DNA from: Terriglobus saanensis SP1PR4
Lineage (GTDB): Bacteria; Acidobacteriota; Terriglobia; Terriglobales; Acidobacteriaceae
DNA length: 64,000 bases
Reading direction: 5' to 3'
NCBI RefSeq assembly: GCF_000179915.2
Contig: NC_014963.1
Location: 2,542,001 to 2,606,000, forward strand
The position numbers were made by a program, and so were the translations under genes. Positions 1 through 64,000 of this stretch are shown piece by piece. Below the pieces are notes generated by a model. The model made no database searches and was not told where the DNA came from. It saw only the letters and a list, made by a program, of their open reading frames with translations. Position 1 is the first letter of the stretch, and every line of letters begins with the position of its first letter.

Positions 1-1
1 G

Positions 2-1738
2 ATCTCGGTCAACTACGCAGGCGATGCGACGCATTCGGGAGCAGCGCCCGCGTCCTTGATTCAACATGTCCTCCAGGCAACGAGCACTGCGGTTGTTTCC
101 AGTCAGAATCCGGCTCTTGTGGGAGCAACGGTACGCTTCACCGCAACGGTGACCGGCGTGAGCGGAACGGTGCCGACGGGGACAGTAACGTTCACAGATG
201 GTGCAACGACTCTTGGCAGCGCAGCTCTGAATGCTGCGGGTATCACCGTCCTGGATGTCTCTACCCTGGGTGCCGGGACGCATCTCATCGCGGCGACTTA
301 TTCTGGCGACGCGAATGACAAGGTCAGCACCTCTCCCGCACTTTCGCAGGCCATCAACACCGCCGACACCACCGTAACCATCAGTTCGAGCGCGAATCCA
401 TCCGTCGTCGGCACACCCGTAACCTTCACCGCTCTGATCGTAAGTACCGGTAAGTCTGCGAACGGCCCCGTAAGCTTCCTCGACGGCTCGACTGTTCTCG
501 GCAACGTGACCGCCGTGAATGGAAAAGCTACCTTCACAACGAGCGCGCTTATCGCCGGTCAGCACGCCATCATCGCCCGCTACGGCGGAGATAGCGGAAC
601 CCAGGTAAGCACCTCCAACGTGTTGCTGCAGGTCGAACAACAGACCACCACCGCCTCGCTCAGTTCCGATACAAACCCGGCACTTACCCTGCAGGCCATC
701 ACTCTGACTGCCACCGTGGCTGGCGGAGCGAATGCTACCGGTGTCATCACCTTCAGAGACGGTACGGCGATCATCGGCAGTGTTGCACTGAATAACGCAG
801 GAACTGCATCTCTCGTCCTTCCCTCTTTGAGCGCGGGCACACACAGTCTCTCCGCGAGCTACGGTGGAGACAACTACAACCTGCCCTCAACAACGAATGG
901 CGTCTCTGAAGTCGTGCAGCTGCGCTCCACGACGATTTCCACGACCGCATCGTCCAGTAGTTATCTCGCAGGCCAGCAGGTAACGCTCGTCGGTGTTGTC
1001 CACTGGACCGGACCTGTTACACCAACCGGCACGGTCACCTTTACCTCTGGCGGCGCAACGCTTGGCACAGTGCAGGTTTCGACCGCTGGAGCAGCAACGC
1101 TGATCTTCTTCCCTCAGAATGGTTCCTACAACATTGTGGCGACCTACAACGGTGATTCGGTCTACTCACCCTCCACCGCGGCGTCCTACACGATCACCGC
1201 TGGCGCTTCTACTACCTTCAGCATCACGGCGAATCCTACAACGATCTCTGTTACGAGCGGAGATCACGTTGGAGTCGACGTCACGATTGTGGCTTCGAAG
1301 AGCTTTACGGACACACTCGCTTTCGGTTGCCTGGACATGCCGCTCGATGCGACCTGCACCTTCGACAAAACCAGCATGGATGTCACAGGCGGAGGGACAA
1401 ATACGATTCACCTCGTATTTGACACCGGCAACCCACTCGGTGCCGGGGCAACGGCGAAGTTGACTCAAAGACACGTATCGCGTGTCGCGGAAGCCGGTAT
1501 GCTTCTTCCCTTCGCTGCACTTCTGGGGTTCCTTCTCTTCACTTCGCGCAGACGTCGTAGCTTACCGGCTCTTCTCTCTCTCGCCGTTCTCATCCTCGCA
1601 GGACTTGGTGTAACGGGATGCGCCAACAAACTGCAGATGAGCACCACACCCGCAGGAACATATACGGTTCGTATCATGGCCTCAGGTCTCCATACCACTG
1701 CCAGCCAGATCGCCGATCTGTCCGTAACGGTGCGCTAA
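2..1738 (+). CDS. Ig-like repeat surface protein, 5' end off the window
   Basis: The reading frame is open from base 2, so the gene begins before the window; a TTG at 56 is not the true start. It encodes tandem Ig-like domains of about 92 residues, each ending in a Y-x-GD strand (near bases 295, 580, 858 and 1142, plus a partial one at the left edge). The C-terminus is odd: a hydrophobic segment (about 1496-1542), a run of four arginines, a second hydrophobic segment ending in LGVTGC (about 1561-1620), and then about 37 residues resembling the last strands of an Ig fold. Ig-like repeat proteins of this kind are common in Acidobacteriota and are thought to be exported adhesins or surface proteins; ligand unknown. 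Codon periodicity is clear. Family call is confident, function is inferred. Confidence 0.85.
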   Translation: MSVNYAGDATHSGAAPASLIQHVLQATSTAVVSSQNPALVGATVRFTATVTGVSGTVPTGTVTFTDGATTLGSAALNAAGITVLDVSTLGAGTHLIAATYSGDANDKVSTSPALSQAINTADTTVTISSSANPSVVGTPVTFTALIVSTGKSANGPVSFLDGSTVLGNVTAVNGKATFTTSALIAGQHAIIARYGGDSGTQVSTSNVLLQVEQQTTTASLSSDTNPALTLQAITLTATVAGGANATGVITFRDGTAIIGSVALNNAGTASLVLPSLSAGTHSLSASYGGDNYNLPSTTNGVSEVVQLRSTTISTTASSSSYLAGQQVTLVGVVHWTGPVTPTGTVTFTSGGATLGTVQVSTAGAATLIFFPQNGSYNIVATYNGDSVYSPSTAASYTITAGASTTFSITANPTTISVTSGDHVGVDVTIVASKSFTDTLAFGCLDMPLDATCTFDKTSMDVTGGGTNTIHLVFDTGNPLGAGATAKLTQRHVSRVAEAGMLLPFAALLGFLLFTSRRRRSLPALLSLAVLILAGLGVTGCANKLQMSTTPAGTYTVRIMASGLHTTASQIADLSVTVR

Positions 1739-1761
1739 ACGTGCAAGATCAAGGAACAAAC

Positions 1762-2313
1762 TTGAAGACCCTTCTCTGCAATCTCTTACTTCTACTCTGC
1801 GGAAGCCGCCTGTTCGCTCAGGCGGCTCCCGCAGGCGTAGGACCCGGCACTTCTGTCAGCATCGGTGGAGGCGTCGCCCTGTACAAGCTGCAGTATGGCG
1901 AACGATGGCTCGGGGGAGCCCAGGGATGGGTAGATGCAAACCCCTATTGGTGGCTTGGCGTTGAAGGTGAGGCCCGTTGGCTGCGCTATCACCAGGACGA
2001 AAATACGCACGCGACAACGTATTTGATTGGTCCCCGCGTATCGCTTCGCCCCGGCAATCTTGAGCCGTACGTCAAGCTTCTCGCGGGCGCTGGACAGTTC
2101 AACTTCCCTTTCAACTACGCGAAGGGTACCTATCTGGTCGTCGCCGGCGGCGCTGGTGTTGACCTGCACCTCGGCGACCGGTGGAAAGTTCGGGCCATCG
2201 ACATCGAATACCAGACTTGGCCGCAGTTTACCTTTGGCACGATGAAATCCTACGGCGCATCGGTCGGCATCAGCTACAACATCCTGGGACGTACGACAAA
2301 GCTCAGTCGCTAG
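1762..2313 (+). CDS. small outer-membrane beta-barrel protein
   Basis: A 183-residue protein with an N-terminal signal peptide (MKTLLCNLLLLLCGSRLFAQ) followed by alternating polar/aromatic strands rich in Gly, Tyr and Trp, as in OmpA/opacity-type eight-stranded barrels. I chose the TTG at 1762 because an AAGGA lies at 1751-1755, six bases ahead, and because it gives a clean signal peptide; a GTG at 1741 is the alternative. It follows the Ig-like repeat gene by 23 bases, so the two are probably co-transcribed and both act at the cell surface. It ends 13 bases from the stop of the convergent oleate hydratase gene. No enzymatic motif is visible; function unknown. Confidence 0.75.
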   Translation: MKTLLCNLLLLLCGSRLFAQAAPAGVGPGTSVSIGGGVALYKLQYGERWLGGAQGWVDANPYWWLGVEGEARWLRYHQDENTHATTYLIGPRVSLRPGNLEPYVKLLAGAGQFNFPFNYAKGTYLVVAGGAGVDLHLGDRWKVRAIDIEYQTWPQFTFGTMKSYGASVGISYNILGRTTKLSR

Positions 2314-2326
2314 AGATTTCGCTCGC

Positions 2327-3958
2327 TCAATCGAGATCGTGCAGCCCTTTGATGGCCTTATATAAAACGCGTGGATCGTATTGCCCCTTGTAGACCGCGG
2401 GCGGTTTGCGGTCGATATCAAGAAGACCGTACGCGGCACTCGCAGCGCTGCGTACGGAATACTCCACCGTAAACACTACGTCGTCAGGTTGTTCGCAAAA
2501 CTGACCGGTAAAGGCAAGGTTCTTCCATCCCTTGGGAAGCACCTCGGGTCGGTCACCCTTTTCGCGCCGCAGGAACTGGCTGGTTATGAAGGGCATCATG
2601 CAAGGAATGGTCCTCGAATTCGCAAGAATACTCTTCTGCTGTTCTTCTGAAATGTGCAGGTGACCGAGGATCTCGGTAAAGATCTCCGCCCCCGAACAAT
2701 CCTGCATAGGCTTAGGAACGAAGTTGCCGGGCTTATCGACATAGAGACCATAACCCCAGAAGACCTGTACATCTTCTGGCTGACCGATGAAGTGGGGTTG
2801 TGCAGGAATCACGATCGAGCAGAGCCAGTTGGAATCTGCGAAGGTAACAAGTCCGCCTTCGCCGGGGACATTTCCTGTCATGCTGCGAACCAATTCTAAA
2901 AAATCTGGGTCGTAGAGCGTCGTCGTAATCGAGATCCACTTTGATTCGTCAATGTGATCGGTAAATACTGCAGGCTTGCCGAACTCAGGTCTGCTGGCCG
3001 CAATCTTCTCCCACAGAGTCCAAGACCCTCCGTCTTTCTTGCTTTTCACTACGGCCGCTGTGCCATTTGATCCCAAGGCTGAAGCCTCCGTCATCGATCC
3101 AAGCGTGACGATAACGAGGTCGTGCGAACGTACCTCGACGGTCTCCAGCTTACCTTCCGCTGTATAAATAATTTTCTCCACGAAGCCTTCTGCATCGATG
3201 TCTTTACGCAGCACCAGTTCCTCGACTTTCGATTTCAGAAGAAACTTCACATTCCGCTCAATCAGAAACCGTTCCAACGGCCGCACTAAAGAATCGTACT
3301 GATTGAAGACTGTTCGCATGATCCCGTGTAGCTGGTTGAAGCCCTGGACCATGTGTGTGAAGCGCACGAGGTAGCGCTTGAACTCTACCGCGCTGTGCCA
3401 GGGCTGGAAAGCGAAGGTCGTACACCACATCAGCCAGAAGTTGGTTTGGAGGAACTCTTCGCCCATCTGGTCGGCAATGCTGGTCCTTCCAAGCAGCCCC
3501 TCGGGCTCTGCAATAAGCCACTCGATCTTCAGAATGTTCTTTTCGCTCAGACCGAACTCGGGAGCGTTGATGGGCTGTCCATCCCGCACCAGACGCGCAT
3601 GGGAGTGAGTCTTGATGACCTCGTTCCACTCGAAGATCTCCTGCGTCACCGTCTTGCTACGATCCAGTGTCGGCACGGCGGAAAATAGATCATAGGTGCA
3701 AAGGTACTTCGACTCCATCATGCGCCCGCCCCGAAGAACGTATCCTTCCTCCGGCGATCCTGCACCATCGAGGCTTCCGCCGAGCCGATCGAGTTCTTCA
3801 TAAATCGTGATGTTCTTGCCCAGCACACCTCCGTCGCGAATTAAGAAAGCTGCGGCAGCCAGCGATGCGATGCCACCGCCCACAAGATAGACTTTCGTGT
3901 CGGAACGATCTGTGTTGCGCGCGCGCTCCCGCTTCTGTATATCGTTCATCTCGGACAT
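2327..3958 (-). CDS. ohyA: oleate hydratase (myosin-cross-reactive antigen family)
   Basis: A 543-residue FAD enzyme that adds water to the cis-9 double bond of oleic acid to give 10-hydroxystearate. The N-terminal dinucleotide fold is clear (VYLVGGGIASLAAAAFLIRD, residues 23-42, then YEELDRLGGSLDG). Family blocks follow: RGGRMMESKY near residue 76, FAFQPWHSA, NQYDSL (carrying the conserved catalytic Tyr) and a GSWTLW segment. The usual RGGREM motif reads RGGRMM, so the Glu that activates water in the Staphylococcus and Elizabethkingia enzymes is Met80 here. Start at 3958 is set by GGGAGGG just upstream; the frame is open a further 45 bases. It is divergent from a MarR gene with two palindromes between, so MarR control is likely. 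Confidence 0.93.
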   Translation of the reverse strand: MSEMNDIQKRERARNTDRSDTKVYLVGGGIASLAAAAFLIRDGGVLGKNITIYEELDRLGGSLDGAGSPEEGYVLRGGRMMESKYLCTYDLFSAVPTLDRSKTVTQEIFEWNEVIKTHSHARLVRDGQPINAPEFGLSEKNILKIEWLIAEPEGLLGRTSIADQMGEEFLQTNFWLMWCTTFAFQPWHSAVEFKRYLVRFTHMVQGFNQLHGIMRTVFNQYDSLVRPLERFLIERNVKFLLKSKVEELVLRKDIDAEGFVEKIIYTAEGKLETVEVRSHDLVIVTLGSMTEASALGSNGTAAVVKSKKDGGSWTLWEKIAASRPEFGKPAVFTDHIDESKWISITTTLYDPDFLELVRSMTGNVPGEGGLVTFADSNWLCSIVIPAQPHFIGQPEDVQVFWGYGLYVDKPGNFVPKPMQDCSGAEIFTEILGHLHISEEQQKSILANSRTIPCMMPFITSQFLRREKGDRPEVLPKGWKNLAFTGQFCEQPDDVVFTVEYSVRSAASAAYGLLDIDRKPPAVYKGQYDPRVLYKAIKGLHDLD

Positions 3959-4024
3959 GCGGTGCCCTCCCTGGTGTACTTTCAATCTCACAAATGATGG
4001 CATCTTACAGCGAAAAGCAAATTC

Positions 4025-4048
4025 AACGTATAGCGTTAACTATACGTT
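4025..4048. promoter_or_regulatory. 24-bp inverted repeat, probable MarR operator
   Basis: Perfect 9-bp inverted repeat AACGTATAG-N6-CTATACGTT in the divergent region, 67 bases ahead of the oleate hydratase ATG and about 140 ahead of the MarR ATG. Length and symmetry fit the 18-24 bp operators used by MarR dimers. Binding is inferred from position and symmetry. Confidence 0.6.
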
Positions 4049-4136
4049 CAAGCATGAACATATGGCTTCAGACGCGCTTGTGCCTGAATAGAGGACCAAC
4101 CACCATCATCTCGACTGGCTAGACTTGAAGCTTTCC

Positions 4137-4148
4137 GTGTAATTACAC
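4137..4148. promoter_or_regulatory. 12-bp palindrome in the probable marR promoter
   Basis: GTGTAATTACAC is a perfect palindrome lying between a TTGAAG (4125-4130) and a TATAAG (4152-4157), although the 21-base spacing between those boxes is long for a sigma-70 promoter. It could be a second operator used for autoregulation. It does not share sequence with the longer repeat at 4025-4048. Confidence 0.35.
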
Positions 4149-4189
4149 TGATATAAGACTATCGATCTGCCTTGGAGTCAGTAACTACG

Positions 4190-4621
4190 ATGAAGCCCAA
4201 CCCCGGTGATCCTGGTTGTACCTGCTACCGCTTACGGCAGTCTGCACGTATCGTGTCCAGGACCTATGACACGTTTCTTGCGCCTTGCGGCATCAGCATC
4301 GGTCAGTTTGGATTGCTTATCACGCTTTCTGCCATGAAGGGAGAGTCCATCTCGTCGTTGGCAGAGGTTTTGCAGATGGATCGGACCACCCTGACGCGCA
4401 ACCTAATTCCGTTGCAAAAACTTGGATATATCTCCGTGGAACAAGCATCAGACAAACGGGCACGATCACTCAGCCTGACAGTAACCGGACAAAAAACCTT
4501 GACTGTAGCCAGGCCGAAGTGGAAGGCTGCTCAGCGCAGTCTAGAAAAAAAAGTTGGAAAAGCAGAGGTCAATCTGCTCAACGTGACACTAGAAAATACG
4601 CTTCTTCACTTACAGAAGTGA
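4190..4621 (+). CDS. MarR-family transcriptional regulator
   Basis: A 143-residue winged-helix regulator. The N-terminal dimerisation helix reads PGDPGCTCYRLRQSAR, with two cysteines (C-T-C) also found in a subgroup of MarR proteins; the recognition region is LAEVLQMDRTTLTRNLIPLQKLGYI, followed by the wing with the family's D-K-R-A-R pattern. Start at ATG 4190; a TTG at 4172 is the alternative, and GGAG at 4174-4177 is rather far from the ATG. It lies divergent from oleate hydratase and 31 bases ahead of fabF, so it probably controls this fatty-acid locus, perhaps sensing a fatty acid or oxidised lipid; the cysteines make redox sensing possible. Ligand is not deducible from sequence. Confidence 0.88.
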   Translation: MKPNPGDPGCTCYRLRQSARIVSRTYDTFLAPCGISIGQFGLLITLSAMKGESISSLAEVLQMDRTTLTRNLIPLQKLGYISVEQASDKRARSLSLTVTGQKTLTVARPKWKAAQRSLEKKVGKAEVNLLNVTLENTLLHLQK

Positions 4622-4652
4622 CTGATGTGCGCTCGCAGGAAAGGAACACTGT

Positions 4653-5894
4653 ATGAAAGAACAGCGTCGTGTTGTTGTAACCGGAGTCGGACTCGTCAGT
4701 CCGGTGGGCATTGGCACAGAAGAAACCTGGAGCGCCCTACTTCGTGGTGAATCGGGTGTCGCTCCTATCCAGCTCTTTGACGCGTCACGTTTCAGCTGCC
4801 GCTTTGCTGGCGAAGTAAAGGACTTCTCACCGGAGAAGTATATCGACCGCAAAGACATCAAGAAGATGGGCCGTTTTATCCAGTTTGCTATGGCTGCGGC
4901 AGAGTTCGCCATGAAGCAATCGGGTCTGCAGGTGACGGAAGAAAACGCTGAGCGCGTAGGCGTCTATGTTGGAAGCGGGATTGGCGCCTTTGAGGTGATC
5001 GAGCGAGAGCATTCCAAGCTCCTCGCCGGTGGACCCGATCGCGTCTCGCCGTTCTTCATCAACGCAACAATCGCCAATCTGGCCTCTGGACAGATATCTA
5101 TTAAGTACGGCGCTGCCGGCCCGAACCTTACGTGCTCCACAGCCTGTACAACAGGCGCACACGGTATAGGAGAAGCCTGGCACATCATCCGTCGCGGGGA
5201 TGCGGACGTGATGATCTGCGGAGGCAGTGAGGCCGCCGTTACTCCCCTCTCCGTTGCAGGCTTCGCCGCAATGCGTGCGCTTTCCACGTGCAACGAAAGT
5301 CCTCAGACTGCATCGCGTCCCTGGGACACGCAGCGTGACGGCTTTGTTGTCGGCGAAGGTGCTGGAGTGTTGGTTCTTGAGGAGTTGAGCCATGCACAGG
5401 CCAGAGGAGCTACCATCCTTGCGGAGCTTGTAGGTTATGCTGCGAACTCAGATGCCTTTCACACCAACGCGCCGCCGGAAGACGGCCGCGGTGTAAGACG
5501 CGTCATGCAACTCGCCCTGGCAAGCGCTGGGCTTGAACCTTCTGCGATTGGATACCTCAACGCCCATGCCACATCCACGCCTCTCGGAGACCGCGCAGAG
5601 GCCCAGGCCATCGCCGATACCTTCGGAGAACACGCAAAGACGCTCTTGGTCAGTTCGACGAAATCTATGACCGGCCATCTCCTCGGAGGCGCTGGTAGTC
5701 TGGAAGCCGGGATCACAGTGCTAGCACTCCGTGATCAGATGGCTCCTCCGACAACGAATCTGGAAGAACTGGACGAGCGTTGCCAACTGAACCTGGTGCG
5801 CGACAAAGGTATGCCCGTACCCATGCAATTCGCCATGACAAACTCCTTCGGCTTTGGTGGAACGAACGCCTCACTGATCTTCCGAAAGTGGTAA
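4653..5894 (+). CDS. fabF: beta-ketoacyl-ACP synthase II
   Basis: A 413-residue thiolase-fold condensing enzyme that joins malonyl-ACP to an acyl-ACP in fatty-acid elongation. The catalytic Cys lies in CSTACTTGAHGIG, and the two catalytic histidines in NAHATSTPLGD and KSMTGHLLGGAG; the length is that of FabF. A good AGGAAAGGAA precedes the ATG. Its placement right after the MarR gene, and opposite oleate hydratase, is unlike the usual acpP-fabF arrangement, so this may be a second, regulated FabF rather than the housekeeping copy. A few FabF-like proteins act in polyketide or specialised lipid synthesis; the sequence alone fits a canonical KASII. Confidence 0.93.
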   Translation: MKEQRRVVVTGVGLVSPVGIGTEETWSALLRGESGVAPIQLFDASRFSCRFAGEVKDFSPEKYIDRKDIKKMGRFIQFAMAAAEFAMKQSGLQVTEENAERVGVYVGSGIGAFEVIEREHSKLLAGGPDRVSPFFINATIANLASGQISIKYGAAGPNLTCSTACTTGAHGIGEAWHIIRRGDADVMICGGSEAAVTPLSVAGFAAMRALSTCNESPQTASRPWDTQRDGFVVGEGAGVLVLEELSHAQARGATILAELVGYAANSDAFHTNAPPEDGRGVRRVMQLALASAGLEPSAIGYLNAHATSTPLGDRAEAQAIADTFGEHAKTLLVSSTKSMTGHLLGGAGSLEAGITVLALRDQMAPPTTNLEELDERCQLNLVRDKGMPVPMQFAMTNSFGFGGTNASLIFRKW

Positions 5895-6069
5895 TGCAGA
5901 TAGCTCTCAGCAAAAGATCGAGAAGCAAAGGTAGCGCAAACCTTATTTTGCGCATGCCAATCGCTGCGTCGCGAGCGTAGGATTTCGGAGCGCAACTTTC
6001 AATCGAACAAGACAACGTGAACTCGTTCGAGGAGAATTGCTCAGCCCAAAATCTACCTCGGAGAAGCAT

Positions 6070-7425
6070 ATGGAACATCACGGCACCAATCGTAGAGACT
6101 TCCTCAAGCTTGGAAGCGCAGCAACGGCTGTCACTGCCATCTCGTGGAATGCAAGTAGCTATGCCGCTATTCCTGGAGCGAATGACCGCGTTCGAGTGGG
6201 AATCGTCGGTTGTGGAGACAGGATGAAGCAGGCCCTGATTCCCTCCTTCCAGCAACACGCCAAAGACAAAAACTTCGAGTTTGCGGCGGTCTCCGATATC
6301 TGGAATCGCCGCCGCGACGAAGGTGTTGCTTACGTGCAAAAAATCTGCGGAAACACCATCGCCACCGCCCGCAATAACGAAGAGCTCTACGACCGCAAAG
6401 ATATCGATGCCGTCCTGATCGCCACCGCCGACTTTCAGCACGCGCAGCATGGGGTACAAGCCGTACGTGCTGGGCGGGACGCTTACTGTGAAAAGCCTCT
6501 CGCCGATACCATCGAAGACGCACACGCGATTCGAGAGGCCGTAAAGCAGACGGGCAAGGTCTTTCAAGTAGGCACACAGCGTCGCAGCACCCCCAGTTAT
6601 CAGAAGGCATACGAATACATCCGTTCAGGCCAGTTCGGCGACATCAATATGGTGGAAATGACCTGGAATGTGAACCAGCCCGGACGCTGGCGTCGCCCCG
6701 ATGTAGTTCCCTTATTGAAGGAGCAGGACACGGACTGGAAACGCTACCTTCTCAACAAGCCCTACCAGGCCTTCGATGCACGCAAGTATCTTGAGTTCCG
6801 TCTCTTCTCGCCTTTCTCCTCCGGCATTCCGGACCAGTGGCTAGTCCACCAGATTGATACTGTTCATTGGTTCAGTGGATATCCTCATCCTCGCAGCGTC
6901 GTGGCCAACGGAGGCATCTACCAGTGGCATGACGGTCGCACAAACTGGGACACACTAACTGCGGTCTTCGACTACGGCCCTCTGGACGATCTGACGAAAG
7001 GCTTCCAGGTGGTCTACTCTTCGCGTCAGACGAACTCCGCCGGTGGCATCAAGGAGCTCTACTACTCCAATGCCGGCATGTTGGATATGGACAAGCAACG
7101 CGTCAGTCCCGAAGGCGGCCTTACGGCCAGATCTGCTGCGGAGATGAAGATGCAGCCCAACCAACTCAAGAGCTTTGCTCTGAGCGAAAATGTCGCCGCA
7201 GCAGAGACCTCTGCGAACACCGGGGCCGATCCTATGACCTCCGCCAACATGCTCAATTGGATGGAGTGCGTTCGCTCTCGCAAAACACCAAACGCCAGCA
7301 TCGACGCGGGCTACAGCCACTCACTTGCTCTCTGCATGACGGTCGCTGCCATGAAGACCGGACAGCGCGTCACCTTCGACGACAAGACACAGCAACTCGT
7401 CATTGGAGGGAAAAAAGGTGCATAG
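6070..7425 (+). CDS. Tat-exported Gfo/Idh/MocA-family oxidoreductase
   Basis: A 451-residue NAD(P)-dependent sugar oxidoreductase. The N-terminus carries a twin-arginine signal (NRRDFLKLG, then a hydrophobic stretch ending near SYAA), so the enzyme should be exported folded with its cofactor. The Rossmann motif is VGIVGCGDR and the catalytic EKP motif is YCEKPLADT, typical of the family; the C-terminal domain has DQWLVHQIDTVHWF. Start at ATG 6070 has GGAG at 6060-6063. It overlaps the following DUF6807 gene by eight bases, so the two are translationally coupled and probably process the same carbohydrate. The substrate cannot be told from sequence. Confidence 0.9.
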   Translation: MEHHGTNRRDFLKLGSAATAVTAISWNASSYAAIPGANDRVRVGIVGCGDRMKQALIPSFQQHAKDKNFEFAAVSDIWNRRRDEGVAYVQKICGNTIATARNNEELYDRKDIDAVLIATADFQHAQHGVQAVRAGRDAYCEKPLADTIEDAHAIREAVKQTGKVFQVGTQRRSTPSYQKAYEYIRSGQFGDINMVEMTWNVNQPGRWRRPDVVPLLKEQDTDWKRYLLNKPYQAFDARKYLEFRLFSPFSSGIPDQWLVHQIDTVHWFSGYPHPRSVVANGGIYQWHDGRTNWDTLTAVFDYGPLDDLTKGFQVVYSSRQTNSAGGIKELYYSNAGMLDMDKQRVSPEGGLTARSAAEMKMQPNQLKSFALSENVAAAETSANTGADPMTSANMLNWMECVRSRKTPNASIDAGYSHSLALCMTVAAMKTGQRVTFDDKTQQLVIGGKKGA

Positions 7426-8479
7426 AAAAGTGCATAGATGGATCGTCTTTACCCTTCTTACCTTAGGCCCAGTCTCGCTCTTTGCCGCTGACAAGAAAGC
7501 TTCGTTGGGTGTCCAGGTGACGCCCAATGAAGCGCAACGGCGCGTGGATGTCACGATCGACGGCAAGCCCTTCACTTCCTATGTATGGCCAACCTCGCTC
7601 AAGAAGCCAGTACTTTACCCGCTCATCGCGGAGGGTGACATTGAAGTAACCCGCGGCTATCCACTCGCTCCGCGCGAGGGCGAACGCCAGGACCATCCCC
7701 ACCACGCAGGCATGTGGTTCAACTACGGCAACGTGAACGGATTTGATTTCTGGAACAACTCCAACGCGATTCCAGCAGAAAATCGCACGAAGATGGGTAC
7801 TATCGAACAGAAACAGATCGTCTCCACAAAGAGCGGAAGCGACCGTGGCGATCTCATCGTCGAAAGCACATGGATTACAGGCAAGGGTGAATCCATTCTG
7901 CAACAGACGACACACTACATCTTCATGCGGCATGGCGATGCACGCATGATCGACGAAACCGTCACCTTGCACGCTCTGAACAAGGCAGTCTTTCACGATG
8001 ACAAGGAGGGTCTCCTTGGTATACGCGTCGCTCGCTGGCTCGAGTCCGCTGACGAGAAGGGCGGCATTTTCACCGACGCCAACGGAAAACAGACGAAGGT
8101 GGAAGGCTATACCGGCGCTGGCGCTACAGGCGTTTACACAACGAGCGAAGGAAAGACCGGAGACGCAGCCTGGGCAACGCGTGGCCGTTGGTGCATGCTC
8201 GTCGGACACAACGCTACTGGCCAGAACATCACCGTGGCCATTCTCGACCATCCTTCAAATCCTAACGCTCCTACCTTCTGGCACGCGCGCGGTTACGGTC
8301 TCTTCGCAGCGAATCCACTGGGGCGGCATATCTTCGATCCCAAAGCTGCTCCGCTTGATTTCACGATTGAGAAGGGCCAGTCGGCCGTCTACCGCCACCG
8401 TGTACTTCTTCTTACCCACGCCGCAACCGCCACAGAGATGAACAAATCAGCCGATAACTTCGCACAAATTCAGAAGTAA
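7418..8479 (+). CDS. exported DUF6807 (PmoA-like) protein
   Basis: A 353-residue protein with a signal peptide (FTLLTLGPVSLFAA) and the hallmarks of the DUF6807 family: QDHPHHAGMWFNYG and DHPSNPNAPTFWHARGYGLF. The family is labelled 'PmoA' in some databases but has no link to methane oxidation; it usually sits beside Gfo/Idh dehydrogenases and sugar-related enzymes. I chose GTG 7418 because GGAGGG at 7405-7410 lies seven bases ahead and the start overlaps the end of the upstream oxidoreductase gene; a TTG at 7403 would put the start over the ribosome-binding site. A perfect-stem terminator follows. Role inferred: partner in breakdown or modification of an unusual sugar. Confidence 0.85.
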   Translation: MHRKVHRWIVFTLLTLGPVSLFAADKKASLGVQVTPNEAQRRVDVTIDGKPFTSYVWPTSLKKPVLYPLIAEGDIEVTRGYPLAPREGERQDHPHHAGMWFNYGNVNGFDFWNNSNAIPAENRTKMGTIEQKQIVSTKSGSDRGDLIVESTWITGKGESILQQTTHYIFMRHGDARMIDETVTLHALNKAVFHDDKEGLLGIRVARWLESADEKGGIFTDANGKQTKVEGYTGAGATGVYTTSEGKTGDAAWATRGRWCMLVGHNATGQNITVAILDHPSNPNAPTFWHARGYGLFAANPLGRHIFDPKAAPLDFTIEKGQSAVYRHRVLLLTHAATATEMNKSADNFAQIQK

Positions 8480-8490
8480 CTTGAGCAAGA

Positions 8491-8520
8491 AACGGCCCAC
8501 TTATCCGGTGGGCCGTTTTT
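8491..8520 (+). terminator. rho-independent terminator after the DUF6807 gene
   Basis: Ten-base perfect stem AACGGCCCAC / GTGGGCCGTT (8491-8500 with 8508-8517), seven-base loop, then a T run. It separates this gene from the convergent TonB-dependent receptor gene. Confidence 0.85.
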
Positions 8521-8537
8521 GTTTGGAAGACTGGAGC

Positions 8538-11500
8538 TTAGAACGTAAACTTCGCAGCAATCTGGAAGATGCGCGGGTCCTGTGCCGAGGTCGCGTAGCC
8601 GAAGGTGCTGGAGTTCAGTGCCGTGGTGTAACCGTTGAAGTTCGGATGATTGAGTACATTGAAGGCCTCAATTCGAATGTTCAGGCCCAGTTGTTCGTGG
8701 ATCGGGAAGCGACGACTGATTGCCATATCGACGTCGTAGTAATTAGGCTGCCGAAGCGCGTTGCGTCCCAGGTTGCCGAAGGTTCCAGCAGCGTTCTGAG
8801 CGAAGGCCGTCTTGTTGAGATAGAAGCGGTTTCCATTGGTAGCACTCTGCGTTACCTTCGTTCCGGTATAGATGGCGCTCCCACTGATCAGGTTTGGACG
8901 ATCGAGGCCGATGCCGTTCAGGGAGTTATCCACGCCGGAGGTGAGGTTCAACACCGCGCCGCTGAGGATACGAACCAGTGGAGCGATCTGCCAGTCGTTG
9001 ACTAACGCCCCGGTGATCCCATGGAGACTCTTGAAATGACTGCTCGCCACCAAAGTTGTGTTGAAGATATGGCGCACGTCATAGCCGCAGTTAGCACGAT
9101 CCAGACGAGGGTTTGATGGATTTTCGAAGACCGGTGCAGCGATGTCTCCCGGCGCATCTCCTACGCTGATGCAATGCGACCAGGTGTAATTCGCCAGAAA
9201 ACTGAAGTCATGCGACATGCGATGCTGCACCGCCGCGATGATGCCGTGATAGCTCGAGTTATTGCCATCGCTAATCTGGGTCATCGTCGCACTGTAGAAC
9301 TGGCCTTGCACTGAGTTTGCTAGGGAGAGCGGAGTCCGAAGGTTGGTGTTCGCTGTAGAAGAGCAAGCTCCGCCAATCGCAGGGAATCCGTTGACGCCTG
9401 GCGTGCCAACCATAGCTCCGCACGACCCAGCTCCGGTGTAAGTGCCAGGAATGTAGACCGCGGCATTCGGCCCCTGTCCTAACCACAGGTGGGAATTTTT
9501 ATTGCCCAAGTAATTGATGGACATGTTCCATCCCATGCCTAAATCCTGTTGTACGCTCGCAGTCCATTGGTTGACCGCAGGTGTCTGGATATGGCGAGGA
9601 ATCAAGACGTACAAGGTATTGGTAGGAAACACAGCCGAAGCATTCGGAGGAAATGTTCCTGGGAAGGGATCTCCACCTGGATATCCCGTCCAAGGACTGG
9701 AGAGCGGGATCTGTCCATTGAGATCGATCTCATTGGTATAAGGGGGATTCGAGGTCAAACGCTGCGAGGCGTACAGCGGCGGGCTGTCATACATGATGGC
9801 CCCGCCAAACCGGAAGACCGTCTTGCCTGAACCGAAGGGATCATAAGTCAGGCCTACGCGCGGTGACAGGTTGGACAGACGGTTGTCGGTAAACGATTTT
9901 GGAACGCCCGGATCTCCGTAGAACGTCGATCCCGCTGGCGCAAGAGGATAGACGGAACTGTGGAGATTGGCATCGAAGGCCGCACGGCTGAACGAACTGC
10001 CACGACCGAACTTGTCCGTCTGGTAAAGGTTAGGTTCCCACCGCAGACCGATGTTCATCGTCAGATGCGGAGTCGCATGGTAGGTGTCCTGCGCATAGAT
10101 GCTGAAGATGGTCTGCCGGAAAGTGGTCTGCTGCGCACGGCTCTGACTAAATGCGTTCATTTGTCCCGTCAGAAAATCGATCATCGGCTCGCCTACATTT
10201 TTGTTTTTTGCTCCACTTAGTTGGCCACCGAAGTTGTAATTGCCGTTGTAGAGATAGCCGGTCTGCGTGTTGTCGCCCGTGCGAATAATCTCACCACCGA
10301 AGGCTAACTGGTGCTTTCCGCGAACATAGTCGACGTCATCCGCAAAAGCCTCGGTATTTACGTTGAAATACCCTGGTGCGCAAGTGCCGCAGCCTACGGC
10401 AAAGTTATTAGCCACCGTAAGACGTAGATCCACGGACGTGTAGACAAAGAGATTTGCGCCGAGGGTCGTTGCGTTAATTCCGCCAGCCGTAGGTCCACGC
10501 GTGTCGCGACGGCGGGTATAGGTGCCATGGAACGTATTCACCAGACGCGGGCTGAGAATGTAGGTATCGCCTAGGGTAAAGGCCTGGCCCCGCTCATCAT
10601 TCCCTGCTGTGGTGGTCAAGAGAAGATTGGTCGGTGAATAGTAGTTGGGCTGCTGGTACTGTGCGATGAAGTAACGCCCAAAGAGAGAGTGCTTGTCGTT
10701 GAACGTGTAGTCGATACGGCCGATGTATTGATCTTCCGAGCTATTCGCAGGAAGAGCGACGTTGATACGGCCAAATTTATCTGCTTGACCTATCGGAAGA
10801 TATTTAATGAGGTTGAGAGCAACCTGGTTAAAACTACTTTGCGGAACTTTTCTTGTAGCGGAAATATCAGCTCCCGTAACTGGATCGACCAGGATAGGTG
10901 CGGGTGTAGGCTGTCCCTGCGCATTCGTCCCAGCAACACCCCAGTTGGCAACAAGCGGACAATTTCCTCCTTGCTGGTTAAAATCTCCTGTTAGCTCCGC
11001 AGCACTAGGAATGCAGGAACTGGTGGCGTTGCCCACCTGCCGGTTCCTCGTGCCTTGATATCCCACGAAGAAGAACATCTTGTCCGTCAGAATCTTGCCT
11101 CCAAGAGTCCCACCGAACTGGTTCCTCTTCAGCGTGTCCTTAGCTGTCGAAAAGAAGTTATTTGAATTGATGATGTTATTGCGTAGGAACTCAAACACCG
11201 TTCCGTGCCATCTGTTCGTTCCGGAGTTCGTCACTACGTTGACCAGTGCCCCCGGATGCAGTCCATTGCGTGCGGGCAGCGAATTCGACTCCACAGAAAA
11301 CTCTCGCAGCGCATCGGGAAACGGATAGGGCAGGTTCACATTGGTGAAGCTGTCCACATGATTGCCGCCATCAAGAACGTAGTTGTTGTAGTTGCCCTGT
11401 CCACCGGCGACTGCAATGACCGTCGAGCTGAAATAGTTTTTGCTTCCGATGATATCGCCCGTTGGCGCGGTCACTGCACCACCAGAGATGAGGATGAGTT

Positions 11501-11993
11501 GTGTCGCCTGGCGACCGTTCAGGGGAAGCTCGGTGATACGCGCCTGATCTATAACCTGCTTGAACGAACTCGTCTCTGTCTCCAGAGCAACGCCCTGCGC
11601 CTGTACATCCACGTGATCCGACGATTTGCCTACGGTCAGCGCAGCGTTTACCTGCAGATTGTTCCCTACCTCCAGAACACCCCTCTGCGTGTAACCCTGA
11701 AATCCAGTAGCCGCCACCGACAAACTATAGGGGCCTACCGGCACATTCGGCAGACTGAAAATTCCTGAACTATCGCTTACCGTGCTTCTCGAGGTGCCCG
11801 TCTCTGTAAGTGTCAAAGTAATGGCAGCGTTGCCAATTACAGCGCCAGTAGGGTCAGAAATCGTACCTTGGACGCTTGCCGTGCCCGCAGTTTGCGCGAA
11901 CAAAGGCGCACACATCCCTACACAAAGGAGCACTAGCGTCAGCGCTCCAAACCATCTCGATCTTATTAGCGCACAGGCCAAAAGGTTATTCAT
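8538..11993 (-). CDS. TonB-dependent receptor, Oar-like, with carboxypeptidase-regulatory domain
   Basis: A 1151-residue outer-membrane protein. After a signal peptide (about residues 12-34, ending APLFAQ) comes a carboxypeptidase-regulatory-like beta-sandwich (VQGTISDPTGAVIGNAAITL to NAALTVG), a plug region (ITELPLNGRQATQLI, then VLDGGNHVD and VVTNSGTNRWHGTVFEFLRN) and a long beta-barrel ending in KFTF with the C-terminal Phe used by the BAM machinery. This architecture is typical of the very numerous Oar-type receptors of Acidobacteriota, thought to import oligosaccharides or other polymers. Start at ATG 11993 has AAAGGGA just ahead. Substrate unknown; no glycan-specific enzyme or regulator is directly adjacent. 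Confidence 0.9.
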   Translation of the reverse strand: MNNLLACALIRSRWFGALTLVLLCVGMCAPLFAQTAGTASVQGTISDPTGAVIGNAAITLTLTETGTSRSTVSDSSGIFSLPNVPVGPYSLSVAATGFQGYTQRGVLEVGNNLQVNAALTVGKSSDHVDVQAQGVALETETSSFKQVIDQARITELPLNGRQATQLILISGGAVTAPTGDIIGSKNYFSSTVIAVAGGQGNYNNYVLDGGNHVDSFTNVNLPYPFPDALREFSVESNSLPARNGLHPGALVNVVTNSGTNRWHGTVFEFLRNNIINSNNFFSTAKDTLKRNQFGGTLGGKILTDKMFFFVGYQGTRNRQVGNATSSCIPSAAELTGDFNQQGGNCPLVANWGVAGTNAQGQPTPAPILVDPVTGADISATRKVPQSSFNQVALNLIKYLPIGQADKFGRINVALPANSSEDQYIGRIDYTFNDKHSLFGRYFIAQYQQPNYYSPTNLLLTTTAGNDERGQAFTLGDTYILSPRLVNTFHGTYTRRRDTRGPTAGGINATTLGANLFVYTSVDLRLTVANNFAVGCGTCAPGYFNVNTEAFADDVDYVRGKHQLAFGGEIIRTGDNTQTGYLYNGNYNFGGQLSGAKNKNVGEPMIDFLTGQMNAFSQSRAQQTTFRQTIFSIYAQDTYHATPHLTMNIGLRWEPNLYQTDKFGRGSSFSRAAFDANLHSSVYPLAPAGSTFYGDPGVPKSFTDNRLSNLSPRVGLTYDPFGSGKTVFRFGGAIMYDSPPLYASQRLTSNPPYTNEIDLNGQIPLSSPWTGYPGGDPFPGTFPPNASAVFPTNTLYVLIPRHIQTPAVNQWTASVQQDLGMGWNMSINYLGNKNSHLWLGQGPNAAVYIPGTYTGAGSCGAMVGTPGVNGFPAIGGACSSTANTNLRTPLSLANSVQGQFYSATMTQISDGNNSSYHGIIAAVQHRMSHDFSFLANYTWSHCISVGDAPGDIAAPVFENPSNPRLDRANCGYDVRHIFNTTLVASSHFKSLHGITGALVNDWQIAPLVRILSGAVLNLTSGVDNSLNGIGLDRPNLISGSAIYTGTKVTQSATNGNRFYLNKTAFAQNAAGTFGNLGRNALRQPNYYDVDMAISRRFPIHEQLGLNIRIEAFNVLNHPNFNGYTTALNSSTFGYATSAQDPRIFQIAAKFTF

Positions 11994-12227
11994 TCGTCCC
12001 TTTCGCGGTAATTGCAAGCCTGATCGATCTTCCGCTCGCAACCGTCCGCCATCATGTTTGATTTCGGACGGGACTATAACCCCGACTGGAGACGTCCGTC
12101 AACGAGGAATTATTTCTCTTTTGGTAAGGGCAACGTTGCCTGAACAGGCATATCTCGACCGTACAAATCACGCGAGAGATCGCACAAAGGCAATATGTGG
12201 GGGATCGGGAAACACCCACCGAATCAG

Positions 12228-13982
12228 TTAGAAGGTAAAGGAGAGTCCTGCCTGTAAAACCTTCGGCGCCTGGGCAAAGTAGAGGGTACGCCCGTCACTC
12301 GACACGAAGGGGCGGTACCCCTGTGCCAGAAGGTTTGTTACATCCACAACAGCTTCGAATCCATGCGGAAGCATCCCGTTGATGTGGAGAGGCTGCCTGA
12401 GATGTAAACCAAAATAGGCTGCGTCACCATAGGAATGGTAAGCGTCCACGGCCGTCAGGGTAGACTCCGGTTGCCAACGATAGGCCGCGCGAAACCGCGT
12501 TCCTGTGCGCAACAACCGACCGTTTAAAGACACCGTGGCAGCATACGTTTTCATCGCTCGTAGAGAACCAAGCACGCCCTGCACACTGGCATCTGTGCTT
12601 CCATCCGCGATCAGAGCGCTTCCCGTTTCGTACTGGCCCGTTAGCGAGATGGCTTTGGTCAACTCTTCTTTCAAAAGGACCCGATACCCCGAACTCTCAT
12701 ATTCCCCGCTGAGAGCACGGAAGCTCTGCGTTGTAGGATCGGCCACAACACCGCCAGCGGCGATCTCGGTACTGGTTAGGACGCCGGTGCCTGCAATCGG
12801 GGCCGCGTCGATCTTGTCGCGATAGATCGCTATCTCCATCACACTGCGTCCGGCACGTCCGGACAATCCTAGCGTCTGGTGTTCCCCACGCTGCGTGCGA
12901 AGATGCCCATTCATCGCCACCGCTACGGGCATTTCGACCTCGACACGATCCAGATCATCGAGGCTCTGGAGTTCGCCGCTGGTCGCATAGCCGTAAGTCA
13001 AAATGACATGCTCGGCGGGCTTCACAGAGACGCGCACAAAGGGGAGCATCGACACCGCATTGCCTGCCATGTTAACCTCGCGGAGCATCGACCCTGCGTC
13101 GATCATGACGGTGTCACCCAATTCCACGCGCTGTGCGGACCGAATCGTGGCCGCCTGCATTCCATTGGAACTGCCGCGTCCCACCAACTCCGGGTGCAAA
13201 TGGTAGGTCAGCAGCGTCCGTTGGTATCCACTCCAGACAGTTCCCCGCTCAAAGCCGACGACCACATCCGCTGAGGGGGCTACAGGATACGGCGTCCGTG
13301 CACCAGAGAGGTCGGCTCGAAGAATACTTCCAACGCCATCCGGGTGAACCCGTTCCATCGTCAGGGATTGATGCACTCCGCCGTGAGCAAAGCCGCTGTC
13401 ATCGCTGATTAAGGCAAGGCGATTCTCCGACATCGTCTTGTGGCTGAGTTCTGTGGCGCTAGAGGAATATTCGACCGAGCTTACCGCGCCCGTACCATCA
13501 TCCACCCATCGCAGGATCGGTCGGCTGGCCGAAGACCGCAGGGTCCACATCCAATCGTCACCGGATTCTTCCGGTTCACGACGCTGAGCCGGGAGCCATT
13601 GCGAGGGCGTAAATAAAGTCGCCAGCGTGAGATCTACCACCGCACGCGATCCACTCACAAGCTTCAGATTGTCTCGCTGCGCAGGAAGATAGAGCGCCTG
13701 TGTTGCCCGCACAAGGTAGCTTCCCGCAGGCAGATTCACCAGGCGATAACGCCCCTTCATATCGGTTACGGCGGTTCCCACCAACCGAGCGTTGGGTGCC
13801 AGTACCTGTACCAACGCACCAATCTGGGGAACGCCTGTTGCATCGCGGACCCATCCGCTCACGCTCGCCGAAGTACCCGCCCTATTCCACGTCTGCCCGG
13901 TCACAGGCGACACCGCCGCCAGACCAAACAAAACTGCGGCCAGAGGGACCACAAAACCTCGAGTTCGAACGAGTCGCAACAC
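12228..13982 (-). CDS. outer-membrane protein with carboxypeptidase-regulatory domain, barrel without plug
   Basis: A 584-residue exported protein: signal peptide (VVPLAAVLFGLAAVSPVTG), then a carboxypeptidase-regulatory-like domain (ASVSGWVRDATGVPQIGALV to AVVDLTLATL, about residues 38-120), then a strand-rich region with many alternating hydrophobic residues that ends in AGLSFTF, a barrel-type terminus. No recognisable TonB plug is visible, so it is shorter than a standard receptor. It lies downstream of the GWxTD gene (158-base gap) and upstream of the full-length TonB receptor, all on one strand. Function is unknown; an outer-membrane channel or a partner of the GWxTD protein is a reasonable guess. 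Confidence 0.7.
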   Translation of the reverse strand: MLRLVRTRGFVVPLAAVLFGLAAVSPVTGQTWNRAGTSASVSGWVRDATGVPQIGALVQVLAPNARLVGTAVTDMKGRYRLVNLPAGSYLVRATQALYLPAQRDNLKLVSGSRAVVDLTLATLFTPSQWLPAQRREPEESGDDWMWTLRSSASRPILRWVDDGTGAVSSVEYSSSATELSHKTMSENRLALISDDSGFAHGGVHQSLTMERVHPDGVGSILRADLSGARTPYPVAPSADVVVGFERGTVWSGYQRTLLTYHLHPELVGRGSSNGMQAATIRSAQRVELGDTVMIDAGSMLREVNMAGNAVSMLPFVRVSVKPAEHVILTYGYATSGELQSLDDLDRVEVEMPVAVAMNGHLRTQRGEHQTLGLSGRAGRSVMEIAIYRDKIDAAPIAGTGVLTSTEIAAGGVVADPTTQSFRALSGEYESSGYRVLLKEELTKAISLTGQYETGSALIADGSTDASVQGVLGSLRAMKTYAATVSLNGRLLRTGTRFRAAYRWQPESTLTAVDAYHSYGDAAYFGLHLRQPLHINGMLPHGFEAVVDVTNLLAQGYRPFVSSDGRTLYFAQAPKVLQAGLSFTF

Positions 13983-14140
13983 CGGAAGATATCACTCCAT
14001 ACTTGCCAATTGAACGCGTCGTACAAGGCGCTCTAGTACAGTCACGCTTGGCCAATTAAGTGTCTTCAGGCTGTTCTCTCTGAAGAAGGCCGGCCGTCGC
14101 ATCCATATCCCGCGACCGTACCTGAAATCATACTTCCTGT

Positions 14141-15871
14141 TTACTCCACCGTGAAGGGAGCCGACTCCGCAATCTGCTGCTTAGAGACGCCATCGTTCAC
14201 CTTAATGGTGACCTGATAGTTTCCAGGCTGCAGACTTGCCAACGGCATGCTCTTCTCCAGGGTTACCTGATCGGAATTCGGGCTCAGCTTTTGGCTCGTC
14301 TCCGAAGTCGTCAAGATCGTCTTGTTTGTGGCCAGGTCCTTAACTTCGTACTCGATCTGAGCGTCATTCTTTTTGCTCTTTTCATCGATTCCAAGGTTAT
14401 ACACCTGCATCCAGAAACTCAGATCCTGATTTCTCTTGAAATTTACCGGAGTCTTAGGTCCTGCAGAGACGCGGGGACGAATCCAGGTGTTTCCAATGAC
14501 AAAATTGCCCGAACCGATCTCCTTGGTAGGAACGCGGTGCATGGAATCGGACAAGATCAAGGACGAAGCCGCCAGCTTGTCGTCATCGTACTTCGGCACA
14601 CTGATACTGCGCTTCCAGGTACCAATATGATCCGGATTATTGACATCCTTAATGACGATGTCCACCTTATACAGACCTGGACGAAGAGGGAGCGACTTCC
14701 AGTAGACCGACTGCCGGTTTTGTGCCGCAGCTAGAAGTTCGGACGGCTCACTGATCTGCACCGTATCTTCAAACGTCTGGATAGCGCGATGGTTCAGATT
14801 CGATACGCGTCCAAGAATGTTGACCGTTCCCGTCGCTACGCCGTCTTTGTTATTGAACGTGATGTCGCGATTCCGGAGCTGCAAGGTCAGTGGCACCAGG
14901 ATCGTCTCGTTCGTCACCTTCACATAGTCCGTGCGCACATCGAAGAGGAACGGAGGTCCCTTCAGAATCTGGGCCGATCCGATGTACTGCTCCAGGTCCT
15001 TGAACTTGATCGGAGGGGGAGCCATGATCTTCGCCATCAGCGAAAGACGGTCGAACTGCTTCGCCTGCTGTTGTGACTGCATGGGTCCCTTGCCAAGCTG
15101 CTCCAGGCCGCCGCCGGAAAAACGGTCCGTTTTGGATGACTGCCCCATCTCTTCCGCCTGCGTCAGACCCGCACCCGGAACGTGCTTCAGAGCGTCCTTC
15201 TCAGAGCGATCAATCGTCAGATGGTAGTCGCCGCACATGCAGCCGTCGACAAACTCAAGATCGATGTTGTCGCCGATGCCTTCGAGATAACGGTAGTGCC
15301 ACGTCTCGAACGGGAAGGTCGACGTGCTACCGCCGCCCTCTTCCATCGGACGCTCGTATTGACCACCGCTGGGGTGCGATTCGATGTTGTCCGGCTTGCC
15401 ATACGCAATATAGATATGGCCGCGATCAGTCTTCCAACCGGGCTTACCCGCCGCGAAATGCTCATTGGCATAGGCGATGCGCTGATAGTGCTGCTCTTTA
15501 AACTCATTGTCCGGAGAGTCGGGATTCGGGTTCCGGCGTAGCCAGAAATTTTCGATGAACGCATCGCGCTCTTCATCGTTGGCAAGATGTTTGAACGCCT
15601 GTGCTTCTTCGTCGGTGATGATCCACAGGACATCTTCGTTGAGCCACTTTTTGTATGGCCCTTCCTTGATTTCCGCCCTAAGCTCTTTCTGCTGATGGAA
15701 CTTCTCGCGATCGGAAAGACGGCGCTTCGTCGGATCGGGCTTCTCCGCAACGGACGGCGTCTTCGTCACGGACGAATCGCCCACCGGCGCTTCCTGCGCA
15801 ACGGCACCCGCTGTCAATACAACACTACCCAGAAATAATCCGCCCCACACCAATGCCTTGAATCTGCTCAT
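14141..15871 (-). CDS. exported GWxTD-domain protein
   Basis: A 576-residue protein with a signal peptide (ALVWGGLFLGSVVLTAGAVAQ). The GWxTD core spans about residues 70-190: WIITDEEAQAFKHL, ERDAFIENFWLRRNPNPDSPDNEFKEQHYQRI and the eponymous GKPGWKTDRGHIYIAYGKPD. The second half looks like beta-sandwich domains with an Ig-like or transthyretin-like character (KSMPLASLQPGNYQVTIKV). GWxTD proteins are frequent in Bacteroidota and Acidobacteriota, but their function is not established. Start at ATG 15871 has GGAG four bases ahead; a TTG at 15889 is in frame. It leads a possible minus-strand unit with the plugless barrel gene. Confidence 0.88.
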   Translation of the reverse strand: MSRFKALVWGGLFLGSVVLTAGAVAQEAPVGDSSVTKTPSVAEKPDPTKRRLSDREKFHQQKELRAEIKEGPYKKWLNEDVLWIITDEEAQAFKHLANDEERDAFIENFWLRRNPNPDSPDNEFKEQHYQRIAYANEHFAAGKPGWKTDRGHIYIAYGKPDNIESHPSGGQYERPMEEGGGSTSTFPFETWHYRYLEGIGDNIDLEFVDGCMCGDYHLTIDRSEKDALKHVPGAGLTQAEEMGQSSKTDRFSGGGLEQLGKGPMQSQQQAKQFDRLSLMAKIMAPPPIKFKDLEQYIGSAQILKGPPFLFDVRTDYVKVTNETILVPLTLQLRNRDITFNNKDGVATGTVNILGRVSNLNHRAIQTFEDTVQISEPSELLAAAQNRQSVYWKSLPLRPGLYKVDIVIKDVNNPDHIGTWKRSISVPKYDDDKLAASSLILSDSMHRVPTKEIGSGNFVIGNTWIRPRVSAGPKTPVNFKRNQDLSFWMQVYNLGIDEKSKKNDAQIEYEVKDLATNKTILTTSETSQKLSPNSDQVTLEKSMPLASLQPGNYQVTIKVNDGVSKQQIAESAPFTVE

Positions 15872-16143
15872 CGCGCTCCAGTACCCCAAAACTACAACTT
15901 TCGCTTATACGAAATATTCTAGGCTTCCACAGACAACCCTACAAGTTGGACGGACGACCGGCCCAAGAGATATCCCCTCGGCAAAAATCCCTGTGCTTCG
16001 GCGCAACGCTGCTATCATTCTTCTCGTCTCCGAACGCGCCATTTTGTCTGCCACGGAACCACCTCCGCGCTCTGTGCGTAAGTGTGTCCGTTAGTACTTC
16101 AAATGCACTCTCGGACGTTTTACGAAAAGAGAAAACCGCACCT

Positions 16144-17541
16144 ATGAGCAAACGGAAAATTCTGATCCTTGTCGCAATTGTGGTCGTCCTTGCTGCGGTT
16201 ATCGTCGGCAGCGTCATGCACAGCCGCTCAAACGTTACGAAGGTCACGACCACCAAGATCTCGCGTCAGGATCTCGTTTCTGTGGTCAGCGGAACAGGCC
16301 AGATCAAGCCCAAGACCTACGTGAATGTAGGTGCTACCGCCTTTGGAAGGATCACGCATCTCTATGTAAAAGAAGGAGATCACGTGGCTGCCGGGCAGGT
16401 TCTCGCTACGCTGGAAAGCGTCCAACCTCAGGCTACCGTTGCCGCGCAGAACGCGACGATCTCTTCCCAGAAGACCGACGTCAACTCGTACCTCGCCGCC
16501 GAAAAAACCGCAGAAGCCAACGTCACCCAGGCGGTCGCCGACCTTCAACAGAAGCGTTTCGACATCGAGCGTTACGAGAAGCTCTACGACCAGAAGCTTG
16601 TCTCGAAGCAGGACTACGATTCGCGCAAGGCGGCCTATGACGTCTCCGCTGCCACCCTGCAGCAGCGTCAGGCCGCCGTGGCGCAGTCCAAGGCGCAGAC
16701 CGCCTCCGCCCTCGGCCATGTCGACCAGGCTGTCGCCTCCCAGCGCGCCAACTTCGACGCCCTCGACAAAACCATCTCCCGTGCGCCGTTTAACGGCCTT
16801 GTCACCAACGTTCCCGTCCGCGAGGGCGAAACCATGGTGACCGGCATCCAGAATGCGCAGGGTTCTACCCTTATGACCCTCGCAGACATGTCCGTCATCA
16901 CCGCAGAGGTCAAGGTCGACGAGACGGACGTCGTCAACGTCAAGCTCAACCAGCAGGTTGAAGTAACCGTCGATGCCCTCCCCGGCAAGTCCTTCAAGGG
17001 ACACGTCACGGAGGTAGGCGACCAGGCGCTCCTGCGCACGACGGGTATCGCCACTTCACAATCCACCACTGGTACGGAAGAAGCCAAGGATTTCAAAGTA
17101 GTCGTTACTTTGGACGAAGACGCACCCGCCCTCCGTCCTGGTCTCTCCGCTACAGCCAAGATCACCACGGCCCGCGTTCCAAACGCTCTCACACTCCCCA
17201 TCCAGGCCCTTGTGCAACGCGACCAGGCCCTGGAGGATACTTATATGAAGAACAGCGGGAAGCTTCCCTCTTCCAACGGCCCATCCGCCGCAAAAGGAAA
17301 ATCCAAGACCATACAGGGAGTCTACGTCCTGACGGCTCAGAAGAACGATCTGCGAGTCCACTTCGTCCCCGTCACCACGGGTATCACTGGTGCAACCGAG
17401 ATCGAAGTTACCAGCGGCCTCAACTCGGGTGATGAAGTAATCACCGGCCGTTTCAAGATTCTTCGCACCTTGCACAGTGGAACGCGAGTCAAACGAGATA
17501 ATAGTATCGAATCCGCGACAGCTGCCGAATCAGAATCCTAG
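16144..17541 (+). CDS. MacA-like efflux adaptor (membrane fusion protein)
   Basis: A 465-residue periplasmic adaptor: an N-terminal membrane anchor (ILILVAIVVVLAAVIVGSVM), a lipoyl half-motif (GRITHLYVKEGDHVAAGQVLATLE), a long alpha-helical hairpin (about residues 100-210), the second lipoyl half and beta-barrel domain (SRAPFNGLVTNVPVREGE), and a membrane-proximal domain. It belongs with adaptors of MacAB-type ABC exporters, linking the inner-membrane pump to a TolC-like channel. The ATPase gene follows 42 bases downstream, but the expected FtsX-type permease is absent from the window. Start at ATG 16144 (AAAAGAG upstream); the frame is open for 198 bases before it. The exported compound is unknown. 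Confidence 0.88.
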   Translation: MSKRKILILVAIVVVLAAVIVGSVMHSRSNVTKVTTTKISRQDLVSVVSGTGQIKPKTYVNVGATAFGRITHLYVKEGDHVAAGQVLATLESVQPQATVAAQNATISSQKTDVNSYLAAEKTAEANVTQAVADLQQKRFDIERYEKLYDQKLVSKQDYDSRKAAYDVSAATLQQRQAAVAQSKAQTASALGHVDQAVASQRANFDALDKTISRAPFNGLVTNVPVREGETMVTGIQNAQGSTLMTLADMSVITAEVKVDETDVVNVKLNQQVEVTVDALPGKSFKGHVTEVGDQALLRTTGIATSQSTTGTEEAKDFKVVVTLDEDAPALRPGLSATAKITTARVPNALTLPIQALVQRDQALEDTYMKNSGKLPSSNGPSAAKGKSKTIQGVYVLTAQKNDLRVHFVPVTTGITGATEIEVTSGLNSGDEVITGRFKILRTLHSGTRVKRDNSIESATAAESES

Positions 17542-17583
17542 CCTGCGGGAACATCTCCCGCTTGCATCACGTACCACTTTGCA

Positions 17584-18357
17584 ATGAGACCGCCCATGAC
17601 CGATGAAACCACACGTATTGAATCCCTGAAGTCCAACTGTGTGGAGCCTGGTGAAGTCATTGCCACCACCAACCTCTGGAAGACTTATGTCATGGGCGAC
17701 CAGGAGGTTCATGCCCTTCGCGGCGTGAACCTCCGCATCAAGCACAACGAATACGTCGCCATCATGGGCCCTTCCGGTTCCGGTAAGTCCACGCTGATGA
17801 ATCTCATCGGCTGCCTCGACTCGCCCACCAGAGGCACCTATTGCCTCAACGGCTTCGACGTCTCCAAACTCTCCGATGATGAGCTTGCTCGTATCCGCAA
17901 CAAGGAGATCGGCTTCGTCTTCCAGACCTTTAACCTGCTCGCCCGCGCCTCTGCGCTGCACAATGTTGAGCTACCCTTGATCTACAACGGCACCTCTGCC
18001 ACCGCTCGTATCGAGCGCGCCAAGGAAGTCCTCACCTCAGTTGGTCTTGGCTCCCGTATGGATCATAAGCCGAACGAGATGTCCGGCGGTCAGCGCCAGC
18101 GCGTCGCTATCGCCCGTGCTCTGGTCAACTCTCCTTCGATCATCCTTGCCGATGAACCCACAGGAAACCTCGATTCCAAAACTGGCGATGAGATCATGGC
18201 TCTCTTTGACGAACTCCACGCGCGTGGAAACACCATCATTCTCGTCACGCATGAGCCGGACATCGCCGAATACGCCCACCGCATCGTTACCATCCGTGAC
18301 GGCGTGATCGCGAACGACCATCTCAGCTCTCGCATCCGCACGCCTGAGACGGTTTAG
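17584..18357 (+). CDS. ABC transporter ATP-binding protein, MacB/LolD type
   Basis: A 257-residue ATPase with Walker A (GPSGSGKST), Q-loop (FVFQTFNLL), ABC signature (MSGGQRQR), Walker B ([13 protein letters not shown]) and H-loop (VTHEPD). The VHALRGVNL and GCLDSPTRG features are those of the MacB/LolD/FtsE group, which work with an FtsX-like permease. Here it is a stand-alone ATPase gene after a MacA-like adaptor, and the next gene is an unrelated ZIP transporter, so its permease must be encoded elsewhere. Start ATG 17584; a second ATG (17596) is equally plausible. In the cell it would sit on the inner face of the membrane. Confidence 0.9.
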
Positions 18358-18409
18358 GGCGGGACCTCTTTTTTGAGAATCGTGTCGCAATATGATATAA
18401 AGACAGGTC

Positions 18410-19213
18410 ATGCAAATTCTGGCCCTCAGTACATTTCCCAAGGCCATTCTTGCCACAACGCTGGTTCAGGTGATCGCGCTCGGTGCCGTATGGGCGCTCA
18501 AAGGGCGTGACTTTCTTCTGAGGAAGTACCTCGGAAGTCTTGTCTCGCTTGCGGTAGGTGTCCTACTAGCGACCGCACTGCTCCACCTCCTGCCGGAGGC
18601 CATTGCTCAGTTGGGAAACACGCCAATGCTTTGGTTTGTCCTCACGGCCACACTGCTTGGCCTCTTCGCAACGGAGCGTGTCTTTTCCGCGCTGACCGGA
18701 GGGGCTGCCGAACCTGCGGGCGCAAATACTTTGACCACACGCGAGCATCATCATGGGCACCACACCTCGCGTCCCATCAATCTCGTCTTTGGTGGGATGC
18801 TGCACAGCTTTGTCGATGGGGTCAGCGTCGCTGCGGCGTTCACCGTGAATACGCGGGTAGGTCTTGTCACCGCACTGGCGATCACGTTGCACGAGGTGCC
18901 GCACCGCCTCGGCGATTTCGCGCTCTTCGTGCATCTGCATGTCTCGACGCGGCGCGCGATGCAGTTGGCTGTTCTTGTCGGTTTGCCCTCGTTGCTGGGT
19001 GTGGCGCTTGTCACCGTCATCGGCGCAGGCGCGTCGGGAGCCACGGCCTGGCTTCTTCCCATCAGCGCAGGCAGCTTTCTCTACATTGCGATGGCCAATC
19101 TTATGCCGGAGCTGCAGCATGAATGCAAACTACGCCGTGTCTTTACGCAGATATTCTGTGTTCTGGCGGGAGCAGCACTGGTTCTGCTGATCGCTCGCCT
19201 ACCGGGGGCGTAG
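18410..19213 (+). CDS. ZIP-family metal transporter
   Basis: A 267-residue inner-membrane protein with about seven to eight helices and a His-rich loop (REHHHGHHTS) between helices 3 and 4, as in ZIP divalent-metal importers. Helix 4 carries HSFVDG and helix 5 HEVPHRLGD, corresponding to the HNxxDG and HEXPHEXGD signatures of LIV-1-type ZIPs; Asn is Ser in the first and the second Glu is Arg in the second. These changes could alter the binuclear metal site, so zinc transport is probable but specificity is open. The convergent neighbour is a Fur-family regulator, which fits metal-linked control, although it is not obviously in position to regulate this promoter. Confidence 0.82.
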   Translation: MQILALSTFPKAILATTLVQVIALGAVWALKGRDFLLRKYLGSLVSLAVGVLLATALLHLLPEAIAQLGNTPMLWFVLTATLLGLFATERVFSALTGGAAEPAGANTLTTREHHHGHHTSRPINLVFGGMLHSFVDGVSVAAAFTVNTRVGLVTALAITLHEVPHRLGDFALFVHLHVSTRRAMQLAVLVGLPSLLGVALVTVIGAGASGATAWLLPISAGSFLYIAMANLMPELQHECKLRRVFTQIFCVLAGAALVLLIARLPGA

Positions 19214-19268
19214 CAAAACCGATGGTTTAGATTTTCAAGTCAAATATATGAAAATAAAAGGTATTCAT

Positions 19269-19646
19269 TCAGCTACAAGATTCGCAGCTTCCAAAGAGGA
19301 AGAACTCATGTCCCGTCACATGAAAGCCTTTTGGGACATTGCGCGAGATCTGGACCGTGCAGCCTTCCAGTTCGAAGACCTTGCCGCAAACAGTACAGCG
19401 GAAATGGTGATGGTGCTCTTTTCCAGCCACTTCATAGCGCGTTGCAGCGCCGGGCATCTCCACCGCTGTCAGCCAGCCGTCTTCCATCAGTGAAGCGATA
19501 TTGCGGTAGATCGTGGCGAGACTCACGCCGTCCACGTGAGCCTTCGCGAGGGCTAAGGCCTCTTCCGGCGACAACGGGCGATCCGCAGCCATGAAGGCAC
19601 CTCGAATCGCGTCTTTTTGTTTGGTATTCCGTGTCTGCGTCGTCAA
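19269..19646 (-). CDS. Fur-family transcriptional regulator (Zur/PerR-like)
   Basis: A protein of about 125 residues: a winged-helix domain (RGAFMAADRPLSPEEALALAKAH, then the recognition helix ATIYRNIASLMEDGWL) and a metal-binding dimerisation domain with HHHHFRCTVCGKVFELEGC and a terminal GSCESC, giving the two CxxC pairs of a structural zinc site. These regulators repress metal-uptake or peroxide-stress genes when metal is bound. The start is uncertain: TTG at 19646 gives a normal N-terminus and lies 45 bases after the lrp stop; the frame is open to 19730, which would overlap lrp. It is the last gene of the fuconate/Lrp operon and is convergent with a ZIP transporter gene, so Zur-like function is a guess. 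Confidence 0.82.
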   Translation of the reverse strand: MTTQTRNTKQKDAIRGAFMAADRPLSPEEALALAKAHVDGVSLATIYRNIASLMEDGWLTAVEMPGAATRYEVAGKEHHHHFRCTVCGKVFELEGCTVQISRNVPKGFHVTGHEFFLFGSCESCS

Positions 19647-19690
19647 CGATCTGAGCCCCACCCATGATTGTAAAACGTACGGACCGATTC

Positions 19691-20146
19691 TTAGCGAAGG
19701 ACTGGCGCCACGGGAATAACCGGATTCCACTCAATTGCGCTAGCCAGGACCAGGGAAGTCTGCGTGGCCACATAGGGAGCGAGCGCGTCGATCACCTTTT
19801 CCAGGTGGGCGATGTCCCGCACCGCAACCTGCACGATGTAGCTCTCCGCGCCGGTCACGCGGTGCGCCTCACGCACCTCCGGCACCCGCCGAACCACGGT
19901 GGCAAACTTCTCCAGCTTGTCGCCTGCAATGGTTACCTTGATAAAGGCACGCATGGGCAGACCGACGTTCTCCGGTGCCACCTGGGCGTGGTAGCCGCGA
20001 ATCACCTCGGCGTCTTCCATTTTGCGCACGCGCTCGATGACGGACGGCGTGGAAAGACCCACACGTCGGCCCAATTCGGCGTAGGGAGTGCGCGCGTCCT
20101 TTTGCAGATGCTCCAGGAGCGCGCAGTCGATACGGTCGAGTTCCAT
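19691..20146 (-). CDS. Lrp/AsnC-family transcriptional regulator
   Basis: A 151-residue protein with the N-terminal helix-turn-helix of the family (LDRIDCALLEHLQKDARTPYAELGRRVGLSTPSVIERVRKME) and the alpha-beta RAM ligand-binding domain (VPEVREAHRVTGAESYIVQV). Lrp/AsnC proteins respond to amino acids or other small ligands and bind DNA as octamers. The ATG lies two bases after the stop of the FAH-family hydrolase gene, so it is co-transcribed with the sugar-acid genes, an unusual context for this family. Ligand and targets unknown; autoregulation of the operon is possible. Confidence 0.92.
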   Translation of the reverse strand: MELDRIDCALLEHLQKDARTPYAELGRRVGLSTPSVIERVRKMEDAEVIRGYHAQVAPENVGLPMRAFIKVTIAGDKLEKFATVVRRVPEVREAHRVTGAESYIVQVAVRDIAHLEKVIDALAPYVATQTSLVLASAIEWNPVIPVAPVLR

Positions 20147-20148
20147 TG

Positions 20149-20994
20149 CTATTCCGCCACAGTTTTGTTACGGAGAGAACCGATCTTCTCCACCGTCACA
20201 ACCATCTCTTCTTCCGGCTTCAACCAGCGCTGCGGTGTGCGGCCCAGACCGACGCCTGGAGGCGTACCCGTGCTGATGATATCTCCGGCCAGAAGCGGCG
20301 TAATGCTGGAGATATACTCGATTAACTGCGGCACACGAAAGATCAGCAGGCTGGTATTGGAATCCTGTAGCCGCTCTCCGCTCACGTCGCATGTGATGTC
20401 CAAATCATGCGCATCGCCCACTTCATCCTTCGAAACGATGCACGGACCAATGGGCGTGAAGGTCGGAAAACTCTTCCCCATGCTCCACTGCGTTGTCGCG
20501 AGTTGAACATCGCGTGCGCTGACATCGTTGCAGATGGTGTAGCCGAAGATATACTCGTCCGCATCTGCGGCGGAGATGCGATAGCCAGCCTTGCCGATCA
20601 CAACGGCCATCTCGGCCTCGTAGTCTACCTGTGTGCTGCTCTTCGGAAGGATCACATCGACGTCCGGGCCTACAACAGTCTCAGATAACTTTAAGAAAAC
20701 AGTCGGCACGGCCTGCACATCAAACTTGCTCTCGATCGCATGCACCTGATAGTTCAGACCAATGGCAAAGACACGCGGCGGCTTTGGGATTGGAGCAAGC
20801 AGCTTCAGCGAAGCCAATGGTGTGCGCTTCGCGTTCTTGTCCGCGATCAGCTTTTCTGCGGCGGCGATTCCCTTCTGCCCTGCCTCCAGAAACTCCAGAA
20901 CGGTGGCGTAACCTTCGAGCGCGATGACCTCTTCGCCGATCTGCAAACCTGCAACCGCAGCGCCCTTGTCCCCTACGTACGTAACCAGCTTCAT
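20149..20994 (-). CDS. fumarylacetoacetate hydrolase-family protein, probable diketo-deoxy-fuconate hydrolase
   Basis: A 281-residue protein of the FAH superfamily: IGLNYQVHAIES, DYEAEMAVVIGK and NDVSARD carry the acidic residues that bind the divalent metal, and the TGTPPGVGLG loop is conserved. Its ATG overlaps the stop of the L-fuconate dehydratase gene (ATGA), so the two enzymes are coupled. In the non-phosphorylated L-fucose pathway the dehydratase product 2-keto-3-deoxy-L-fuconate is oxidised and then cleaved by an FAH-family hydrolase to pyruvate and lactate; that role fits best here. A dehydrogenase for the middle step is not in the window. Other FAH-family activities (for example ureidoglycolate lyase-like) cannot be excluded. 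Confidence 0.85.
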   Translation of the reverse strand: MKLVTYVGDKGAAVAGLQIGEEVIALEGYATVLEFLEAGQKGIAAAEKLIADKNAKRTPLASLKLLAPIPKPPRVFAIGLNYQVHAIESKFDVQAVPTVFLKLSETVVGPDVDVILPKSSTQVDYEAEMAVVIGKAGYRISAADADEYIFGYTICNDVSARDVQLATTQWSMGKSFPTFTPIGPCIVSKDEVGDAHDLDITCDVSGERLQDSNTSLLIFRVPQLIEYISSITPLLAGDIISTGTPPGVGLGRTPQRWLKPEEEMVVTVEKIGSLRNKTVAE

Positions 20995-22295
20995 TGCTCT
21001 TCCTTCCAAACTTCCCCATCGGGGAAACTGTACTTCGTAATCGTGGACGGGAAGACCGCAATCGAATATCCCGGATTTTCAGGGGCCAAGTAGTGCCCGC
21101 GCCGTATCCTTACCGGATCGACGAAATGTTCATGGAGATGGTCGACAAACTCGATGACGCGGTCTTTCATCGTAGTCGAGACACAAAGGTAATCGAACAT
21201 CGAGAGATGCTGAACGTACTCGCAAAGTCCCACACCGCCGGCGTGGGGGCAGACTCGAACGCCAAACTTCGCGGCGAGCAAAATGATGGCGAGATTTTCG
21301 TTCACCCCCGCGACCCGGCAGCTATCGATCTGGCAGACGTCGATCGCCTCCGCCTGCATCAACTGCTTGAACATCACGCGATTCTGGCAGTGCTCTCCAG
21401 TGGCGATGGGTACCGGTGCAGCCTCGCGGCGAATGCGCGCATGCCCGAGGATGTCGTCGGGGTTGGTCGGCTCTTCCATCCACCACGGTTGCAATTCGGC
21501 AAGCTGCTTTGTGCGCTCAATGGCCTCCAGCACGCCCCACTTTTGGTTCGCGTCGACCATTAGTTTGTTGGTCCAGCCGATCTCTTCGCGTACAAGACGC
21601 CCGCGTCGCAGATCGTCAACAGCATCGCCGCCGACTTTTAGTTTGAAGTGTGTCCAGCCGTCAGCGAGCGCTTCGCGACAGAGCCGCCGCACCTTCTCAT
21701 CTGAGAAACCGAACCAGCCGACGGAGGTGGTATACGCCGGATAGCCGTGCTCCAGCAGTTGCTCCATGCGCTCGGCTTTGCCCTCGCGACCGCGTTGCAG
21801 GATCGCCAGCGCCTCGTCATAGGTCAACGCATCGTCGATGTAGCGGAACTCCACAGCCTTGAGCAGTTGCTCCGGTTCCATCTCGGCAAGGAGACGCCAG
21901 AGTGGTTTGCCTTCAACCTTGGCATACAGGTCCCAGACTGCATTGATCAGAGCGCCCGTCGCCAGATGGATGACGCCCTTCTCCGGGCCGAGCCAGCGGA
22001 ACTGGCTTTCGTCCGTCAACTCGCGTGAGAACTTGGCAAAGTTCTCCGTGATGGAATCGAGCGTACGTCCCACAGCAAACTTCGAAAGATACTCGAGCGC
22101 CTGCACTACGAGATCTGTTCCGCGTCCCAGAGTGAATGTAAGGCCGTGACCTTCAACCTCGGAGTTCGTTTCCAGAATGCAGTAAGCCGCCGAATAGTCT
22201 GGGTCTTTATTGACCGCGTCAGAGCCAATGCTCTCGCGGGAAGTCGGAAAACGAAGGTCCACCACGCGGACCCTTTCAATCACAATCGACTGCAT
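20991..22295 (-). CDS. fucD: L-fuconate dehydratase (enolase superfamily)
   Basis: A 434-residue enzyme that removes water from L-fuconate to give 2-keto-3-deoxy-L-fuconate. The barrel residues of the mandelate racemase subgroup are all visible: FKLKVGGD (KxK base), MVDANQKW (Asp), WMEEPTNPDD (Glu), IATGEHCQN (Glu) and VCPHAGGVGLCEYVQH (His). The N-terminal capping domain with SDAVNKDPDYSAAYCILETN and the length match L-fuconate dehydratases rather than shorter galactonate or mandelate enzymes. AAGGAG ahead of the ATG overlaps the stop codon of the upstream SIS gene, and the hydrolase gene overlaps its own end, so it is the centre of a tight operon. Confidence 0.93.
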   Translation of the reverse strand: MQSIVIERVRVVDLRFPTSRESIGSDAVNKDPDYSAAYCILETNSEVEGHGLTFTLGRGTDLVVQALEYLSKFAVGRTLDSITENFAKFSRELTDESQFRWLGPEKGVIHLATGALINAVWDLYAKVEGKPLWRLLAEMEPEQLLKAVEFRYIDDALTYDEALAILQRGREGKAERMEQLLEHGYPAYTTSVGWFGFSDEKVRRLCREALADGWTHFKLKVGGDAVDDLRRGRLVREEIGWTNKLMVDANQKWGVLEAIERTKQLAELQPWWMEEPTNPDDILGHARIRREAAPVPIATGEHCQNRVMFKQLMQAEAIDVCQIDSCRVAGVNENLAIILLAAKFGVRVCPHAGGVGLCEYVQHLSMFDYLCVSTTMKDRVIEFVDHLHEHFVDPVRIRRGHYLAPENPGYSIAVFPSTITKYSFPDGEVWKEEQ

Positions 22296-22303
22296 GGATC
22301 TCC

Positions 22304-23434
22304 TTAGTCCGCTAGTACGGCTTTGGTCAGGTTGCGCGGACGATCGACGTCCACACCGTTGCGCACGGCGATGAAGTAAGCCAGCAACTGGAACGGAATC
22401 ACCTCAATAATCGGCAAGAGGTATTCGTTGGCTGGCCGAACTTCGATGGCATGCGTAACCAAGCCGCGAACACGCACGTCGCCCGCGTTGATGACCGCCA
22501 GTACCGTTGCTCCCTGTGCCTTCATATCCGCCAGAAGCTGAACCGTTTTCTCGTAGCGCAGAACGCTCTCCGCATCGTCTGCGTCATAGGTCGCAAGGAC
22601 GATGAGCGGAACTTCTGGAGAGACCAGCGCATTGGGCCCATGCTTCAATTCGCCAGCGGGATAGCCCTCGGCATGCAGATACGAGCTCTCCTTGAGCTTG
22701 AGCGCGCCCTCGCGAGCAATGGCGTAGTGGATGCCTCGCCCAAGGAAGAGAAAGGTCTTAGCGCCCGCGTAGAAAGGAGCGAGCGCCTCGATCTGCTTCT
22801 CCCACTCTGTAAGCTGAGCCGCGACTGCCTGCGGCAGCTCGCGCACCAGGGCAAGCCTGCGAGTCACTTCCGCCGCATCCAGCGCCTTGCGCTCCTGCGC
22901 GGCGTAGAGTGCCAGCAGATGCAGGACCAGTAGCTGGGCAGTGAAGCTTTTGGTTGCGGGAATCGCCTTCTCCACCCCAGCCTCAGTTGGTAAACTCGCA
23001 TCGGCCTCGCGCGCCATGGTCGATCCTGCCACATTGGTCACGGCAGAGGTACGGTGGCCGCGTTTTTTTGCCTCGCGCAGGGCAGCCAACGTATCCGCCG
23101 TTTCGCCCGACTGCGAGATAACAATCACCGCAGGATCACGCTTGGTGTTTGTGGACCGTAGGCAGTATTCACTGGCAAACTCTACGTCAACGGCCAGGCG
23201 TGCCAGATCCTCCATGACGATTTCGGCGGTCAAACCGGCGTGGCGGCTGGAACCGCTGGCGGCGATGACGACATCGTTGTGATCGCGAAGGGCAATCTGC
23301 GCCTCGGCAAACCGCTTCGCGCGAAACGTCGTTCCGTCCGTGTAGTAGTCCAGCGTGCGTTCCAGAGCAGAGGGCTGCTCCCAGATCTCACGCAGCATTG
23401 CATGAGGAAAACTACGTTCGGCGTTCGCGTCCAT
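22304..23434 (-). CDS. GlmS-like SIS-domain aminosugar isomerase lacking the glutaminase domain
   Basis: A 376-residue protein consisting of two SIS domains (AASGSSRHAGLTAEI and ISQSGETADTLAALREA in the first; LGRGIHYAIAREGALKLKE in the second). Residues of the GlmS isomerase site are present: HAEGYPAGELKHGP and the C-terminal PRNLTKAV with the lysine that forms the sugar imine. The N-terminal glutamine amidotransferase half of GlmS, with its catalytic Cys1, is missing. Such proteins include sugar-phosphate deaminases/isomerases and deglycases (AgaS, FrlB types) that act in the catabolic direction. Start at ATG 23434 with GAGGTGG upstream. It heads the fuconate operon, eight bases before fucD. 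Substrate inferred only as an aminosugar phosphate. Confidence 0.88.
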   Translation of the reverse strand: MDANAERSFPHAMLREIWEQPSALERTLDYYTDGTTFRAKRFAEAQIALRDHNDVVIAASGSSRHAGLTAEIVMEDLARLAVDVEFASEYCLRSTNTKRDPAVIVISQSGETADTLAALREAKKRGHRTSAVTNVAGSTMAREADASLPTEAGVEKAIPATKSFTAQLLVLHLLALYAAQERKALDAAEVTRRLALVRELPQAVAAQLTEWEKQIEALAPFYAGAKTFLFLGRGIHYAIAREGALKLKESSYLHAEGYPAGELKHGPNALVSPEVPLIVLATYDADDAESVLRYEKTVQLLADMKAQGATVLAVINAGDVRVRGLVTHAIEVRPANEYLLPIIEVIPFQLLAYFIAVRNGVDVDRPRNLTKAVLAD

Positions 23435-23574
23435 CTTTACCACCTCAAAATATTTTTGTTTCCAAGGAATTGATTTTACCGTGCGAGCATCACAAGATAA
23501 GGGCACGCACCTTCGCGGACAGATTTTCTGCGCGGAATGACGATCCGAAGCACGAACCAGGAGAGCTTATTAAC

Positions 23575-24426
23575 ATGCGATTCCATTTGAGAGCAGCAGT
23601 CTTTTCCCTTTGCCTGGCGTCCGCGCTGGCAGTCACGGGATGCAAGAAGAACCCGCCCGTCGCCGTCCCCGCAGGCAGCACCGTCTCCACGGTGCCCGCA
23701 GGAACCCCCGTCATCAATCCCGACGGAACCACAACCAACGCTCCCGTAGGCGGACAGCAGGTACTCCTCTATCCCGACGGCACGGCTCACGCCATGGCGC
23801 CCGGTACTCCTGTACCGACTCCCGCCCCGGCACCGGCACCCGCCATGCAGGCAATGACGCCAGCTCCTACCGATGGCGCGCCCGCTCCCGTGACTGCAAT
23901 GACTTCCTCCAATTCAGCACCTGCTCCCACCGGCGTCACGGTTCCTAACCACACCCGTGTGGCTGTCCGCGTCACCGAGACTCTCTCGGGCAAGACTTCT
24001 GCGGTAGGACAGGGCTTCACCGGCGTTCTTGCAGGTCCTATCGTGGTACACGGCGTGACCGCCTTCCGTAGCGGCACGAACGTGCGTGGTGAAGTCGTCT
24101 CCGCACGCGGACAGGGCCACTTCAAGGGTGAAGGCGTCATTGGCATTCAGCTCACCAACATCGGTGGCTATCGTGTCAGCAGCACCGAATATACGTCCAT
24201 TGTCAAGGGCAAGGGCAAGCGGACAGCAGGTTTCATCGGCGGCGGAGCGGGTGTTGGTGCTCTGATCGGTGGTCTGGCTGGCGGAGGTAAAGGTGCTCTG
24301 ATCGGTGGCTTGGCTGGTGCGGGCGGTGGTACGGCGGCCGGAGCCATGACTGGCAATAAGGACGCCGTTATTCCCTCAGAAACCGTCGTTCGGTTCACGT
24401 TGACGGATTCCATCAGCGTTCACTAA
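23575..24426 (+). CDS. glycine-zipper lipoprotein
   Basis: A 283-residue exported protein with a lipoprotein signal and lipobox (ALAVTGC, Cys23). A low-complexity Pro/Ala/Thr linker (about residues 30-115) leads to a beta-rich domain (VPNHTRVAVRVTETLSGKT to TNIGGYRVSSTEYT), then a double glycine zipper GALIGGLAGGGK-GALIGGLAGAGG, which at DNA level is a 36-base tandem repeat, and a final beta strand. Glycine-zipper lipoproteins of this kind are envelope proteins often induced by stress; the central domain may bind a periplasmic partner. Start at ATG 23575 has AGGAGAG ahead; the reading frame is open for 177 bases before it. Specific role unknown. Confidence 0.8.
   Translation: MRFHLRAAVFSLCLASALAVTGCKKNPPVAVPAGSTVSTVPAGTPVINPDGTTTNAPVGGQQVLLYPDGTAHAMAPGTPVPTPAPAPAPAMQAMTPAPTDGAPAPVTAMTSSNSAPAPTGVTVPNHTRVAVRVTETLSGKTSAVGQGFTGVLAGPIVVHGVTAFRSGTNVRGEVVSARGQGHFKGEGVIGIQLTNIGGYRVSSTEYTSIVKGKGKRTAGFIGGGAGVGALIGGLAGGGKGALIGGLAGAGGGTAAGAMTGNKDAVIPSETVVRFTLTDSISVH
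24256..24308 (+). repeat. 36-base tandem repeat inside the glycine-zipper gene
   Basis: The 17-base word GGTGCTCTGATCGGTGG occurs at 24256 and again at 24292, encoding two copies of GALIGGLAG. The near-identity at synonymous sites points to a recent duplication within the gene. Confidence 0.7.
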
Positions 24427-24441
24427 CTGATCCAAAAGAAG

Positions 24442-24480
24442 GGGCGGAGACGATAGGCATCGTCTCCGCCCTTTCTTCTT
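24442..24480. terminator. bidirectional rho-independent terminator
   Basis: Perfect 13-base stem GGGCGGAGACGAT (24442-24454) with ATCGTCTCCGCCC (24459-24471), loop AGGC, T-rich tail on the plus strand. It sits between the convergent lipoprotein and M29 aminopeptidase genes and can serve the plus strand well. Confidence 0.88.
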
Positions 24481-24487
24481 GTTTTCT

Positions 24488-25537
24488 TTAGATGACAAAG
24501 ACGCCATCGCGCATAATCTGCTTTTCCCCGTCCGCATTCCCCAGCCAGATATTGAAGCCGAGACCCACCACGTCGATATGTGTGGACGACTTCCAGGGTG
24601 CGCCGGTGTGCGCTCCATAGGGATCTCCAAAGGCGATATGGATTCCGGGGAACTTCTCGTCCTGCAAAATGTTTCCGATCACCCTCTCTACGCCGATGTT
24701 GGTTCCAATCGCAAACTCGCCAACGCGATCTGAGTTCACATCCGTATGGGTATAGGCCCAGAACGCGGCTTCCAACTCCTTGTTATCGCATGCAATGCGC
24801 TTGATGCGGTTCCCCTCAATCCAGATGGTCAACGGAGTGGCGCGCAGAATTCCAAAGCGTGCGCAAAGATAATCCCCCACCACACCATCTACCACGAAGA
24901 CACCGTTCACTTCTTCGGGAGCAGTAAAACACTCTCCGCCGGGCAGGTTTCCCCACTTCTCCGTGCTGATGATGCCTGAGGTCTTGAACCACTTATAGTC
25001 CGGCGAAAGCTGCGCATGGATGTCGGTCCCGGCGGCGGTCGTGGCGCGCACGTAGGTCGCCTGGCGCACGAGGTCAAGCACACGCTGGCTCAACTCGTCC
25101 ACTAAATTGAAGTCGGCACGCATGCCCTGCACCATGATCTCGGGCGTGATGTTGACCATGTGCGCGTGACGCATTCGGCGACGATTGACGACGTCGGTCA
25201 TCTGCATGCGGCTGCGCAATTCGTTGGGCTGGACCTCGACGGCAAAGATACTCACATCGGAGGTTTCCATATCTTCGAGGACGATTGCGGGCATCTCCTT
25301 CAGAGGCCGTTGGGCTTCCTCCTCCAGGATGAAGCCGTTCCATCGACAACCAGAATTCTGCAGTTCAGCGGCGAGGGAGGCCGCGATCTCCAGGCATTTC
25401 TCGTCTGCAATCAGCGTGACCTTTTCTGAAGGCTGAACCCGCAGACAGGTTTGAACGGCGTTCGTGGCGCCAGCGGCAAACTCCATGGGGAACGGTACGC
25501 CAAGCAGGCGAGGTAGAGCCTCAATAAGGTTCGACAT
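24488..25537 (-). CDS. M29-family metallo-aminopeptidase
   Basis: A 349-residue cytosolic peptidase that removes N-terminal residues from peptides. The C-terminal half carries the metal-binding motifs of the aminopeptidase T/AmpS family: RVGEFAIGTN (Glu), GIHIAFGDPYGAHTG (His) and STHIDVVG (His-x-Asp). The N-terminal half, with KVTLIADEKCLEIAASLAAEL, fits the family's open alpha/beta domain. I chose ATG 25537 (MSNLIEALPRLL) rather than the upstream TTG region at 25585 because that extension overlaps the terminator of the upstream gene; no strong ribosome-binding site is visible. Product assignment rests on motifs; peptide preference unknown. Confidence 0.85.
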   Translation of the reverse strand: MSNLIEALPRLLGVPFPMEFAAGATNAVQTCLRVQPSEKVTLIADEKCLEIAASLAAELQNSGCRWNGFILEEEAQRPLKEMPAIVLEDMETSDVSIFAVEVQPNELRSRMQMTDVVNRRRMRHAHMVNITPEIMVQGMRADFNLVDELSQRVLDLVRQATYVRATTAAGTDIHAQLSPDYKWFKTSGIISTEKWGNLPGGECFTAPEEVNGVFVVDGVVGDYLCARFGILRATPLTIWIEGNRIKRIACDNKELEAAFWAYTHTDVNSDRVGEFAIGTNIGVERVIGNILQDEKFPGIHIAFGDPYGAHTGAPWKSSTHIDVVGLGFNIWLGNADGEKQIMRDGVFVI

Positions 25538-25584
25538 AAAGTTAAGGATAATCCAAACGTTTGCGGGAAGGACGACAGAAGCCA

Positions 25585-25618
25585 AAAGGCCCCGGCGAAA
25601 GTAATCGCCGGGGCCCTT
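25585..25618 (-). terminator. rho-independent terminator after the Tat aminotransferase gene
   Basis: Eleven-base stem GGCCCCGGCGA (25588-25598) with TCGCCGGGGCC (25605-25615), six-base loop; on the minus strand it is followed by TTTT. It ends transcription from the aminotransferase gene before the M29 peptidase gene. Confidence 0.85.
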
Positions 25619-25637
25619 TGCGAAGTACTTTAGAGCC

Positions 25638-26900
25638 TTATACGTAGTGACGATCGATTTCGGACGGGATGTAGAGTTCCGCCTTCAACTGGGCGTTTAC
25701 TGTGGTAGAGGGCTTGTCCATGCACTTGACGAAAGCAGTCTGGAACTTCAGCATCTCGTCCTTGGTGCCGACGGTAACGCGAACGTAGGTCGGCATGATG
25801 GGCCACGAACGGCCGATCGCCACTTTCTCCGTCAGCATCTGCTTCGTGAAGTCGCTACCGGGACGCTTTACGTCCACCATGAACATGTTCGCCTGCGATC
25901 CAGGGATCGTCTTGTATCCGTGCTTGTCCAGGAACTCCATGCTCATGTCCAGGTTGTCGCGGTTCAGCTTGCGACGCAGGGGTACGAGGTCGGCATCCTT
26001 CAGGCTGGCTACGGCCATCGCCGCGGACATCATCGAAGCACTGGCCACGTTCTGAATGTGGAGGTAGGGCGAGACGGTGTTGAACTTCGCGAGGAGATCA
26101 GGACGTGCAATCGCAAAACCTGCGCGAATGCCAGCCATACCGTAGATCTTCGAGAAGGTTCGCATCACGATGACATCCTTATCGGCGGCAACCTGATCGA
26201 TGACCGACTCGTGCGTCGAGAAGTGATGGTAGGCCTCATCCACAATGACGACCGAACCAGCCGGCTTGTTCTGAATGAGCCAAAGAATGTCTTCCTTCGG
26301 CGTCATGGTGCCGGTAGGGTTATTCGGATTCACGATGTAGAAAGCGCCCGCGTTCGGGTTGGCAGCAAGCATCGCCTTCACGTCGTGCGCATAGGTGGCA
26401 GTGAGAGGAACCATCTTCAGCGGAGCCTTCATGGTCTTGGCAGCGCGAGGTCCCTGCTCATAGGAAGGATCGGCGCAGACGAGGCCCTTGTCCGGACCGA
26501 TGTTCGACATCAACGCCATATCCAGAGGTCCACCCGAACCCGGATAGAACTCAACGTAGCCTGGCTTCAGGCCGAACTGCTCGCTCAGAGTCTTGACGAC
26601 ATCCTGGCCAACCCCAACACGGTCATAACGTCCGCCCATCGGGGCGATCTTCATCATGTATTCCATCGCGGAATGCGCAGGTCCGAGAGGATTTTCGTTG
26701 GTCGAAATGATCACGGCATCGGGCGGAAGCTGGGGGCGCTCCATACGTTTGGTGCGCGGTGTGAAGGGGCTGGGCTCAGCGGCTTGGGCACGCAGTTCCG
26801 GGGTAAGACCCGAGATTGCGGCAGCGGCGGCGGCTCCTGCGCCAAAGAGGCGCACGAAGTTGCGGCGTGAAACTGAAGGGTTACAAGATCCGGTGCTCAT
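25638..26900 (-). CDS. Tat-exported PLP aminotransferase, HisC-like
   Basis: A 420-residue class I/II aminotransferase. A twin-arginine signal opens it (SRRNFVRLFGAGAAAAAAISG), so it is predicted to be exported folded with its PLP. Family motifs: STNENPLGP, NPNNPTGT (Asn that binds PLP O3'), VDEAYHHF (Asp) and RTFSKIYGMAGIRAG (Schiff-base Lys and conserved Arg). It resembles histidinol-phosphate aminotransferases, but export and lack of his neighbours argue for another substrate. AGAGGAG precedes the ATG, and a strong terminator follows the gene, so it is monocistronic. Reaction type confident; substrate unknown. Confidence 0.9.
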   Translation of the reverse strand: MSTGSCNPSVSRRNFVRLFGAGAAAAAAISGLTPELRAQAAEPSPFTPRTKRMERPQLPPDAVIISTNENPLGPAHSAMEYMMKIAPMGGRYDRVGVGQDVVKTLSEQFGLKPGYVEFYPGSGGPLDMALMSNIGPDKGLVCADPSYEQGPRAAKTMKAPLKMVPLTATYAHDVKAMLAANPNAGAFYIVNPNNPTGTMTPKEDILWLIQNKPAGSVVIVDEAYHHFSTHESVIDQVAADKDVIVMRTFSKIYGMAGIRAGFAIARPDLLAKFNTVSPYLHIQNVASASMMSAAMAVASLKDADLVPLRRKLNRDNLDMSMEFLDKHGYKTIPGSQANMFMVDVKRPGSDFTKQMLTEKVAIGRSWPIMPTYVRVTVGTKDEMLKFQTAFVKCMDKPSTTVNAQLKAELYIPSEIDRHYV

Positions 26901-27581
26901 AGTGACTCCTCTAAAAAGCGGTTTGGGAAAACAGATACACGACTGCTTGCGACAAGGCCTTTACGGATGCACAGCTGCGAACTCTTCGCTTCACTGCCAA
27001 GACTTGAACAAAACTTAAGGGTAAAGATGTGAAAGTGTTGTGTTCACTCTATTACCAAAATTCACTGAAATATCAGTAGCCCCTAACTTTATTTTTAGAG
27101 GCCAGCTCTAGTTTCCTGCACCATGTAGTCGACGATTGCCTCAGATCACCGGTTTCTGCCAAACCTTCAGTTGCCGGTCTGCGCCTCACCCTGTTTGCAA
27201 AATGTCCCGGATCGTATCCATATCCCTTTCAAGTCCTAGTTCCTGCAGACTGCTGCGTCGTTGAAAGCGAAGCCCTTGAGTCTCGACGGAATAGCTGGAG
27301 AAGCTGTCCGGTACTAAGCCAGAATGTGTGGAAGAAAGTACCGCGGCGAATTCACGATCCGAATTGCGGCCTCTCAAACTTCAATACCAACATGCACATG
27401 AGACCAAAGATAGGTTTGCCCGCACCACCTGCTGCAGGTCTTCGACGACAAGGGCCTAGCACTCGTCCGGGTAAATCTCTTACGTCCGCCAGACGAATCA
27501 TGTTCCGCCGCAGGTCGTAGAGGTGTCTCGTCACGGGATCAATGGTCTGAGACTCCTCTTCGATATCAAGCAGGAGAAGGG
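26901..27581. other. long intergenic region
   Basis: No convincing intact gene is visible in these 681 bases. The part next to 26900 must hold the promoter of the aminotransferase gene and is AT-rich (about 27000-27110). The right half contains broken minus-strand coding-like sequence, described separately. I see no tRNA, repeat or strong hairpin. Confidence 0.6.
27410..27580 (-). pseudogene. possible gene remnant, CorA-like by eye
   Basis: Reading down the minus strand from just after the RND pump stop, a frame gives LLLLDIEEESQTIDPVTRHL, continuing YDLRRNMIRLADVRDLPGRVLG; a second frame then gives ALVVEDLQQVVRANLSLVS before stops. The pattern of charged residues (IxPVxxxLYDLRRxxxRL) recalls the helical middle of CorA-type metal transporters, and the frame change suggests decay. 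No start codon or ribosome-binding site is evident and the match is by eye only. It could equally be chance open frame. Confidence 0.22.
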
Positions 27582-30500
27582 TTATACCAGGATCTCGGCA
27601 GACTCCTCTGTCTCTTCGACATAGCTTCCTTCAAAGAAGGCGTAGACGACTGGCAGCAAGAGAAGAGTCAGCGCTGTGGAGCTGACCAGGCCGCCGATGA
27701 CAACGATGGCCAGCGGGCGTTGAATTTCAGAGCCCGGACCGGTAGCGAAGAGAAATGGAACGAGGCCAAGAGCGGCCACCGTTGCGGTCATCATGACCGG
27801 CCGGAAGCGCATGCGCGTTCCTTCGCGAACGGCGTCTTCTGGCGAATGACCTTCCTGCCGCAGCTTGCGGATGTAAGAGACGAGCACCACACCGTTGAGC
27901 ACTGCCATTCCCCAGAGAGCGATGAAGCCCACAGACGCTGGCACGGAAAGATATTCACCTGAGATAAAAAGGCCGAGGATGCCGCCAATGGAGGCGAGCG
28001 GAAGCACCGTGATGATGAGCGCGGCGAATCGTACGGATTTGAAGAGCACGAAGAGCAGAAAAAAGATCGCCGCGATGGTGATGGGGACAATGATCATCAA
28101 GTGATGCAAAGCGCGTTCCATGTTGTGGAACTGCCCACCCCACTCGATGAAATAGCCAGAGGGAAGTTTGACCTGTTGATCTACTTTTCCTTGCAGTTCT
28201 TTGACATAGCCGCCGAGATCGCGGTTCTGCACGTTGACGCCCACCACAATACGGCGCTTGCCCATGCTGCGATTGATGAGCGCCGGGCCTTCGACGACCT
28301 TGATCGTGGCGAGATCCTTCAGCGAGATACGCGGGCCAGACGGAGCGCTGATTTGTAGTTCGCGGATATCTTCGACGCTATCGCGCAGGCTCTGCGGCAA
28401 ACGCACCACAGCAGCAAAGCGGCGTTCCCCTTCGTAGATGTCCGTTGCGGATTTTCCTGCGATGGCCATTTCGATCACGTCATTCACATCCGCGGCGTTC
28501 AGACCGTAGCGGGCGATTGCGCTGCGGTCGATGTCAATGGTTAGGTATTGCTGTCCTCCGACGCGGTCCACGCGAGTGTCCTGTGTGCCCTGGATGCCCG
28601 TGGCGACTTTAGCAATCTCGCTTGCTTTGGCTACGAGTACGTCGAGGTCATCTCCATAGAGCATGACGGCAACGTCGGCACGAACACCAGAGACCATCTC
28701 ATCGACGCGATCGCTGATGGGCTGTGACATGACCAGATTAATGCCCGGAAGCGATGTCAGTCGGGTACGAATCTGCTCTGCGATTCCGTCCTGCGTCATG
28801 CCGCGTGGCCGTTCGTCAAAGGGCGTCAATGAAGCGAGTACATCGGCTTCGTTGGGACCAGCGGGATCTGCTGGCGATTCGCCACGTCCTACGCGTGAGA
28901 CGACACTCTGCACGCCGGGCACCTGCAGCATAAGCCGCTGCATCTCGCGCTCCATTTTGAGCGACTCTTCTAGTGAGATGTTCGGCACACGATCTGCATT
29001 GGGAGAAAGTGTGCCTTCCTGCATCTCCGGAATAAACGACGTTCCGAGGAAAGGAAAGATCAGAAGTGCACCGACGAAGAGCGCTACGACGGTCAGCACG
29101 GTCGTCTTGCGATGATGGAGTGCCCATCCCAGCAGACGACTATAAGGTTTGCGCAATGTTCTTACGAGCCATGTATCGTCTTCCGAACCGCCCTTCAAGA
29201 GATACGAAGACAGTACGGGCGAGAGTGTAAGTGAGAGCACCAGCGAAATCGCAATCGCAATGGCGATGGTGTACGCGAGAGGCGCGAACATCTTGCCCTC
29301 CATACCTTCGAGCGTCATGAGCGGAAGGAAGACCAGGATGATGATGGTGACGCCTACGACTGTTGGCGTGGCGACTTCCTGTACCGCATTGAGGACGACC
29401 TGGAGTTTGCTCCATCTACCCAGATCGCCGTGTCCTGCGTGCCTTGCATGACTGAGTTTGCCGAAGACGTTTTCGACCACGACGACGGATCCATCCACCA
29501 TGAGGCCAATCGCGATGGCGAGACCTCCAAGAGACATGAGGTTTGCGGACAGACCAATCTGATTCATTACGAGGAAGGTCAGCAGAGGAGTCAGGAGAAG
29601 ATTCGCGCTGACGATCAGGCTCGAACGCAGGTCTCCAAGGAAGAGAAACAGAATTACTACGACGAGGACAACACCTTCGCCGAGAACTTCAGTGACGGTG
29701 TGGATCGCGGCATCTACGAGTTGTGAACGGTCGTAATACGGCACAATCTGGAGGCCGTCGGGGATCATGTGCTTGCTGTTGATCTGGGCTACGCGCTCCT
29801 TCACGCGGCCTACGATCTCCTTGGCGTTGCCACCGCTCGTCATGAGGACAACGCCGCCCACGGCTTCTGTCGCGCCGTTCTTGATCATTGCGCCCGCACG
29901 CACTTCAGTTCCAATGCGGACGTCGGCAACGTCGCGCATGTAGACCGGCGTACCACCACTCTCTTTCAGGACGATGTTGCGCAGATCATCCAGACCGCGC
30001 ACAAGGCCTACGCTGCGGATCAGATACTGTTCTGCGTGCTGCGGCAGGACCCCTCCCCCCGCGTTGGCATTGTTGCGGGAAAGTGCCTGGCGTACATCGT
30101 TGATGGTGAGGTTGTAGTAATGCAGCTTCTGCGGATCGACGAGGGTCTCGTACTGCTTCACAAATCCGCCGGTGGAGTTGATCTCCGCAACACCCGAGAT
30201 GGAGCGCAACAGAGGACGGACGACCCAGTCCTGCAAGGTACGCCGCTCGATTAACTCTTCGCGCGAAAGAGCGCGCTTCGTTTCGGCTTCACCGGGCAAT
30301 TCGAGAGTGTATTGGTAGACCTCGCCCAAGGCGTTTGTGATGGGACCGAGTACGGGTGTAACGCCTTCCGGCATGCGCTCGCGCAATTCGGCGAGGCGCT
30401 CGCTGACCATCTGGCGTTCGCGGTAGAGATCGCTCTCGTCCGTGAAGACCAGTGTTATGAGCGAGAGCCCTGGCTTGTTCAGAGAGCGCATGTCCGTCAT

Positions 30501-30734
30501 ACCCGGCAGGCCGGTCATCGCGATCTCAATGGGGATAGTGACAAATCGTTCTACTTCTTCCGGAGACTTCCCTGCTGCTTCCGTTGCGATCTGCACCTGC
30601 ACATTGGCGACATCGGGAAATGCATCGACCGAGAGCTGCTTTGCAGCGTTTACGCCAAAACCTGCAAGCACTACAGCTATGACCACAAGGATCAGGCGTT
30701 GCCGCAGCGCGACCGCCACGATGGACTGCAGCAT
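27582..30734 (-). CDS. heavy-metal efflux RND pump (CzcA/CusA family)
   Basis: A 1050-residue inner-membrane proton/metal antiporter. N-terminal helix 1 (LILVVIAVVLAGFGVNAAKQL) is followed by the first periplasmic domain (SVDAFPDVANVQVQIATEAAGKSPEEVERFVT), helices 2-6 with the helix-4 motif AIGLMVDGSVVVVEN (the Asp and Glu relay protons), then the duplicated second half. The helix-4 motif mixes features of CzcA (VDGAVVxVEN) and CusA (AIGxMVDAAI) types, so the metal cannot be assigned. Its ATG directly follows the stop of the adaptor gene, and with TolC and the adaptor it forms a complete tripartite efflux operon. Length is normal for the family. Confidence 0.93.
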   Translation of the reverse strand: MLQSIVAVALRQRLILVVIAVVLAGFGVNAAKQLSVDAFPDVANVQVQIATEAAGKSPEEVERFVTIPIEIAMTGLPGMTDMRSLNKPGLSLITLVFTDESDLYRERQMVSERLAELRERMPEGVTPVLGPITNALGEVYQYTLELPGEAETKRALSREELIERRTLQDWVVRPLLRSISGVAEINSTGGFVKQYETLVDPQKLHYYNLTINDVRQALSRNNANAGGGVLPQHAEQYLIRSVGLVRGLDDLRNIVLKESGGTPVYMRDVADVRIGTEVRAGAMIKNGATEAVGGVVLMTSGGNAKEIVGRVKERVAQINSKHMIPDGLQIVPYYDRSQLVDAAIHTVTEVLGEGVVLVVVILFLFLGDLRSSLIVSANLLLTPLLTFLVMNQIGLSANLMSLGGLAIAIGLMVDGSVVVVENVFGKLSHARHAGHGDLGRWSKLQVVLNAVQEVATPTVVGVTIIILVFLPLMTLEGMEGKMFAPLAYTIAIAIAISLVLSLTLSPVLSSYLLKGGSEDDTWLVRTLRKPYSRLLGWALHHRKTTVLTVVALFVGALLIFPFLGTSFIPEMQEGTLSPNADRVPNISLEESLKMEREMQRLMLQVPGVQSVVSRVGRGESPADPAGPNEADVLASLTPFDERPRGMTQDGIAEQIRTRLTSLPGINLVMSQPISDRVDEMVSGVRADVAVMLYGDDLDVLVAKASEIAKVATGIQGTQDTRVDRVGGQQYLTIDIDRSAIARYGLNAADVNDVIEMAIAGKSATDIYEGERRFAAVVRLPQSLRDSVEDIRELQISAPSGPRISLKDLATIKVVEGPALINRSMGKRRIVVGVNVQNRDLGGYVKELQGKVDQQVKLPSGYFIEWGGQFHNMERALHHLMIIVPITIAAIFFLLFVLFKSVRFAALIITVLPLASIGGILGLFISGEYLSVPASVGFIALWGMAVLNGVVLVSYIRKLRQEGHSPEDAVREGTRMRFRPVMMTATVAALGLVPFLFATGPGSEIQRPLAIVVIGGLVSSTALTLLLLPVVYAFFEGSYVEETEESAEILV

Positions 30735-31904
30735 CTACTGGCCTCCCTTGATCGCGTTCTGCTTTCGCTGATTATTGAGGTGGAAGGCTCCATCCGTCAC
30801 GATGCGCTCGTCGGCACGAACGCCGCCAAGCACAACGCGTCGATCATCTTGCTCCTCCCCCAACTGCACCTCACGCAGCAAATACTTCTGCGGCGCAATC
30901 TGTACAAAGACGTGATCACGATTGTCTTCGCGGACCGTGGCTGTGTTCGGTATGGTCAACTTTCTGTCCGCATGACCGGTGAAGATCATGCTGGCGAGTT
31001 CATCCGGCTTCAGACGTCCTTCCGTGTTCTTCATTTCCATACGGACCGCCACTGTTCGAGTGGCTGGATCGACAATGGGTGAAACGAAGGACAGACGTCC
31101 TGTGATTTCTTCCTGCGGCAGGGCAGGAATTTTTACGGTCACTTCCATGCCCTTGCGGAGCGTGCCTGCATCTTCCTCAGGCACGTTCGCTACGATCCAG
31201 ACGCTGGAGAGATCCGCGATGGTGAACGCAGGGTCGGATGGTTGCACCACTTGTCCGATGGTAATCTCGCGCTTCAATACCGTTCCACCTTTTGGCGTGA
31301 CGATGGGATAGTCCGCGCTCAGCTTACGGTTGGTCTCCAACTGATGAATCTGATTCTCCGTCATGCCCAGGCCGCGTAACTGGGTGCGATAGGAGGAGAC
31401 CTCTGTACTGGCCTGCAACTGTTCCGCACGCCGTCGTTCCAGCTCTGCGCGTCCGATGACGTCCGCTTCCACAAGCTGCTCCGCACGCTTGACGGATGCT
31501 GCTGCAAGTCCTTGTTGCGAGCCTGATTTGATCAGAGCTACCTGCGCATCGGAGAGGTCCGTGCTGTGCAGCATCGCCAGCGCCGTTCCGGCTTTTACAT
31601 TCTGCCCTTCAAAGACCAGCAGTCGCAGGATGCGGCCGGAGACGGGTGACCCCACGCGCGCAATGCGGCTGGCATCTGTCTCCACGTGCGCGGCCACCTG
31701 CATCAGGCCCGTCACGTTGCGCATCTCGGGCGAACCGAACTTCAGGTTTCCAGCGAGCGCAGGAGGAATGGTGACTTCATTGGGACCTACGTTCTGAGCA
31801 ACGGCGGATTCTTCCGGCTTCGCCTTGCATCCCTGCGCCACAAGAAGCGGCAGTACAAAAAGTATGACAGCGCATGCGCGTAAAACTTGATTTCGTATCG
31901 TCAT
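30735..31904 (-). CDS. RND efflux adaptor lipoprotein (CzcB-like)
   Basis: A 389-residue periplasmic adaptor with a lipoprotein signal (VILFVLPLLVAQGC), so it is probably anchored by lipid. The lipoyl domain halves (GSPVSGRILRLLVFEGQNVKAGTALAMLH and YPIVTPKGGTVLKREITIGQVV) flank a helical hairpin; a beta-barrel (SVWIVANVPEEDAGTLRKGMEVTVKI) and a membrane-proximal domain follow. It joins the CzcA-type pump to the TolC-like channel. Its start codon overlaps the TolC gene stop by one base (TAATG) and its stop touches the pump start, indicating strict co-translation. No His-rich or Met-rich metal-binding tail is seen. Confidence 0.92.
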   Translation of the reverse strand: MTIRNQVLRACAVILFVLPLLVAQGCKAKPEESAVAQNVGPNEVTIPPALAGNLKFGSPEMRNVTGLMQVAAHVETDASRIARVGSPVSGRILRLLVFEGQNVKAGTALAMLHSTDLSDAQVALIKSGSQQGLAAASVKRAEQLVEADVIGRAELERRRAEQLQASTEVSSYRTQLRGLGMTENQIHQLETNRKLSADYPIVTPKGGTVLKREITIGQVVQPSDPAFTIADLSSVWIVANVPEEDAGTLRKGMEVTVKIPALPQEEITGRLSFVSPIVDPATRTVAVRMEMKNTEGRLKPDELASMIFTGHADRKLTIPNTATVREDNRDHVFVQIAPQKYLLREVQLGEEQDDRRVVLGGVRADERIVTDGAFHLNNQRKQNAIKGGQ

Positions 31905-33238
31905 TAGGGCCTCGTTCCGGGCGCAACCGCACCAAGTTCTTCCAGATCCACCAGTGCAGACTGGCGCGCATATTGCGCGGCCAGCAGGTCACCGCGCACG
32001 CTTTGCAAAACGCGTTGCGCGTCCAGTACTTCCACGATGCCGCGCTCGCCGAAGCGGTACGCCGCCTTGGCGCCTTCTACCGCACTCTCCGCTGCGCGCA
32101 GTTCGCCACTCTCCAACGAGGTCGCCTGCTGATCTGCGAGTTGGTACTGCTCATACGCACGCTCGAGCGCAGAGATCAGCTCCAGTCGTCGCTGTGCCAA
32201 CAGAGCATTGGAGCGTGAGACGGCCGCCTGCGCTTCTCCAATCTGGCCACGTCGACGATCCCAGAGCGGAATCGGTACGGTGACACCGGCCCGCCAGAAA
32301 CGCAGATCCGGCTGATTTTCATATTCGGCAAAGGCCGTCGGTTGCGGAATGCGCAGGGCCTTTTCCCGGTCGAGCGATGCCTTCGAGGTCTGGATGTCAG
32401 CCTGCGACTGTCTTACCGCCGGGTGCATCTGCAGAACCGTCTCGCGCACCTGCGCAACGGGAACCAGAGTGATGCGTGGTTCCAGTTCGCCCTGCGGACT
32501 CAGCTGCGCATCCGCCGGTGCGGCGATTGCGACGCGCAGGAGTGCGATCGCATTGGCATATTCCAGCTGCGCGCTGCGCACGGCGAAGCCCGCACGGGCC
32601 AGTTCGGCCTCTGCACGCGTCAGTTCGAGACGCCCTTTTTCACCGACTCGAACTTCGAGTTCCACACGTCTTCGTAGGTCTTCGACCAGTTGCAGATTCT
32701 CCTGCGCATGTCCTATTTCCTCACGCCGTCGCAGCGCAGCGTAAAACGCATGCTTGACGTCCGCCACGACAGAAAGCGTCACACCCTGCTGGGCGAATTT
32801 GCTGCTGGAGATTCCGCCCACAGCAACGCGCTGACGCGCCGCACGCTCCGAAGGAACCTCGATGGCCTGATAAGCAGCGTAGTGCTGGAGTAGGCCGGGG
32901 ACGCCGGGCGTTGAAATGGGTCGCGCATACTGGCGACCTTGAAACACTTCGAGGCTTGGATTGGTATAGGCACGAGCAGTCTTTGCCGCAGCAGCCGAGC
33001 GGTCTGCATTGGCTGCGGCCTCTTGCAGGCGCGGGTTTCCGCGTTCCGCCATGGCAATGGCATCGACCAACGACAAAGGGATGGACGACTCAGAAACAGG
33101 AGCCACGGGCAAAGAAGCTACCGTGGTCTGCGCAAGCGCAGGCTGAACCGACAGGATTAAAGAGAAGAAGGCAAATTTACAAAGCGTCACGTAAGGTCTA
33201 AGGCAATCAGCAAGCCAAAAGACATAAGCAGGAAACAC
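31904..33238 (-). CDS. TolC-family outer-membrane efflux channel (CzcC-like)
   Basis: A protein of up to 444 residues with a signal peptide ending PALAQ and two repeated helical-barrel halves (SLVDAIAMAERGNPRLQEAAANADRSAAAAKTARAYTNPSL and a second TVLQMHPAVRQSQADIQTSKASLDREK), ending with FGERGIVEVLDAQRVLQSVRGDLLAAQ, all typical of CzcC-type channels. GTG 33238 is the longest start; an internal GTG giving VTLCKFAFFSLILSVQPALAQ would yield a more standard signal peptide. It leads the czcCBA-like operon, divergent from the histidine kinase gene. It forms the exit duct for metal ions pumped by the RND protein. Confidence 0.9.
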   Translation of the reverse strand: MFPAYVFWLADCLRPYVTLCKFAFFSLILSVQPALAQTTVASLPVAPVSESSIPLSLVDAIAMAERGNPRLQEAAANADRSAAAAKTARAYTNPSLEVFQGRQYARPISTPGVPGLLQHYAAYQAIEVPSERAARQRVAVGGISSSKFAQQGVTLSVVADVKHAFYAALRRREEIGHAQENLQLVEDLRRRVELEVRVGEKGRLELTRAEAELARAGFAVRSAQLEYANAIALLRVAIAAPADAQLSPQGELEPRITLVPVAQVRETVLQMHPAVRQSQADIQTSKASLDREKALRIPQPTAFAEYENQPDLRFWRAGVTVPIPLWDRRRGQIGEAQAAVSRSNALLAQRRLELISALERAYEQYQLADQQATSLESGELRAAESAVEGAKAAYRFGERGIVEVLDAQRVLQSVRGDLLAAQYARQSALVDLEELGAVAPGTRP

Positions 33239-33365
33239 GCACTTCTAGCGGCTTTCTATGAGAGTCGATACACGGCAGCTGTCCCATATGGAGCAGCGGT
33301 GTTCTGAATGGTTCACTCGATTGGGAGTGTCTGAAGAAAATTGCGCCGATTTCTGTGCGTTGCAC

Positions 33366-33382
33366 TTGGCGTTCAAATTGCT
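33366..33382 (+). promoter_or_regulatory. sigma-54 (-24/-12) promoter
   Basis: TTGGCGTTCAAATTGCT: TTGGC (GG at 33368-33369), ten bases, then TTGC (GC at 33380-33381), matching the invariant GG-N10-GC and most of the sigma-54 consensus. It would start a transcript near 33393, ahead of the histidine kinase gene whose partner regulator is itself a sigma-54 activator. This supports autoregulation. Confidence 0.6.
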
Positions 33383-33480
33383 TCCTCCCCTACAGGATGT
33401 CTTTCAGCCCCATCGTCGATTCACCGCCTCCCTTTCGTGTTGGAGAGACTGCTCCTTGGCCTCCGTGGGATGATGAAGAC

Positions 33481-34644
33481 ATGCCACTTCTCTCGGTGGG
33501 CCTACAATCCGCATTCCGCTCCGAGCGAGTTTCGCCCCTGCTCTCCCGGCGTCTCAAGATTGCGACGGTGGTCCTGCTCGTCATCACGCTCGCGTTTTTT
33601 ACCTGGGTGACGCCACCGCATGCAGAAGTCCTGCATAACATCCTGCATCACCTCAACATCCTGCCCTTCATGCTCGCCGGCCTGTTCTTTGGCTGGCGCG
33701 GCGCGTTGAAGACAATCCTTCTTGCTCTTGCACTGCAAGCACCCTCCATTCACCGCCACTGGCATCGAGCCCCTTTGGATGCGCAGGACCAGATCGTGGA
33801 ACTGAGCACCTTTGGCGCGGCTGGCATCATCGCCGGAGCGCTCGCGGACCGCGAACGGATGCAGCGCAAGAAAGTCGAAGCGACGAAGCGTGAACTGGAG
33901 AATGTGTACACCGAACTGCACCAGAACATCGAGCGCCTGAAGAAAACGGAGCGCCTCACCGCCGCGGGCCAACTCTCCGCCTCGCTCGCTCACGAAATTC
34001 GCAATCCTCTCGCGAGTATCAGCGGTGCCGCCGGAATTCTTACCCGTGGCCAGGCCTCTCCTGAGAGCCAGGCGGAGTGCCTCGACATCCTAACCAAGGA
34101 GTCGCAGCGGCTCAACAAACTTCTGACCAACTTCCTCACCTTTGCACGACCTCGTCTGCCGCGCTTCCAGGCTACTTTGCCCAGTGAGATGATTTACTCC
34201 GTCGCCGCTCTGGCGCAGCATGTTGCGGGTGAAAAGGGAGTGGCGCTCGAAGTGGAGACGTCATCCGACGCGCGAGAGATCGATTGCGATCCGGAGCAGA
34301 TCAAGCAGCTGCTCTTGAATCTTCTACTCAATGCCATCCAGGCTACGCCGAACGAGGGCACTGTCTTGATCCGCACGCACTTTATCGTCAAAGCACTTCA
34401 GGTTGAAGTTTGTGACGAAGGCAGTGGGATTGCGCCAGAGGAGCGTGACCGCATCTTCGAGCCCTTCTTTACGACGAAAGAGAACGGCACTGGCCTGGGT
34501 CTTGCGATTGCCGCGAACATCGCTTCACAACATGGCGGAACGCTTACTTGTCGTGCCAACATTGGCGGCGGCGCGATCTTCCGCATGGAACTTCCATGCA
34601 GCGAAGCAAAACCTCTCCCGAAACAAAACCTGGTGCAGGCATGA
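33481..34644 (+). CDS. membrane sensor histidine kinase, NtrB/ZraS type
   Basis: About 387 residues: two to three N-terminal membrane helices with an unusual His-rich segment (HAEVLHNILHHL and HRHWHRAP) that could bind metal, a coiled linker, the H-box (SLAHEIRNPLASI), N-box (LLLNLLLNAIQAT), G1 (DEGSGIAPEE), F-box (FEPFFTTK) and G2 (GTGLGLAIA). The open frame extends to 33355; ATG 33397 would place the start only a few bases after the predicted sigma-54 transcript start, so I prefer ATG 33481, where the membrane helix follows directly. The stop overlaps the regulator ATG (ATGA). It probably senses metal stress and controls the divergent efflux operon. Confidence 0.88.
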   Translation: MPLLSVGLQSAFRSERVSPLLSRRLKIATVVLLVITLAFFTWVTPPHAEVLHNILHHLNILPFMLAGLFFGWRGALKTILLALALQAPSIHRHWHRAPLDAQDQIVELSTFGAAGIIAGALADRERMQRKKVEATKRELENVYTELHQNIERLKKTERLTAAGQLSASLAHEIRNPLASISGAAGILTRGQASPESQAECLDILTKESQRLNKLLTNFLTFARPRLPRFQATLPSEMIYSVAALAQHVAGEKGVALEVETSSDAREIDCDPEQIKQLLLNLLLNAIQATPNEGTVLIRTHFIVKALQVEVCDEGSGIAPEERDRIFEPFFTTKENGTGLGLAIAANIASQHGGTLTCRANIGGGAIFRMELPCSEAKPLPKQNLVQA

Positions 34645-36047
34645 AGCAAAAGCACATCCTCGTCGTAGATGACGACAGCAGCCTGCGGCGTGTGATGAAG
34701 ATGCAGCTGGAAGAGGCAGGCTACGAAGTCTCACTTGCCTCCGATGGTGAAGAAGCCTGGATCAAGCTGCAGGAGACGGAGCCTTACCTCGTCATTACGG
34801 ACCTCCGCATGCCGACCACAGGGCTTGAGCTTCTACGCTGTATTACGAAGGAAGGCCTGCAGACCACAGTGATTGTGATCACAGCGTTCGGGACTGTAGA
34901 GACAGCCGTGGAAGCCATGAAGCTGGGTGCATACGACTACGTTACGAAGCCTGTGGACTTCGATGCCCTTCTGGTGGTCGTACATCGGGCCATGGAGAGG
35001 CAGAACCTGCTGGAAGAAGTGCGCAACCTGCGTTCCGCGCTCGATGCGCGTTATGGCTTCGAAGGCATCGTTGGTCAATCCAAGAGCTTTCTCCGCGTCC
35101 TCGATCAGGCGGCCCGCGTCTCGCAGCGAGACACTACGGTGCTGATTGAAGGAGAGACGGGGACGGGCAAAGAGTTGGTCGCACGCGCCATCCATCACAA
35201 CAGTCAGCGACGAAATCGTCCTTTCATCGCGATCAACTGCGGTGCCATTCCACATGAACTCGTGGAGTCGGAACTCTTCGGCTATACACGCGGCGCTTTC
35301 ACAGGAGCGGTGGCCCACAAACAGGGCCGCTTCGAAGCGGCAGATGGGGGCACCGTTTTCCTTGATGAAGTCGGCGAGCTGCCGCTTGAGGCACAGGTAA
35401 AACTACTGCGTGTACTTCAAGGCGGTGAAGTTCCTAAAATTGGTGCGAATACGCCGATAAAGGTCGACGTACGCGTGATCACGGCAACCCATCGCAACCT
35501 TGCAGCGATGGTGGAGGACGGCACGTTTCGCGAGGATCTTTATTACCGCCTGGCCGTGGTGCCGCTGCGGATACCGCCGCTTCGCGAACGCAGGGAGGAC
35601 ATTCCCGGCCTCATTGAAGCATTGTTCCTGCGAGCGAAGAAGCTGCATCATCTGGAGCAGGTAACGCTTTCATCGGGCGTCCGCCGCCGCATGACGGCCT
35701 ATAGCTGGCCCGGCAATGTGCGGCAGATGGAAAACGTCATTGAGCGCTTGCTCGTCCTCTCCGCATCCGATCTCATCACCGAAGAAGATCTGCCGGAAGA
35801 GTTGACGAGTGCTTCTGCAAACAACGTGAGCACGGCAGATTTTTGGCGCGATCTGCCGGAGCAAGGCATCAGTCTTGAAGCAGTGGAACGCAACCTGATC
35901 TGCCGAGCGCTGGAGCGCTGCGGGGGAAACCAGACCCATGCCGCGCGTTTCCTCGACATAAGCCGTCGCACGCTCATCTATCGCATGGAGAAGCACGGCC
36001 TCGCTTCCGCAGAAGCGACGACGGCAGACAATCCTTCCCAGGGATAA
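34641..36047 (+). CDS. sigma-54-dependent response regulator, NtrC family
   Basis: A 468-residue activator: receiver domain (HILVVDDDSSLRR, phosphoacceptor Asp in LVITDLRMP, conserved Lys in YVTKPVD), AAA+ domain with Walker A (GETGTGKE), the GAFTGA loop that contacts sigma-54 (GYTRGAFTGAVAHKQGRFE), Walker B (GGTVFLDEVGEL), and a Fis-type helix-turn-helix at the end (CGGNQTHAARFLDISRRTLIYRM). It overlaps the kinase gene by four bases (ATGA). A -24/-12 promoter lies ahead of the kinase gene; I did not find an equally good one facing the efflux operon, so control of that operon is inferred from position. Confidence 0.93.
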   Translation: MKQKHILVVDDDSSLRRVMKMQLEEAGYEVSLASDGEEAWIKLQETEPYLVITDLRMPTTGLELLRCITKEGLQTTVIVITAFGTVETAVEAMKLGAYDYVTKPVDFDALLVVVHRAMERQNLLEEVRNLRSALDARYGFEGIVGQSKSFLRVLDQAARVSQRDTTVLIEGETGTGKELVARAIHHNSQRRNRPFIAINCGAIPHELVESELFGYTRGAFTGAVAHKQGRFEAADGGTVFLDEVGELPLEAQVKLLRVLQGGEVPKIGANTPIKVDVRVITATHRNLAAMVEDGTFREDLYYRLAVVPLRIPPLRERREDIPGLIEALFLRAKKLHHLEQVTLSSGVRRRMTAYSWPGNVRQMENVIERLLVLSASDLITEEDLPEELTSASANNVSTADFWRDLPEQGISLEAVERNLICRALERCGGNQTHAARFLDISRRTLIYRMEKHGLASAEATTADNPSQG

Positions 36048-36101
36048 GGCTGGTACGGTCTAAACTAAAGGCGTTCTGGCGGAAAAATCGAGGAGAGCAG
36101 C

Positions 36102-36689
36102 ATGAAAGTTTTGAGCGAAATCTGGCTGGTACGGCATGGAGAGACAGAATGGAGCCTCTCCGGAGCACACACCAGCAGAACCGACATCCCTCTTACCGAG
36201 CAAGGGAAAGAGAGAGCCGTGACACTCAAGCCGTACCTGGCACGACAGGATTTTTCGCTCGTCCTGACGAGCCCACGGCAGCGCGCTCAGGAGACCTGCA
36301 AGCTCGCGGGGATGGGCGATCAGGCAGAGGTCGATGCCAATCTCGCCGAGTGGGATTACGGGATCTACGAAGGACGCACGACGCCTGAGATTCGCAAAGA
36401 ACATCCCGGATGGTCTGTTTGGAACGACCCGATTCCTGAAGGCGAGAGCCTTCCTCAGGTGGCTGCGCGCGCCGAAAAAGTGATTTCAAAAGCGAAGGCG
36501 GCGGGCGGAAAGGTGTTGATCTTCTCGCACGCGCACTTCCTGCGTATCCTCACGGCGTGCTGGATGGAATTGCCCCCGTCGAACGGAAAATCGCTGGCGC
36601 TAACGACTGGTTCCCTCAGCATTCTTGGCTACGAACGAGAAACGCCCGTTCTTCGCCTCTGGAATCGGTCCTTCGAGACTTCACTCTAA
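36102..36689 (+). CDS. histidine phosphatase-family protein
   Basis: A 195-residue phosphoglycerate-mutase-like phosphatase. The catalytic LVRHGETEWSLSG motif carries the nucleophilic His, the conserved Arg is in LTSPRQRAQET, Glu in LAEWDYGIYEG and the second His in IFSHAHFLR. GAGGAGAG lies ahead of the ATG. Members dephosphorylate sugar phosphates or small metabolites; some are alpha-ribazole phosphatases, but no cobalamin genes are near. It stands alone between the two-component genes and the membrane module. Substrate unknown. Confidence 0.88.
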   Translation: MKVLSEIWLVRHGETEWSLSGAHTSRTDIPLTEQGKERAVTLKPYLARQDFSLVLTSPRQRAQETCKLAGMGDQAEVDANLAEWDYGIYEGRTTPEIRKEHPGWSVWNDPIPEGESLPQVAARAEKVISKAKAAGGKVLIFSHAHFLRILTACWMELPPSNGKSLALTTGSLSILGYERETPVLRLWNRSFETSL

Positions 36690-36758
36690 ATTTGTTGAAT
36701 TTGGAAAGGAGATCTGGTAACGAAACTATTTTTTTGATATTTCTTATCCGACCGAGGA

Positions 36759-36804
36759 ATAAACCTGATGATTCAGGTTTATGTCAGCACCATGAGGTGT
36801 TGGT
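36759..36804. promoter_or_regulatory. two tandem inverted repeats upstream of the membrane module
   Basis: First repeat: perfect 10-base arms ATAAACCTGA / TCAGGTTTAT with a TGAT loop (36759-36782). Second: CAGCACC / GGTGTTG with an ATGA loop (36785-36802, one G-T pair). Neither is followed by a T run, so they look more like operators or leader structure than a terminator. They lie 57-100 bases ahead of the membrane-protein start. Confidence 0.45.
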
Positions 36805-36858
36805 CACGCTAGGATAGATGCCCTCCTCAAAATTTCTTTCGAGCGAAGGAAGGGTTCA

Positions 36859-38073
36859 TTGGCTACTCATATCGGTGTGCAGGCGATAAGTTCTTTAGAC
36901 ACTTACCCAACAAGTACAGAGTCCAGCCAACAAATTGCGTCCACCACACGGATGCCCTGGTACCTCTGGTGCATTGCCTTGGCAGCCACCTGCAATACGG
37001 TAGGCATCCCCTGGGACATCTCCTGGCACCGCACCATTGGTCGGGATAGTTTCTGGAACCCTGCGCATGTAACGATCTATCTTTCCGCCGTTTTTGCGAT
37101 CTTAGCGTGCTCCTATCTCATTCTTCCGACGACCTTTCGCAGGAACTCTCCATTCCGTCCCTTCTCTGTTCGCGTACTTGGCCTCCGCGGCCCACTCGGT
37201 GCTTTTGTCGCGGCCTGGGGCGGCATTGCTATGCTGACCTCTGCTCCCTTCGATGACTGGTGGCACAATGCCTACGGTCTCGATGTAAGACTCGTCAGCC
37301 CGCCGCACACGCTCCTGTTCTTTGGTCTGCGAGGGATCAGCATCGGTTCGATCCTTCTGGTTGCGACCTACGTGAATCGCGCCGCGTCGCATGGAGATGA
37401 AGCTGCCTACCGTGCGGGGCAGCGGATGCTGCTCTATCTCGGCACTCTTCTCGTGATCGATATCTCGATCTTCCTTATCGATTTCGATTCGTTTATCAAG
37501 TGGCACTCGCGGAGTCCTTACACGACGATCGCTCTTACGATCTTTCCCGTACTCGCGATGATGGCGGGAAGTTTACGGCATCGTTGGACGGCAACGATTC
37601 TGACCGGCGGGTATATGCTCTTCAACATCGCCGAGATTCTCTTCCTTCCACTTTTTCCAGCCCAGCCGAGGCTGGGCCCGGTCTACAATCCCGTGACCCA
37701 TATGATTCCTATGGAGTTTCCGATCCTGCTGATCGTCGTGGGAGTAGCGATTGACCTTGTGCGGCAACGCTTTGCAGGATGGCCCTCGCTCACCGACACG
37801 TTCATCGCCAGCACGCTTTCGATTGCATCTCTGGCGGCAGTCAGTTGGCCTTTTGCGAACTTCCTCATGAGTCCCGCCGCACGCAACCGTTTCTTCGGAA
37901 CGATGTATCAGTCTTACTTTGCTCGGCCTGAACGCATTCTCCACCCGCGTTTTGATCTGCCCGAGCACGGCCTGCAGTTTTTCGTGAGTCTCTTGATTGC
38001 GGTTTTGTTCGGCACGGCCACTTTATGGATAGGGGCCCGCCTCGGTCGCTGGGTCCAAGGGCTTCAAAGATGA
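36859..38073 (+). CDS. polytopic membrane protein of unknown function
   Basis: A 404-residue protein with about ten predicted membrane helices. Conserved-looking polar and aromatic motifs sit at helix ends: IPWDISWHRTIGRDSFWNPAHVTIYLSA near the N-terminus, APFDDWWHNAYGLDVRLVSPPHTLLFFG in the middle and a final YFARPERILHPRFDLPEHG. The concentration of His, Trp and Asp suggests metal or haem handling or a redox role rather than simple transport, but this is inference. The start is TTG 36859, backed by GAAGGAAGGG just upstream. Its stop overlaps the ATG of the next gene (ATGA), so both are made together. I do not recognise a named family. Confidence 0.8.
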   Translation: MATHIGVQAISSLDTYPTSTESSQQIASTTRMPWYLWCIALAATCNTVGIPWDISWHRTIGRDSFWNPAHVTIYLSAVFAILACSYLILPTTFRRNSPFRPFSVRVLGLRGPLGAFVAAWGGIAMLTSAPFDDWWHNAYGLDVRLVSPPHTLLFFGLRGISIGSILLVATYVNRAASHGDEAAYRAGQRMLLYLGTLLVIDISIFLIDFDSFIKWHSRSPYTTIALTIFPVLAMMAGSLRHRWTATILTGGYMLFNIAEILFLPLFPAQPRLGPVYNPVTHMIPMEFPILLIVVGVAIDLVRQRFAGWPSLTDTFIASTLSIASLAAVSWPFANFLMSPAARNRFFGTMYQSYFARPERILHPRFDLPEHGLQFFVSLLIAVLFGTATLWIGARLGRWVQGLQR

Positions 38074-39563
38074 GCACGCGCAACCTTCCCACTTGCCTTC
38101 TCTTACTTCTCCTCACACTCTGCACTCTTCCCGCGTACGCCCACGTCGGCAGCAAAGATATCTTTGAAGAAGTCTCGAAAGGCCCCTACAAACTCTACGT
38201 CACGATTCGTACGCCTACAGTGATTCCAGGGGTGGCCACCGTGGAGATACGATCCAGTGGCACTCTTCCAGACAGGATCGAGGCTACGGCGACGCCCATG
38301 ACTGGTCCCGCCGCAGAACACCCTCCTGCGCCAGATATTCTGCAGTCGTCAAAGGAGGATCCCCATTTTTACACGGGCACTCTCTGGATCATGGCGTCCG
38401 GCTCATGGGAGGTCCGATTTTCGATCCACGGCGCATCCGGTAGTCAAACGGTGGCGATCCCGGTTCCAGCTTCCGCGCTCTCTACTCTGGCGATGAAACG
38501 CGGCGTCGCCGTCTCGCTTGTTCTCCTGGGAACCTTTCTCGTCCTGGGCATGGCAGGCATCTTCGGCGCCGCTGTCCGCGAAAGCAGCCTGGTGCCGGAT
38601 GCGACACCCAGTCCTGCCGGACGGCGGAAGGCGCTTCTGGTCACTGTCGTCACTTTCGCGGTGATCTGCGCGCTCTTATGGAAGGCCAACAAGTGGTGGA
38701 ATGTCGAAGCCGCTCTGGCTTCGATGAAGATCTACCGTCCTCTCTCGATGACGCCCGAGCTGCGGGGCGATTCGCTAAGCCTCATCCTCGGCAACCCCGG
38801 CGCAGAGCAGAAGGAACAAACGCAGCAGCGCTCGAACCATGACTTCATCCCTGACCATGGCAAAATGATGCATCTGTATGTCATCCGTCAGCCCGACTTG
38901 GACGTTGCTTTTCATCTTCATCCCACACTCCACGGCTCTGAGTTCGATCTCGATCTGCCGCAGATGCCGCCCGGTCACTACTCCTTGTATGGCGATGTGG
39001 TGCATGCCAATGGCTTTCCGGAAACTCTGGTAAGTTCGATCGACATCCCCACAACGCAACACGGCGTTGCGCTTGCTGCAGACGATGCTGGAGGATCCCC
39101 TGCCCCCTTGAGCGCAGGCATGCTTGGGCCACGATATCCCCTGCCCGACGGTTACACCATGGTGTGGTCCCAGCCCGCATCCCTCACGGCGAACACCGGG
39201 TACTCTCTGCACTTCCGCCTGCTCGATCCGTCGGGCGCAGACGTCAAGGATATGCAGCCCTATCTTGGTATGGCGGGACACGCTGCTTTCGTCAAGACGG
39301 ACGGCACCGTCTTTGCGCACGTCCATCCCGAGGGCTCAGCCGCCATGGCCGCCATGATGCTTGCCAATAACGGTGGCAGCAACTCGGAGATGCCCGAGGG
39401 TCAAAGCATGTCGGAAATGCCGGGCATGTCTACAGGGCCTGCAGTGACCAATGCCGTAGAGTTTCCCTACGGCTTCCCCAGTGCCGGTCGATACCGCATC
39501 TTTGTGCAGATGAAGCACGGCAACACTGTGGAGACAGGCGCCTTCGACGCGATGGTCCATTAG
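38070..39563 (+). CDS. exported membrane protein with His/Met-rich periplasmic domain
   Basis: A 497-residue protein: signal peptide (LLLLLLTLCTLPAYAH, with His at the predicted mature end), a beta-sandwich resembling FixH/YtkA domains (PYKLYVTIRTPTVIPGVATVEI), two membrane helices (about residues 140-160 and 180-197), then a large external region with HGKMMHLYVIRQPDLDVAFHLHPTLHG, a second such domain (MAGHAAFVKTDGTVFAHVHPEG) and a Met-rich stretch (MPEGQSMSEMPGMSTG). Mature N-terminal His and HxH/Met-rich motifs are typical of periplasmic copper proteins, so copper handling is a reasonable inference. Co-translated with the preceding membrane protein. No enzymatic motif is seen. Confidence 0.8.
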   Translation: MSTRNLPTCLLLLLLTLCTLPAYAHVGSKDIFEEVSKGPYKLYVTIRTPTVIPGVATVEIRSSGTLPDRIEATATPMTGPAAEHPPAPDILQSSKEDPHFYTGTLWIMASGSWEVRFSIHGASGSQTVAIPVPASALSTLAMKRGVAVSLVLLGTFLVLGMAGIFGAAVRESSLVPDATPSPAGRRKALLVTVVTFAVICALLWKANKWWNVEAALASMKIYRPLSMTPELRGDSLSLILGNPGAEQKEQTQQRSNHDFIPDHGKMMHLYVIRQPDLDVAFHLHPTLHGSEFDLDLPQMPPGHYSLYGDVVHANGFPETLVSSIDIPTTQHGVALAADDAGGSPAPLSAGMLGPRYPLPDGYTMVWSQPASLTANTGYSLHFRLLDPSGADVKDMQPYLGMAGHAAFVKTDGTVFAHVHPEGSAAMAAMMLANNGGSNSEMPEGQSMSEMPGMSTGPAVTNAVEFPYGFPSAGRYRIFVQMKHGNTVETGAFDAMVH

Positions 39564-39614
39564 GATTCGCTGCCTCATTTGAGACATGCCGCCGAGTAAG
39601 ATCATAGAAACAAG

Positions 39615-40223
39615 ATGATGAACGCTCTGCGCAAACCCATAGAAGTCTCTGCGAAAAGTAAGGTCACCCCTCCGCACGACCCGGGCGGTAAATCAAAACC
39701 ACGATGGCCGGCGGATTCGAACATCAGTGCGCACTTCTCTCCCTGCAAGCGCTATCGCTATACGCTCACAGAGATTTGGGATTCGCAGCTTTCACCCATT
39801 ATGTGGCTGCTGATGAATCCCTCCGTGGCCAGTGTCGAACACGCAGATCCAACGCTCATTCGGACCGGGCGGTACGCTCGCCTTTGGGGATACGGCGGCC
39901 AGTTGGTCGGGAATGTCCACGCCTACCGCACGACCGACAAGCACAAGCTTCTTGATGTGGATGACCCGGAAGGCCCGGAGAATGTTAATGCCCTTGTTCA
40001 CATGGCAAAGCAAGCGGGAAGGGTGATCCTTGCCTATGGGCAGCCGCCGAAGGTGCTCCGTCCCAGATCGGCCGAAGTAGTTCAACTGCTGCGAGAGACA
40101 GGCGCTACGCTTCACCATCTGCGTCTCTCGAAAGATGGCTCGCCGTCTCATCCACTTTATCTCCCTGCAACGCTGGGTCCCACTCCCCCTCTACCAAAGA
40201 CAAGTGTTCTTGCGGCCGGTTGA
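39615..40223 (+). CDS. DUF1643-family protein
   Basis: A protein of about 202 residues carrying the DUF1643 core: RYRYTLTEIWD, the WLLMNPSVASVEHADPTL signature, and RLWGYGGQLVGNVHAYRTTD. DUF1643 proteins are cytosolic, widespread and of unknown function; some lie near restriction or DNA-modification genes, but nothing of that kind is here. The N-terminal 40 residues are low-complexity and the true start may be downstream. It follows the exported protein gene by about 50 bases. Confidence 0.82.
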   Translation: MMNALRKPIEVSAKSKVTPPHDPGGKSKPRWPADSNISAHFSPCKRYRYTLTEIWDSQLSPIMWLLMNPSVASVEHADPTLIRTGRYARLWGYGGQLVGNVHAYRTTDKHKLLDVDDPEGPENVNALVHMAKQAGRVILAYGQPPKVLRPRSAEVVQLLRETGATLHHLRLSKDGSPSHPLYLPATLGPTPPLPKTSVLAAG

Positions 40224-40269
40224 GAGGCTCATGATTTGAGCCTCTCAACGCCTGCTTCAGTTCAGTAGA

Positions 40270-41325
40270 TTACGGGCGCGCCTCATAGACCAGATTGAAG
40301 GGTGTTTCTGTGGCGCGGCGAAAGCGTGTAAACCCGCCCTGCATGACTGCTTCGCGAATGCGCTTCTCACCTGCCTGCGCTCCGAGGCACATTGCGCCAT
40401 CCTGCGAACGCGAAGCTGGCGTGCAGATGAACGAAGACGCCGAGTAGAAGATGCGTCCGACGGGATTGAGATTTTCTTCGAGCCGATCGTTCGCGAACGG
40501 CTCAACCACCATCCAGGTCCCATCTGGCCCCAGGCTTTTCAGAACATGGCTAGACGCACCGATCGGATTGCCCATGTCATGCAGGCAATCAAAAAATGTG
40601 ACCAAGTCATAATTCTTGCCGGGATAGGCCGTGGAACTCGCTACCTCAAAGTGCACGCGATCGGCAACACCCGCGCGGGCTGCAGCGTCGTTCGCGTAGC
40701 GGATCGACGGTTCGTGATAGTCGAAGCCAGCGAACGTCGCATTGGGATAGGCCTGCGCCATGATGATGGTGGAAGCTCCGTGTCCACAGCCAACATCGGC
40801 GACCTGGGCGCCAGCTTTGAGCTTGTGCTCCACTCCTTCAAGAGACGGAATCCAGCTTTTGACCAGATTAGCCGCGTAACCTGGGCGGAAGAAGCGCTCG
40901 GTGCCACGGAACAACGCCGCATCGTGCTGATGCCAGCCAAACCCCTCTCCGGTCTGAAAGACCGCGATCATCTTTGGGATGGCGCTAAAGTGCGCAGTCG
41001 CAAATTCAAATGCACCTGGAATAAACGCTGGTCCGTCTTCTACGGTAAGAGCGAACGCCTGTTCTTCAGTGAGGCTGAAGTTGTCCGTTGCGGGATCGTA
41101 CTGTACATATCCACTCGCAGCTTGTGCGGAGAGCCATTCGCGCACATACCGCGCATCTGTTCCCGTCTTCTTCGCTAATCCATCGGCTGAAAGTGGTCCA
41201 TCGGTCAACGCCTTATACAGACCGAGTTTATCGCCGACCACCACGGTTGCGGCGTGCATCACAGCACCGAAATCATGGACGAAGTTGCCCATGAACGCTT
41301 CTAATTTGACTTGGTCGATTGCCAT
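40270..41325 (-). CDS. class I SAM-dependent methyltransferase with winged-helix N-terminus
   Basis: A 351-residue protein: an N-terminal dimerisation/winged-helix domain (GDKLGLYKALTDGPLSADGLAKKTGTDARYVREWLSAQAASGYV), then a Rossmann methyltransferase with motif I VADVGCGHGASTIIMA, an acidic loop GFDYHEPSI and motif LVTFFDCLHDM. The layout resembles O-methyltransferases and the Rv2258c type of mycobacterial enzyme. AGGAG precedes ATG 41325; the longer frame to 41415 has no support. The gene is monocistronic. Substrate is not deducible; a role in secondary metabolism is possible but no biosynthetic neighbours are present. Confidence 0.86.
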   Translation of the reverse strand: MAIDQVKLEAFMGNFVHDFGAVMHAATVVVGDKLGLYKALTDGPLSADGLAKKTGTDARYVREWLSAQAASGYVQYDPATDNFSLTEEQAFALTVEDGPAFIPGAFEFATAHFSAIPKMIAVFQTGEGFGWHQHDAALFRGTERFFRPGYAANLVKSWIPSLEGVEHKLKAGAQVADVGCGHGASTIIMAQAYPNATFAGFDYHEPSIRYANDAAARAGVADRVHFEVASSTAYPGKNYDLVTFFDCLHDMGNPIGASSHVLKSLGPDGTWMVVEPFANDRLEENLNPVGRIFYSASSFICTPASRSQDGAMCLGAQAGEKRIREAVMQGGFTRFRRATETPFNLVYEARP

Positions 41326-41641
41326 GAAATCTCCTTGGCTGGGGAGTTTCTTCGATTGCAGATCGCACAAGAATTTTCCAAAGGAAGAGGGAGAGTAAAC
41401 AAAACCTCTCGACACTTCCTATCGGTCTACCTCAAAGTGATTCCCAGCTCATAGAAAACAACACCGAAGGCGGAAGATTATTCGCAAAGCACCGGAAGTG
41501 GCAAGATTAATGTGCCATTTAAACCCGTCTGGCGATCCATTGCCTGCTGCCATTCCACGGTTGTCCTTGCAACCTCGTTCCCACGATCATGCTGTGAGAA
41601 CGAGGTTGTCTAGAGTTAGCCACCCCAGAATTCAGCAGACT
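41326..41641. other. intergenic region between methyltransferase and htpG
   Basis: About 316 bases with no credible gene. It must hold the methyltransferase promoter (minus strand) and contains one hairpin, listed separately, near the htpG end. Confidence 0.6.
41570..41608 (-). terminator. hairpin downstream of htpG
   Basis: Perfect 11-base arms CAACCTCGTTC (41570-41580) and GAACGAGGTTG (41598-41608) with a 17-base loop. It lies 34-72 bases beyond the htpG stop. There is no clear T run, so it may be a weak terminator or an mRNA-stabilising structure. Confidence 0.5.
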
Positions 41642-43513
41642 TTAGATCGACAGGCTCAAAATGCGATTGAGACGCTGCACGAAGATGGCGGGGTCTTGCA
41701 GCGGCACGCCTTCCATAAGGAGCGCCTGGTCAAAGAGCATCCATGCGGCATCTTCGGTGACGGCGCCATCGGAGTGCGCAAGCAGCTTCTTCACGATCTC
41801 GTGATCGGGGTTGATCTCGAGCGTAGGTTTGGTGGCGGGGAACTCCTTCTGTCCCATCGCACGCATCATCTGCTGCATCTGCATGGAGGGCTCCTCTTCG
41901 TCGGAGACGATGCAGGAAGGGCTATCTGCAAGCCGCACAGAGACCCGAACATCCTTGACACGGTCTCCCAGGGTGGTTTTCAGTTTGTCGAGTAAAGGCT
42001 TCAGTGCTTCGACATTCGTTGTCTCTGCCTCGGCATCGTCCTTCAAATCTTCACTCGTCGAAGCCTTGTTGACCGCCTTAATATCGAGGTCGCCGTACTT
42101 GTCGACCCCGGAGAAGACGATCTCATCGATCTCATCATCGAGAATCAGGACCTCGAAATCCTTCTTCCTGTAGATCTCCAGAAGAGGCGATTTGCTCAAC
42201 AGAGATTCAGCGCCGCCCGTGATGTAGTAGATGGCCTTCTGGCCCTCCTTCATGCGTGACTTCACTTCGGCGAGACTCGTAAGACCATCTGCCTTGGTGG
42301 ACTTAAAGCGCACCAGGTCTAGGAGCGTTTCGCGATTGGCGTAGTCGCCATACAGACCTTCTTTGAGGGGACGGTTGTACTCCTTGATAAAGGCCAGATA
42401 CTTCTCAGGATCGTTTGCTGCGATGCTCTTCAGTTCGGAAAGAATCTTTTTGACGCTTGCAGTGCGAATACTCGTAAGGACACGATTTTGTTGCAGAATC
42501 TCCCGGCTGACGTTGAGCGGAAGGTCTTCGCTGTCGATAATGCCACGCACGAAGCGCAGGTATTGCGGCAGCAGCTCTTTGGCGTCGTCCATGATGAAGA
42601 CACGCTTGACGTACAGCTTGACGCCTACCTTGTACTCCGCCTGATAGAGGTCCAGAGGGGCCTTTGAAGGAATGTAAAACAGCGTGGTGTAGTCGAGGGT
42701 CCCTTCCGCCCTGGTGTGAAACCAGAAGAGCGGATCCTGCGAATCACCGGAGATGGATTTGTACAGTTCCTTGTAATCCTCTTCCGTGAGTTCATTCTTG
42801 GGGCGACGCCAGAGAGCGCTGGCCACGTTGACCTGCTCGGTCGTGCGCGTCTTTTCCGACTTCTTCTCTGGTTCGTTCCATGAACTCTTGTCGTAAGTGA
42901 GGAAGATTGGGAAGGCAATGTGGTTGGAGTACTTCTTCACCACCTCCTGCAAGCGCCAGCTGTTCGCGTACTGTTTGCCCTCTTCATTGAAGTGAAGAAG
43001 GATCGTGGTTCCGGCTACGGCACGCTCCGCAGGCTCAATCTCAAAGCCAGTCTTGCCATCGCTTACCCAGCGCCACGCCTGCTCTTCGCCTGCCTTGCGG
43101 GAGACGACCTCGATCTTATCGGCAACCATGAAGGCGCTATAGAAGCCGACGCCAAACTGGCCGATAAGATTCGAATCCTTCTTCGCATCTCCGGAGAGCT
43201 GCGCAAGGAAATTCTTCGTCCCGGAACGGGCGATGGTACCCAGATGAGAGACCAGGTCCTCTTCGTTCATGCCGATGCCTGTGTCGGAGATCGTAAGGGT
43301 GCCGTTCTCTTCATCGAGTTCCAGGTCAATCCGCGGGTTGAAAAGAAGCGCTTTATAGACGTCATCTGTCAGCGTGAGATGGCGCAGCTTATCGAGCGCA
43401 TCGGAAGAGTTCGAGATCAATTCGCGCAGGAAGATCTCAGGGTGCGAATAGAGAGAGTGGATGATCAGTTGGAGCAGTTGACTGACTTCGGTCTGGAATT
43501 CACGTTTCGACAT
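41642..43513 (-). CDS. htpG: Hsp90-family chaperone HtpG
   Basis: A 623-residue ATP-dependent chaperone. N-terminal ATP-binding motifs are intact: FLRELISNSSDALDKLRHL (Glu and Asn of the Bergerat fold), ISDTGIGM, LGTIARSGTKNFL and IGQFGVGFYSAFMVADKI. The middle domain has the catalytic-loop Arg region (LPLNVSREILQQNRVL), and the C-terminal dimerisation domain is complete. The start ATG 43513 is preceded by a very short gap to the divergent hrpB gene, so promoters of the two must overlap. A hairpin follows the stop. Confidence 0.96.
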   Translation of the reverse strand: MSKREFQTEVSQLLQLIIHSLYSHPEIFLRELISNSSDALDKLRHLTLTDDVYKALLFNPRIDLELDEENGTLTISDTGIGMNEEDLVSHLGTIARSGTKNFLAQLSGDAKKDSNLIGQFGVGFYSAFMVADKIEVVSRKAGEEQAWRWVSDGKTGFEIEPAERAVAGTTILLHFNEEGKQYANSWRLQEVVKKYSNHIAFPIFLTYDKSSWNEPEKKSEKTRTTEQVNVASALWRRPKNELTEEDYKELYKSISGDSQDPLFWFHTRAEGTLDYTTLFYIPSKAPLDLYQAEYKVGVKLYVKRVFIMDDAKELLPQYLRFVRGIIDSEDLPLNVSREILQQNRVLTSIRTASVKKILSELKSIAANDPEKYLAFIKEYNRPLKEGLYGDYANRETLLDLVRFKSTKADGLTSLAEVKSRMKEGQKAIYYITGGAESLLSKSPLLEIYRKKDFEVLILDDEIDEIVFSGVDKYGDLDIKAVNKASTSEDLKDDAEAETTNVEALKPLLDKLKTTLGDRVKDVRVSVRLADSPSCIVSDEEEPSMQMQQMMRAMGQKEFPATKPTLEINPDHEIVKKLLAHSDGAVTEDAAWMLFDQALLMEGVPLQDPAIFVQRLNRILSLSI

Positions 43514-43581
43514 AACCCATTATAAAAACAGAATGGGGCGCCGCGTTGACTGCGACGAAGTGCCGTGTTCCGATTGTCCTA

Positions 43582-45942
43582 GTGAGTCGAAAGCCCATTC
43601 TTCCGGTGGATGCGATTCTGCCGGAGATTTCTGCCTCCTTGCAGCGGACGCCCAACCTTGTCCTCGAAGCTCCCCCGGGAGCCGGAAAGACCACCCGCGT
43701 TCCACCGGCCCTCCTCGATCTCGTCTCCGGCGAAGTCCTCGTGCTCGAACCCAGACGGATCGCCGCTCGTCTGGCGGCACGAAGAGTTGCATGGGAACTA
43801 GGTGAAGAAGTTGGCGGCTTAGTCGGCTACCAGGTGCGTTTTGAAGAAAAGATCGGGCCGCGCACACGTCTGCGGTTTATGACGGAAGGCATTCTGACGC
43901 GGCGGCTCCTGAGCGATCCCACGCTGAAGGGGGTGGATGCGGTCGTTCTCGACGAATTTCACGAACGCCACCTGGATAGCGATCTGGCGCTGGCGCTTTT
44001 GAAGCATCTCCAGCGTGCACGACCGGAAATTCGCATCGTCGTAATGTCAGCTACGCTCGATGCGGCGCCGATTGCTCGATACCTGGGAGACTGCCCTGTT
44101 CTTCGGTCCGAAGGAAGGCTCTTTGCACTGTCAATCAGAAATATGCCGTACTCGTCCGATTCCCTTTCGATTCAGGTAAGACGCGCGCTCGAATTGCTGA
44201 ACAAAGAGCACCACACCGGCAACATTCTCGCCTTCCTGCCTGGATCCGCCGAGATCCGGCGGACCATGCGCGAATGCGAAGGCGTTGTGCGCCAGACCGG
44301 TTTACTCGTCCTTCCGCTGCATGGAGACCTGTCGCCTGCAGAGCAGGATCGCGCGGTGTTGCCTACGACTGAAAGAAAGCTGATCGTAGCCACGAACGTT
44401 GCGGAAAGCTCCGTCACTGTTGAAGGTGTGACGGCCGTCATCGACAGCGGTCTGGCTCGCTTCGCGATGTACTCCCCTTGGACCGGCATGCCTACGCTGC
44501 AGATCGGGCGCGTCAGCAAAGCCTCCGCAACACAAAGAGCCGGACGAGCCGGACGCACCGGTCCCGGTCAGGTCCTCCGGCTTTATCCCGAAGAAGACTA
44601 TTTTCTGCGACCCGAACACGACGCCCCCGAGATTGCGCGCGCCGATCTTTCGCAGCTCTTGCTCAACCTCCGCGCCATGAAGATCGCCCATATCGGCGAC
44701 CTCGATTGGCTGGATGCGCCACCTGCGGATGCGGTGCAGAGTGCTGAACTCCTACTCGATCGAATCGGTGCGACAGGCGGTGTGGAGCAACGCATGGTGC
44801 GATATCCCCTGCCTCCTCGCCTGGCGCGCATCCTCGTGGAAGCTTTGAACCGCGGCGTTGGAGAAGATGGATGCCGTGCCGCGGCGTTGCTTGGCCTGGG
44901 AGAACGCAGCACCAAGAACGATCTGCTGGAAACAATGGACCTGCCACAGGAGCATCGCGCCCGGCAGCATACGGAACAGCTCCTCAGGATGGCGCGCCCC
45001 CCGAAACAAATTGGCGAAGATGACGAGGCGCTTCTGCTCAGCGTTCTGTCTGGCTTTCCGGATCGCGTCGCCCGTCGGCGGACGGGCAATCAGATTATGC
45101 TTTCCACGGGGGTCTCCGCCGAGGTGGCGGGCGAGCGTCCGCACTCTGAGTTCATGGTCGCGCTCGACGCGGAGAATCGCAAAGAGAACCCTCTGCCACT
45201 CGTCCGAATGACGGCGCGGATCGAGCCGGAGTGGCTACTTGACCTCTTCCCCGATCGCGTCGAAGAGAGGTCAAGCGTGGTCTGGAATCGAACAGGAGAG
45301 CGCGTCGAAAGAGTCAGCGCCCTGCTTTACGACAAGCTTGTGATTCAGGAGTCCCGAGGCGCTGCCTCCGAGATCGAAGCTGCCAACTTGCTCGCAGAAA
45401 AGGCGCTGGAGGTTGGGATCGATCGTTTCGTAGAGAAAGAGATTCTGGAGTCTTTCCTCTCGCGGCTGGCCTTCGCAGGAATCGCATCACCGGATATTCC
45501 GCAGGCGCTGCGTGAGCTCTGCCTGGGTCTTCAGAGTTTTGGCGAACTTAGAGAAGCGGCAAAAAATCTCATGCCCCTTCTTCAGCAGAAGTTAGACGGC
45601 AGACTTCTCGACGAGATCGCTCCTCTGAGCATTCGTCTCAAGACAGGAAAACCGACGAAGGTGCATTATGAACAGGGAAAATCGCCCTGGATCTCGTCGC
45701 GTCTCCAGGATTTTTTCGGCATGCGGGACACCCCGCGGATCGGGCCGGACCAAACACCACTTGTCGTCCATCTGCTGGCGCCAAACAATCGAGCGGTGCA
45801 AACAACCGCGGATCTTGCGGGTTTTTGGGAACGCCTTTATCCCAAAGTACGACGGGAATTAATGCAACGCTATCCAAAGCATGCATGGCCGGAGAGTCCC
45901 GGGCCGAAGAAAGATAAAATTCGGACGAACGTAGAATTATAA
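43582..45942 (+). CDS. hrpB: ATP-dependent DEAH-box helicase HrpB
   Basis: About 786 residues. Helicase motifs in order: APPGAGKTTRVP (I), EPRRIAARLAA (Ia), LDEFHERHLDSD (II, DEFH as in HrpB), MSATLDAAP (III), VATNVAESSVTVEGV and QRAGRAGRTGPGQVLRLY (V-VI). The C-terminal HrpB domain with LLPFLPG-type and PTKVHYEQGKSPWISSRLQDFFG motifs is present. The frame opens with TTG at 43546, but that lies only 32 bases from the divergent htpG start; GTG 43582 leaves VSRKPILPVDAILPE, matching the usual N-terminus. HrpB is an RNA helicase of unclear cellular role, possibly in RNA processing. Confidence 0.93.
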   Translation: MSRKPILPVDAILPEISASLQRTPNLVLEAPPGAGKTTRVPPALLDLVSGEVLVLEPRRIAARLAARRVAWELGEEVGGLVGYQVRFEEKIGPRTRLRFMTEGILTRRLLSDPTLKGVDAVVLDEFHERHLDSDLALALLKHLQRARPEIRIVVMSATLDAAPIARYLGDCPVLRSEGRLFALSIRNMPYSSDSLSIQVRRALELLNKEHHTGNILAFLPGSAEIRRTMRECEGVVRQTGLLVLPLHGDLSPAEQDRAVLPTTERKLIVATNVAESSVTVEGVTAVIDSGLARFAMYSPWTGMPTLQIGRVSKASATQRAGRAGRTGPGQVLRLYPEEDYFLRPEHDAPEIARADLSQLLLNLRAMKIAHIGDLDWLDAPPADAVQSAELLLDRIGATGGVEQRMVRYPLPPRLARILVEALNRGVGEDGCRAAALLGLGERSTKNDLLETMDLPQEHRARQHTEQLLRMARPPKQIGEDDEALLLSVLSGFPDRVARRRTGNQIMLSTGVSAEVAGERPHSEFMVALDAENRKENPLPLVRMTARIEPEWLLDLFPDRVEERSSVVWNRTGERVERVSALLYDKLVIQESRGAASEIEAANLLAEKALEVGIDRFVEKEILESFLSRLAFAGIASPDIPQALRELCLGLQSFGELREAAKNLMPLLQQKLDGRLLDEIAPLSIRLKTGKPTKVHYEQGKSPWISSRLQDFFGMRDTPRIGPDQTPLVVHLLAPNNRAVQTTADLAGFWERLYPKVRRELMQRYPKHAWPESPGPKKDKIRTNVEL

Positions 45943-46014
45943 GCAGTTTGATCGGGAATAGACGTACGCCCCCAGGTGTTATGTATGCGGTTGCATAACC
46001 GAGGAGCCGTTTCC

Positions 46015-46338
46015 ATGAACACCGACACCAAACCCAAAATCCATCTGGTTCAGGCAAGGCCATCTGAGCCATTACGCGGCAGAAAGTCTCTCGAGCCAAC
46101 AGGACGGAACAAAGCACTCGAGTTGGTACTGAGCGCAGCCAGCACCGGGACACTGCTCTTCCTGGCTTTAACCTTTCTGACGCTTCTGTTTTCACTGCTT
46201 CCTCATAGCGTGTTCAGCGCGACGATCCAGCAGGAGCAGCGCTTCGCGACGAGAGTCATCGAACGTAACCGCACCTCCAATGCTCACTTCGGCTATGTGG
46301 AAGTTCCAATCAGGACCGAGAGGTCGAGAAATAATTAG
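46015..46338 (+). CDS. small membrane protein, hypothetical
   Basis: A 107-residue protein: a basic, polar N-terminal half (about 45 residues), one long hydrophobic helix (TGTLLFLALTFLTLLFSLLPHSVFSA, roughly 50-75), then a short charged tail. GAGGAG lies ahead of ATG 46015, which makes translation credible. The topology suggests a single-pass inner-membrane protein with a cytoplasmic N-terminus. No known family is recognised, and it is not clearly in an operon with hrpB, which ends 72 bases upstream. Confidence 0.65.
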   Translation: MNTDTKPKIHLVQARPSEPLRGRKSLEPTGRNKALELVLSAASTGTLLFLALTFLTLLFSLLPHSVFSATIQQEQRFATRVIERNRTSNAHFGYVEVPIRTERSRNN

Positions 46339-46492
46339 GGCGATCAGGCGTGTGAAGTGCAGCTCAATCGGAGATGATCCGCTAAATGCCATAGCCGCTC
46401 CTGCGCGGTTGGATATTCCCTCGGCGCATGGAATGCTAATAAGATCCGACGCCTCAGGCACTTTTATTTAGAGATTCAGAACAGCGATAGAC

Positions 46493-46924
46493 CTACTTAT
46501 TGACCCCGTCATACCACCGCCGTCCACGGACAAATAAAACCAACTCCCCGGATCGTCGACGAACCAACGGAGCGCCACACCCGTTCTCCGCAGAGATCCC
46601 AATATCCATCATTGTCCGCAAGCTATACGCCAAGGGAGGCGTCACCGGCTTGCGGCAATCGATGGACTCCAGTGGAACAACAAAGATGCGGACCGCCGGA
46701 GACAACGGAGGCGGAAGGACCGCGACTCCGTTGTCATCCGTACGCAGCACGATCGGACGTCCGTCCATCTCGTCGTACCAGAGGTTTACATCTTCGTGCA
46801 CCACCGCACTTCCATTGCGCCCATCCACAACACGAAGCACGAGAGGCTTCGGTGCGTCCTGCGCCAATGCGATGCACGCCGTCAAAGAAAAAGAGACGAC
46901 TGCCATGCAAATCGTGCGAAGCAT
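46493..46924 (-). CDS. small exported protein with beta-sandwich domain
   Basis: A 143-residue protein with a signal peptide (MAVVSFSLTACIALA; the Cys is not in a good lipobox). The mature part (LVLRVVDGRNGSAVVHEDVNLWYDEMDGRPI, then LRTDDNGVAVLPPP) looks like a carboxypeptidase-regulatory or transthyretin-like sandwich. Two cysteines (DCRK and NGCG) could form a disulfide. Its ATG overlaps the ATP-grasp gene stop by one base (TAATG), so it is translated with that enzyme and may be a substrate or partner. No family name is certain. Confidence 0.72.
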   Translation of the reverse strand: MLRTICMAVVSFSLTACIALAQDAPKPLVLRVVDGRNGSAVVHEDVNLWYDEMDGRPIVLRTDDNGVAVLPPPLSPAVRIFVVPLESIDCRKPVTPPLAYSLRTMMDIGISAENGCGAPLVRRRSGELVLFVRGRRWYDGVNK

Positions 46925-48048
46925 TACGACCCCGACCGCGGAGGTGTTGGCTTCGCAACTCGTGTTGGAGCTTTTTTACCGGGCACCCTTGCGGCACTCT
47001 TCTTCCCTGTTGTCTTTGCAGCCACCGTCTTTGTAGCGGCCTTCACGGCTGCCTTGGCAACCGCCTTCTTGGCTGGCGGCTTTGGAACCGGTGTAACGGT
47101 TACAGACAGAGCACTCTGCCCACTCAGAAAAGCCGACCATCGCATCTCTGGCAGCGCACGCCCGGGAGTTTGGGCTTTTTCTATCGCAAGCTTCGCCACG
47201 GCATTCACGATCCAGTCAAAGCTTTCGCGGCCGATCGAATGCAGATCAGCATCCGGAGCGGGGTTCATGAAGTCGATCGCATACGGCACACCGTCCTGCA
47301 CAGCAAACTCCACCGTGTTCAGGTCATACCCTAACGCCTGGCAGAGCGTGAGCGCGTCACGTTCAATGCGCACAAGGAGTTCAGGATCGTATGTGTGCAG
47401 CTCCATGACGTATCGTTCCGCCTCTGGACGCTTCGGATCGTAAGGCATGATCCTGACTTCCCTCTGCCCCACGACATAACAGCGGAAGTACTCCTTGAAG
47501 TTCACCTCTGCCTGCAATGTCATGCAGAGATCGCGCGATCGGTCATAAGCCGCAAAGAACTCTTCGCGGTTATGAACATGCGAAACATCGCGCCAGCCGC
47601 CACCGTTGTGCGGTTTTAGAAACGCTGGGAATCCGACGTACTCAAAGCTCTTCTCCCAGTCGTAGGGATAAGCCACATTGCGGAAGCTGCGGTCATTCGT
47701 ATCCGGCGGCATCACTTTGCTGGGCAGGATCACCGTGCGGGGGACGGCAACACCCAGCTTCGTCGCCAAAGCGTAGTTGAAGAACTTGTCGTCCGCGCTC
47801 CACCAGAAAGGATTATTGATAATCTGCGTCCCGCTAAGGGCCGCATTCTTGAGATAGGAACGGTAGAACGGAATGTCATGCGAGATGCGATCGACGATTA
47901 CGTCATACCCACTCGGCTCTGCCATCTTCACGACATCGATCGTTACAAACTCTGCGGAGATCCCGTCGTATCCGAAGGAGTTGATCTTCTCCACGAGAGC
48001 TCCGGGAAAGGTGTTCTCCATACCAAACATCACGCCAATCTTCTTCAT
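46924..48048 (-). CDS. ATP-grasp ligase with Lys/Ala-rich C-terminal tail
   Basis: A 374-residue protein. The ATP-grasp fold is clear from about residue 70 to 300: NPFWWSADDKFFNYALATKLG, FPAFLKPHNGGGWRDVSHV (ATP-binding Lys and loop), YFRCYVVGQREVRIMPYD and VEFAVQDGVPYAIDFMNPAPDADLHS (Glu, Asp and Asn that bind Mg). The nearest characterised relatives are RimK-type and other peptide or amide ligases. The last 55 residues are a low-complexity tail (KPPAKKAVAKAAVKAATKT and similar to the end), like histone H1 tails. ATG 48048 has GGGAGA ahead. It follows an esterase gene by 56 bases and overlaps a small exported-protein gene. The two substrates to be joined are unknown. Confidence 0.85.
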   Translation of the reverse strand: MKKIGVMFGMENTFPGALVEKINSFGYDGISAEFVTIDVVKMAEPSGYDVIVDRISHDIPFYRSYLKNAALSGTQIINNPFWWSADDKFFNYALATKLGVAVPRTVILPSKVMPPDTNDRSFRNVAYPYDWEKSFEYVGFPAFLKPHNGGGWRDVSHVHNREEFFAAYDRSRDLCMTLQAEVNFKEYFRCYVVGQREVRIMPYDPKRPEAERYVMELHTYDPELLVRIERDALTLCQALGYDLNTVEFAVQDGVPYAIDFMNPAPDADLHSIGRESFDWIVNAVAKLAIEKAQTPGRALPEMRWSAFLSGQSALSVTVTPVPKPPAKKAVAKAAVKAATKTVAAKTTGKKSAARVPGKKAPTRVAKPTPPRSGS

Positions 48049-48104
48049 TGATTCTCCCAATTGCGAGGGACCGCACGAAGCACCACACTTGGCGCGGTCA
48101 GTTT

Positions 48105-48818
48105 CTAAAGATAGGCCGCGAGCATCTTCTGCCACCACGGCCAGTCATGGCCAGCACCGTCCTGCCACACATCCAGTTGCACGGGAATCCCTTTTCGTCT
48201 CAGAAGGGCCGCGAATTTTTCATTCTCGTCCCAACACATATCCTGTACACCCGTCGCCAGAATGTAGCTGTTGTGCCTGTACTTATCGAGATACCACGGG
48301 TCGCTCATGTTCGGCAGAAAGTGCGTCGGCAGATTCAGATAACAATCTTCGTCATAGTACCCACGCAAAAACCGGCCAATGTCGAACGCTCCCCCCATGC
48401 TCAACATCGCCGTAAAGGTCTCCGGATGCCTCAACGCAATGTTCGCCGCGTGATACCCGCCAAAGCTGCATCCCGCTGCAGCAAGATGAGGACTGAGGTT
48501 CTTCGACCGGATGACCGGCAGCACTTCGTCGAGAATGTACCGCTCAAATTGAAGTTGGCGTGCGATACGCCAGCGGCCAGGAACGTCTTCCGGCGCATAC
48601 CAGCTCTCGCTGTCTACAGAGTCCACGCAAAAGAGCTGCGCCTGTCCGCGCTTGATCTGAGCGGAGACCGCATGCACCATCCCCCGGTCTTCAAACTCAT
48701 AAAAACGCCCGCAGGAGGTAGGAAAGACCACGACCGGAACTCCGGCGTGCCCGAAGACCAGCATCTCCATCTCCCGGTCCAGCGCACCGGATTTCCACTT
48801 ATGATATTCCCGGTTCAT
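48105..48818 (-). CDS. alpha/beta-hydrolase esterase, first of two
   Basis: A 237-residue cytosolic esterase of the esterase-D/Fes type. The nucleophile elbow is AAAGCSFGGYHAANIAL (Ser in GCSFGG), the oxyanion region is VVVFPTSCGRFYEFEDRGM, and the catalytic His is in GAGHDWPWWQ. No signal peptide is present. It is read in the same direction as the ATP-grasp gene and is divergent from a second esterase gene whose start lies 66 bases away. Pairs of esterase and ATP-grasp genes are described in Iyer and Aravind's survey of amidoligases, where the esterase is proposed to process the ligated product. That role is inferred here. Confidence 0.87.
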   Translation of the reverse strand: MNREYHKWKSGALDREMEMLVFGHAGVPVVVFPTSCGRFYEFEDRGMVHAVSAQIKRGQAQLFCVDSVDSESWYAPEDVPGRWRIARQLQFERYILDEVLPVIRSKNLSPHLAAAGCSFGGYHAANIALRHPETFTAMLSMGGAFDIGRFLRGYYDEDCYLNLPTHFLPNMSDPWYLDKYRHNSYILATGVQDMCWDENEKFAALLRRKGIPVQLDVWQDGAGHDWPWWQKMLAAYL

Positions 48819-48884
48819 CGTGGCTTCACCTCCGGAGCTGACCTTTGCGGTCTGGTACGCTTGGATGCAATCCTACCGCAGAGG

Positions 48885-49742
48885 ATGAACGCGAATCCGA
48901 TTTTGACCCAGCCACGCGAACTCGATCTCACGCAAAGAAACGACCTGGACCATAATTCGCGTTATCGCATCCATCATGACTGGTCTTCGCCCTACCTGGA
49001 ACATGCGCGCGACGTAACCGTTTATCTCCCAGAGATCTACGATGCCGAACCTGAGCGCAGCTTCCCCGTTCTCTACATGCACGATGGGCAAAATCTCTTC
49101 GACGGCCGCCTTTCCTACGTACCGGGATCTACCTGGCGCGCGGGAGCGACCCTTGATACCTGTATTGCCGAAGGTCTCGTGGAGCCGCTGATTCTAGTGG
49201 GCATCGCGAACGCCGGAAGCGCCCGCATGTCCGAGTACACCCCCGTCCCGGATCCGAAACTCGGCGGCGGTGGTGGTCCGCTTTATGCCAAAGCCATCGT
49301 CGAAGACCTGATTCCGTGGATGGGCAGTGAGTACCGCCTCGCAAACGAGCGGGAAGAAACCGGTATTGCGGGATCGTCCCTGGGAGGCCTGATCTCACTC
49401 TGGATGGGATTCGAATATCCCGAGATCTTCGGCAAGGTCGGCGCTCTGTCACCCTCTCTCTGGTGGAACGGTCGCAGCCTGCTCTCCGACGCAGGCAAGC
49501 TGGCCCTGACCTCCAGGCCAAGGATATGGCTCGACATGGGTCTTGAGGAGGGCGCGTTGCATCTTCGAAATACCGATCTGCTGGCGCGGACGCTGACCCA
49601 AAGGGGCTGGGTTTCGGGTAGAGACCTTCACTATCAGCGGGTCTGGCAGGGAACCCATAGCGAAGCCTCCTGGGCGAGCCGGTTTGCAGAGGTCCTTAGT
49701 TTCCTTCATCCCGCCCCCAAACCCTCTAGAAATAGCCGCTAA
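48885..49742 (+). CDS. alpha/beta-hydrolase esterase, second of two
   Basis: A 285-residue esterase of the Fes/IroE-like putative-esterase family. HDWSSPYLEHARDVTVYLP and VLYMHDGQNLFDG are family blocks; the nucleophile elbow is GIAGSSLGGLISLWMGFEYP, Asp is in RIWLDMGLEEG and His in GTHSEASWASRF. No signal peptide is visible. The frame is open well upstream to 48048, but that part is antisense to the first esterase and is not coding; ATG 48885 has GAGG immediately before it, an unusually short gap, so the start is a little uncertain. It is divergent from the esterase/ATP-grasp operon and probably belongs to the same pathway. Confidence 0.86.
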   Translation: MNANPILTQPRELDLTQRNDLDHNSRYRIHHDWSSPYLEHARDVTVYLPEIYDAEPERSFPVLYMHDGQNLFDGRLSYVPGSTWRAGATLDTCIAEGLVEPLILVGIANAGSARMSEYTPVPDPKLGGGGGPLYAKAIVEDLIPWMGSEYRLANEREETGIAGSSLGGLISLWMGFEYPEIFGKVGALSPSLWWNGRSLLSDAGKLALTSRPRIWLDMGLEEGALHLRNTDLLARTLTQRGWVSGRDLHYQRVWQGTHSEASWASRFAEVLSFLHPAPKPSRNSR

Positions 49743-49922
49743 AGCTGGCAGTTTCGGTAGAACTTGGGTGGAAAATAGCCCTTTTTGTTGCACTTTGACC
49801 GGATTTGGGCGATACTTGAACGGTTAGGGATGAGATGTAGTTTGTGCCGCGCCAGAACAGCCGGTGTGTGCTTCCTCTCCCCAAATTTACCCAAGATTTC
49901 GATTTCGAGAGGAACTGACCCT

Positions 49923-50189
49923 GTGTTAATGATTCGCCTCGCGCGCTTTGGAGCCCGCAAGCAGCCCTACTACCGCATTGTTGTGATCGAGAAGGATCGC
50001 GCCCGCAACGGACGCTCCATCGAAGTGGTTGGAACCTACAATCCCCGCACCGAGCCCGCCACCGTCGGTCTGAAGCACGACCGCATCGAGTACTGGGTCG
50101 CTAACGGCGCACAGCTCTCCGATATCGTCGCGAAGCTCGTGAAAGCAACACCGAAAACGGAAGCGGTAACTGAAACCGCCGCAGCCTAA
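49923..50189 (+). CDS. rpsP: 30S ribosomal protein S16
   Basis: An 88-residue S16. The start MLMIRLARFGARKQPYYRIV is diagnostic, followed by KDRARNGRSIEVVGTYNP and the conserved RIEYWVANGAQLSDIV. GTG 49923 is preferred over ATG 49929 because GAGAGGA at 49907-49913 is nine bases before it. It is the first gene of the rpsP-khpA-rimM-trmD-rplS cluster. The tail is slightly Ala/Thr-rich as in other acidobacterial S16 proteins. It binds 16S rRNA early in small-subunit assembly. Confidence 0.96.
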   Translation: MLMIRLARFGARKQPYYRIVVIEKDRARNGRSIEVVGTYNPRTEPATVGLKHDRIEYWVANGAQLSDIVAKLVKATPKTEAVTETAAA

Positions 50190-50230
50190 GCTCTTCTGTA
50201 AATCTTTAAGGTCACCCTAAAAAGGTTACC

Positions 50231-50282
50231 AAGCCACGCGGTCGATACCCTCTTGGGTTACTTCGGTCGCGTGGTTTTCCGT
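50231..50282 (+). terminator. extended hairpin after rpsP
   Basis: Outer stem AAGCCACGCG (50231-50240) pairs with CGCGTGGTTT (50268-50277) with one G-T pair; an inner stem ACCC/GGGT (50247-50258) caps it, and a T-rich stretch follows. It could be a partial terminator or RNA-processing site between rpsP and khpA. Confidence 0.5.
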
Positions 50283-50442
50283 TTAACCTGCCTCTCTTTT
50301 GGTTTCTTTTCGGATAGACTTCTGCTTAGGTTCATGCATTTCCGCGCTAAAAAAGAACAAAATGGCCGGAGACTTGTGCCCATGATCGATTCTCTTTCTC
50401 CCAGAGGTAAATCTTTTGACTGCCGAATCAACACAGGAAAAT

Positions 50443-50709
50443 ATGGGCTCAGTATCCGGTCTTCAGGCGCTCATCACCGAAATCGCACGCGCACTGGTCG
50501 ATAAGGCGGATGCGGTAGAAGTGCGCGCCATCGAAGAAAACGGAAGCGTCGTTTTCAGGCTTTCCGTAGCTCCGGAAGACATCGGTAAAGTCATCGGTAA
50601 ACAAGGACGAACCGCGCGCTCTTTGCGCACCATCCTTGGAGCCGCCAGCATGAAGTCCCACTCCAGAGTGACGCTGGATATTGTGGAGGACTCCTCTTCC
50701 GCCTCGTAG
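50443..50709 (+). CDS. khpA: KH-domain RNA-binding protein KhpA
   Basis: An 88-residue protein consisting of a single type II KH domain with the GKVIGKQGRTARSLRTIL loop (GxxG). KhpA binds small RNAs and is almost always encoded between rpsP and rimM, as here. ATG 50443 has AGGA ahead; a TTG at 50416 with AGAGG ahead would add nine residues, and both are plausible. The long gap to rpsP (250 bases) contains a hairpin. Confidence 0.92.
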   Translation: MGSVSGLQALITEIARALVDKADAVEVRAIEENGSVVFRLSVAPEDIGKVIGKQGRTARSLRTILGAASMKSHSRVTLDIVEDSSSAS

Positions 50710-50770
50710 CGACAAAGGAGTTTGTCCCTTTGCGAGACAGCAACGGCCCTACTCCTTTAACCTTACGGCT

Positions 50771-51337
50771 ATGAGCGAAGAGCAGAACTGGATTGTGATC
50801 GCGCACCTTCTCCGTCCCCAGGGACGCAAGGGAGAAGTGCTTGCAGAACTGTTGACCGATTTCCCGGACCGGTTTACCGAACGACGGTCTGTCTTCCTTC
50901 TCAAGGAAGGGTCCTCGCCCAGGGCCGCCACCGTGGTGGACCACTGGATGCCCATGGGAAAGAATGCGGGACGCGTCGTGCTTCATTTTGAAGGATCGAA
51001 CTCCATCGATGATGCAGAGAAGCTGGCTGGATTTGAAGTAGGAATTCCCGAGGCCGACCGTGTCCCTCTCGAAGAGGGCGACTTTTACGTAAGCGATCTG
51101 GTCGGTTGCGAAATTATTGAACAAGAACACGTCATTGGCATCGTGCGCGACGTTCACTTCCCCGCGGATGCCAACGGGGTACGCCATCCGGAGGCTGTTC
51201 CCATTCTGGTGGTAGAGCGCCCCGATGGAGACGAACTTCTGATCCCCCTGGCCAAAGCTTTTCTCACGAAGCCCGACGTCGCAAACAAGCGGATCGAGAT
51301 GACTTTGCCCGACGGACTATTGGAAATCAACGGCTAG
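50771..51337 (+). CDS. rimM: 16S rRNA processing protein RimM
   Basis: A 188-residue maturation factor for the 30S head that binds S19. It has the N-terminal RimM barrel (IAHLLRPQGRKGEVLAELLTDFPDRF) and a PRC-barrel (EEGDFYVSDLVGCEI to VPILVVERPDGDELLIPLAKAFLTKPD). ATG 50771 lies 61 bases after khpA in the same direction. Next downstream on the opposite strand is an unrelated outer-membrane protein gene, which interrupts the usual rimM-trmD junction. Confidence 0.95.
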   Translation: MSEEQNWIVIAHLLRPQGRKGEVLAELLTDFPDRFTERRSVFLLKEGSSPRAATVVDHWMPMGKNAGRVVLHFEGSNSIDDAEKLAGFEVGIPEADRVPLEEGDFYVSDLVGCEIIEQEHVIGIVRDVHFPADANGVRHPEAVPILVVERPDGDELLIPLAKAFLTKPDVANKRIEMTLPDGLLEING

Positions 51338-51341
51338 ACAT

Positions 51342-52193
51342 TTAACGCGAAGGAATGCCCATACCTCCGAATCGATAGGCGAAGCCGATGGAGACAACGG
51401 GAATGATGGGAACCTTGTCGAGGTTGTCCTGCCAGGTAGCACGTTCCTGGTTAATGTTGGTCTGTGCATCGGCTTCTGTCTCCAGATTGCCGCAGATATT
51501 GTGTTCATCGCAGGCATAACCGCTGAAGTTGAGAACGAACTTCGGCTTTCCGGTAAAGACCGCACCAAATTCGAGCGGGATTGCGAAGCGCGAGGAGTGA
51601 AGCAGATTGCTCCAACCCATCGTCAACATGGGAGAGAAGTTGCTTCCGAAGTGAAAGCTGGCGTCGCCCGTAATTGGTGCGGTTACGCTGCTGGTGTAGG
51701 TGTCGTTGCCCAGGTCAATCTTCTGTCCTGGAGCGATGAAAGCACGTGCGCTCGCGTGGATGCCGTTGTAGACCATGACGCCGGGACTAATACGAAAGCG
51801 TCCGCCAAAGGGAGATACATCGACCTGAAACGTAGCCGACGTTTCATCAAGCCGTGCCGTAAAAGGGACATCATTCGAGGTGAAGTTGCCGCTGAATGCG
51901 ATGCCATGCGCCCCTGCCCTTATCCCGACGTAGCGTCCGATGGGGGTAGAGATCTCAAGCCCGGCACCAAGCGTGCCAGCAGTCAGGGCAATGGCGCTAT
52001 GAGGAGCGTTGACCATAGGGCGCGTCGGCTGGATCGTCGCGCTGTAAACACTCGAGGAGCCGGAGGAACTTTCGGTCTCAGGAGTGGAAGAACTTGAAGT
52101 GTTGGCTAACGATCTAGCAGGCGCGGTCTGAGCCGCCGCCGCAGCTGAGATTCCCAGAACAATCAGAGAACAAATGAGAAAACGATGCTTCAC
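51342..52193 (-). CDS. exported outer-membrane-type protein, antisense within the ribosomal cluster
   Basis: A 283-residue protein with a signal peptide (FLICSLIVLGISAAAAAQ), a Ser/Thr-rich linker and strand-rich sequence with alternating aromatic residues (SALTAGTLGAGLEISTPIG, VDVSPFGGRFRISPGV) suggesting a beta-barrel. A single Cys pair (CDEHNICG) may form a disulfide. It is transcribed against rimM and trmD, ending five bases after rimM's stop, so it is convergent with rimM. I recognise no named family. Its presence inside a conserved operon suggests insertion, though its base composition does not stand out. Confidence 0.72.
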   Translation of the reverse strand: MKHRFLICSLIVLGISAAAAAQTAPARSLANTSSSSTPETESSSGSSSVYSATIQPTRPMVNAPHSAIALTAGTLGAGLEISTPIGRYVGIRAGAHGIAFSGNFTSNDVPFTARLDETSATFQVDVSPFGGRFRISPGVMVYNGIHASARAFIAPGQKIDLGNDTYTSSVTAPITGDASFHFGSNFSPMLTMGWSNLLHSSRFAIPLEFGAVFTGKPKFVLNFSGYACDEHNICGNLETEADAQTNINQERATWQDNLDKVPIIPVVSIGFAYRFGGMGIPSR

Positions 52194-52316
52194 GTGGTCG
52201 TCCCCTATCGCTTACATCTCTGAAGGTAAGGAGAAGTCCGTTACCGAGGAATACCACGTTCGCGCCACGGGACTGACCCTCCTCGATTCTGGGCCTATGA
52301 TCTGCGACCATAGGCC

Positions 52317-53123
52317 ATGCTTCGTTTTGACATGATTACGATCTTCCCGAGCTTCTTCGACTCAATACATGCGGTCGGCGTTGTGGGGCGAGGCTTGTCG
52401 GCGGGCGTTGCAGAGGTGCAGAGCCACGACCTCAGACAGTGGACCAGCGACCGCCACCGCACCGTAGATGACCGCCCCTTCGGTGGTGGTGAAGGCATGG
52501 TGATGAAGCCTGAACCAATCTTTGCAGCAGTGGAGTCGCTGGGCGTTGCGGAGAAGTCTGTTCGCGATCCCGCCAAAGAGACCGTCATCCTTCTTTCGGC
52601 GCAGGGAACGCCGTTCACGCAAGAGGTAGCGCGGGAGCTCGCCACCTTGGAGCGCATTGTCTTCATCTGCGGTCGCTATGAGGGAGTCGACGAGCGCGTT
52701 TCGCAGATGCTGTGCGATCGGGAGCTCTCGATCGGCGACTATGTTTTAAGTGGGGGAGAACTGGGTGCTGCCGTGATTCTCGATGCCGTCGTGCGGCTGC
52801 TCCCAGGTGTGCTCGGGAATTCAGATTCGGCGCGATTTGAGAGCTTTGGTCGTGAAGACCATGCTCTTCCGCTCGCCAATGCAGATGCTCCCAAGGCTGT
52901 TCACGGAAGTGGAGGCCTGCTCGACTATCCGCACTACACACGGCCCGTCGAATTTCGCGGAAACACGGTGCCTGAGGTGCTTGCCGGCGGAGATCACGCG
53001 GCCATCCGGCGCTGGAGGCGTCAACAGGCCCTTCTGAAGACGAAGCAAAACCGGCCTGAGCTTCTGGAAAAAGCAGAACTGGGCGCGGAAGATCTTCGTC
53101 TGCTGCACGACGATTCTGAGTAA
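52317..53123 (+). CDS. trmD: tRNA (guanine-N1)-methyltransferase TrmD
   Basis: A 268-residue SPOUT methyltransferase that methylates G37 of tRNAs with G at position 36, preventing frameshifting. The knot region is present: [32 protein letters not shown] and [28 protein letters not shown], with the conserved Asp in HPHYTRP-like [11 protein letters not shown]. Start ATG 52317 follows AGGCC, a weak site. It would normally be followed directly by rplS, but an MDR-type oxidoreductase gene intervenes. Confidence 0.95.
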
Positions 53124-53200
53124 AATTTCTGCTGGCTTCAGCTAGACTGCATCCCATATTCCCTTCCGGGCTCATCTGAAACTGGAGTCACAAGTTCGTC

Positions 53201-54148
53201 ATGAAAGCAATGCAGGTCAACAGCCCAGCCTCTGATCCAACGCTCTTCCCTGTTGAAGTGCCTCAACCCATCCCCGGTGACGGTGAAGTTCTGATTCGCG
53301 TTTACGCTGCGGGTGTGACACCGACGGAGCTTCTCTGGTATCCAACGTCGCACACACGCACCGGAGAACCACGGGTCGGTGCCATACCGGGACATGAATT
53401 TTCTGGCGCAATTTCCGCTTTTGGGAAGGACGTTCAAGCGTTCCACGTGGAACAACCAGTCTTTGGCATGAACGACTGGTTCTCCGAGGGAGCGACAGCG
53501 GAATTCTGCCTTACCCGGCCGGAGAACATCACGGCAAAACCGGCAAGTCTCACACATGAATCCGCGGCGACCGTTCCTATCGGAGCCCTGACGGCGTGGC
53601 AGGGATTGTTTGAGCGTGCCAAACTGCAACCGGGAGAGCGAGTTCTGGTTCAGGGCGGAGCAGGAGCCGTAGGTCTGTTCGTGGTTCAGCTTGCACATCT
53701 TCACGGTGCTTACGTGATTGCGACGGCGTCTCAGCACAGCATCGAATTCCTACAGCAGCTCGGCGCAGACGAGGTCTTCGACTATCAAGGTGCGCCGTTC
53801 GAAGACAAACTGGAGAAGGTCGATGTCGTCTTCGACTGCGTCGGTGGAGAGACCCTCGAACGGTCCTGGGGCGTCCTCAAACCCAGCGGACGCCTGGTCA
53901 CGATTGCCGCCCAGAGCGAGGGGAGAGAGGACCAACGCGTCAAAGATGCTTTCTTTATCGTTGAGCCCAATAGCAAGCAGTTAGCCATGATCGCAGAGTG
54001 GATTGAGGAGAAGAAACTCGAGACCTTCGTCGGCGCGATCGTGCCACTAAAGCTGGCCTCAGACGCCTATCGCGGCGCGATCAAGAGCAACGGCGGTCAT
54101 GGAAAGATCGTCGTTTCCGTTATCCCGGTGAGTGGCACCACAAACTGA
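53201..54148 (+). CDS. NADP-dependent medium-chain oxidoreductase (quinone oxidoreductase type)
   Basis: A 315-residue MDR-family enzyme without the structural or catalytic zinc ligands. N-terminal GroES-like domain ([36 protein letters not shown]), Rossmann nucleotide domain ([27 protein letters not shown]), and the conserved [17 protein letters not shown] block. Likely reduces quinones or enones with NADPH. It starts 77 bases after trmD and ends 85 before rplS, so it reads with the ribosomal genes but is unrelated to them. Substrate unknown. Confidence 0.88.
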
Positions 54149-54233
54149 ACCAGAAATGATGCAGGTTCTGATGCGCTACCAGTCTTTTTTGTGTAAACTA
54201 GGAATTCGAGTTCACGAAGGAAAAGTGCGTCTT

Positions 54234-54590
54234 ATGTCGATTCATCCGATCATGCAGAAACTTGCTGCCAAGTTGCAGCGTACCGATCTTCCCGATTTCA
54301 AAGCAGGCGATACGATTCGCGTGCAGGTGAAGATCAAGGAAGGCGAGAAGGAGCGCTTGCAGGCGTTTGAGGGGATGGTCATTGCCCTCTCTCACGGACC
54401 CCAGGCCAGCTTCACCGTTCGCAAGATGAGCTTCGGCCAGGGTGTCGAGCGCATCTTCCCATTCAATTCCAAAGTGGTCGACAAGATTGAGAAGGTTCGG
54501 TCGTACGAAGTACGACGCTCCAAGCTCTTCTACCTCCGTGGTCTGCGCGGCAAAGCCGCCCGTCTGCGCGAAGTTGCTCGCTCGGTTTAG
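54234..54590 (+). CDS. rplS: 50S ribosomal protein L19
   Basis: A 118-residue L19 at the 30S-50S interface. The core [50 protein letters not shown] and [21 protein letters not shown] is canonical. AAGGAAA precedes ATG 54234; the frame extends upstream with no support. It closes the rpsP-rplS cluster and is followed by a terminator. The long leader (about 85 bases after the oxidoreductase stop, AT-rich around 54185-54205) may contain its own promoter, given the separation from trmD. Confidence 0.96.
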
Positions 54591-54613
54591 TCCCCTTCTC
54601 TCTCCACAAAATA

Positions 54614-54639
54614 AAAACGCCAGCGCAAGCCGGCGTTTT
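54614..54639 (+). terminator. rho-independent terminator after rplS
   Basis: AAAACGCCAGC (54614-54624) with GCCGGCGTTTT (54629-54639), loop GCAA, one A-C mismatch, T run on the plus strand. It ends the ribosomal cluster and lies next to the convergent hypothetical gene. Confidence 0.85.
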
Positions 54640-54657
54640 CGCGTTCACCTCCAGGAT

Positions 54658-55686
54658 CTATTTTGGTGAGGGCACAAGTGCCGCCGGCTGGACGGGCGTT
54701 GGTACAGCGTCAGAGGCCGACATTGGACAAGCGGGGGGCGTCATCATCACATCGTTGATCTTGACGGGGATCGTATGCTGACCGGAAAGCACCTTCTGGC
54801 ACGGAAGCACGATCTGTTTTGCTTCAAGTCCCGGCGGCAGAGCGGGAGCCTTCGCAGCAAGCTTCTGCTGTTGCTCTGACATGGGCCGAGCCCCAGGCCA
54901 GTTGTAGGGGGCGTGCGCGATTGAGCCGTAACCAAGCGTAGGATATTTTGCTGGATACACATAAGCTGGATCCGAAGCTACCCAAACTGATTGCGACTTC
55001 TTGTCCACCAGTGGCTTCTCACTGGCAATCTGGATCGTATGGCCATCGGACGTGGTGACAGTAAGCGTACTGCCGCTCAGCGCATTCTTTTCTTCAACGG
55101 AACCGGGGAAGATCTGGTTGGAGATGATGACCGTTCCCAGGCCGGGCGTCGAAACATAGAGATACTTCATCTCCGTGATGTCGTAGTTCAGGCGGGCTTT
55201 GCCCGTCCATCCATCCACGGTAAGCGTCCCGTTTTCAATCTTCATCCCCACCTTCTTACGGTTGAGAATGGCCTTCCGCTTCTTGATGCAGGCCTTGTCC
55301 TTCTTGGAGCATGGCTGGAGTTTGATGGGATTGCCATCGGCGTCGAGCGTCGGAGCGACAATATCCTCCCCTTGCAGCTTCAGGTATGTCTTGTCGGCCT
55401 CGGCATCCTTCCGGTCTCTTTCGGCCTGCTTTTCCTTTTTGCGACGTTCCTTCTCTTCTGATTTGGTCAGGAGCTTGAGCGCAGGCTTTACCGGTGTCTC
55501 TTCCGTGGCTGGGAGTGGATTAGCCTGGGTGGGAGCAGTAGGATCGGGCGTGGCAGCAGGAGCTGCAGTCGTGCTTGCTGGGAATTCGGGGATCGCGGCC
55601 TTTGGAGGAGCTGCCTCCTGGGCGATCAGCAGCGTGGAAGCAGTGAAGATCGAAATTGCAACCAGACGATAGAGCGGTATAGGCAT
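54658..55686 (-). CDS. exported hypothetical protein with charged helical segment
   Basis: A 342-residue protein with a signal peptide (LVAISIFTASTLLIA), a Pro/Ala-rich linker, and a strongly charged, probably coiled segment (KSEEKERRKKEKQAERDRKD, continuing DAEADK), then CSKKDKACIKKRKAILNRKKVG and a beta-rich domain (LTVDGWTGKARLNYDITEMKYLYVSTPGLGTVIISN). Four cysteines are present. GGAGAA precedes ATG 55686; the frame to 55785 would overlap the divergent rnhB region. Not assigned to a family. It could be periplasmic and attached to the cell wall through its basic region, but this is a guess. Confidence 0.75.
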   Translation of the reverse strand: MPIPLYRLVAISIFTASTLLIAQEAAPPKAAIPEFPASTTAAPAATPDPTAPTQANPLPATEETPVKPALKLLTKSEEKERRKKEKQAERDRKDAEADKTYLKLQGEDIVAPTLDADGNPIKLQPCSKKDKACIKKRKAILNRKKVGMKIENGTLTVDGWTGKARLNYDITEMKYLYVSTPGLGTVIISNQIFPGSVEEKNALSGSTLTVTTSDGHTIQIASEKPLVDKKSQSVWVASDPAYVYPAKYPTLGYGSIAHAPYNWPGARPMSEQQQKLAAKAPALPPGLEAKQIVLPCQKVLSGQHTIPVKINDVMMTPPACPMSASDAVPTPVQPAALVPSPK

Positions 55687-55876
55687 AAACGTTCTCCAGA
55701 GACCGCAAAACGAACTTAGTGAGGGACGACTCAGGATAAGGGACGCAGCGGTTATAAACTGTTGGGAAGTGACAAAGTTACGCAAAAAGGTAACGTTCCG
55801 GATTCCCGCGCAGCCAACGGCAACGTCTATGCCGAAGGCAAAGCAGCTCTACGGCGACGGAACGACCAAGAGTCAG

Positions 55877-56575
55877 ATGCTGCGCACGCTTGTCTGCAGC
55901 GACGCTCCTGAACAGGCGTTACGGCATCTTGGCTATCTGGTCATTGCAGGCGTGGATGAGGTAGGGCGAGGCGCTCTCTGTGGGCCGGTTGTAGCTGCCG
56001 CCGTGATTCTGCCCGAGGAGATGGGCTGGCTGGCGACGAAGGGTCTCCGCGACTCCAAGCAGCTTACGCGTGAGCAGCGGGAAGAGCTTGATGCGGAGAT
56101 TCGATCCGTTGCCCTGGCCGCAAGTATTGCGGCCGTCGACGCCGAGACCATCGACCGTGTGAACATCTACCAGGCTTCGCGCATGGCGATGCAGATGGCG
56201 GTAGACGCGCTGACCGTTCGGCCCGACCATCTGCTGATCGATGCCATGCGGATCAGCGATCCCTGCGCGCAGACAAGGCTGATCTATGGTGATTCGCTGA
56301 GTCTGTCGATCGCCGCCGCAAGCGTCGTGGCCAAGGTGTATCGCGATGCCATGATGCGCAAATTTGCCGAGGAGCATCCCCAATATGGGATGGAGTCTCA
56401 TAAGGGATATGGCACGCCGGAGCATCGCAGAGCGTTGAAAGAGCACGGCCCCACTCCCCTGCATCGCAGAAGCTTTGCGCCCGTGGCCGAGGTGGATCCA
56501 GAGGCGGCGCTGGAGATGCGCATGGCCACAAGTGAAATCCTATCTGAAGAAATCTACGAGGAAAACGAACTTTGA
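55877..56575 (+). CDS. rnhB: ribonuclease HII
   Basis: A 232-residue enzyme that cuts the RNA strand of RNA-DNA hybrids, and single ribonucleotides in DNA. Catalytic residues lie in VIAGVDEVGRGALCGPVVAAAVIL (Asp, Glu), HLLIDAM (Asp) and GDSLSLSIAAASVVAKVYRD (Asp). I chose ATG 55877, which gives MLRTLVCSDAPEQALRHLGY just before the conserved core; the frame is open to 55769, but those extra residues look unlike family members and lack a ribosome-binding site. The gene overlaps the following PIG-L gene by four bases (TTGA). Confidence 0.93.
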   Translation: MLRTLVCSDAPEQALRHLGYLVIAGVDEVGRGALCGPVVAAAVILPEEMGWLATKGLRDSKQLTREQREELDAEIRSVALAASIAAVDAETIDRVNIYQASRMAMQMAVDALTVRPDHLLIDAMRISDPCAQTRLIYGDSLSLSIAAASVVAKVYRDAMMRKFAEEHPQYGMESHKGYGTPEHRRALKEHGPTPLHRRSFAPVAEVDPEAALEMRMATSEILSEEIYEENEL

Positions 56576-57303
56576 GTAAGCGATTGATGTGCGTCATTGC
56601 CCATCCGGACGATGAGTGTTTTGCATTTGGCGGTGCGCTGGCCCTGGCCGCCCGTGAAGGCGTTGAAATCTACGTGGTCTGCCTTACGGATGGACAAGCC
56701 GCGACCAATCGCGGTACCGCCACCACCTCAGAAGAGCTTGGAAAGATCCGCCGTGTGGAGTTTGCAGCAAGCTGCGATGTATTGGGTGTTACGAAGCATG
56801 AACTGCTGGATTATCAGGATGGACAGCTTGAGTTTGCTTCCTTCTCGGAAACCGCGGGCAAGCTGGTCCAGAGGATCCGCTCATGGAAGCCGCAGGTCGT
56901 CCTAACGTTTGGCCTGGACGGCGCGATCAACACGCATGCGGACCACACCATGGTTTCGTGCTTTACCAGCGCGGCCTTCCACTGGTCGGCCCGGTCGAAA
57001 CGATACGTTGGCGACGAAGAACCGTTTGCACCGCAGAAGCTCTATCACCAGAGCACGAGCTTTATTTTGCCCGATCGCGATCCGCTGATGCCCGCGCCCT
57101 GGACGCTGAGCCTCGATATTCGCGAGGTGCAGGACGTCAAGGTCAAAGCCTTTCATCAGCACGTTTCCCAGCTTCCCGTCTTCGACAAGGTGAAGCCGTT
57201 CTGGGACGAGCATGGTGGCGAAGAGTACTACCTTCTTGCCGCTGCCGCGCGACCACAGGTGGCCGCGCGCGAACAGAGCATGTTCGATCACGTCATTCTC
57301 TAA
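56572..57303 (+). CDS. PIG-L-family deacetylase (LmbE-like)
   Basis: A 243-residue zinc-dependent N-deacetylase. The metal-binding AHPDDE motif opens the protein (MCVIAHPDDECFAFGGALA), with the second metal site in NTHADHTMVSCFTSAA (HxDH). Family members remove acetyl groups from GlcNAc-type substrates in glycolipid, bacillithiol and mycothiol-like pathways. It starts with TTG 56572, overlapping the rnhB stop, and is convergent with and overlaps the DUF5054 gene by four bases. The role here is unknown; a sugar-processing link to DUF5054 is possible. Confidence 0.9.
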   Translation: MSKRLMCVIAHPDDECFAFGGALALAAREGVEIYVVCLTDGQAATNRGTATTSEELGKIRRVEFAASCDVLGVTKHELLDYQDGQLEFASFSETAGKLVQRIRSWKPQVVLTFGLDGAINTHADHTMVSCFTSAAFHWSARSKRYVGDEEPFAPQKLYHQSTSFILPDRDPLMPAPWTLSLDIREVQDVKVKAFHQHVSQLPVFDKVKPFWDEHGGEEYYLLAAAARPQVAAREQSMFDHVIL

Positions 57304-59393
57304 GCGCTGAGGTTGAAGCGGAAGACCCAGTCTCCGCCGCACCACTGCGGATAGTTGGTACCCCACGCGTTGTTGTACAGGTTCACGTGGAAGCCCGCGT
57401 TCATCGGCGGCAGATCTTTGGAGAAATTGAGCGGCGATCTCTTGCCAACCGCGATGAGTGGAGCATCCAGTGTGCTCAGGTTGAAGGTGCCATCCGCACC
57501 GTCGTAGCGAATGCCTGTGGTCACCGCATGCATGGCGCGGTTACCGCCACGGATCACTTCATCCGGCTTCACGGTCTGATTTACCTTGTCCATGCTCCAT
57601 CCCTGCGCGCCCGCTGGAACGATAGGGTTGAAGCTGAACCACATCGCCTCAGGCATGCGATTGGCCTGCTTGCTGAGGCTCGTGAGCGTGATCTGGATCG
57701 TCGGTTCGGCATCGGGCAGGAGAAGTTCCAGGAAGAGCTGTCGGGGTGGGGCGATGTTTTCGAGCAGAACCGTTCCGGCGGCGATGGTGGGCTGCTGCGG
57801 AATGACCAGCTCCGCCAAAATGCGACGCGCGGTGGGAAGCTTGTTCGTCCACAGGCCACGAAGGCGCGGGTGCCACTCGGCGGTCTGTGCTCCAAAGTGG
57901 TCGATGTTGGGTTTGCCGAAGTCCTTGTAAGCCCAGTCTGCAGTGGAGTGGATATAGAGCGCAATGAAGTCTGTGAACTCCTGCAAAGAGAGGGTCTGAT
58001 AGGTGAAGACCGCAAGGGGATGCGCGGGCGAGGCCCACTCTTTCTGCGACCCGCGGTTCTGCAGACGCGTGATGGCTCCGGTCGCATCGAAGGTGAGCAG
58101 GAAGTTAGGACACTCGATGACTTCGCCGATGCGCACCGGATGCATACCGTCGGAAGACGGCTCGATGGGATCAAGCTTCTGCAAAGAAGCCGTGACCTGG
58201 GCCTGGAGCACGGACGGTAAAGTGCTGATGGCTTCAGTGAGATCGTCGCGCTTCTCTTTCCAACTTGTCTCCATGCGCGCGTAACCGGCAAGCCCTTGTT
58301 GGTCCGCCGCAACGATCGCCGTGGGACGGTAGTGGTCGTTATCGAGGTAGCTCTTGGTATCCGTGCCCCAGGTATGCTCGACCGCGAGCAGGAAGCGACG
58401 CAGGAAGCGGCGATCGGTCGCATCACCGATGGTGAACCGGCCATCCTGGATCCACTGCTGGCGAAGCCGCGCCAGAGCGCGATACTCTGCGAGCTTCGGT
58501 GGGTCGCTGGCGATGCCGTGGATCCACGTATCCCCAATCTCCTGCTTGACGACAGGCAGGTTGCTTTTGAACGGCGCGACGGCGTTGGCCACATCGGTGA
58601 GGGACGTGGCTTTGATCTCCGCGTTCGGAAACTGCTTCCGAAGATCAGCGTAGATCGCAGCGATCTCCTCGGGCGTATGCGGACCGCTGTTGTCATTCCG
58701 GACCTGCATGGAGTACGCGAGTGTAGATCCAGGGACGAGGATGGTGCCGCCGTAGTCCATGCGGTGATAGGCGAGGACGATCTGCGCGCCGGTTGGGTCC
58801 TGCCAGAGCGAAAGGTCTGCAATATCGGGAGGCGTACTGGCGGCGTTCACGCCGATATCCAGGAAGGTCACGCCGTGCGCAGCCAAGGGAGAGATCAGGC
58901 CGCGCGAGTGGCCGGGAACATCCGTCATCTTGGAGCCAGTCGTCTTTGTTCCGAAGCGGCGGTCTAGTTCTTCGGAAAAGCTCAGGCCACCTTCGATAAG
59001 CGTGCGATCCATCGTCTCCGTCTCCCAGGAAAATGGAAGGGCATGCCATGCGAGGTCGCGGCTTGCGATGGCTGCTTCCACCGCCTTCCGCTGCGCAGGA
59101 GAGGAGCGTTCAAGATACTCATAGAGCAGCCAGGAGCCTGTCGTCCAGGTGTAAGGATCTTTCCCTTGTTCGCGCTGAGCCGCGCCCAGAGCAATGGCCT
59201 GGGGAAAATAAACCTCAAAATATTTCCGCATGACATTGGCCTGCGTATCGCTAAAGCCTACGTCGAGGTGGCATTTGAAGACGACTAAAACTTGCTTGAT
59301 CTCAGAGGAAGCAGGCGTCTGCGCGAAGAAGTTGCGGGCTGGGAGTGTGGCGGCAGAAAGGGCAGCGGTGCGCAGGAGTTCGCGGCGGTTCAT
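57300..59393 (-). CDS. Tat-exported DUF5054 protein (GH38-like)
   Basis: A 697-residue protein with a twin-arginine signal (NRRELLRTAALSAATLPA). The N-terminal half has glycoside hydrolase family 38-like features: FKCHLDVGFSDTQANV (metal His-x-Asp), WHALPFSWETE, TDVPGHSRGLI and VNAAS; the C-terminal half is beta-rich (WSMDKVNQTVKPDEVI and FNLSTLDAPLIAVG). DUF5054 proteins are thought to be alpha-mannosidase-like enzymes of the periplasm. It is convergent with the PIG-L gene and divergent from an IclR regulator, which may control it. Substrate inferred only as an oligosaccharide. Confidence 0.87.
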   Translation of the reverse strand: MNRRELLRTAALSAATLPARNFFAQTPASSEIKQVLVVFKCHLDVGFSDTQANVMRKYFEVYFPQAIALGAAQREQGKDPYTWTTGSWLLYEYLERSSPAQRKAVEAAIASRDLAWHALPFSWETETMDRTLIEGGLSFSEELDRRFGTKTTGSKMTDVPGHSRGLISPLAAHGVTFLDIGVNAASTPPDIADLSLWQDPTGAQIVLAYHRMDYGGTILVPGSTLAYSMQVRNDNSGPHTPEEIAAIYADLRKQFPNAEIKATSLTDVANAVAPFKSNLPVVKQEIGDTWIHGIASDPPKLAEYRALARLRQQWIQDGRFTIGDATDRRFLRRFLLAVEHTWGTDTKSYLDNDHYRPTAIVAADQQGLAGYARMETSWKEKRDDLTEAISTLPSVLQAQVTASLQKLDPIEPSSDGMHPVRIGEVIECPNFLLTFDATGAITRLQNRGSQKEWASPAHPLAVFTYQTLSLQEFTDFIALYIHSTADWAYKDFGKPNIDHFGAQTAEWHPRLRGLWTNKLPTARRILAELVIPQQPTIAAGTVLLENIAPPRQLFLELLLPDAEPTIQITLTSLSKQANRMPEAMWFSFNPIVPAGAQGWSMDKVNQTVKPDEVIRGGNRAMHAVTTGIRYDGADGTFNLSTLDAPLIAVGKRSPLNFSKDLPPMNAGFHVNLYNNAWGTNYPQWCGGDWVFRFNLSA

Positions 59394-59445
59394 GGGGTGA
59401 TAGTCCTTGATTGTTCAGGTGAATAGCAAGCGTTCATTGCAACAA

Positions 59446-59478
59446 AAAGCCCACGCCGGGGAAATCGGTGTGGGCTTT
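59446..59478. promoter_or_regulatory. terminator-like hairpin in a divergent intergenic region
   Basis: Thirteen-pair stem AAAGCCCACGCCG (59446-59458) with CGGTGTGGGCTTT (59466-59478), one G-T pair, seven-base loop. On the minus strand it is followed by a T run. It lies 53 bases ahead of the DUF5054 start and upstream of the IclR gene, so it is not at the end of either gene. It could be an attenuator in the DUF5054 leader or a leftover terminator. Confidence 0.7.
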
Positions 59479-59603
59479 CTTATTGAGTGTCATATCGAGT
59501 CTGATTCTAGCAAGGCCCCATACGCCTCCATTTGCGTACAGACCTCTCGTGCGTTTATCGTTATAGAAGTCCGACTATCGCACGAAGCCGGACAGGAGCA
59601 ACG

Positions 59604-60464
59604 ATGCCAACGGAAACGAAGCCTGCCGAAACCGCCACGCCTTTGTCCACTGCGACCGTTGATCCGGCAAAACGGATCACACCGGCCCAGTCTCTAGAGC
59701 AATACACGGGCGATCCGAACTTCATGACCTCTCTTGCACGCGGCCTCGCTGTCATCCAGGCCTTCTCGCAGCAGACCCGCCAGATGACCATCTCTCAATT
59801 GAGTGTCAAAACGGGTCTTTCGCGGGCGGCCGTTCGCCGCTGCCTCTATACCCTAACGAAGCTCGGCTTCGCGGGCGCGGAAGATGGGCAACGCTACTCT
59901 CTGCGGCCGAAGATGCTGACCCTGAGCCATACCTATACTTCGAGCAACAATCTTTCGAGTGCGGCGCAGCCTATCCTTGAGCGCATGAGCGCGCAGCTGC
60001 GCGAAAGCTTTTCCGTGGCTACGCTGGATGGTGACGACATCGTCTACATCGCCAGAACGACCGTGAATCGCATGATGAGCGTCGATCTGCACATTGGTTC
60101 GCGTCTTCCAGCGTACTGCACCTCCATGGGACGGGTGCTGATGGCCTTTCAGGCCCCCGAAGATGTGGAGCGGTATCTCTCGCGCGTGATCCTGACGCCG
60201 CTGACTCCCCGGACGGTCAGCTCCACAGAAAAGCTACGGATGCTCCTGCGTAATGTGCGGCGGAACGGATACGCTGTCTGCGACCAGGAGTTCGAGGTCG
60301 GACTTCGATCGCTCGCCGTGCCGGTTTTTTCACCTGCTGGAAAGGTTGTTGCCACGGTGAACCTGAGTGGTAACGCTCCACGCATGCCTGTAATGGACAT
60401 GCAGACCCGTTACCTACCCTATCTGCGCGCGGCAGCCAATGAGTTAAGCGTCTTTTTGCGTTAG
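59604..60464 (+). CDS. IclR-family transcriptional regulator
   Basis: A 286-residue regulator with an N-terminal winged helix (MTSLARGLAVIQAFSQQTRQMTISQLSVKTGLSRAAVRRCLYTLTKLGF) and a C-terminal effector domain (LDGDDIVYIARTTVNRMMSVDLHIGSRLPAYCTSMGRVLMAF, then GYAVCDQEFEVGLRSLAVPVF). The sequence falls with the PcaR/PcaU group, which respond to aromatic acids such as beta-ketoadipate, but no such genes are nearby, so the ligand may be a sugar acid. GGAG precedes ATG 59604. It is divergent from the DUF5054 gene with a hairpin between, which it may regulate. Confidence 0.9.
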   Translation: MPTETKPAETATPLSTATVDPAKRITPAQSLEQYTGDPNFMTSLARGLAVIQAFSQQTRQMTISQLSVKTGLSRAAVRRCLYTLTKLGFAGAEDGQRYSLRPKMLTLSHTYTSSNNLSSAAQPILERMSAQLRESFSVATLDGDDIVYIARTTVNRMMSVDLHIGSRLPAYCTSMGRVLMAFQAPEDVERYLSRVILTPLTPRTVSSTEKLRMLLRNVRRNGYAVCDQEFEVGLRSLAVPVFSPAGKVVATVNLSGNAPRMPVMDMQTRYLPYLRAAANELSVFLR

Positions 60465-60485
60465 TTCCAGGCGCCTGTGTCACCC

Positions 60486-60537
60486 GTTGCACAAGATCGT
60501 CGTCTTAGAAGGTGCACCATGGACAGATGTTGCACAA
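60486..60537. repeat. GTTGCACAA direct repeats
   Basis: GTTGCACAA occurs at 60486-60494 and 60529-60537, with a GGTGCACC palindrome at 60511-60518 between. They lie in the 137-base gap ahead of the SGNH-like gene, so they could be a regulator site; not recognised. Confidence 0.4.
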
Positions 60538-60601
60538 AATATAGGGCGACTTTCGTCTGAGTTTTAGGTTTAGACTCAGGCATTGCCCGCACCTTGAACG
60601 G

Positions 60602-61690
60602 ATGATGATGGCAACTGACGCGGTAGGGCACCTTGAACTATCTCAGCAACTGAGAGAAAAGCTCGAATCAGACAATCAAGCGGCACAGACAGGTCGGCGG
60701 GCGCTTCGTTATAGCGCTCTCGTGGTCCTTCTCCCGTTGCTGGCCATACCAACGTTTATAGGTCTCGGACGATCTGACTTCTTTCTGCACCACGGTGCGA
60801 GCGTCTGGGTTCAATCCAATGATGCGATCTTTCAGATGCGCGGACGCAACTGTGAGGTTCTAGTTTTTGGTGACTCTACAGCGATGACTGGAATCGACCC
60901 CGCGCTGGTGGAAAAAGATACCGGCTATAAGACCTGCAACATTGCCGTCACCAATGCCGTCCTGAGCGTCACGGACAACATGACTCTCGATCACTATCTG
61001 GCCCAGAACGCCCGTCCGAAGGTGCTCATCGTGCAGTTGAGCCCGGACAGCTTCCAACGCGAAAACCGGCAGTGGGAGCGGTCGATCTATGCCGAAGGCA
61101 TGTTGGAACTGATGCGGCACGGCAACCCTGCTGAGGTTCGCCATATGTTTCTTTCGCATCCACGCGAAGCCGTGGCATTCGCAGGCTATGCTGCCGGATT
61201 TACTGCTTACTATGGATTGAAAAAAGCCTTCTATGGCGCGACCCAGATGCGTCCAGAGGAAGATCGGGTCACGGTTCGGAACGGATTCTTCACGCCGCCC
61301 ACTCCCGCGCGAACCCAGTGCGAATCCACCCATGCCGCCCGCGCCACAGTCGTCAGCGACTTTCCACGCAATCTCGCAGAGGAGTATCGCTCGAACTATG
61401 CGCGGCATTCCGGTACGGTTCTCGTCGACGTGGCACCCATTCCAGCATGCGATGAAGATCTGCTTCGATACGAAGCCGAATTGGATGGCGTAACGAACAA
61501 CAAACTTACACCGCTTCCGATCGGTTACTTCAACGATGGTCGTCATTACACGGCCAGTGGCAGCGAAGTCGTATCGAGACTTGTCTCTGACGAAGTCAAT
61601 GCCGCAACCGGCCAGAGCTTTGAAGAGGCTCAGCTACGGCATGGAGCGCACTCGTACGCCGCAGTACAGCGATCTCCGCTGCCTCGATAG
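60602..61690 (+). CDS. SGNH/GDSL-like membrane protein, partner of an MBOAT acyltransferase
   Basis: A 362-residue protein with one N-terminal membrane helix (RRALRYSALVVLLPLLAIPTFIGLG) and a large external domain. The nucleophile block VLVFGDSTAMTGI and the C-terminal FNDGRHYTASGSEVVS (Asp-x-x-His) match SGNH/GDSL hydrolase motifs, as in AlgX/AlgJ-type O-acetylation proteins. It is followed 12 bases later by an MBOAT acyltransferase gene, so the pair probably transfers acyl groups to an exported polysaccharide. Three ATGs in a row (60602, 60605, 60608) leave the start uncertain within two residues; no strong ribosome-binding site. Confidence 0.8.
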   Translation: MMMATDAVGHLELSQQLREKLESDNQAAQTGRRALRYSALVVLLPLLAIPTFIGLGRSDFFLHHGASVWVQSNDAIFQMRGRNCEVLVFGDSTAMTGIDPALVEKDTGYKTCNIAVTNAVLSVTDNMTLDHYLAQNARPKVLIVQLSPDSFQRENRQWERSIYAEGMLELMRHGNPAEVRHMFLSHPREAVAFAGYAAGFTAYYGLKKAFYGATQMRPEEDRVTVRNGFFTPPTPARTQCESTHAARATVVSDFPRNLAEEYRSNYARHSGTVLVDVAPIPACDEDLLRYEAELDGVTNNKLTPLPIGYFNDGRHYTASGSEVVSRLVSDEVNAATGQSFEEAQLRHGAHSYAAVQRSPLPR

Positions 61691-61702
61691 GCAGCGACTG
61701 CC

Positions 61703-63202
61703 ATGCTCTTTAACTCTTACGGATTTCTTTTCGTCTTCCTTCCCGTTACGCTCCTCGGGTTCCATCTTCTGGGGCGCTTTGGACGGCGGCCCGTCATTCT
61801 ATGGCTGACGCTCATGTCGGTCGTCTTCTATAGCGCCTGGAACAGAGTTTTTGTTCTGTTTCTTTTGGGTTCCATAGCAACCAACTTTGCGCTGTCGCGC
61901 TGGATAGCAGATGCGCCGGAGAATAGCCACAGGCGTAAAGCACTGCTCTGGTGCAGCGTAGGCGCAAACTTACTTGCGCTCTTTTACTTCAAGTACCTCT
62001 TCACGCTTCTGACCCACCTTGCCGGGCATCACTGGATCGGTAAGCCCCATCCCATTCTTCTCCCGCTGGGCATCTCCTTCTTCACCTTTACCCAGATCAG
62101 CTATCTCATCGATCTGGCGCAGGGGCAGGCGGAAGAGAAAGACTTTCTCAGCTACCTTTTGTTCGTAACATTCTTCCCGCATCTCATTGCGGGCCCCATC
62201 CTTCATCACAAAGAGATGATGCCGCAGTTCGCAGAGGGACGCCGCTTTCAGGTCACAGCGGAGAACTTCTCGCTTGGCTTCACCTGGTTCGTGTTCGGAC
62301 TGGCAAAAAAAGTTTTGATCGCGGACCATCTCGCGGCGAAATCAGACTTTACTTTTTCCCATGCCGGAGCGCTGGGGCTTTTACCCGCGTGGACAGGCCT
62401 GGTGGTCTACTCCATGCAGTTATACTTCGATTTCTCGGGGTACTCGGATATGGCCATCGGTTTGGCTCGTATGTTTGGCATCGAGTTTCCGATGAACTTC
62501 AACTCGCCGTGGAAGGCAACCAGCGTCACGGAGTACTGGCAGCGCTGGCACATAACGCTGACGCGCTACATCACGCTCTATCTCTATAACCCGCTGCTTC
62601 TTGGAGTGCAGCGACGACGCATGGATGCGGGCAAGAAGGTCTCGCGAAAGTCGCTGGCGACCCTTGGGGGATTCACCGCGATGGTGGCCTATCCGACCAT
62701 GCTGACAATGCTCCTGACGGGAATGTGGCATGGCGCTGGACTTCAATTTCTTCTCTTCGGCGTGCTGCATGGTATCTATCTGACGGCAGCCCAAGCATGG
62801 CGACACTTCCGCCCCAACGCCAACGTGAGCACGAAGTGGCCCGTGCTGGGCATGCGCGTCGGAGTCTATCTGCAGGTGGCGTTTGCCTTGGTCTTCTTCC
62901 GTTCAGCGTCCCTGGGAAAAGCGTTCGCGATGATTGCCGATATGGCAGGACGGCATGGCCTTGGTCAGCTGGATACCGAGATCCCCGTGTTGCTCGCATT
63001 CGCCCTCTTTCCTGTCGTCTGGTATCTGCCCAATACCCAGGAGATTTTGGGACAGCAGGCAACGACCGAAGTGGGGCTTCCTCTGCTCGAACGGATACGA
63101 TGGCGGCCGAACATGCCATGGGCATGCGCTACGGCCGCCGTCTTCTTTGCTGTCCTCGTCCTGATGAACGAAGTTTCGACCTTCCTCTACTTCCAGTTCT
63201 AA
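61703..63202 (+). CDS. MBOAT-family O-acyltransferase (AlgI-like)
   Basis: A 499-residue protein with about ten to twelve membrane helices. The conserved MBOAT blocks are present: LPLGISFFTFTQISYLIDLAQG, FVTFFPHLIAGPILHHKEMMPQF, SMQLYFDFSGYSDMAIGLARMFGI and the catalytic His region MTMLLTGMWHGAGLQFLLFGVLHGIY. AlgI-like enzymes pass acyl groups across the membrane for O-acetylation of alginate, peptidoglycan or other glycans. It is coupled with the upstream SGNH-like gene. No polymer-synthesis genes are in the window, so the target polysaccharide is unknown. Confidence 0.92.
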   Translation: MLFNSYGFLFVFLPVTLLGFHLLGRFGRRPVILWLTLMSVVFYSAWNRVFVLFLLGSIATNFALSRWIADAPENSHRRKALLWCSVGANLLALFYFKYLFTLLTHLAGHHWIGKPHPILLPLGISFFTFTQISYLIDLAQGQAEEKDFLSYLLFVTFFPHLIAGPILHHKEMMPQFAEGRRFQVTAENFSLGFTWFVFGLAKKVLIADHLAAKSDFTFSHAGALGLLPAWTGLVVYSMQLYFDFSGYSDMAIGLARMFGIEFPMNFNSPWKATSVTEYWQRWHITLTRYITLYLYNPLLLGVQRRRMDAGKKVSRKSLATLGGFTAMVAYPTMLTMLLTGMWHGAGLQFLLFGVLHGIYLTAAQAWRHFRPNANVSTKWPVLGMRVGVYLQVAFALVFFRSASLGKAFAMIADMAGRHGLGQLDTEIPVLLAFALFPVVWYLPNTQEILGQQATTEVGLPLLERIRWRPNMPWACATAAVFFAVLVLMNEVSTFLYFQF

Positions 63203-63211
63203 AGACTCGCT

Positions 63212-64000
63212 CTACGGCATGGACCGAACGCACGCAAAGCCTTTTGCTCCAGCGGAGAGAGTGTACTTCGTAATCGAAGCGGGGATGACAGTCGCGGTTC
63301 CGAGAAGAAGCTCCACCTCACTGCCATCCGAGGCCTTGAGAGTCGCACTACCTTCAAGCGCAACGATGCAATGCGGCTTTCCCGCTGCGTCTGCGAGATC
63401 CAGTGTGCCGTTGGCGGGAAGGTCGAAGCGGTCGACGGTGAAGTAATGCTGCTGGATAAGGCGGGTCCCACGAACATCGGGCGCAGCGTTCAGAGACAGT
63501 GCCTCCGGTTTCACAGGACCGGCAGCGGTCTTTGCCTTAGCTATAGCAATTCCCTGTTCCAGATGCAGCTCGCGCGGGCGACCATAGTCATACATGCGAT
63601 AGGTAATATCAGAGGTCTGTTGCGTTTCAAGCAGCGTGAGTCCAGGCCCAATGGCGTGCACTGTTCCTGCATCGACGAAGATCATGTCGCCAACATGCAG
63701 CACGATCTGGTTGAGAAGCTCTTCCATGCTGTTGTCTGCTACCGAAGCGCGCACCTGGTCCGGCGTCACACCGGGCTTCAGACCACAGGCGACGGCCGCT
63801 CCTGGCTCTGCCGCGAGGGTGTACCAGCACTCCGTTTTGCCTCGTCGCTGGCCCATGGCCTGCGCCTGCTCGTCGTTGGGATGCACCTGCACCGACAGCT
63901 TATCGTCCGGGAAGAGCAGCTTGAGCAGAAGCGGAAACTCGCCTTCGCCCTCCCATGCTCCAAGTAACGGTACGGCATGCATCTTCGCAATTTCAGCGAG
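63212..64000 (-). CDS. manA: mannose-6-phosphate isomerase class I, 5' end off the window
   Basis: The C-terminal 262 codons of a phosphomannose isomerase, which interconverts mannose-6-phosphate and fructose-6-phosphate. The zinc-binding cupin motif KLSVQVHPNDEQA is present, with QTSDITYRMYDYGR (Gln, Asp, Tyr) and VDAGTVHAIGPGLTLLE (His). The frame remains open to the right edge (codons before the internal ATG read LAEIAK), so the true start lies outside. It ends ten bases from the convergent MBOAT gene. ManA supplies mannose for glycan synthesis, consistent with a nearby surface glycan-acylation pair. Confidence 0.93.
   Translation of the reverse strand, partial: LAEIAKMHAVPLLGAWEGEGEFPLLLKLLFPDDKLSVQVHPNDEQAQAMGQRRGKTECWYTLAAEPGAAVACGLKPGVTPDQVRASVADNSMEELLNQIVLHVGDMIFVDAGTVHAIGPGLTLLETQQTSDITYRMYDYGRPRELHLEQGIAIAKAKTAAGPVKPEALSLNAAPDVRGTRLIQQHYFTVDRFDLPANGTLDLADAAGKPHCIVALEGSATLKASDGSEVELLLGTATVIPASITKYTLSAGAKGFACVRSMP

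Follow-up and report, generated by a model that had tools for sequence, protein, structure and literature searches.

Hydrolases are said to be among the gene partners found in the amidoligase neighborhoods surveyed in 2009. In excerpts of the papers that cite it, this survey (Iyer et al., 2009) is described as linking ATP-grasp enzymes with COOH-NH2 ligases. For pseudouridimycin, two carboxylate-amine ligases encoded together (PumK/PumM, SapD/SapF) add two groups in turn according to the excerpt of PMC6586884, a precedent for two ligases acting in a row; the product there is a Streptomyces nucleoside antibiotic, unlike the cluster described here, and the likeness drawn is one of description. 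The Pseudomonas RimB-RimK and RloABC operons combine a RimK-like ATP-grasp ligase with a peptidase (excerpts of PMC12239564 and PMC11957791); in these excerpts the proteases are of the retropepsin type, no YbdK is described and the exported proteins are the proteases, unlike the cluster studied here, where the small putative exported protein (SMALL) has no family match. RimK, LysX and ArgX have the same overall fold as the ligase of this locus (LIG) over approximately residues 2–295, but LIG falls far below the RimK-family cut-off, has D-x-x-N where biotin carboxylase has E-x-N, and differs in its gene company, which comprises YbdK, an M29-type peptidase and the esterase EST1. No paper on an EST1-LIG-YbdK cluster was among the matches listed in the literature, the scope of which did not include the 2009 amidoligase survey.

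The window, that is, the whole 64,000-nucleotide stretch of Terriglobus saanensis SP1PR4 DNA that was analyzed, contains four adjacent genes. EST2 (48885..49742, + strand), read from the ATG at 48885, encodes a 285 aa alpha/beta-hydrolase esterase and is divergent from EST1 (48105..48818, − strand), which encodes a 237 aa small alpha/beta-hydrolase esterase and is the first gene of the ligase unit. LIG (46924..48048, − strand) encodes a 374 aa predicted ATP-grasp ligase of RimK/LysX-type fold, with a core at approximately residues 1–305 and a Lys/Ala-rich tail at residues 311–374, and is followed by SMALL (46493..46924, − strand; 143 aa). The four-gene arrangement given in a preliminary description of this DNA was confirmed from the open reading frames and the sequence, as were the 66 bases between the start codons of EST1 and EST2 on opposite strands and the single base that the LIG stop and the SMALL ATG have in common (TAATG).

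Both esterases exceeded the Pfam Esterase cut-off of 22 bits (EST1, 38.6 bits; EST2, 110.3 bits). Residues S118, D193 and H224 of EST1 (51 loci, own included) and S165, D217 and H258 of EST2 (46 loci, own included), in each case a GxSxG serine with an Asp and a His, each showed conservation of 97% or more among the loci that cover them and are predicted to form catalytic triads.

Among 150 genomes of the family, LIG was matched in 75, EST1 (E limit of 1e-40) in 71 and both in 69, while YbdK was matched in 67 (one being the remnant in the window) and both LIG and YbdK in 66. YbdK lay after LIG on the same contig and strand in 60 of the 65 located pairs, at gaps from −112 to 1625 bases, and EST1 lay upstream of LIG on the same strand at no more than 6 kb in 49 of the 69 genomes with both. 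Because of these co-occurrence counts, for which the Fisher tests ignore shared ancestry, the gene arrangement exceeds chance: EST1 and LIG form a real and old association, and YbdK is the main partner of LIG in relatives. LIG occurred without detected YbdK in 9 of the 75 LIG-bearing genomes (several incomplete), besides the own genome with its remnant, and EST1 was absent in 6 of the 75; interdependence of the parts is thus not strict.

Relative loci were also selected by LIG similarity (best 80 of 551, flank up to 6 kb, T. roseus present twice, some loci incomplete). In these 80, YbdK was present in 65, M29 in 50, EST1 in 48, EST2 in 42 (several incomplete) and C5 in 31, the M29-type peptidase often lying behind YbdK; rpsP was present in 25, beyond EST2. 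Twelve LIG loci from other families contained YbdK in 5, C5 in 1 and EST1 in 1 (on the opposite strand, with one gene between), and rpsP, rimM and trmD in none. The cluster is widespread in soil bacteria of the Acidobacteriota, and its core in relatives consists of EST1, LIG, YbdK and the M29 homologue, with C5 or a 450-aa relative of it. T. roseus DSM 18391 has the intact cluster in two copies. Of the neighbors named in the preliminary description, EST2, EST1 and LIG do recur together in Acidobacteriaceae, and SMALL was seen next to LIG in Terriglobus-like genomes only. Overlooked there were YbdK and M29, which usually come after LIG, as well as the remnant of YbdK at a distance of 19 kb.

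In the window, YbdK has decayed. The remnant (27095..27564, − strand) retains approximately 470 bp of the 1104 bp of a YbdK-type carboxylate-amine ligase gene as collinear blocks with deletions between them and is interrupted by stop codons in every frame of its strand. It lies 19 kb from LIG, and T. roseus YbdK has no other match in this genome. An intact YbdK was not found in the own genome (G000; 0 Pfam GCS2 matches at E 0.001), and 12 of 18 congeners have a GCS2 match; the LIG-YbdK distance is approximately 0.5–0.65 kb in T. roseus, G128 and G148. T. roseus YbdK (one gene scanned) scored 536.6 bits, above the equivalog cut-off of 371 for NCBIfam PRK13515, and matched the solved YbdK structure 1r8g. 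In Terriglobus relatives, an aminotransferase gene lies between YbdK and the M29 gene. The corresponding gene of the window (25638..26900, − strand; 420 aa, open, with an RR-type N-terminus that is Tat-like by eye) was 66% identical over 359 residues to that of T. roseus, which passed NCBIfam PRK09105 (450.8 vs 444) and fell below PtaA (343.4 vs 500). The M29-type peptidase homologue (24488..25585, − strand), an open gene and the usual one downstream of YbdK, shared 83% identity over 340 residues with its T. roseus counterpart, which scored 51.8 bits against a cut-off of 27 for Pfam Peptidase_M29 over residues 159–309 only; no NCBIfam or PDB match was obtained for the homologue. C5 alone passed no family cut-off, its 450-aa relatives matched circularly permuted ATP-grasp models (two of three over a cut-off), and a joint profile of both matched the putative glutathionylspermidine synthase 3n6x at E 0.0018; in some lineages, C5 or its 450-aa relative bears a distant likeness to ATP-grasp enzymes.

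LIG was over no Pfam or NCBIfam cut-off in profile scans. Its AlphaFold model (mean pLDDT 78.9) showed the ATP-grasp fold (Foldseek best E 4.6e-14; VIA Z 19–22 to RimK, LysX, PPIP5K2 and Ddl). RimK was matched with Z 21.6–22.3, rmsd 2.6–2.9 and 16–18% identity (5zct, Z 22.3), LysX/ArgX with Z of approximately 21, up to 21.5, and, close below RimK, the inositol pyrophosphate ATP-grasp kinase PPIP5K2 with Z 20.1–20.9; Ddl ranked first in Foldseek. Matches of the model alone do not single out LIG as a ligase. Residues K145, R189, E247, D259 and N262 were invariant across the 101 loci compared, among them the own one. The Mg-site motif E-x-N is named for the ATP-grasp superfamily in the excerpt of PMC4431377. 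In alignment with biotin carboxylase, the place of the Glu in this last-strand motif is taken in LIG by the non-acidic F260, and the acidic residue, D259, directly precedes it; D-[FYL]-x-N was present in all 101 loci, own included. Judged by the modeled fold, LIG still belongs to the ATP-grasp superfamily despite the displaced acid, which might alter catalysis. The R2K (CDC123-like) clade is described in the same excerpt by two conserved RAGNYA-domain lysines (PMC4431377). LIG was below the gathering score for this clade (Pfam R2K_3, 13.2 vs 26.3 bits), and of 30 family members, 7 and 5 matched R2K_2 and R2K_3 weakly (best E 0.0069 and 0.031). The tail, which is Lys/Ala/Pro-rich by eye and of low model confidence, is not peculiar to this LIG; a Lys-rich tail (at least 15 residues past 310, at least 20% K+R) was found in 63 of the 80 relatives (best 80 of 551), and 9 of the 80 had fewer than 10 residues past position 310.

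We favor the reading, with a probability of roughly 0.6, that this unit represents the leading half of an amide-ligase cluster of Acidobacteriota, in which YbdK decayed and LIG and EST1 were kept as a shorter pathway. By analogy with RimK/LysX, LIG would most likely activate a carboxylate as an acyl phosphate with ATP and join it to an amine. YbdK, where present, would make a second amide bond on the LIG product; EST1, and often EST2, would hydrolyze an ester or activated form of the substrate or product; and the M29-type peptidase would trim or recycle. From what is known of these families, the product is most likely a small peptide-like amide. In this lineage, LIG and YbdK would have been separated and YbdK would have decayed, in either order. 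The ligation-then-hydrolysis scheme proposed in the preliminary description holds as a reasonable general picture, given that LIG is folded like peptide/amide ligases and retains their key residues, and that EST2, EST1 and LIG recur; the part assigned to SMALL as a partner is not supported. More tentatively, and below even odds, LIG may found an undescribed ATP-grasp ligase family in which the acid of the metal site is displaced (D-x-x-N), the EST1-LIG-YbdK-M29-C5 set may make a peptide-like metabolite or cofactor of Acidobacteriota, and the pathway may have been repeatedly shortened or lost in Terriglobus, leaving natural intermediates.

Acidobacteriota are abundant soil bacteria, the small-molecule chemistry of which is, to our knowledge, little known. 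Here two to three amide ligases recur together with hydrolases, around a ligase family that is below all curated cut-offs tested and has an unusual motif, and this set points to a product beyond those so far identified. The cluster is open to direct study in strains of Granulicella, Edaphobacter and Terriglobus that are in culture, and its graded loss within one genus provides ready comparisons with and without its parts.

Among the other readings, the best placed, though we consider it rather unlikely, is that LIG is a RimK-type ligase modifying a protein, for example a ribosomal protein, with the peptidase or esterases reversing or regulating the modification and the Lys-rich tail serving for docking. 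The best VIA matches are to RimK, including RimK bound to RpsF, rpsP recurs in the relative loci (25 of the best 80 of 551), and ligase-hydrolase antagonism is known for RimK/RimB (excerpts of PMC11957791 and PMC12239564). However, LIG scored 25.1 bits against the cut-off of 143.4 for the RimK family (TIGR00768), the neighbor of rpsP is EST2 and not LIG, rpsP, rimM and trmD are missing near LIG in the 12 loci from other families, 9 of 80 homologues (best of 551) have almost no tail, and a YbdK partner is at odds with RimK systems as these excerpts describe them.

A lower probability was given to a glutathione-like thiol, for which YbdK would join Glu and Cys, LIG would add a third residue, C5 an amine, and EST1 would act like S-formylglutathione hydrolase. 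This is in line with the gamma-glutamyl:cysteine ligase activity reported for YbdK (title of a reference cited in PMC2588565), with the 3n6x match of the C5 joint profile and with a weak match of EST1 to an S-formylglutathione hydrolase structure (E 0.0044), which ranked below other esterases. On the other side, EST1 scored 13.3 against 281.7 bits for S-formylglutathione hydrolase (TIGR02821), LIG is kept here after the loss of YbdK, and the genome contains a match to the bacillithiol enzyme family BshC (260.6 bits, cut-off 27), so another thiol is likely made, which lowers this reading.

That LIG and EST1 are themselves on their way out from a decaying locus is very improbable. YbdK is a remnant and 4 of 19 genus genomes gave no LIG match, but the LIG key residues are intact and dN/dS between the window and the sister genome G431 was 0.029 for the LIG core and 0.049 for EST1, similar to TrmD (0.040); decay of either gene in the recent past is largely refuted. 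Some of the differences accumulated relative to G431 may be older than the YbdK loss. YbdK was not seen in G431, which is 70% complete with contigs ending on both sides of the place, and this was not counted as a proven loss. Under the favored reading, LIG and EST1 stayed under strong selection while YbdK decayed and are therefore probably useful as a shorter pathway.

SMALL has an N-terminus that is hydrophobic by eye, was over no Pfam or NCBIfam cut-off in profile scans, and, for the beta-sandwich fold put forward in the preliminary description, gave an uninformative single-sequence structure model (pLDDT 31.7); a Pfam scan of seven relatives yielded chance-level matches only. It was matched in 10 of the 150 family genomes and adjoined LIG in the own genome only, while in seven other LIG-bearing genomes a weak match lay on a different contig or approximately 415 kb away. 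Among the relative loci (best 80 of 551, T. roseus twice), SMALL lay beside LIG in 6, all Terriglobus-like. As a candidate graspetide/RiPP precursor, it was not a fixed companion of LIG (systematic search of ORFs of at least 60 aa). SMALL is a genus-level neighbor of LIG and not a fixed part, and its persistence in two congeners without LIG shows that it is no fixed partner of the ligase. The earlier view, in which SMALL is co-translated with LIG and serves it as a dedicated partner or as its substrate, can be set aside as the least credible of all, since the one-base overlap here, the ATGA overlaps of the two genes in T. roseus and L019, and the two Cys and DGRNG motif invariant across the seven aligned relatives are outweighed by three observations: SMALL was seen beside LIG in Terriglobus-like loci and the own genome only, it is retained in G031 and G095 although neither LIG nor YbdK is matched there, and it has no match in G128 and G148 despite LIG and YbdK. 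In G031 and G095, the aminotransferase gene adjoins SMALL.

The 19-kb stretch separating the remnant from the four genes (27582..46492) contains RND efflux and two-component genes, htpG and hrpB (named by eye). It showed no island signature in tRNA genes or base composition, with no tRNA in the window and a GC content of 57.1% compared with 56.4% and 57.0% in the flanks. A defense-system identity was dropped, as none of seven proteins (the four of the window, and YbdK, M29 and C5 of relatives) matched PADLOC-DB at E 0.01. Plasmid carriage was likewise dropped, as a tblastn search with LIG at E 1e-8 gave no match among 72,556 plasmid records. In the scan of genome contigs, nearly all of the best 80 of 551 LIG relatives were labeled Acidobacteria, and one (L037) was labeled Verrucomicrobia.

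The locus in the window is an acidobacterial cluster with two to three ligases, which in this genome is split into two halves. The esterases EST1 (48818-48105, minus strand) and EST2 (48885-49742, plus strand) both match Pfam Esterase, with conserved Ser, Asp and His; the ATP-grasp ligase LIG (48048-46924, minus strand) and the putative exported 143-amino acid protein SMALL (46924-46493, minus strand) are below every Pfam and NCBIfam cut-off. The LIG stop and SMALL start share one base (TAATG), and the four-gene layout of the preliminary description was borne out in coordinates, strands and this overlap. The source contig is single and contains 5,095,226 bases, the size printed for Terriglobus saanensis SP1PR4 in the available text of PMC3570800.

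Genome contigs were scanned with LIG and the best 80 relative loci were compared, with T. roseus counted twice and several loci ending early. Using tblastn within these stretches, the YbdK-type carboxylate-amine ligase (YbdK, Pfam GCS2) was found in 65/80, the M29-type peptidase homologue (M29) in 50/80, EST1 in 48/80, EST2 in 42/80, C5, a third gene of some lineages, in 31/80 and rpsP in 25/80; SMALL (6/80) and an aminotransferase (5/80) were rarer. The typical order was EST2 (divergent), EST1, LIG, YbdK, M29 and sometimes C5, with rpsP-rimM-trmD, where present, beyond EST2. T. roseus YbdK exceeds its equivalog cut-off; the Pfam M29 match covers only part of the M29 homologue, for which a PDB search gave no match. 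In T. roseus DSM 18391 (L006, L007) the entire locus appears twice, at ~2.46 and ~2.92 Mb (a distance of ~460 kb), and the match coordinates of the two copies agree to about one base; G433, whose match positions fit this strain, has two LIG and two GCS2 matches. L037, on a contig labelled Verrucomicrobia bacterium Tous-C9LFEB, has locus order and identity typical of Acidobacteriaceae and is perhaps a mislabelled bin.

Among 150 genomes from the family, LIG was present in 75 and YbdK in 67, with both in 66 (including the window's own, where YbdK is a remnant), LIG only in 9, YbdK only in 1 and neither in 74 (Fisher p about 5e-31, in a test that ignores genome relatedness). Sixty of 65 located LIG-YbdK pairs were on one contig and one strand, with gaps of -112 to 1625 bases, and the remaining 5 were on different contigs. 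At a limit of E 1e-40, and again ignoring relatedness, EST1 was present in 71/150 genomes, 69 with LIG and 2 without, and 6 genomes had LIG without EST1. EST1 was within 6 kb upstream of LIG on the same strand in 49/69 genomes, on a different contig in 15 (partly fragmentation) and distant from LIG within a shared contig in 5. The sole YbdK-only genome (G089, locus L128) has YbdK in two broken pieces with stops on a 5.8-kb contig, adjoined by a shortened M29 gene, and no LIG match.

In the window, YbdK has been lost: in the remnant (27564-27095, minus strand) the 1104-base gene is reduced to three or four collinear blocks, which share 70-89% identity with three intact relatives and are separated by deletions; stops occur in all three frames, and no second YbdK match was found anywhere in the genome. 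Directly behind it is the aminotransferase (26900-25638), followed by the M29 gene (25585-24488), which is the T. roseus order. SMALL and the remnant are 19 kb apart, and the intervening genes, assigned by eye, are efflux and regulatory genes, htpG and hrpB. An RND-type efflux operon (27582-33238; CzcA-like, membrane-fusion and outer-membrane proteins, by eye) abuts the remnant. G128 and G148 are split elsewhere, with 21 kb between EST1 and LIG, and LIG, YbdK, aminotransferase and M29 together; in both, an unrelated 109-amino acid ORF, not SMALL, is between LIG and YbdK (L096, 9614-9943; L097, 9160-9489). Across 19 genus genomes, the window's included, a GCS2 gene exceeded the cut-off in 12 and LIG was present in 15. 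The window's genome, G431 (the sister genome, 70% complete) and G432 have LIG and no GCS2 match, and G031, G095, G430 and G435 match neither.

Values of dN/dS were calculated by Nei-Gojobori between the window and G431 and are rough, with dS 0.5-1.1. LIG, 91-92% identical between the two, gave 0.048 (core, 0.029; tail, 0.141), EST1 0.049, EST2 0.121 and SMALL 0.206, with TrmD (0.040) and RimM (0.051) as yardsticks. Measured to more distant relatives, with synonymous sites near saturation, the window's LIG showed no clear acceleration over that of T. roseus (dN 0.194 and 0.212 to L003; 0.201 and 0.196 to L005). Based on these values and this comparison, LIG and EST1 look maintained despite the loss of YbdK. 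Some of the divergence from G431 may be older than that loss.

The preliminary description was sound as an observation, but its centre, a ligase with SMALL as exported partner, was not supported. SMALL matched 10/150 family genomes, including the window's own; in 7 others LIG is present, with SMALL on another contig or ~415 kb away, and 2 (G031, G095) have no match to LIG or YbdK. In 19-kb stretches from these two, EST1 is followed by other genes over ~4.7 kb and then by SMALL plus the aminotransferase, and neither M29 nor EST2 was found within the stretches. The six SMALL loci of the best-80 set are labelled Terriglobus, except L028 (Acidobacteriaceae), and SMALL is behind LIG in G431 too. 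Given this distribution, the translational overlap is a local arrangement.

A LIG model was built from an alignment of 30 LIG proteins (mean pLDDT 78.9, low confidence past ~residue 310). The top VIA-align match was RimK (5zct; Z 22.3, rmsd 2.9, 262 aligned), followed by LysX and ArgX with Z of at most 21.5; next were PPIP5K2, an inositol-pyrophosphate kinase, at Z 20.1-20.9 and Ddl at no more than Z 19.9. By Foldseek E-value, Ddl was top (4.6e-14). These matches assign the modelled fold to the RimK/LysX type of ATP-grasp. K145, R189, E247, D259 and N262 are identical in 101/101 LIG loci, down to 28% identity (81 from the first round, a figure that includes the window's own locus and counts T. 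roseus twice, and 20 retrieved from genomes). When LIG is aligned by profile with biotin carboxylase, E247 and N262 coincide with a Glu and an Asn, but the Glu two before that Asn is F260 in LIG, with an acid one place earlier, D259, a candidate replacement. The ExGD displacement of R2K.3 enzymes, in the available text of PMC4431377, is comparable but different.

An ATP-grasp reaction other than ligation would be compatible with the modelled fold alone, with the kinase PPIP5K2 among the structural matches. As a ligase, judged by family, LIG would make an acyl phosphate and then an amide, and YbdK in relatives would make a second amide; EST1 and EST2 would hydrolyze esters and M29 would remove N-terminal residues. 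Among the worked-out systems seen, pseudouridimycin is the nearest parallel; for it, the accessible part of PMC6586884 describes two ligases acting in turn. By itself, C5 (404 amino acids) passed no family cut-off and is unclassified; it is 17-19% identical to a 450-amino acid LIG neighbour of other families, and a joint profile of C5 and these relatives gave a match at E 0.0018 to a putative glutathionylspermidine synthase.

Phylum-wide, LIG was present in 88/297 genomes at E 1e-15, 10 of which have distant relatives only (E 1e-39 to 1e-49). In 12 LIG loci out of 10 genomes of other families, YbdK was within the stretch in 5 (one 7 kb off, other strand), EST1 in 1 (L106, opposite strand, one gene between), and a weak EST2-like match and C5 in 1 each. 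A 450-480-amino acid gene adjoins or is near LIG in L105, L106, L108, L110, L111 and L112; of the three scanned (L106, L110, L112), two exceed the circularly permuted ATP-grasp cut-off and one is just below. Outside the family, G196, G207, G272, G355, G399 and G173 contain two LIG paralogues each, and a more distant LIG relative of 415-476 amino acids occurs, for example, in G204 and G180.
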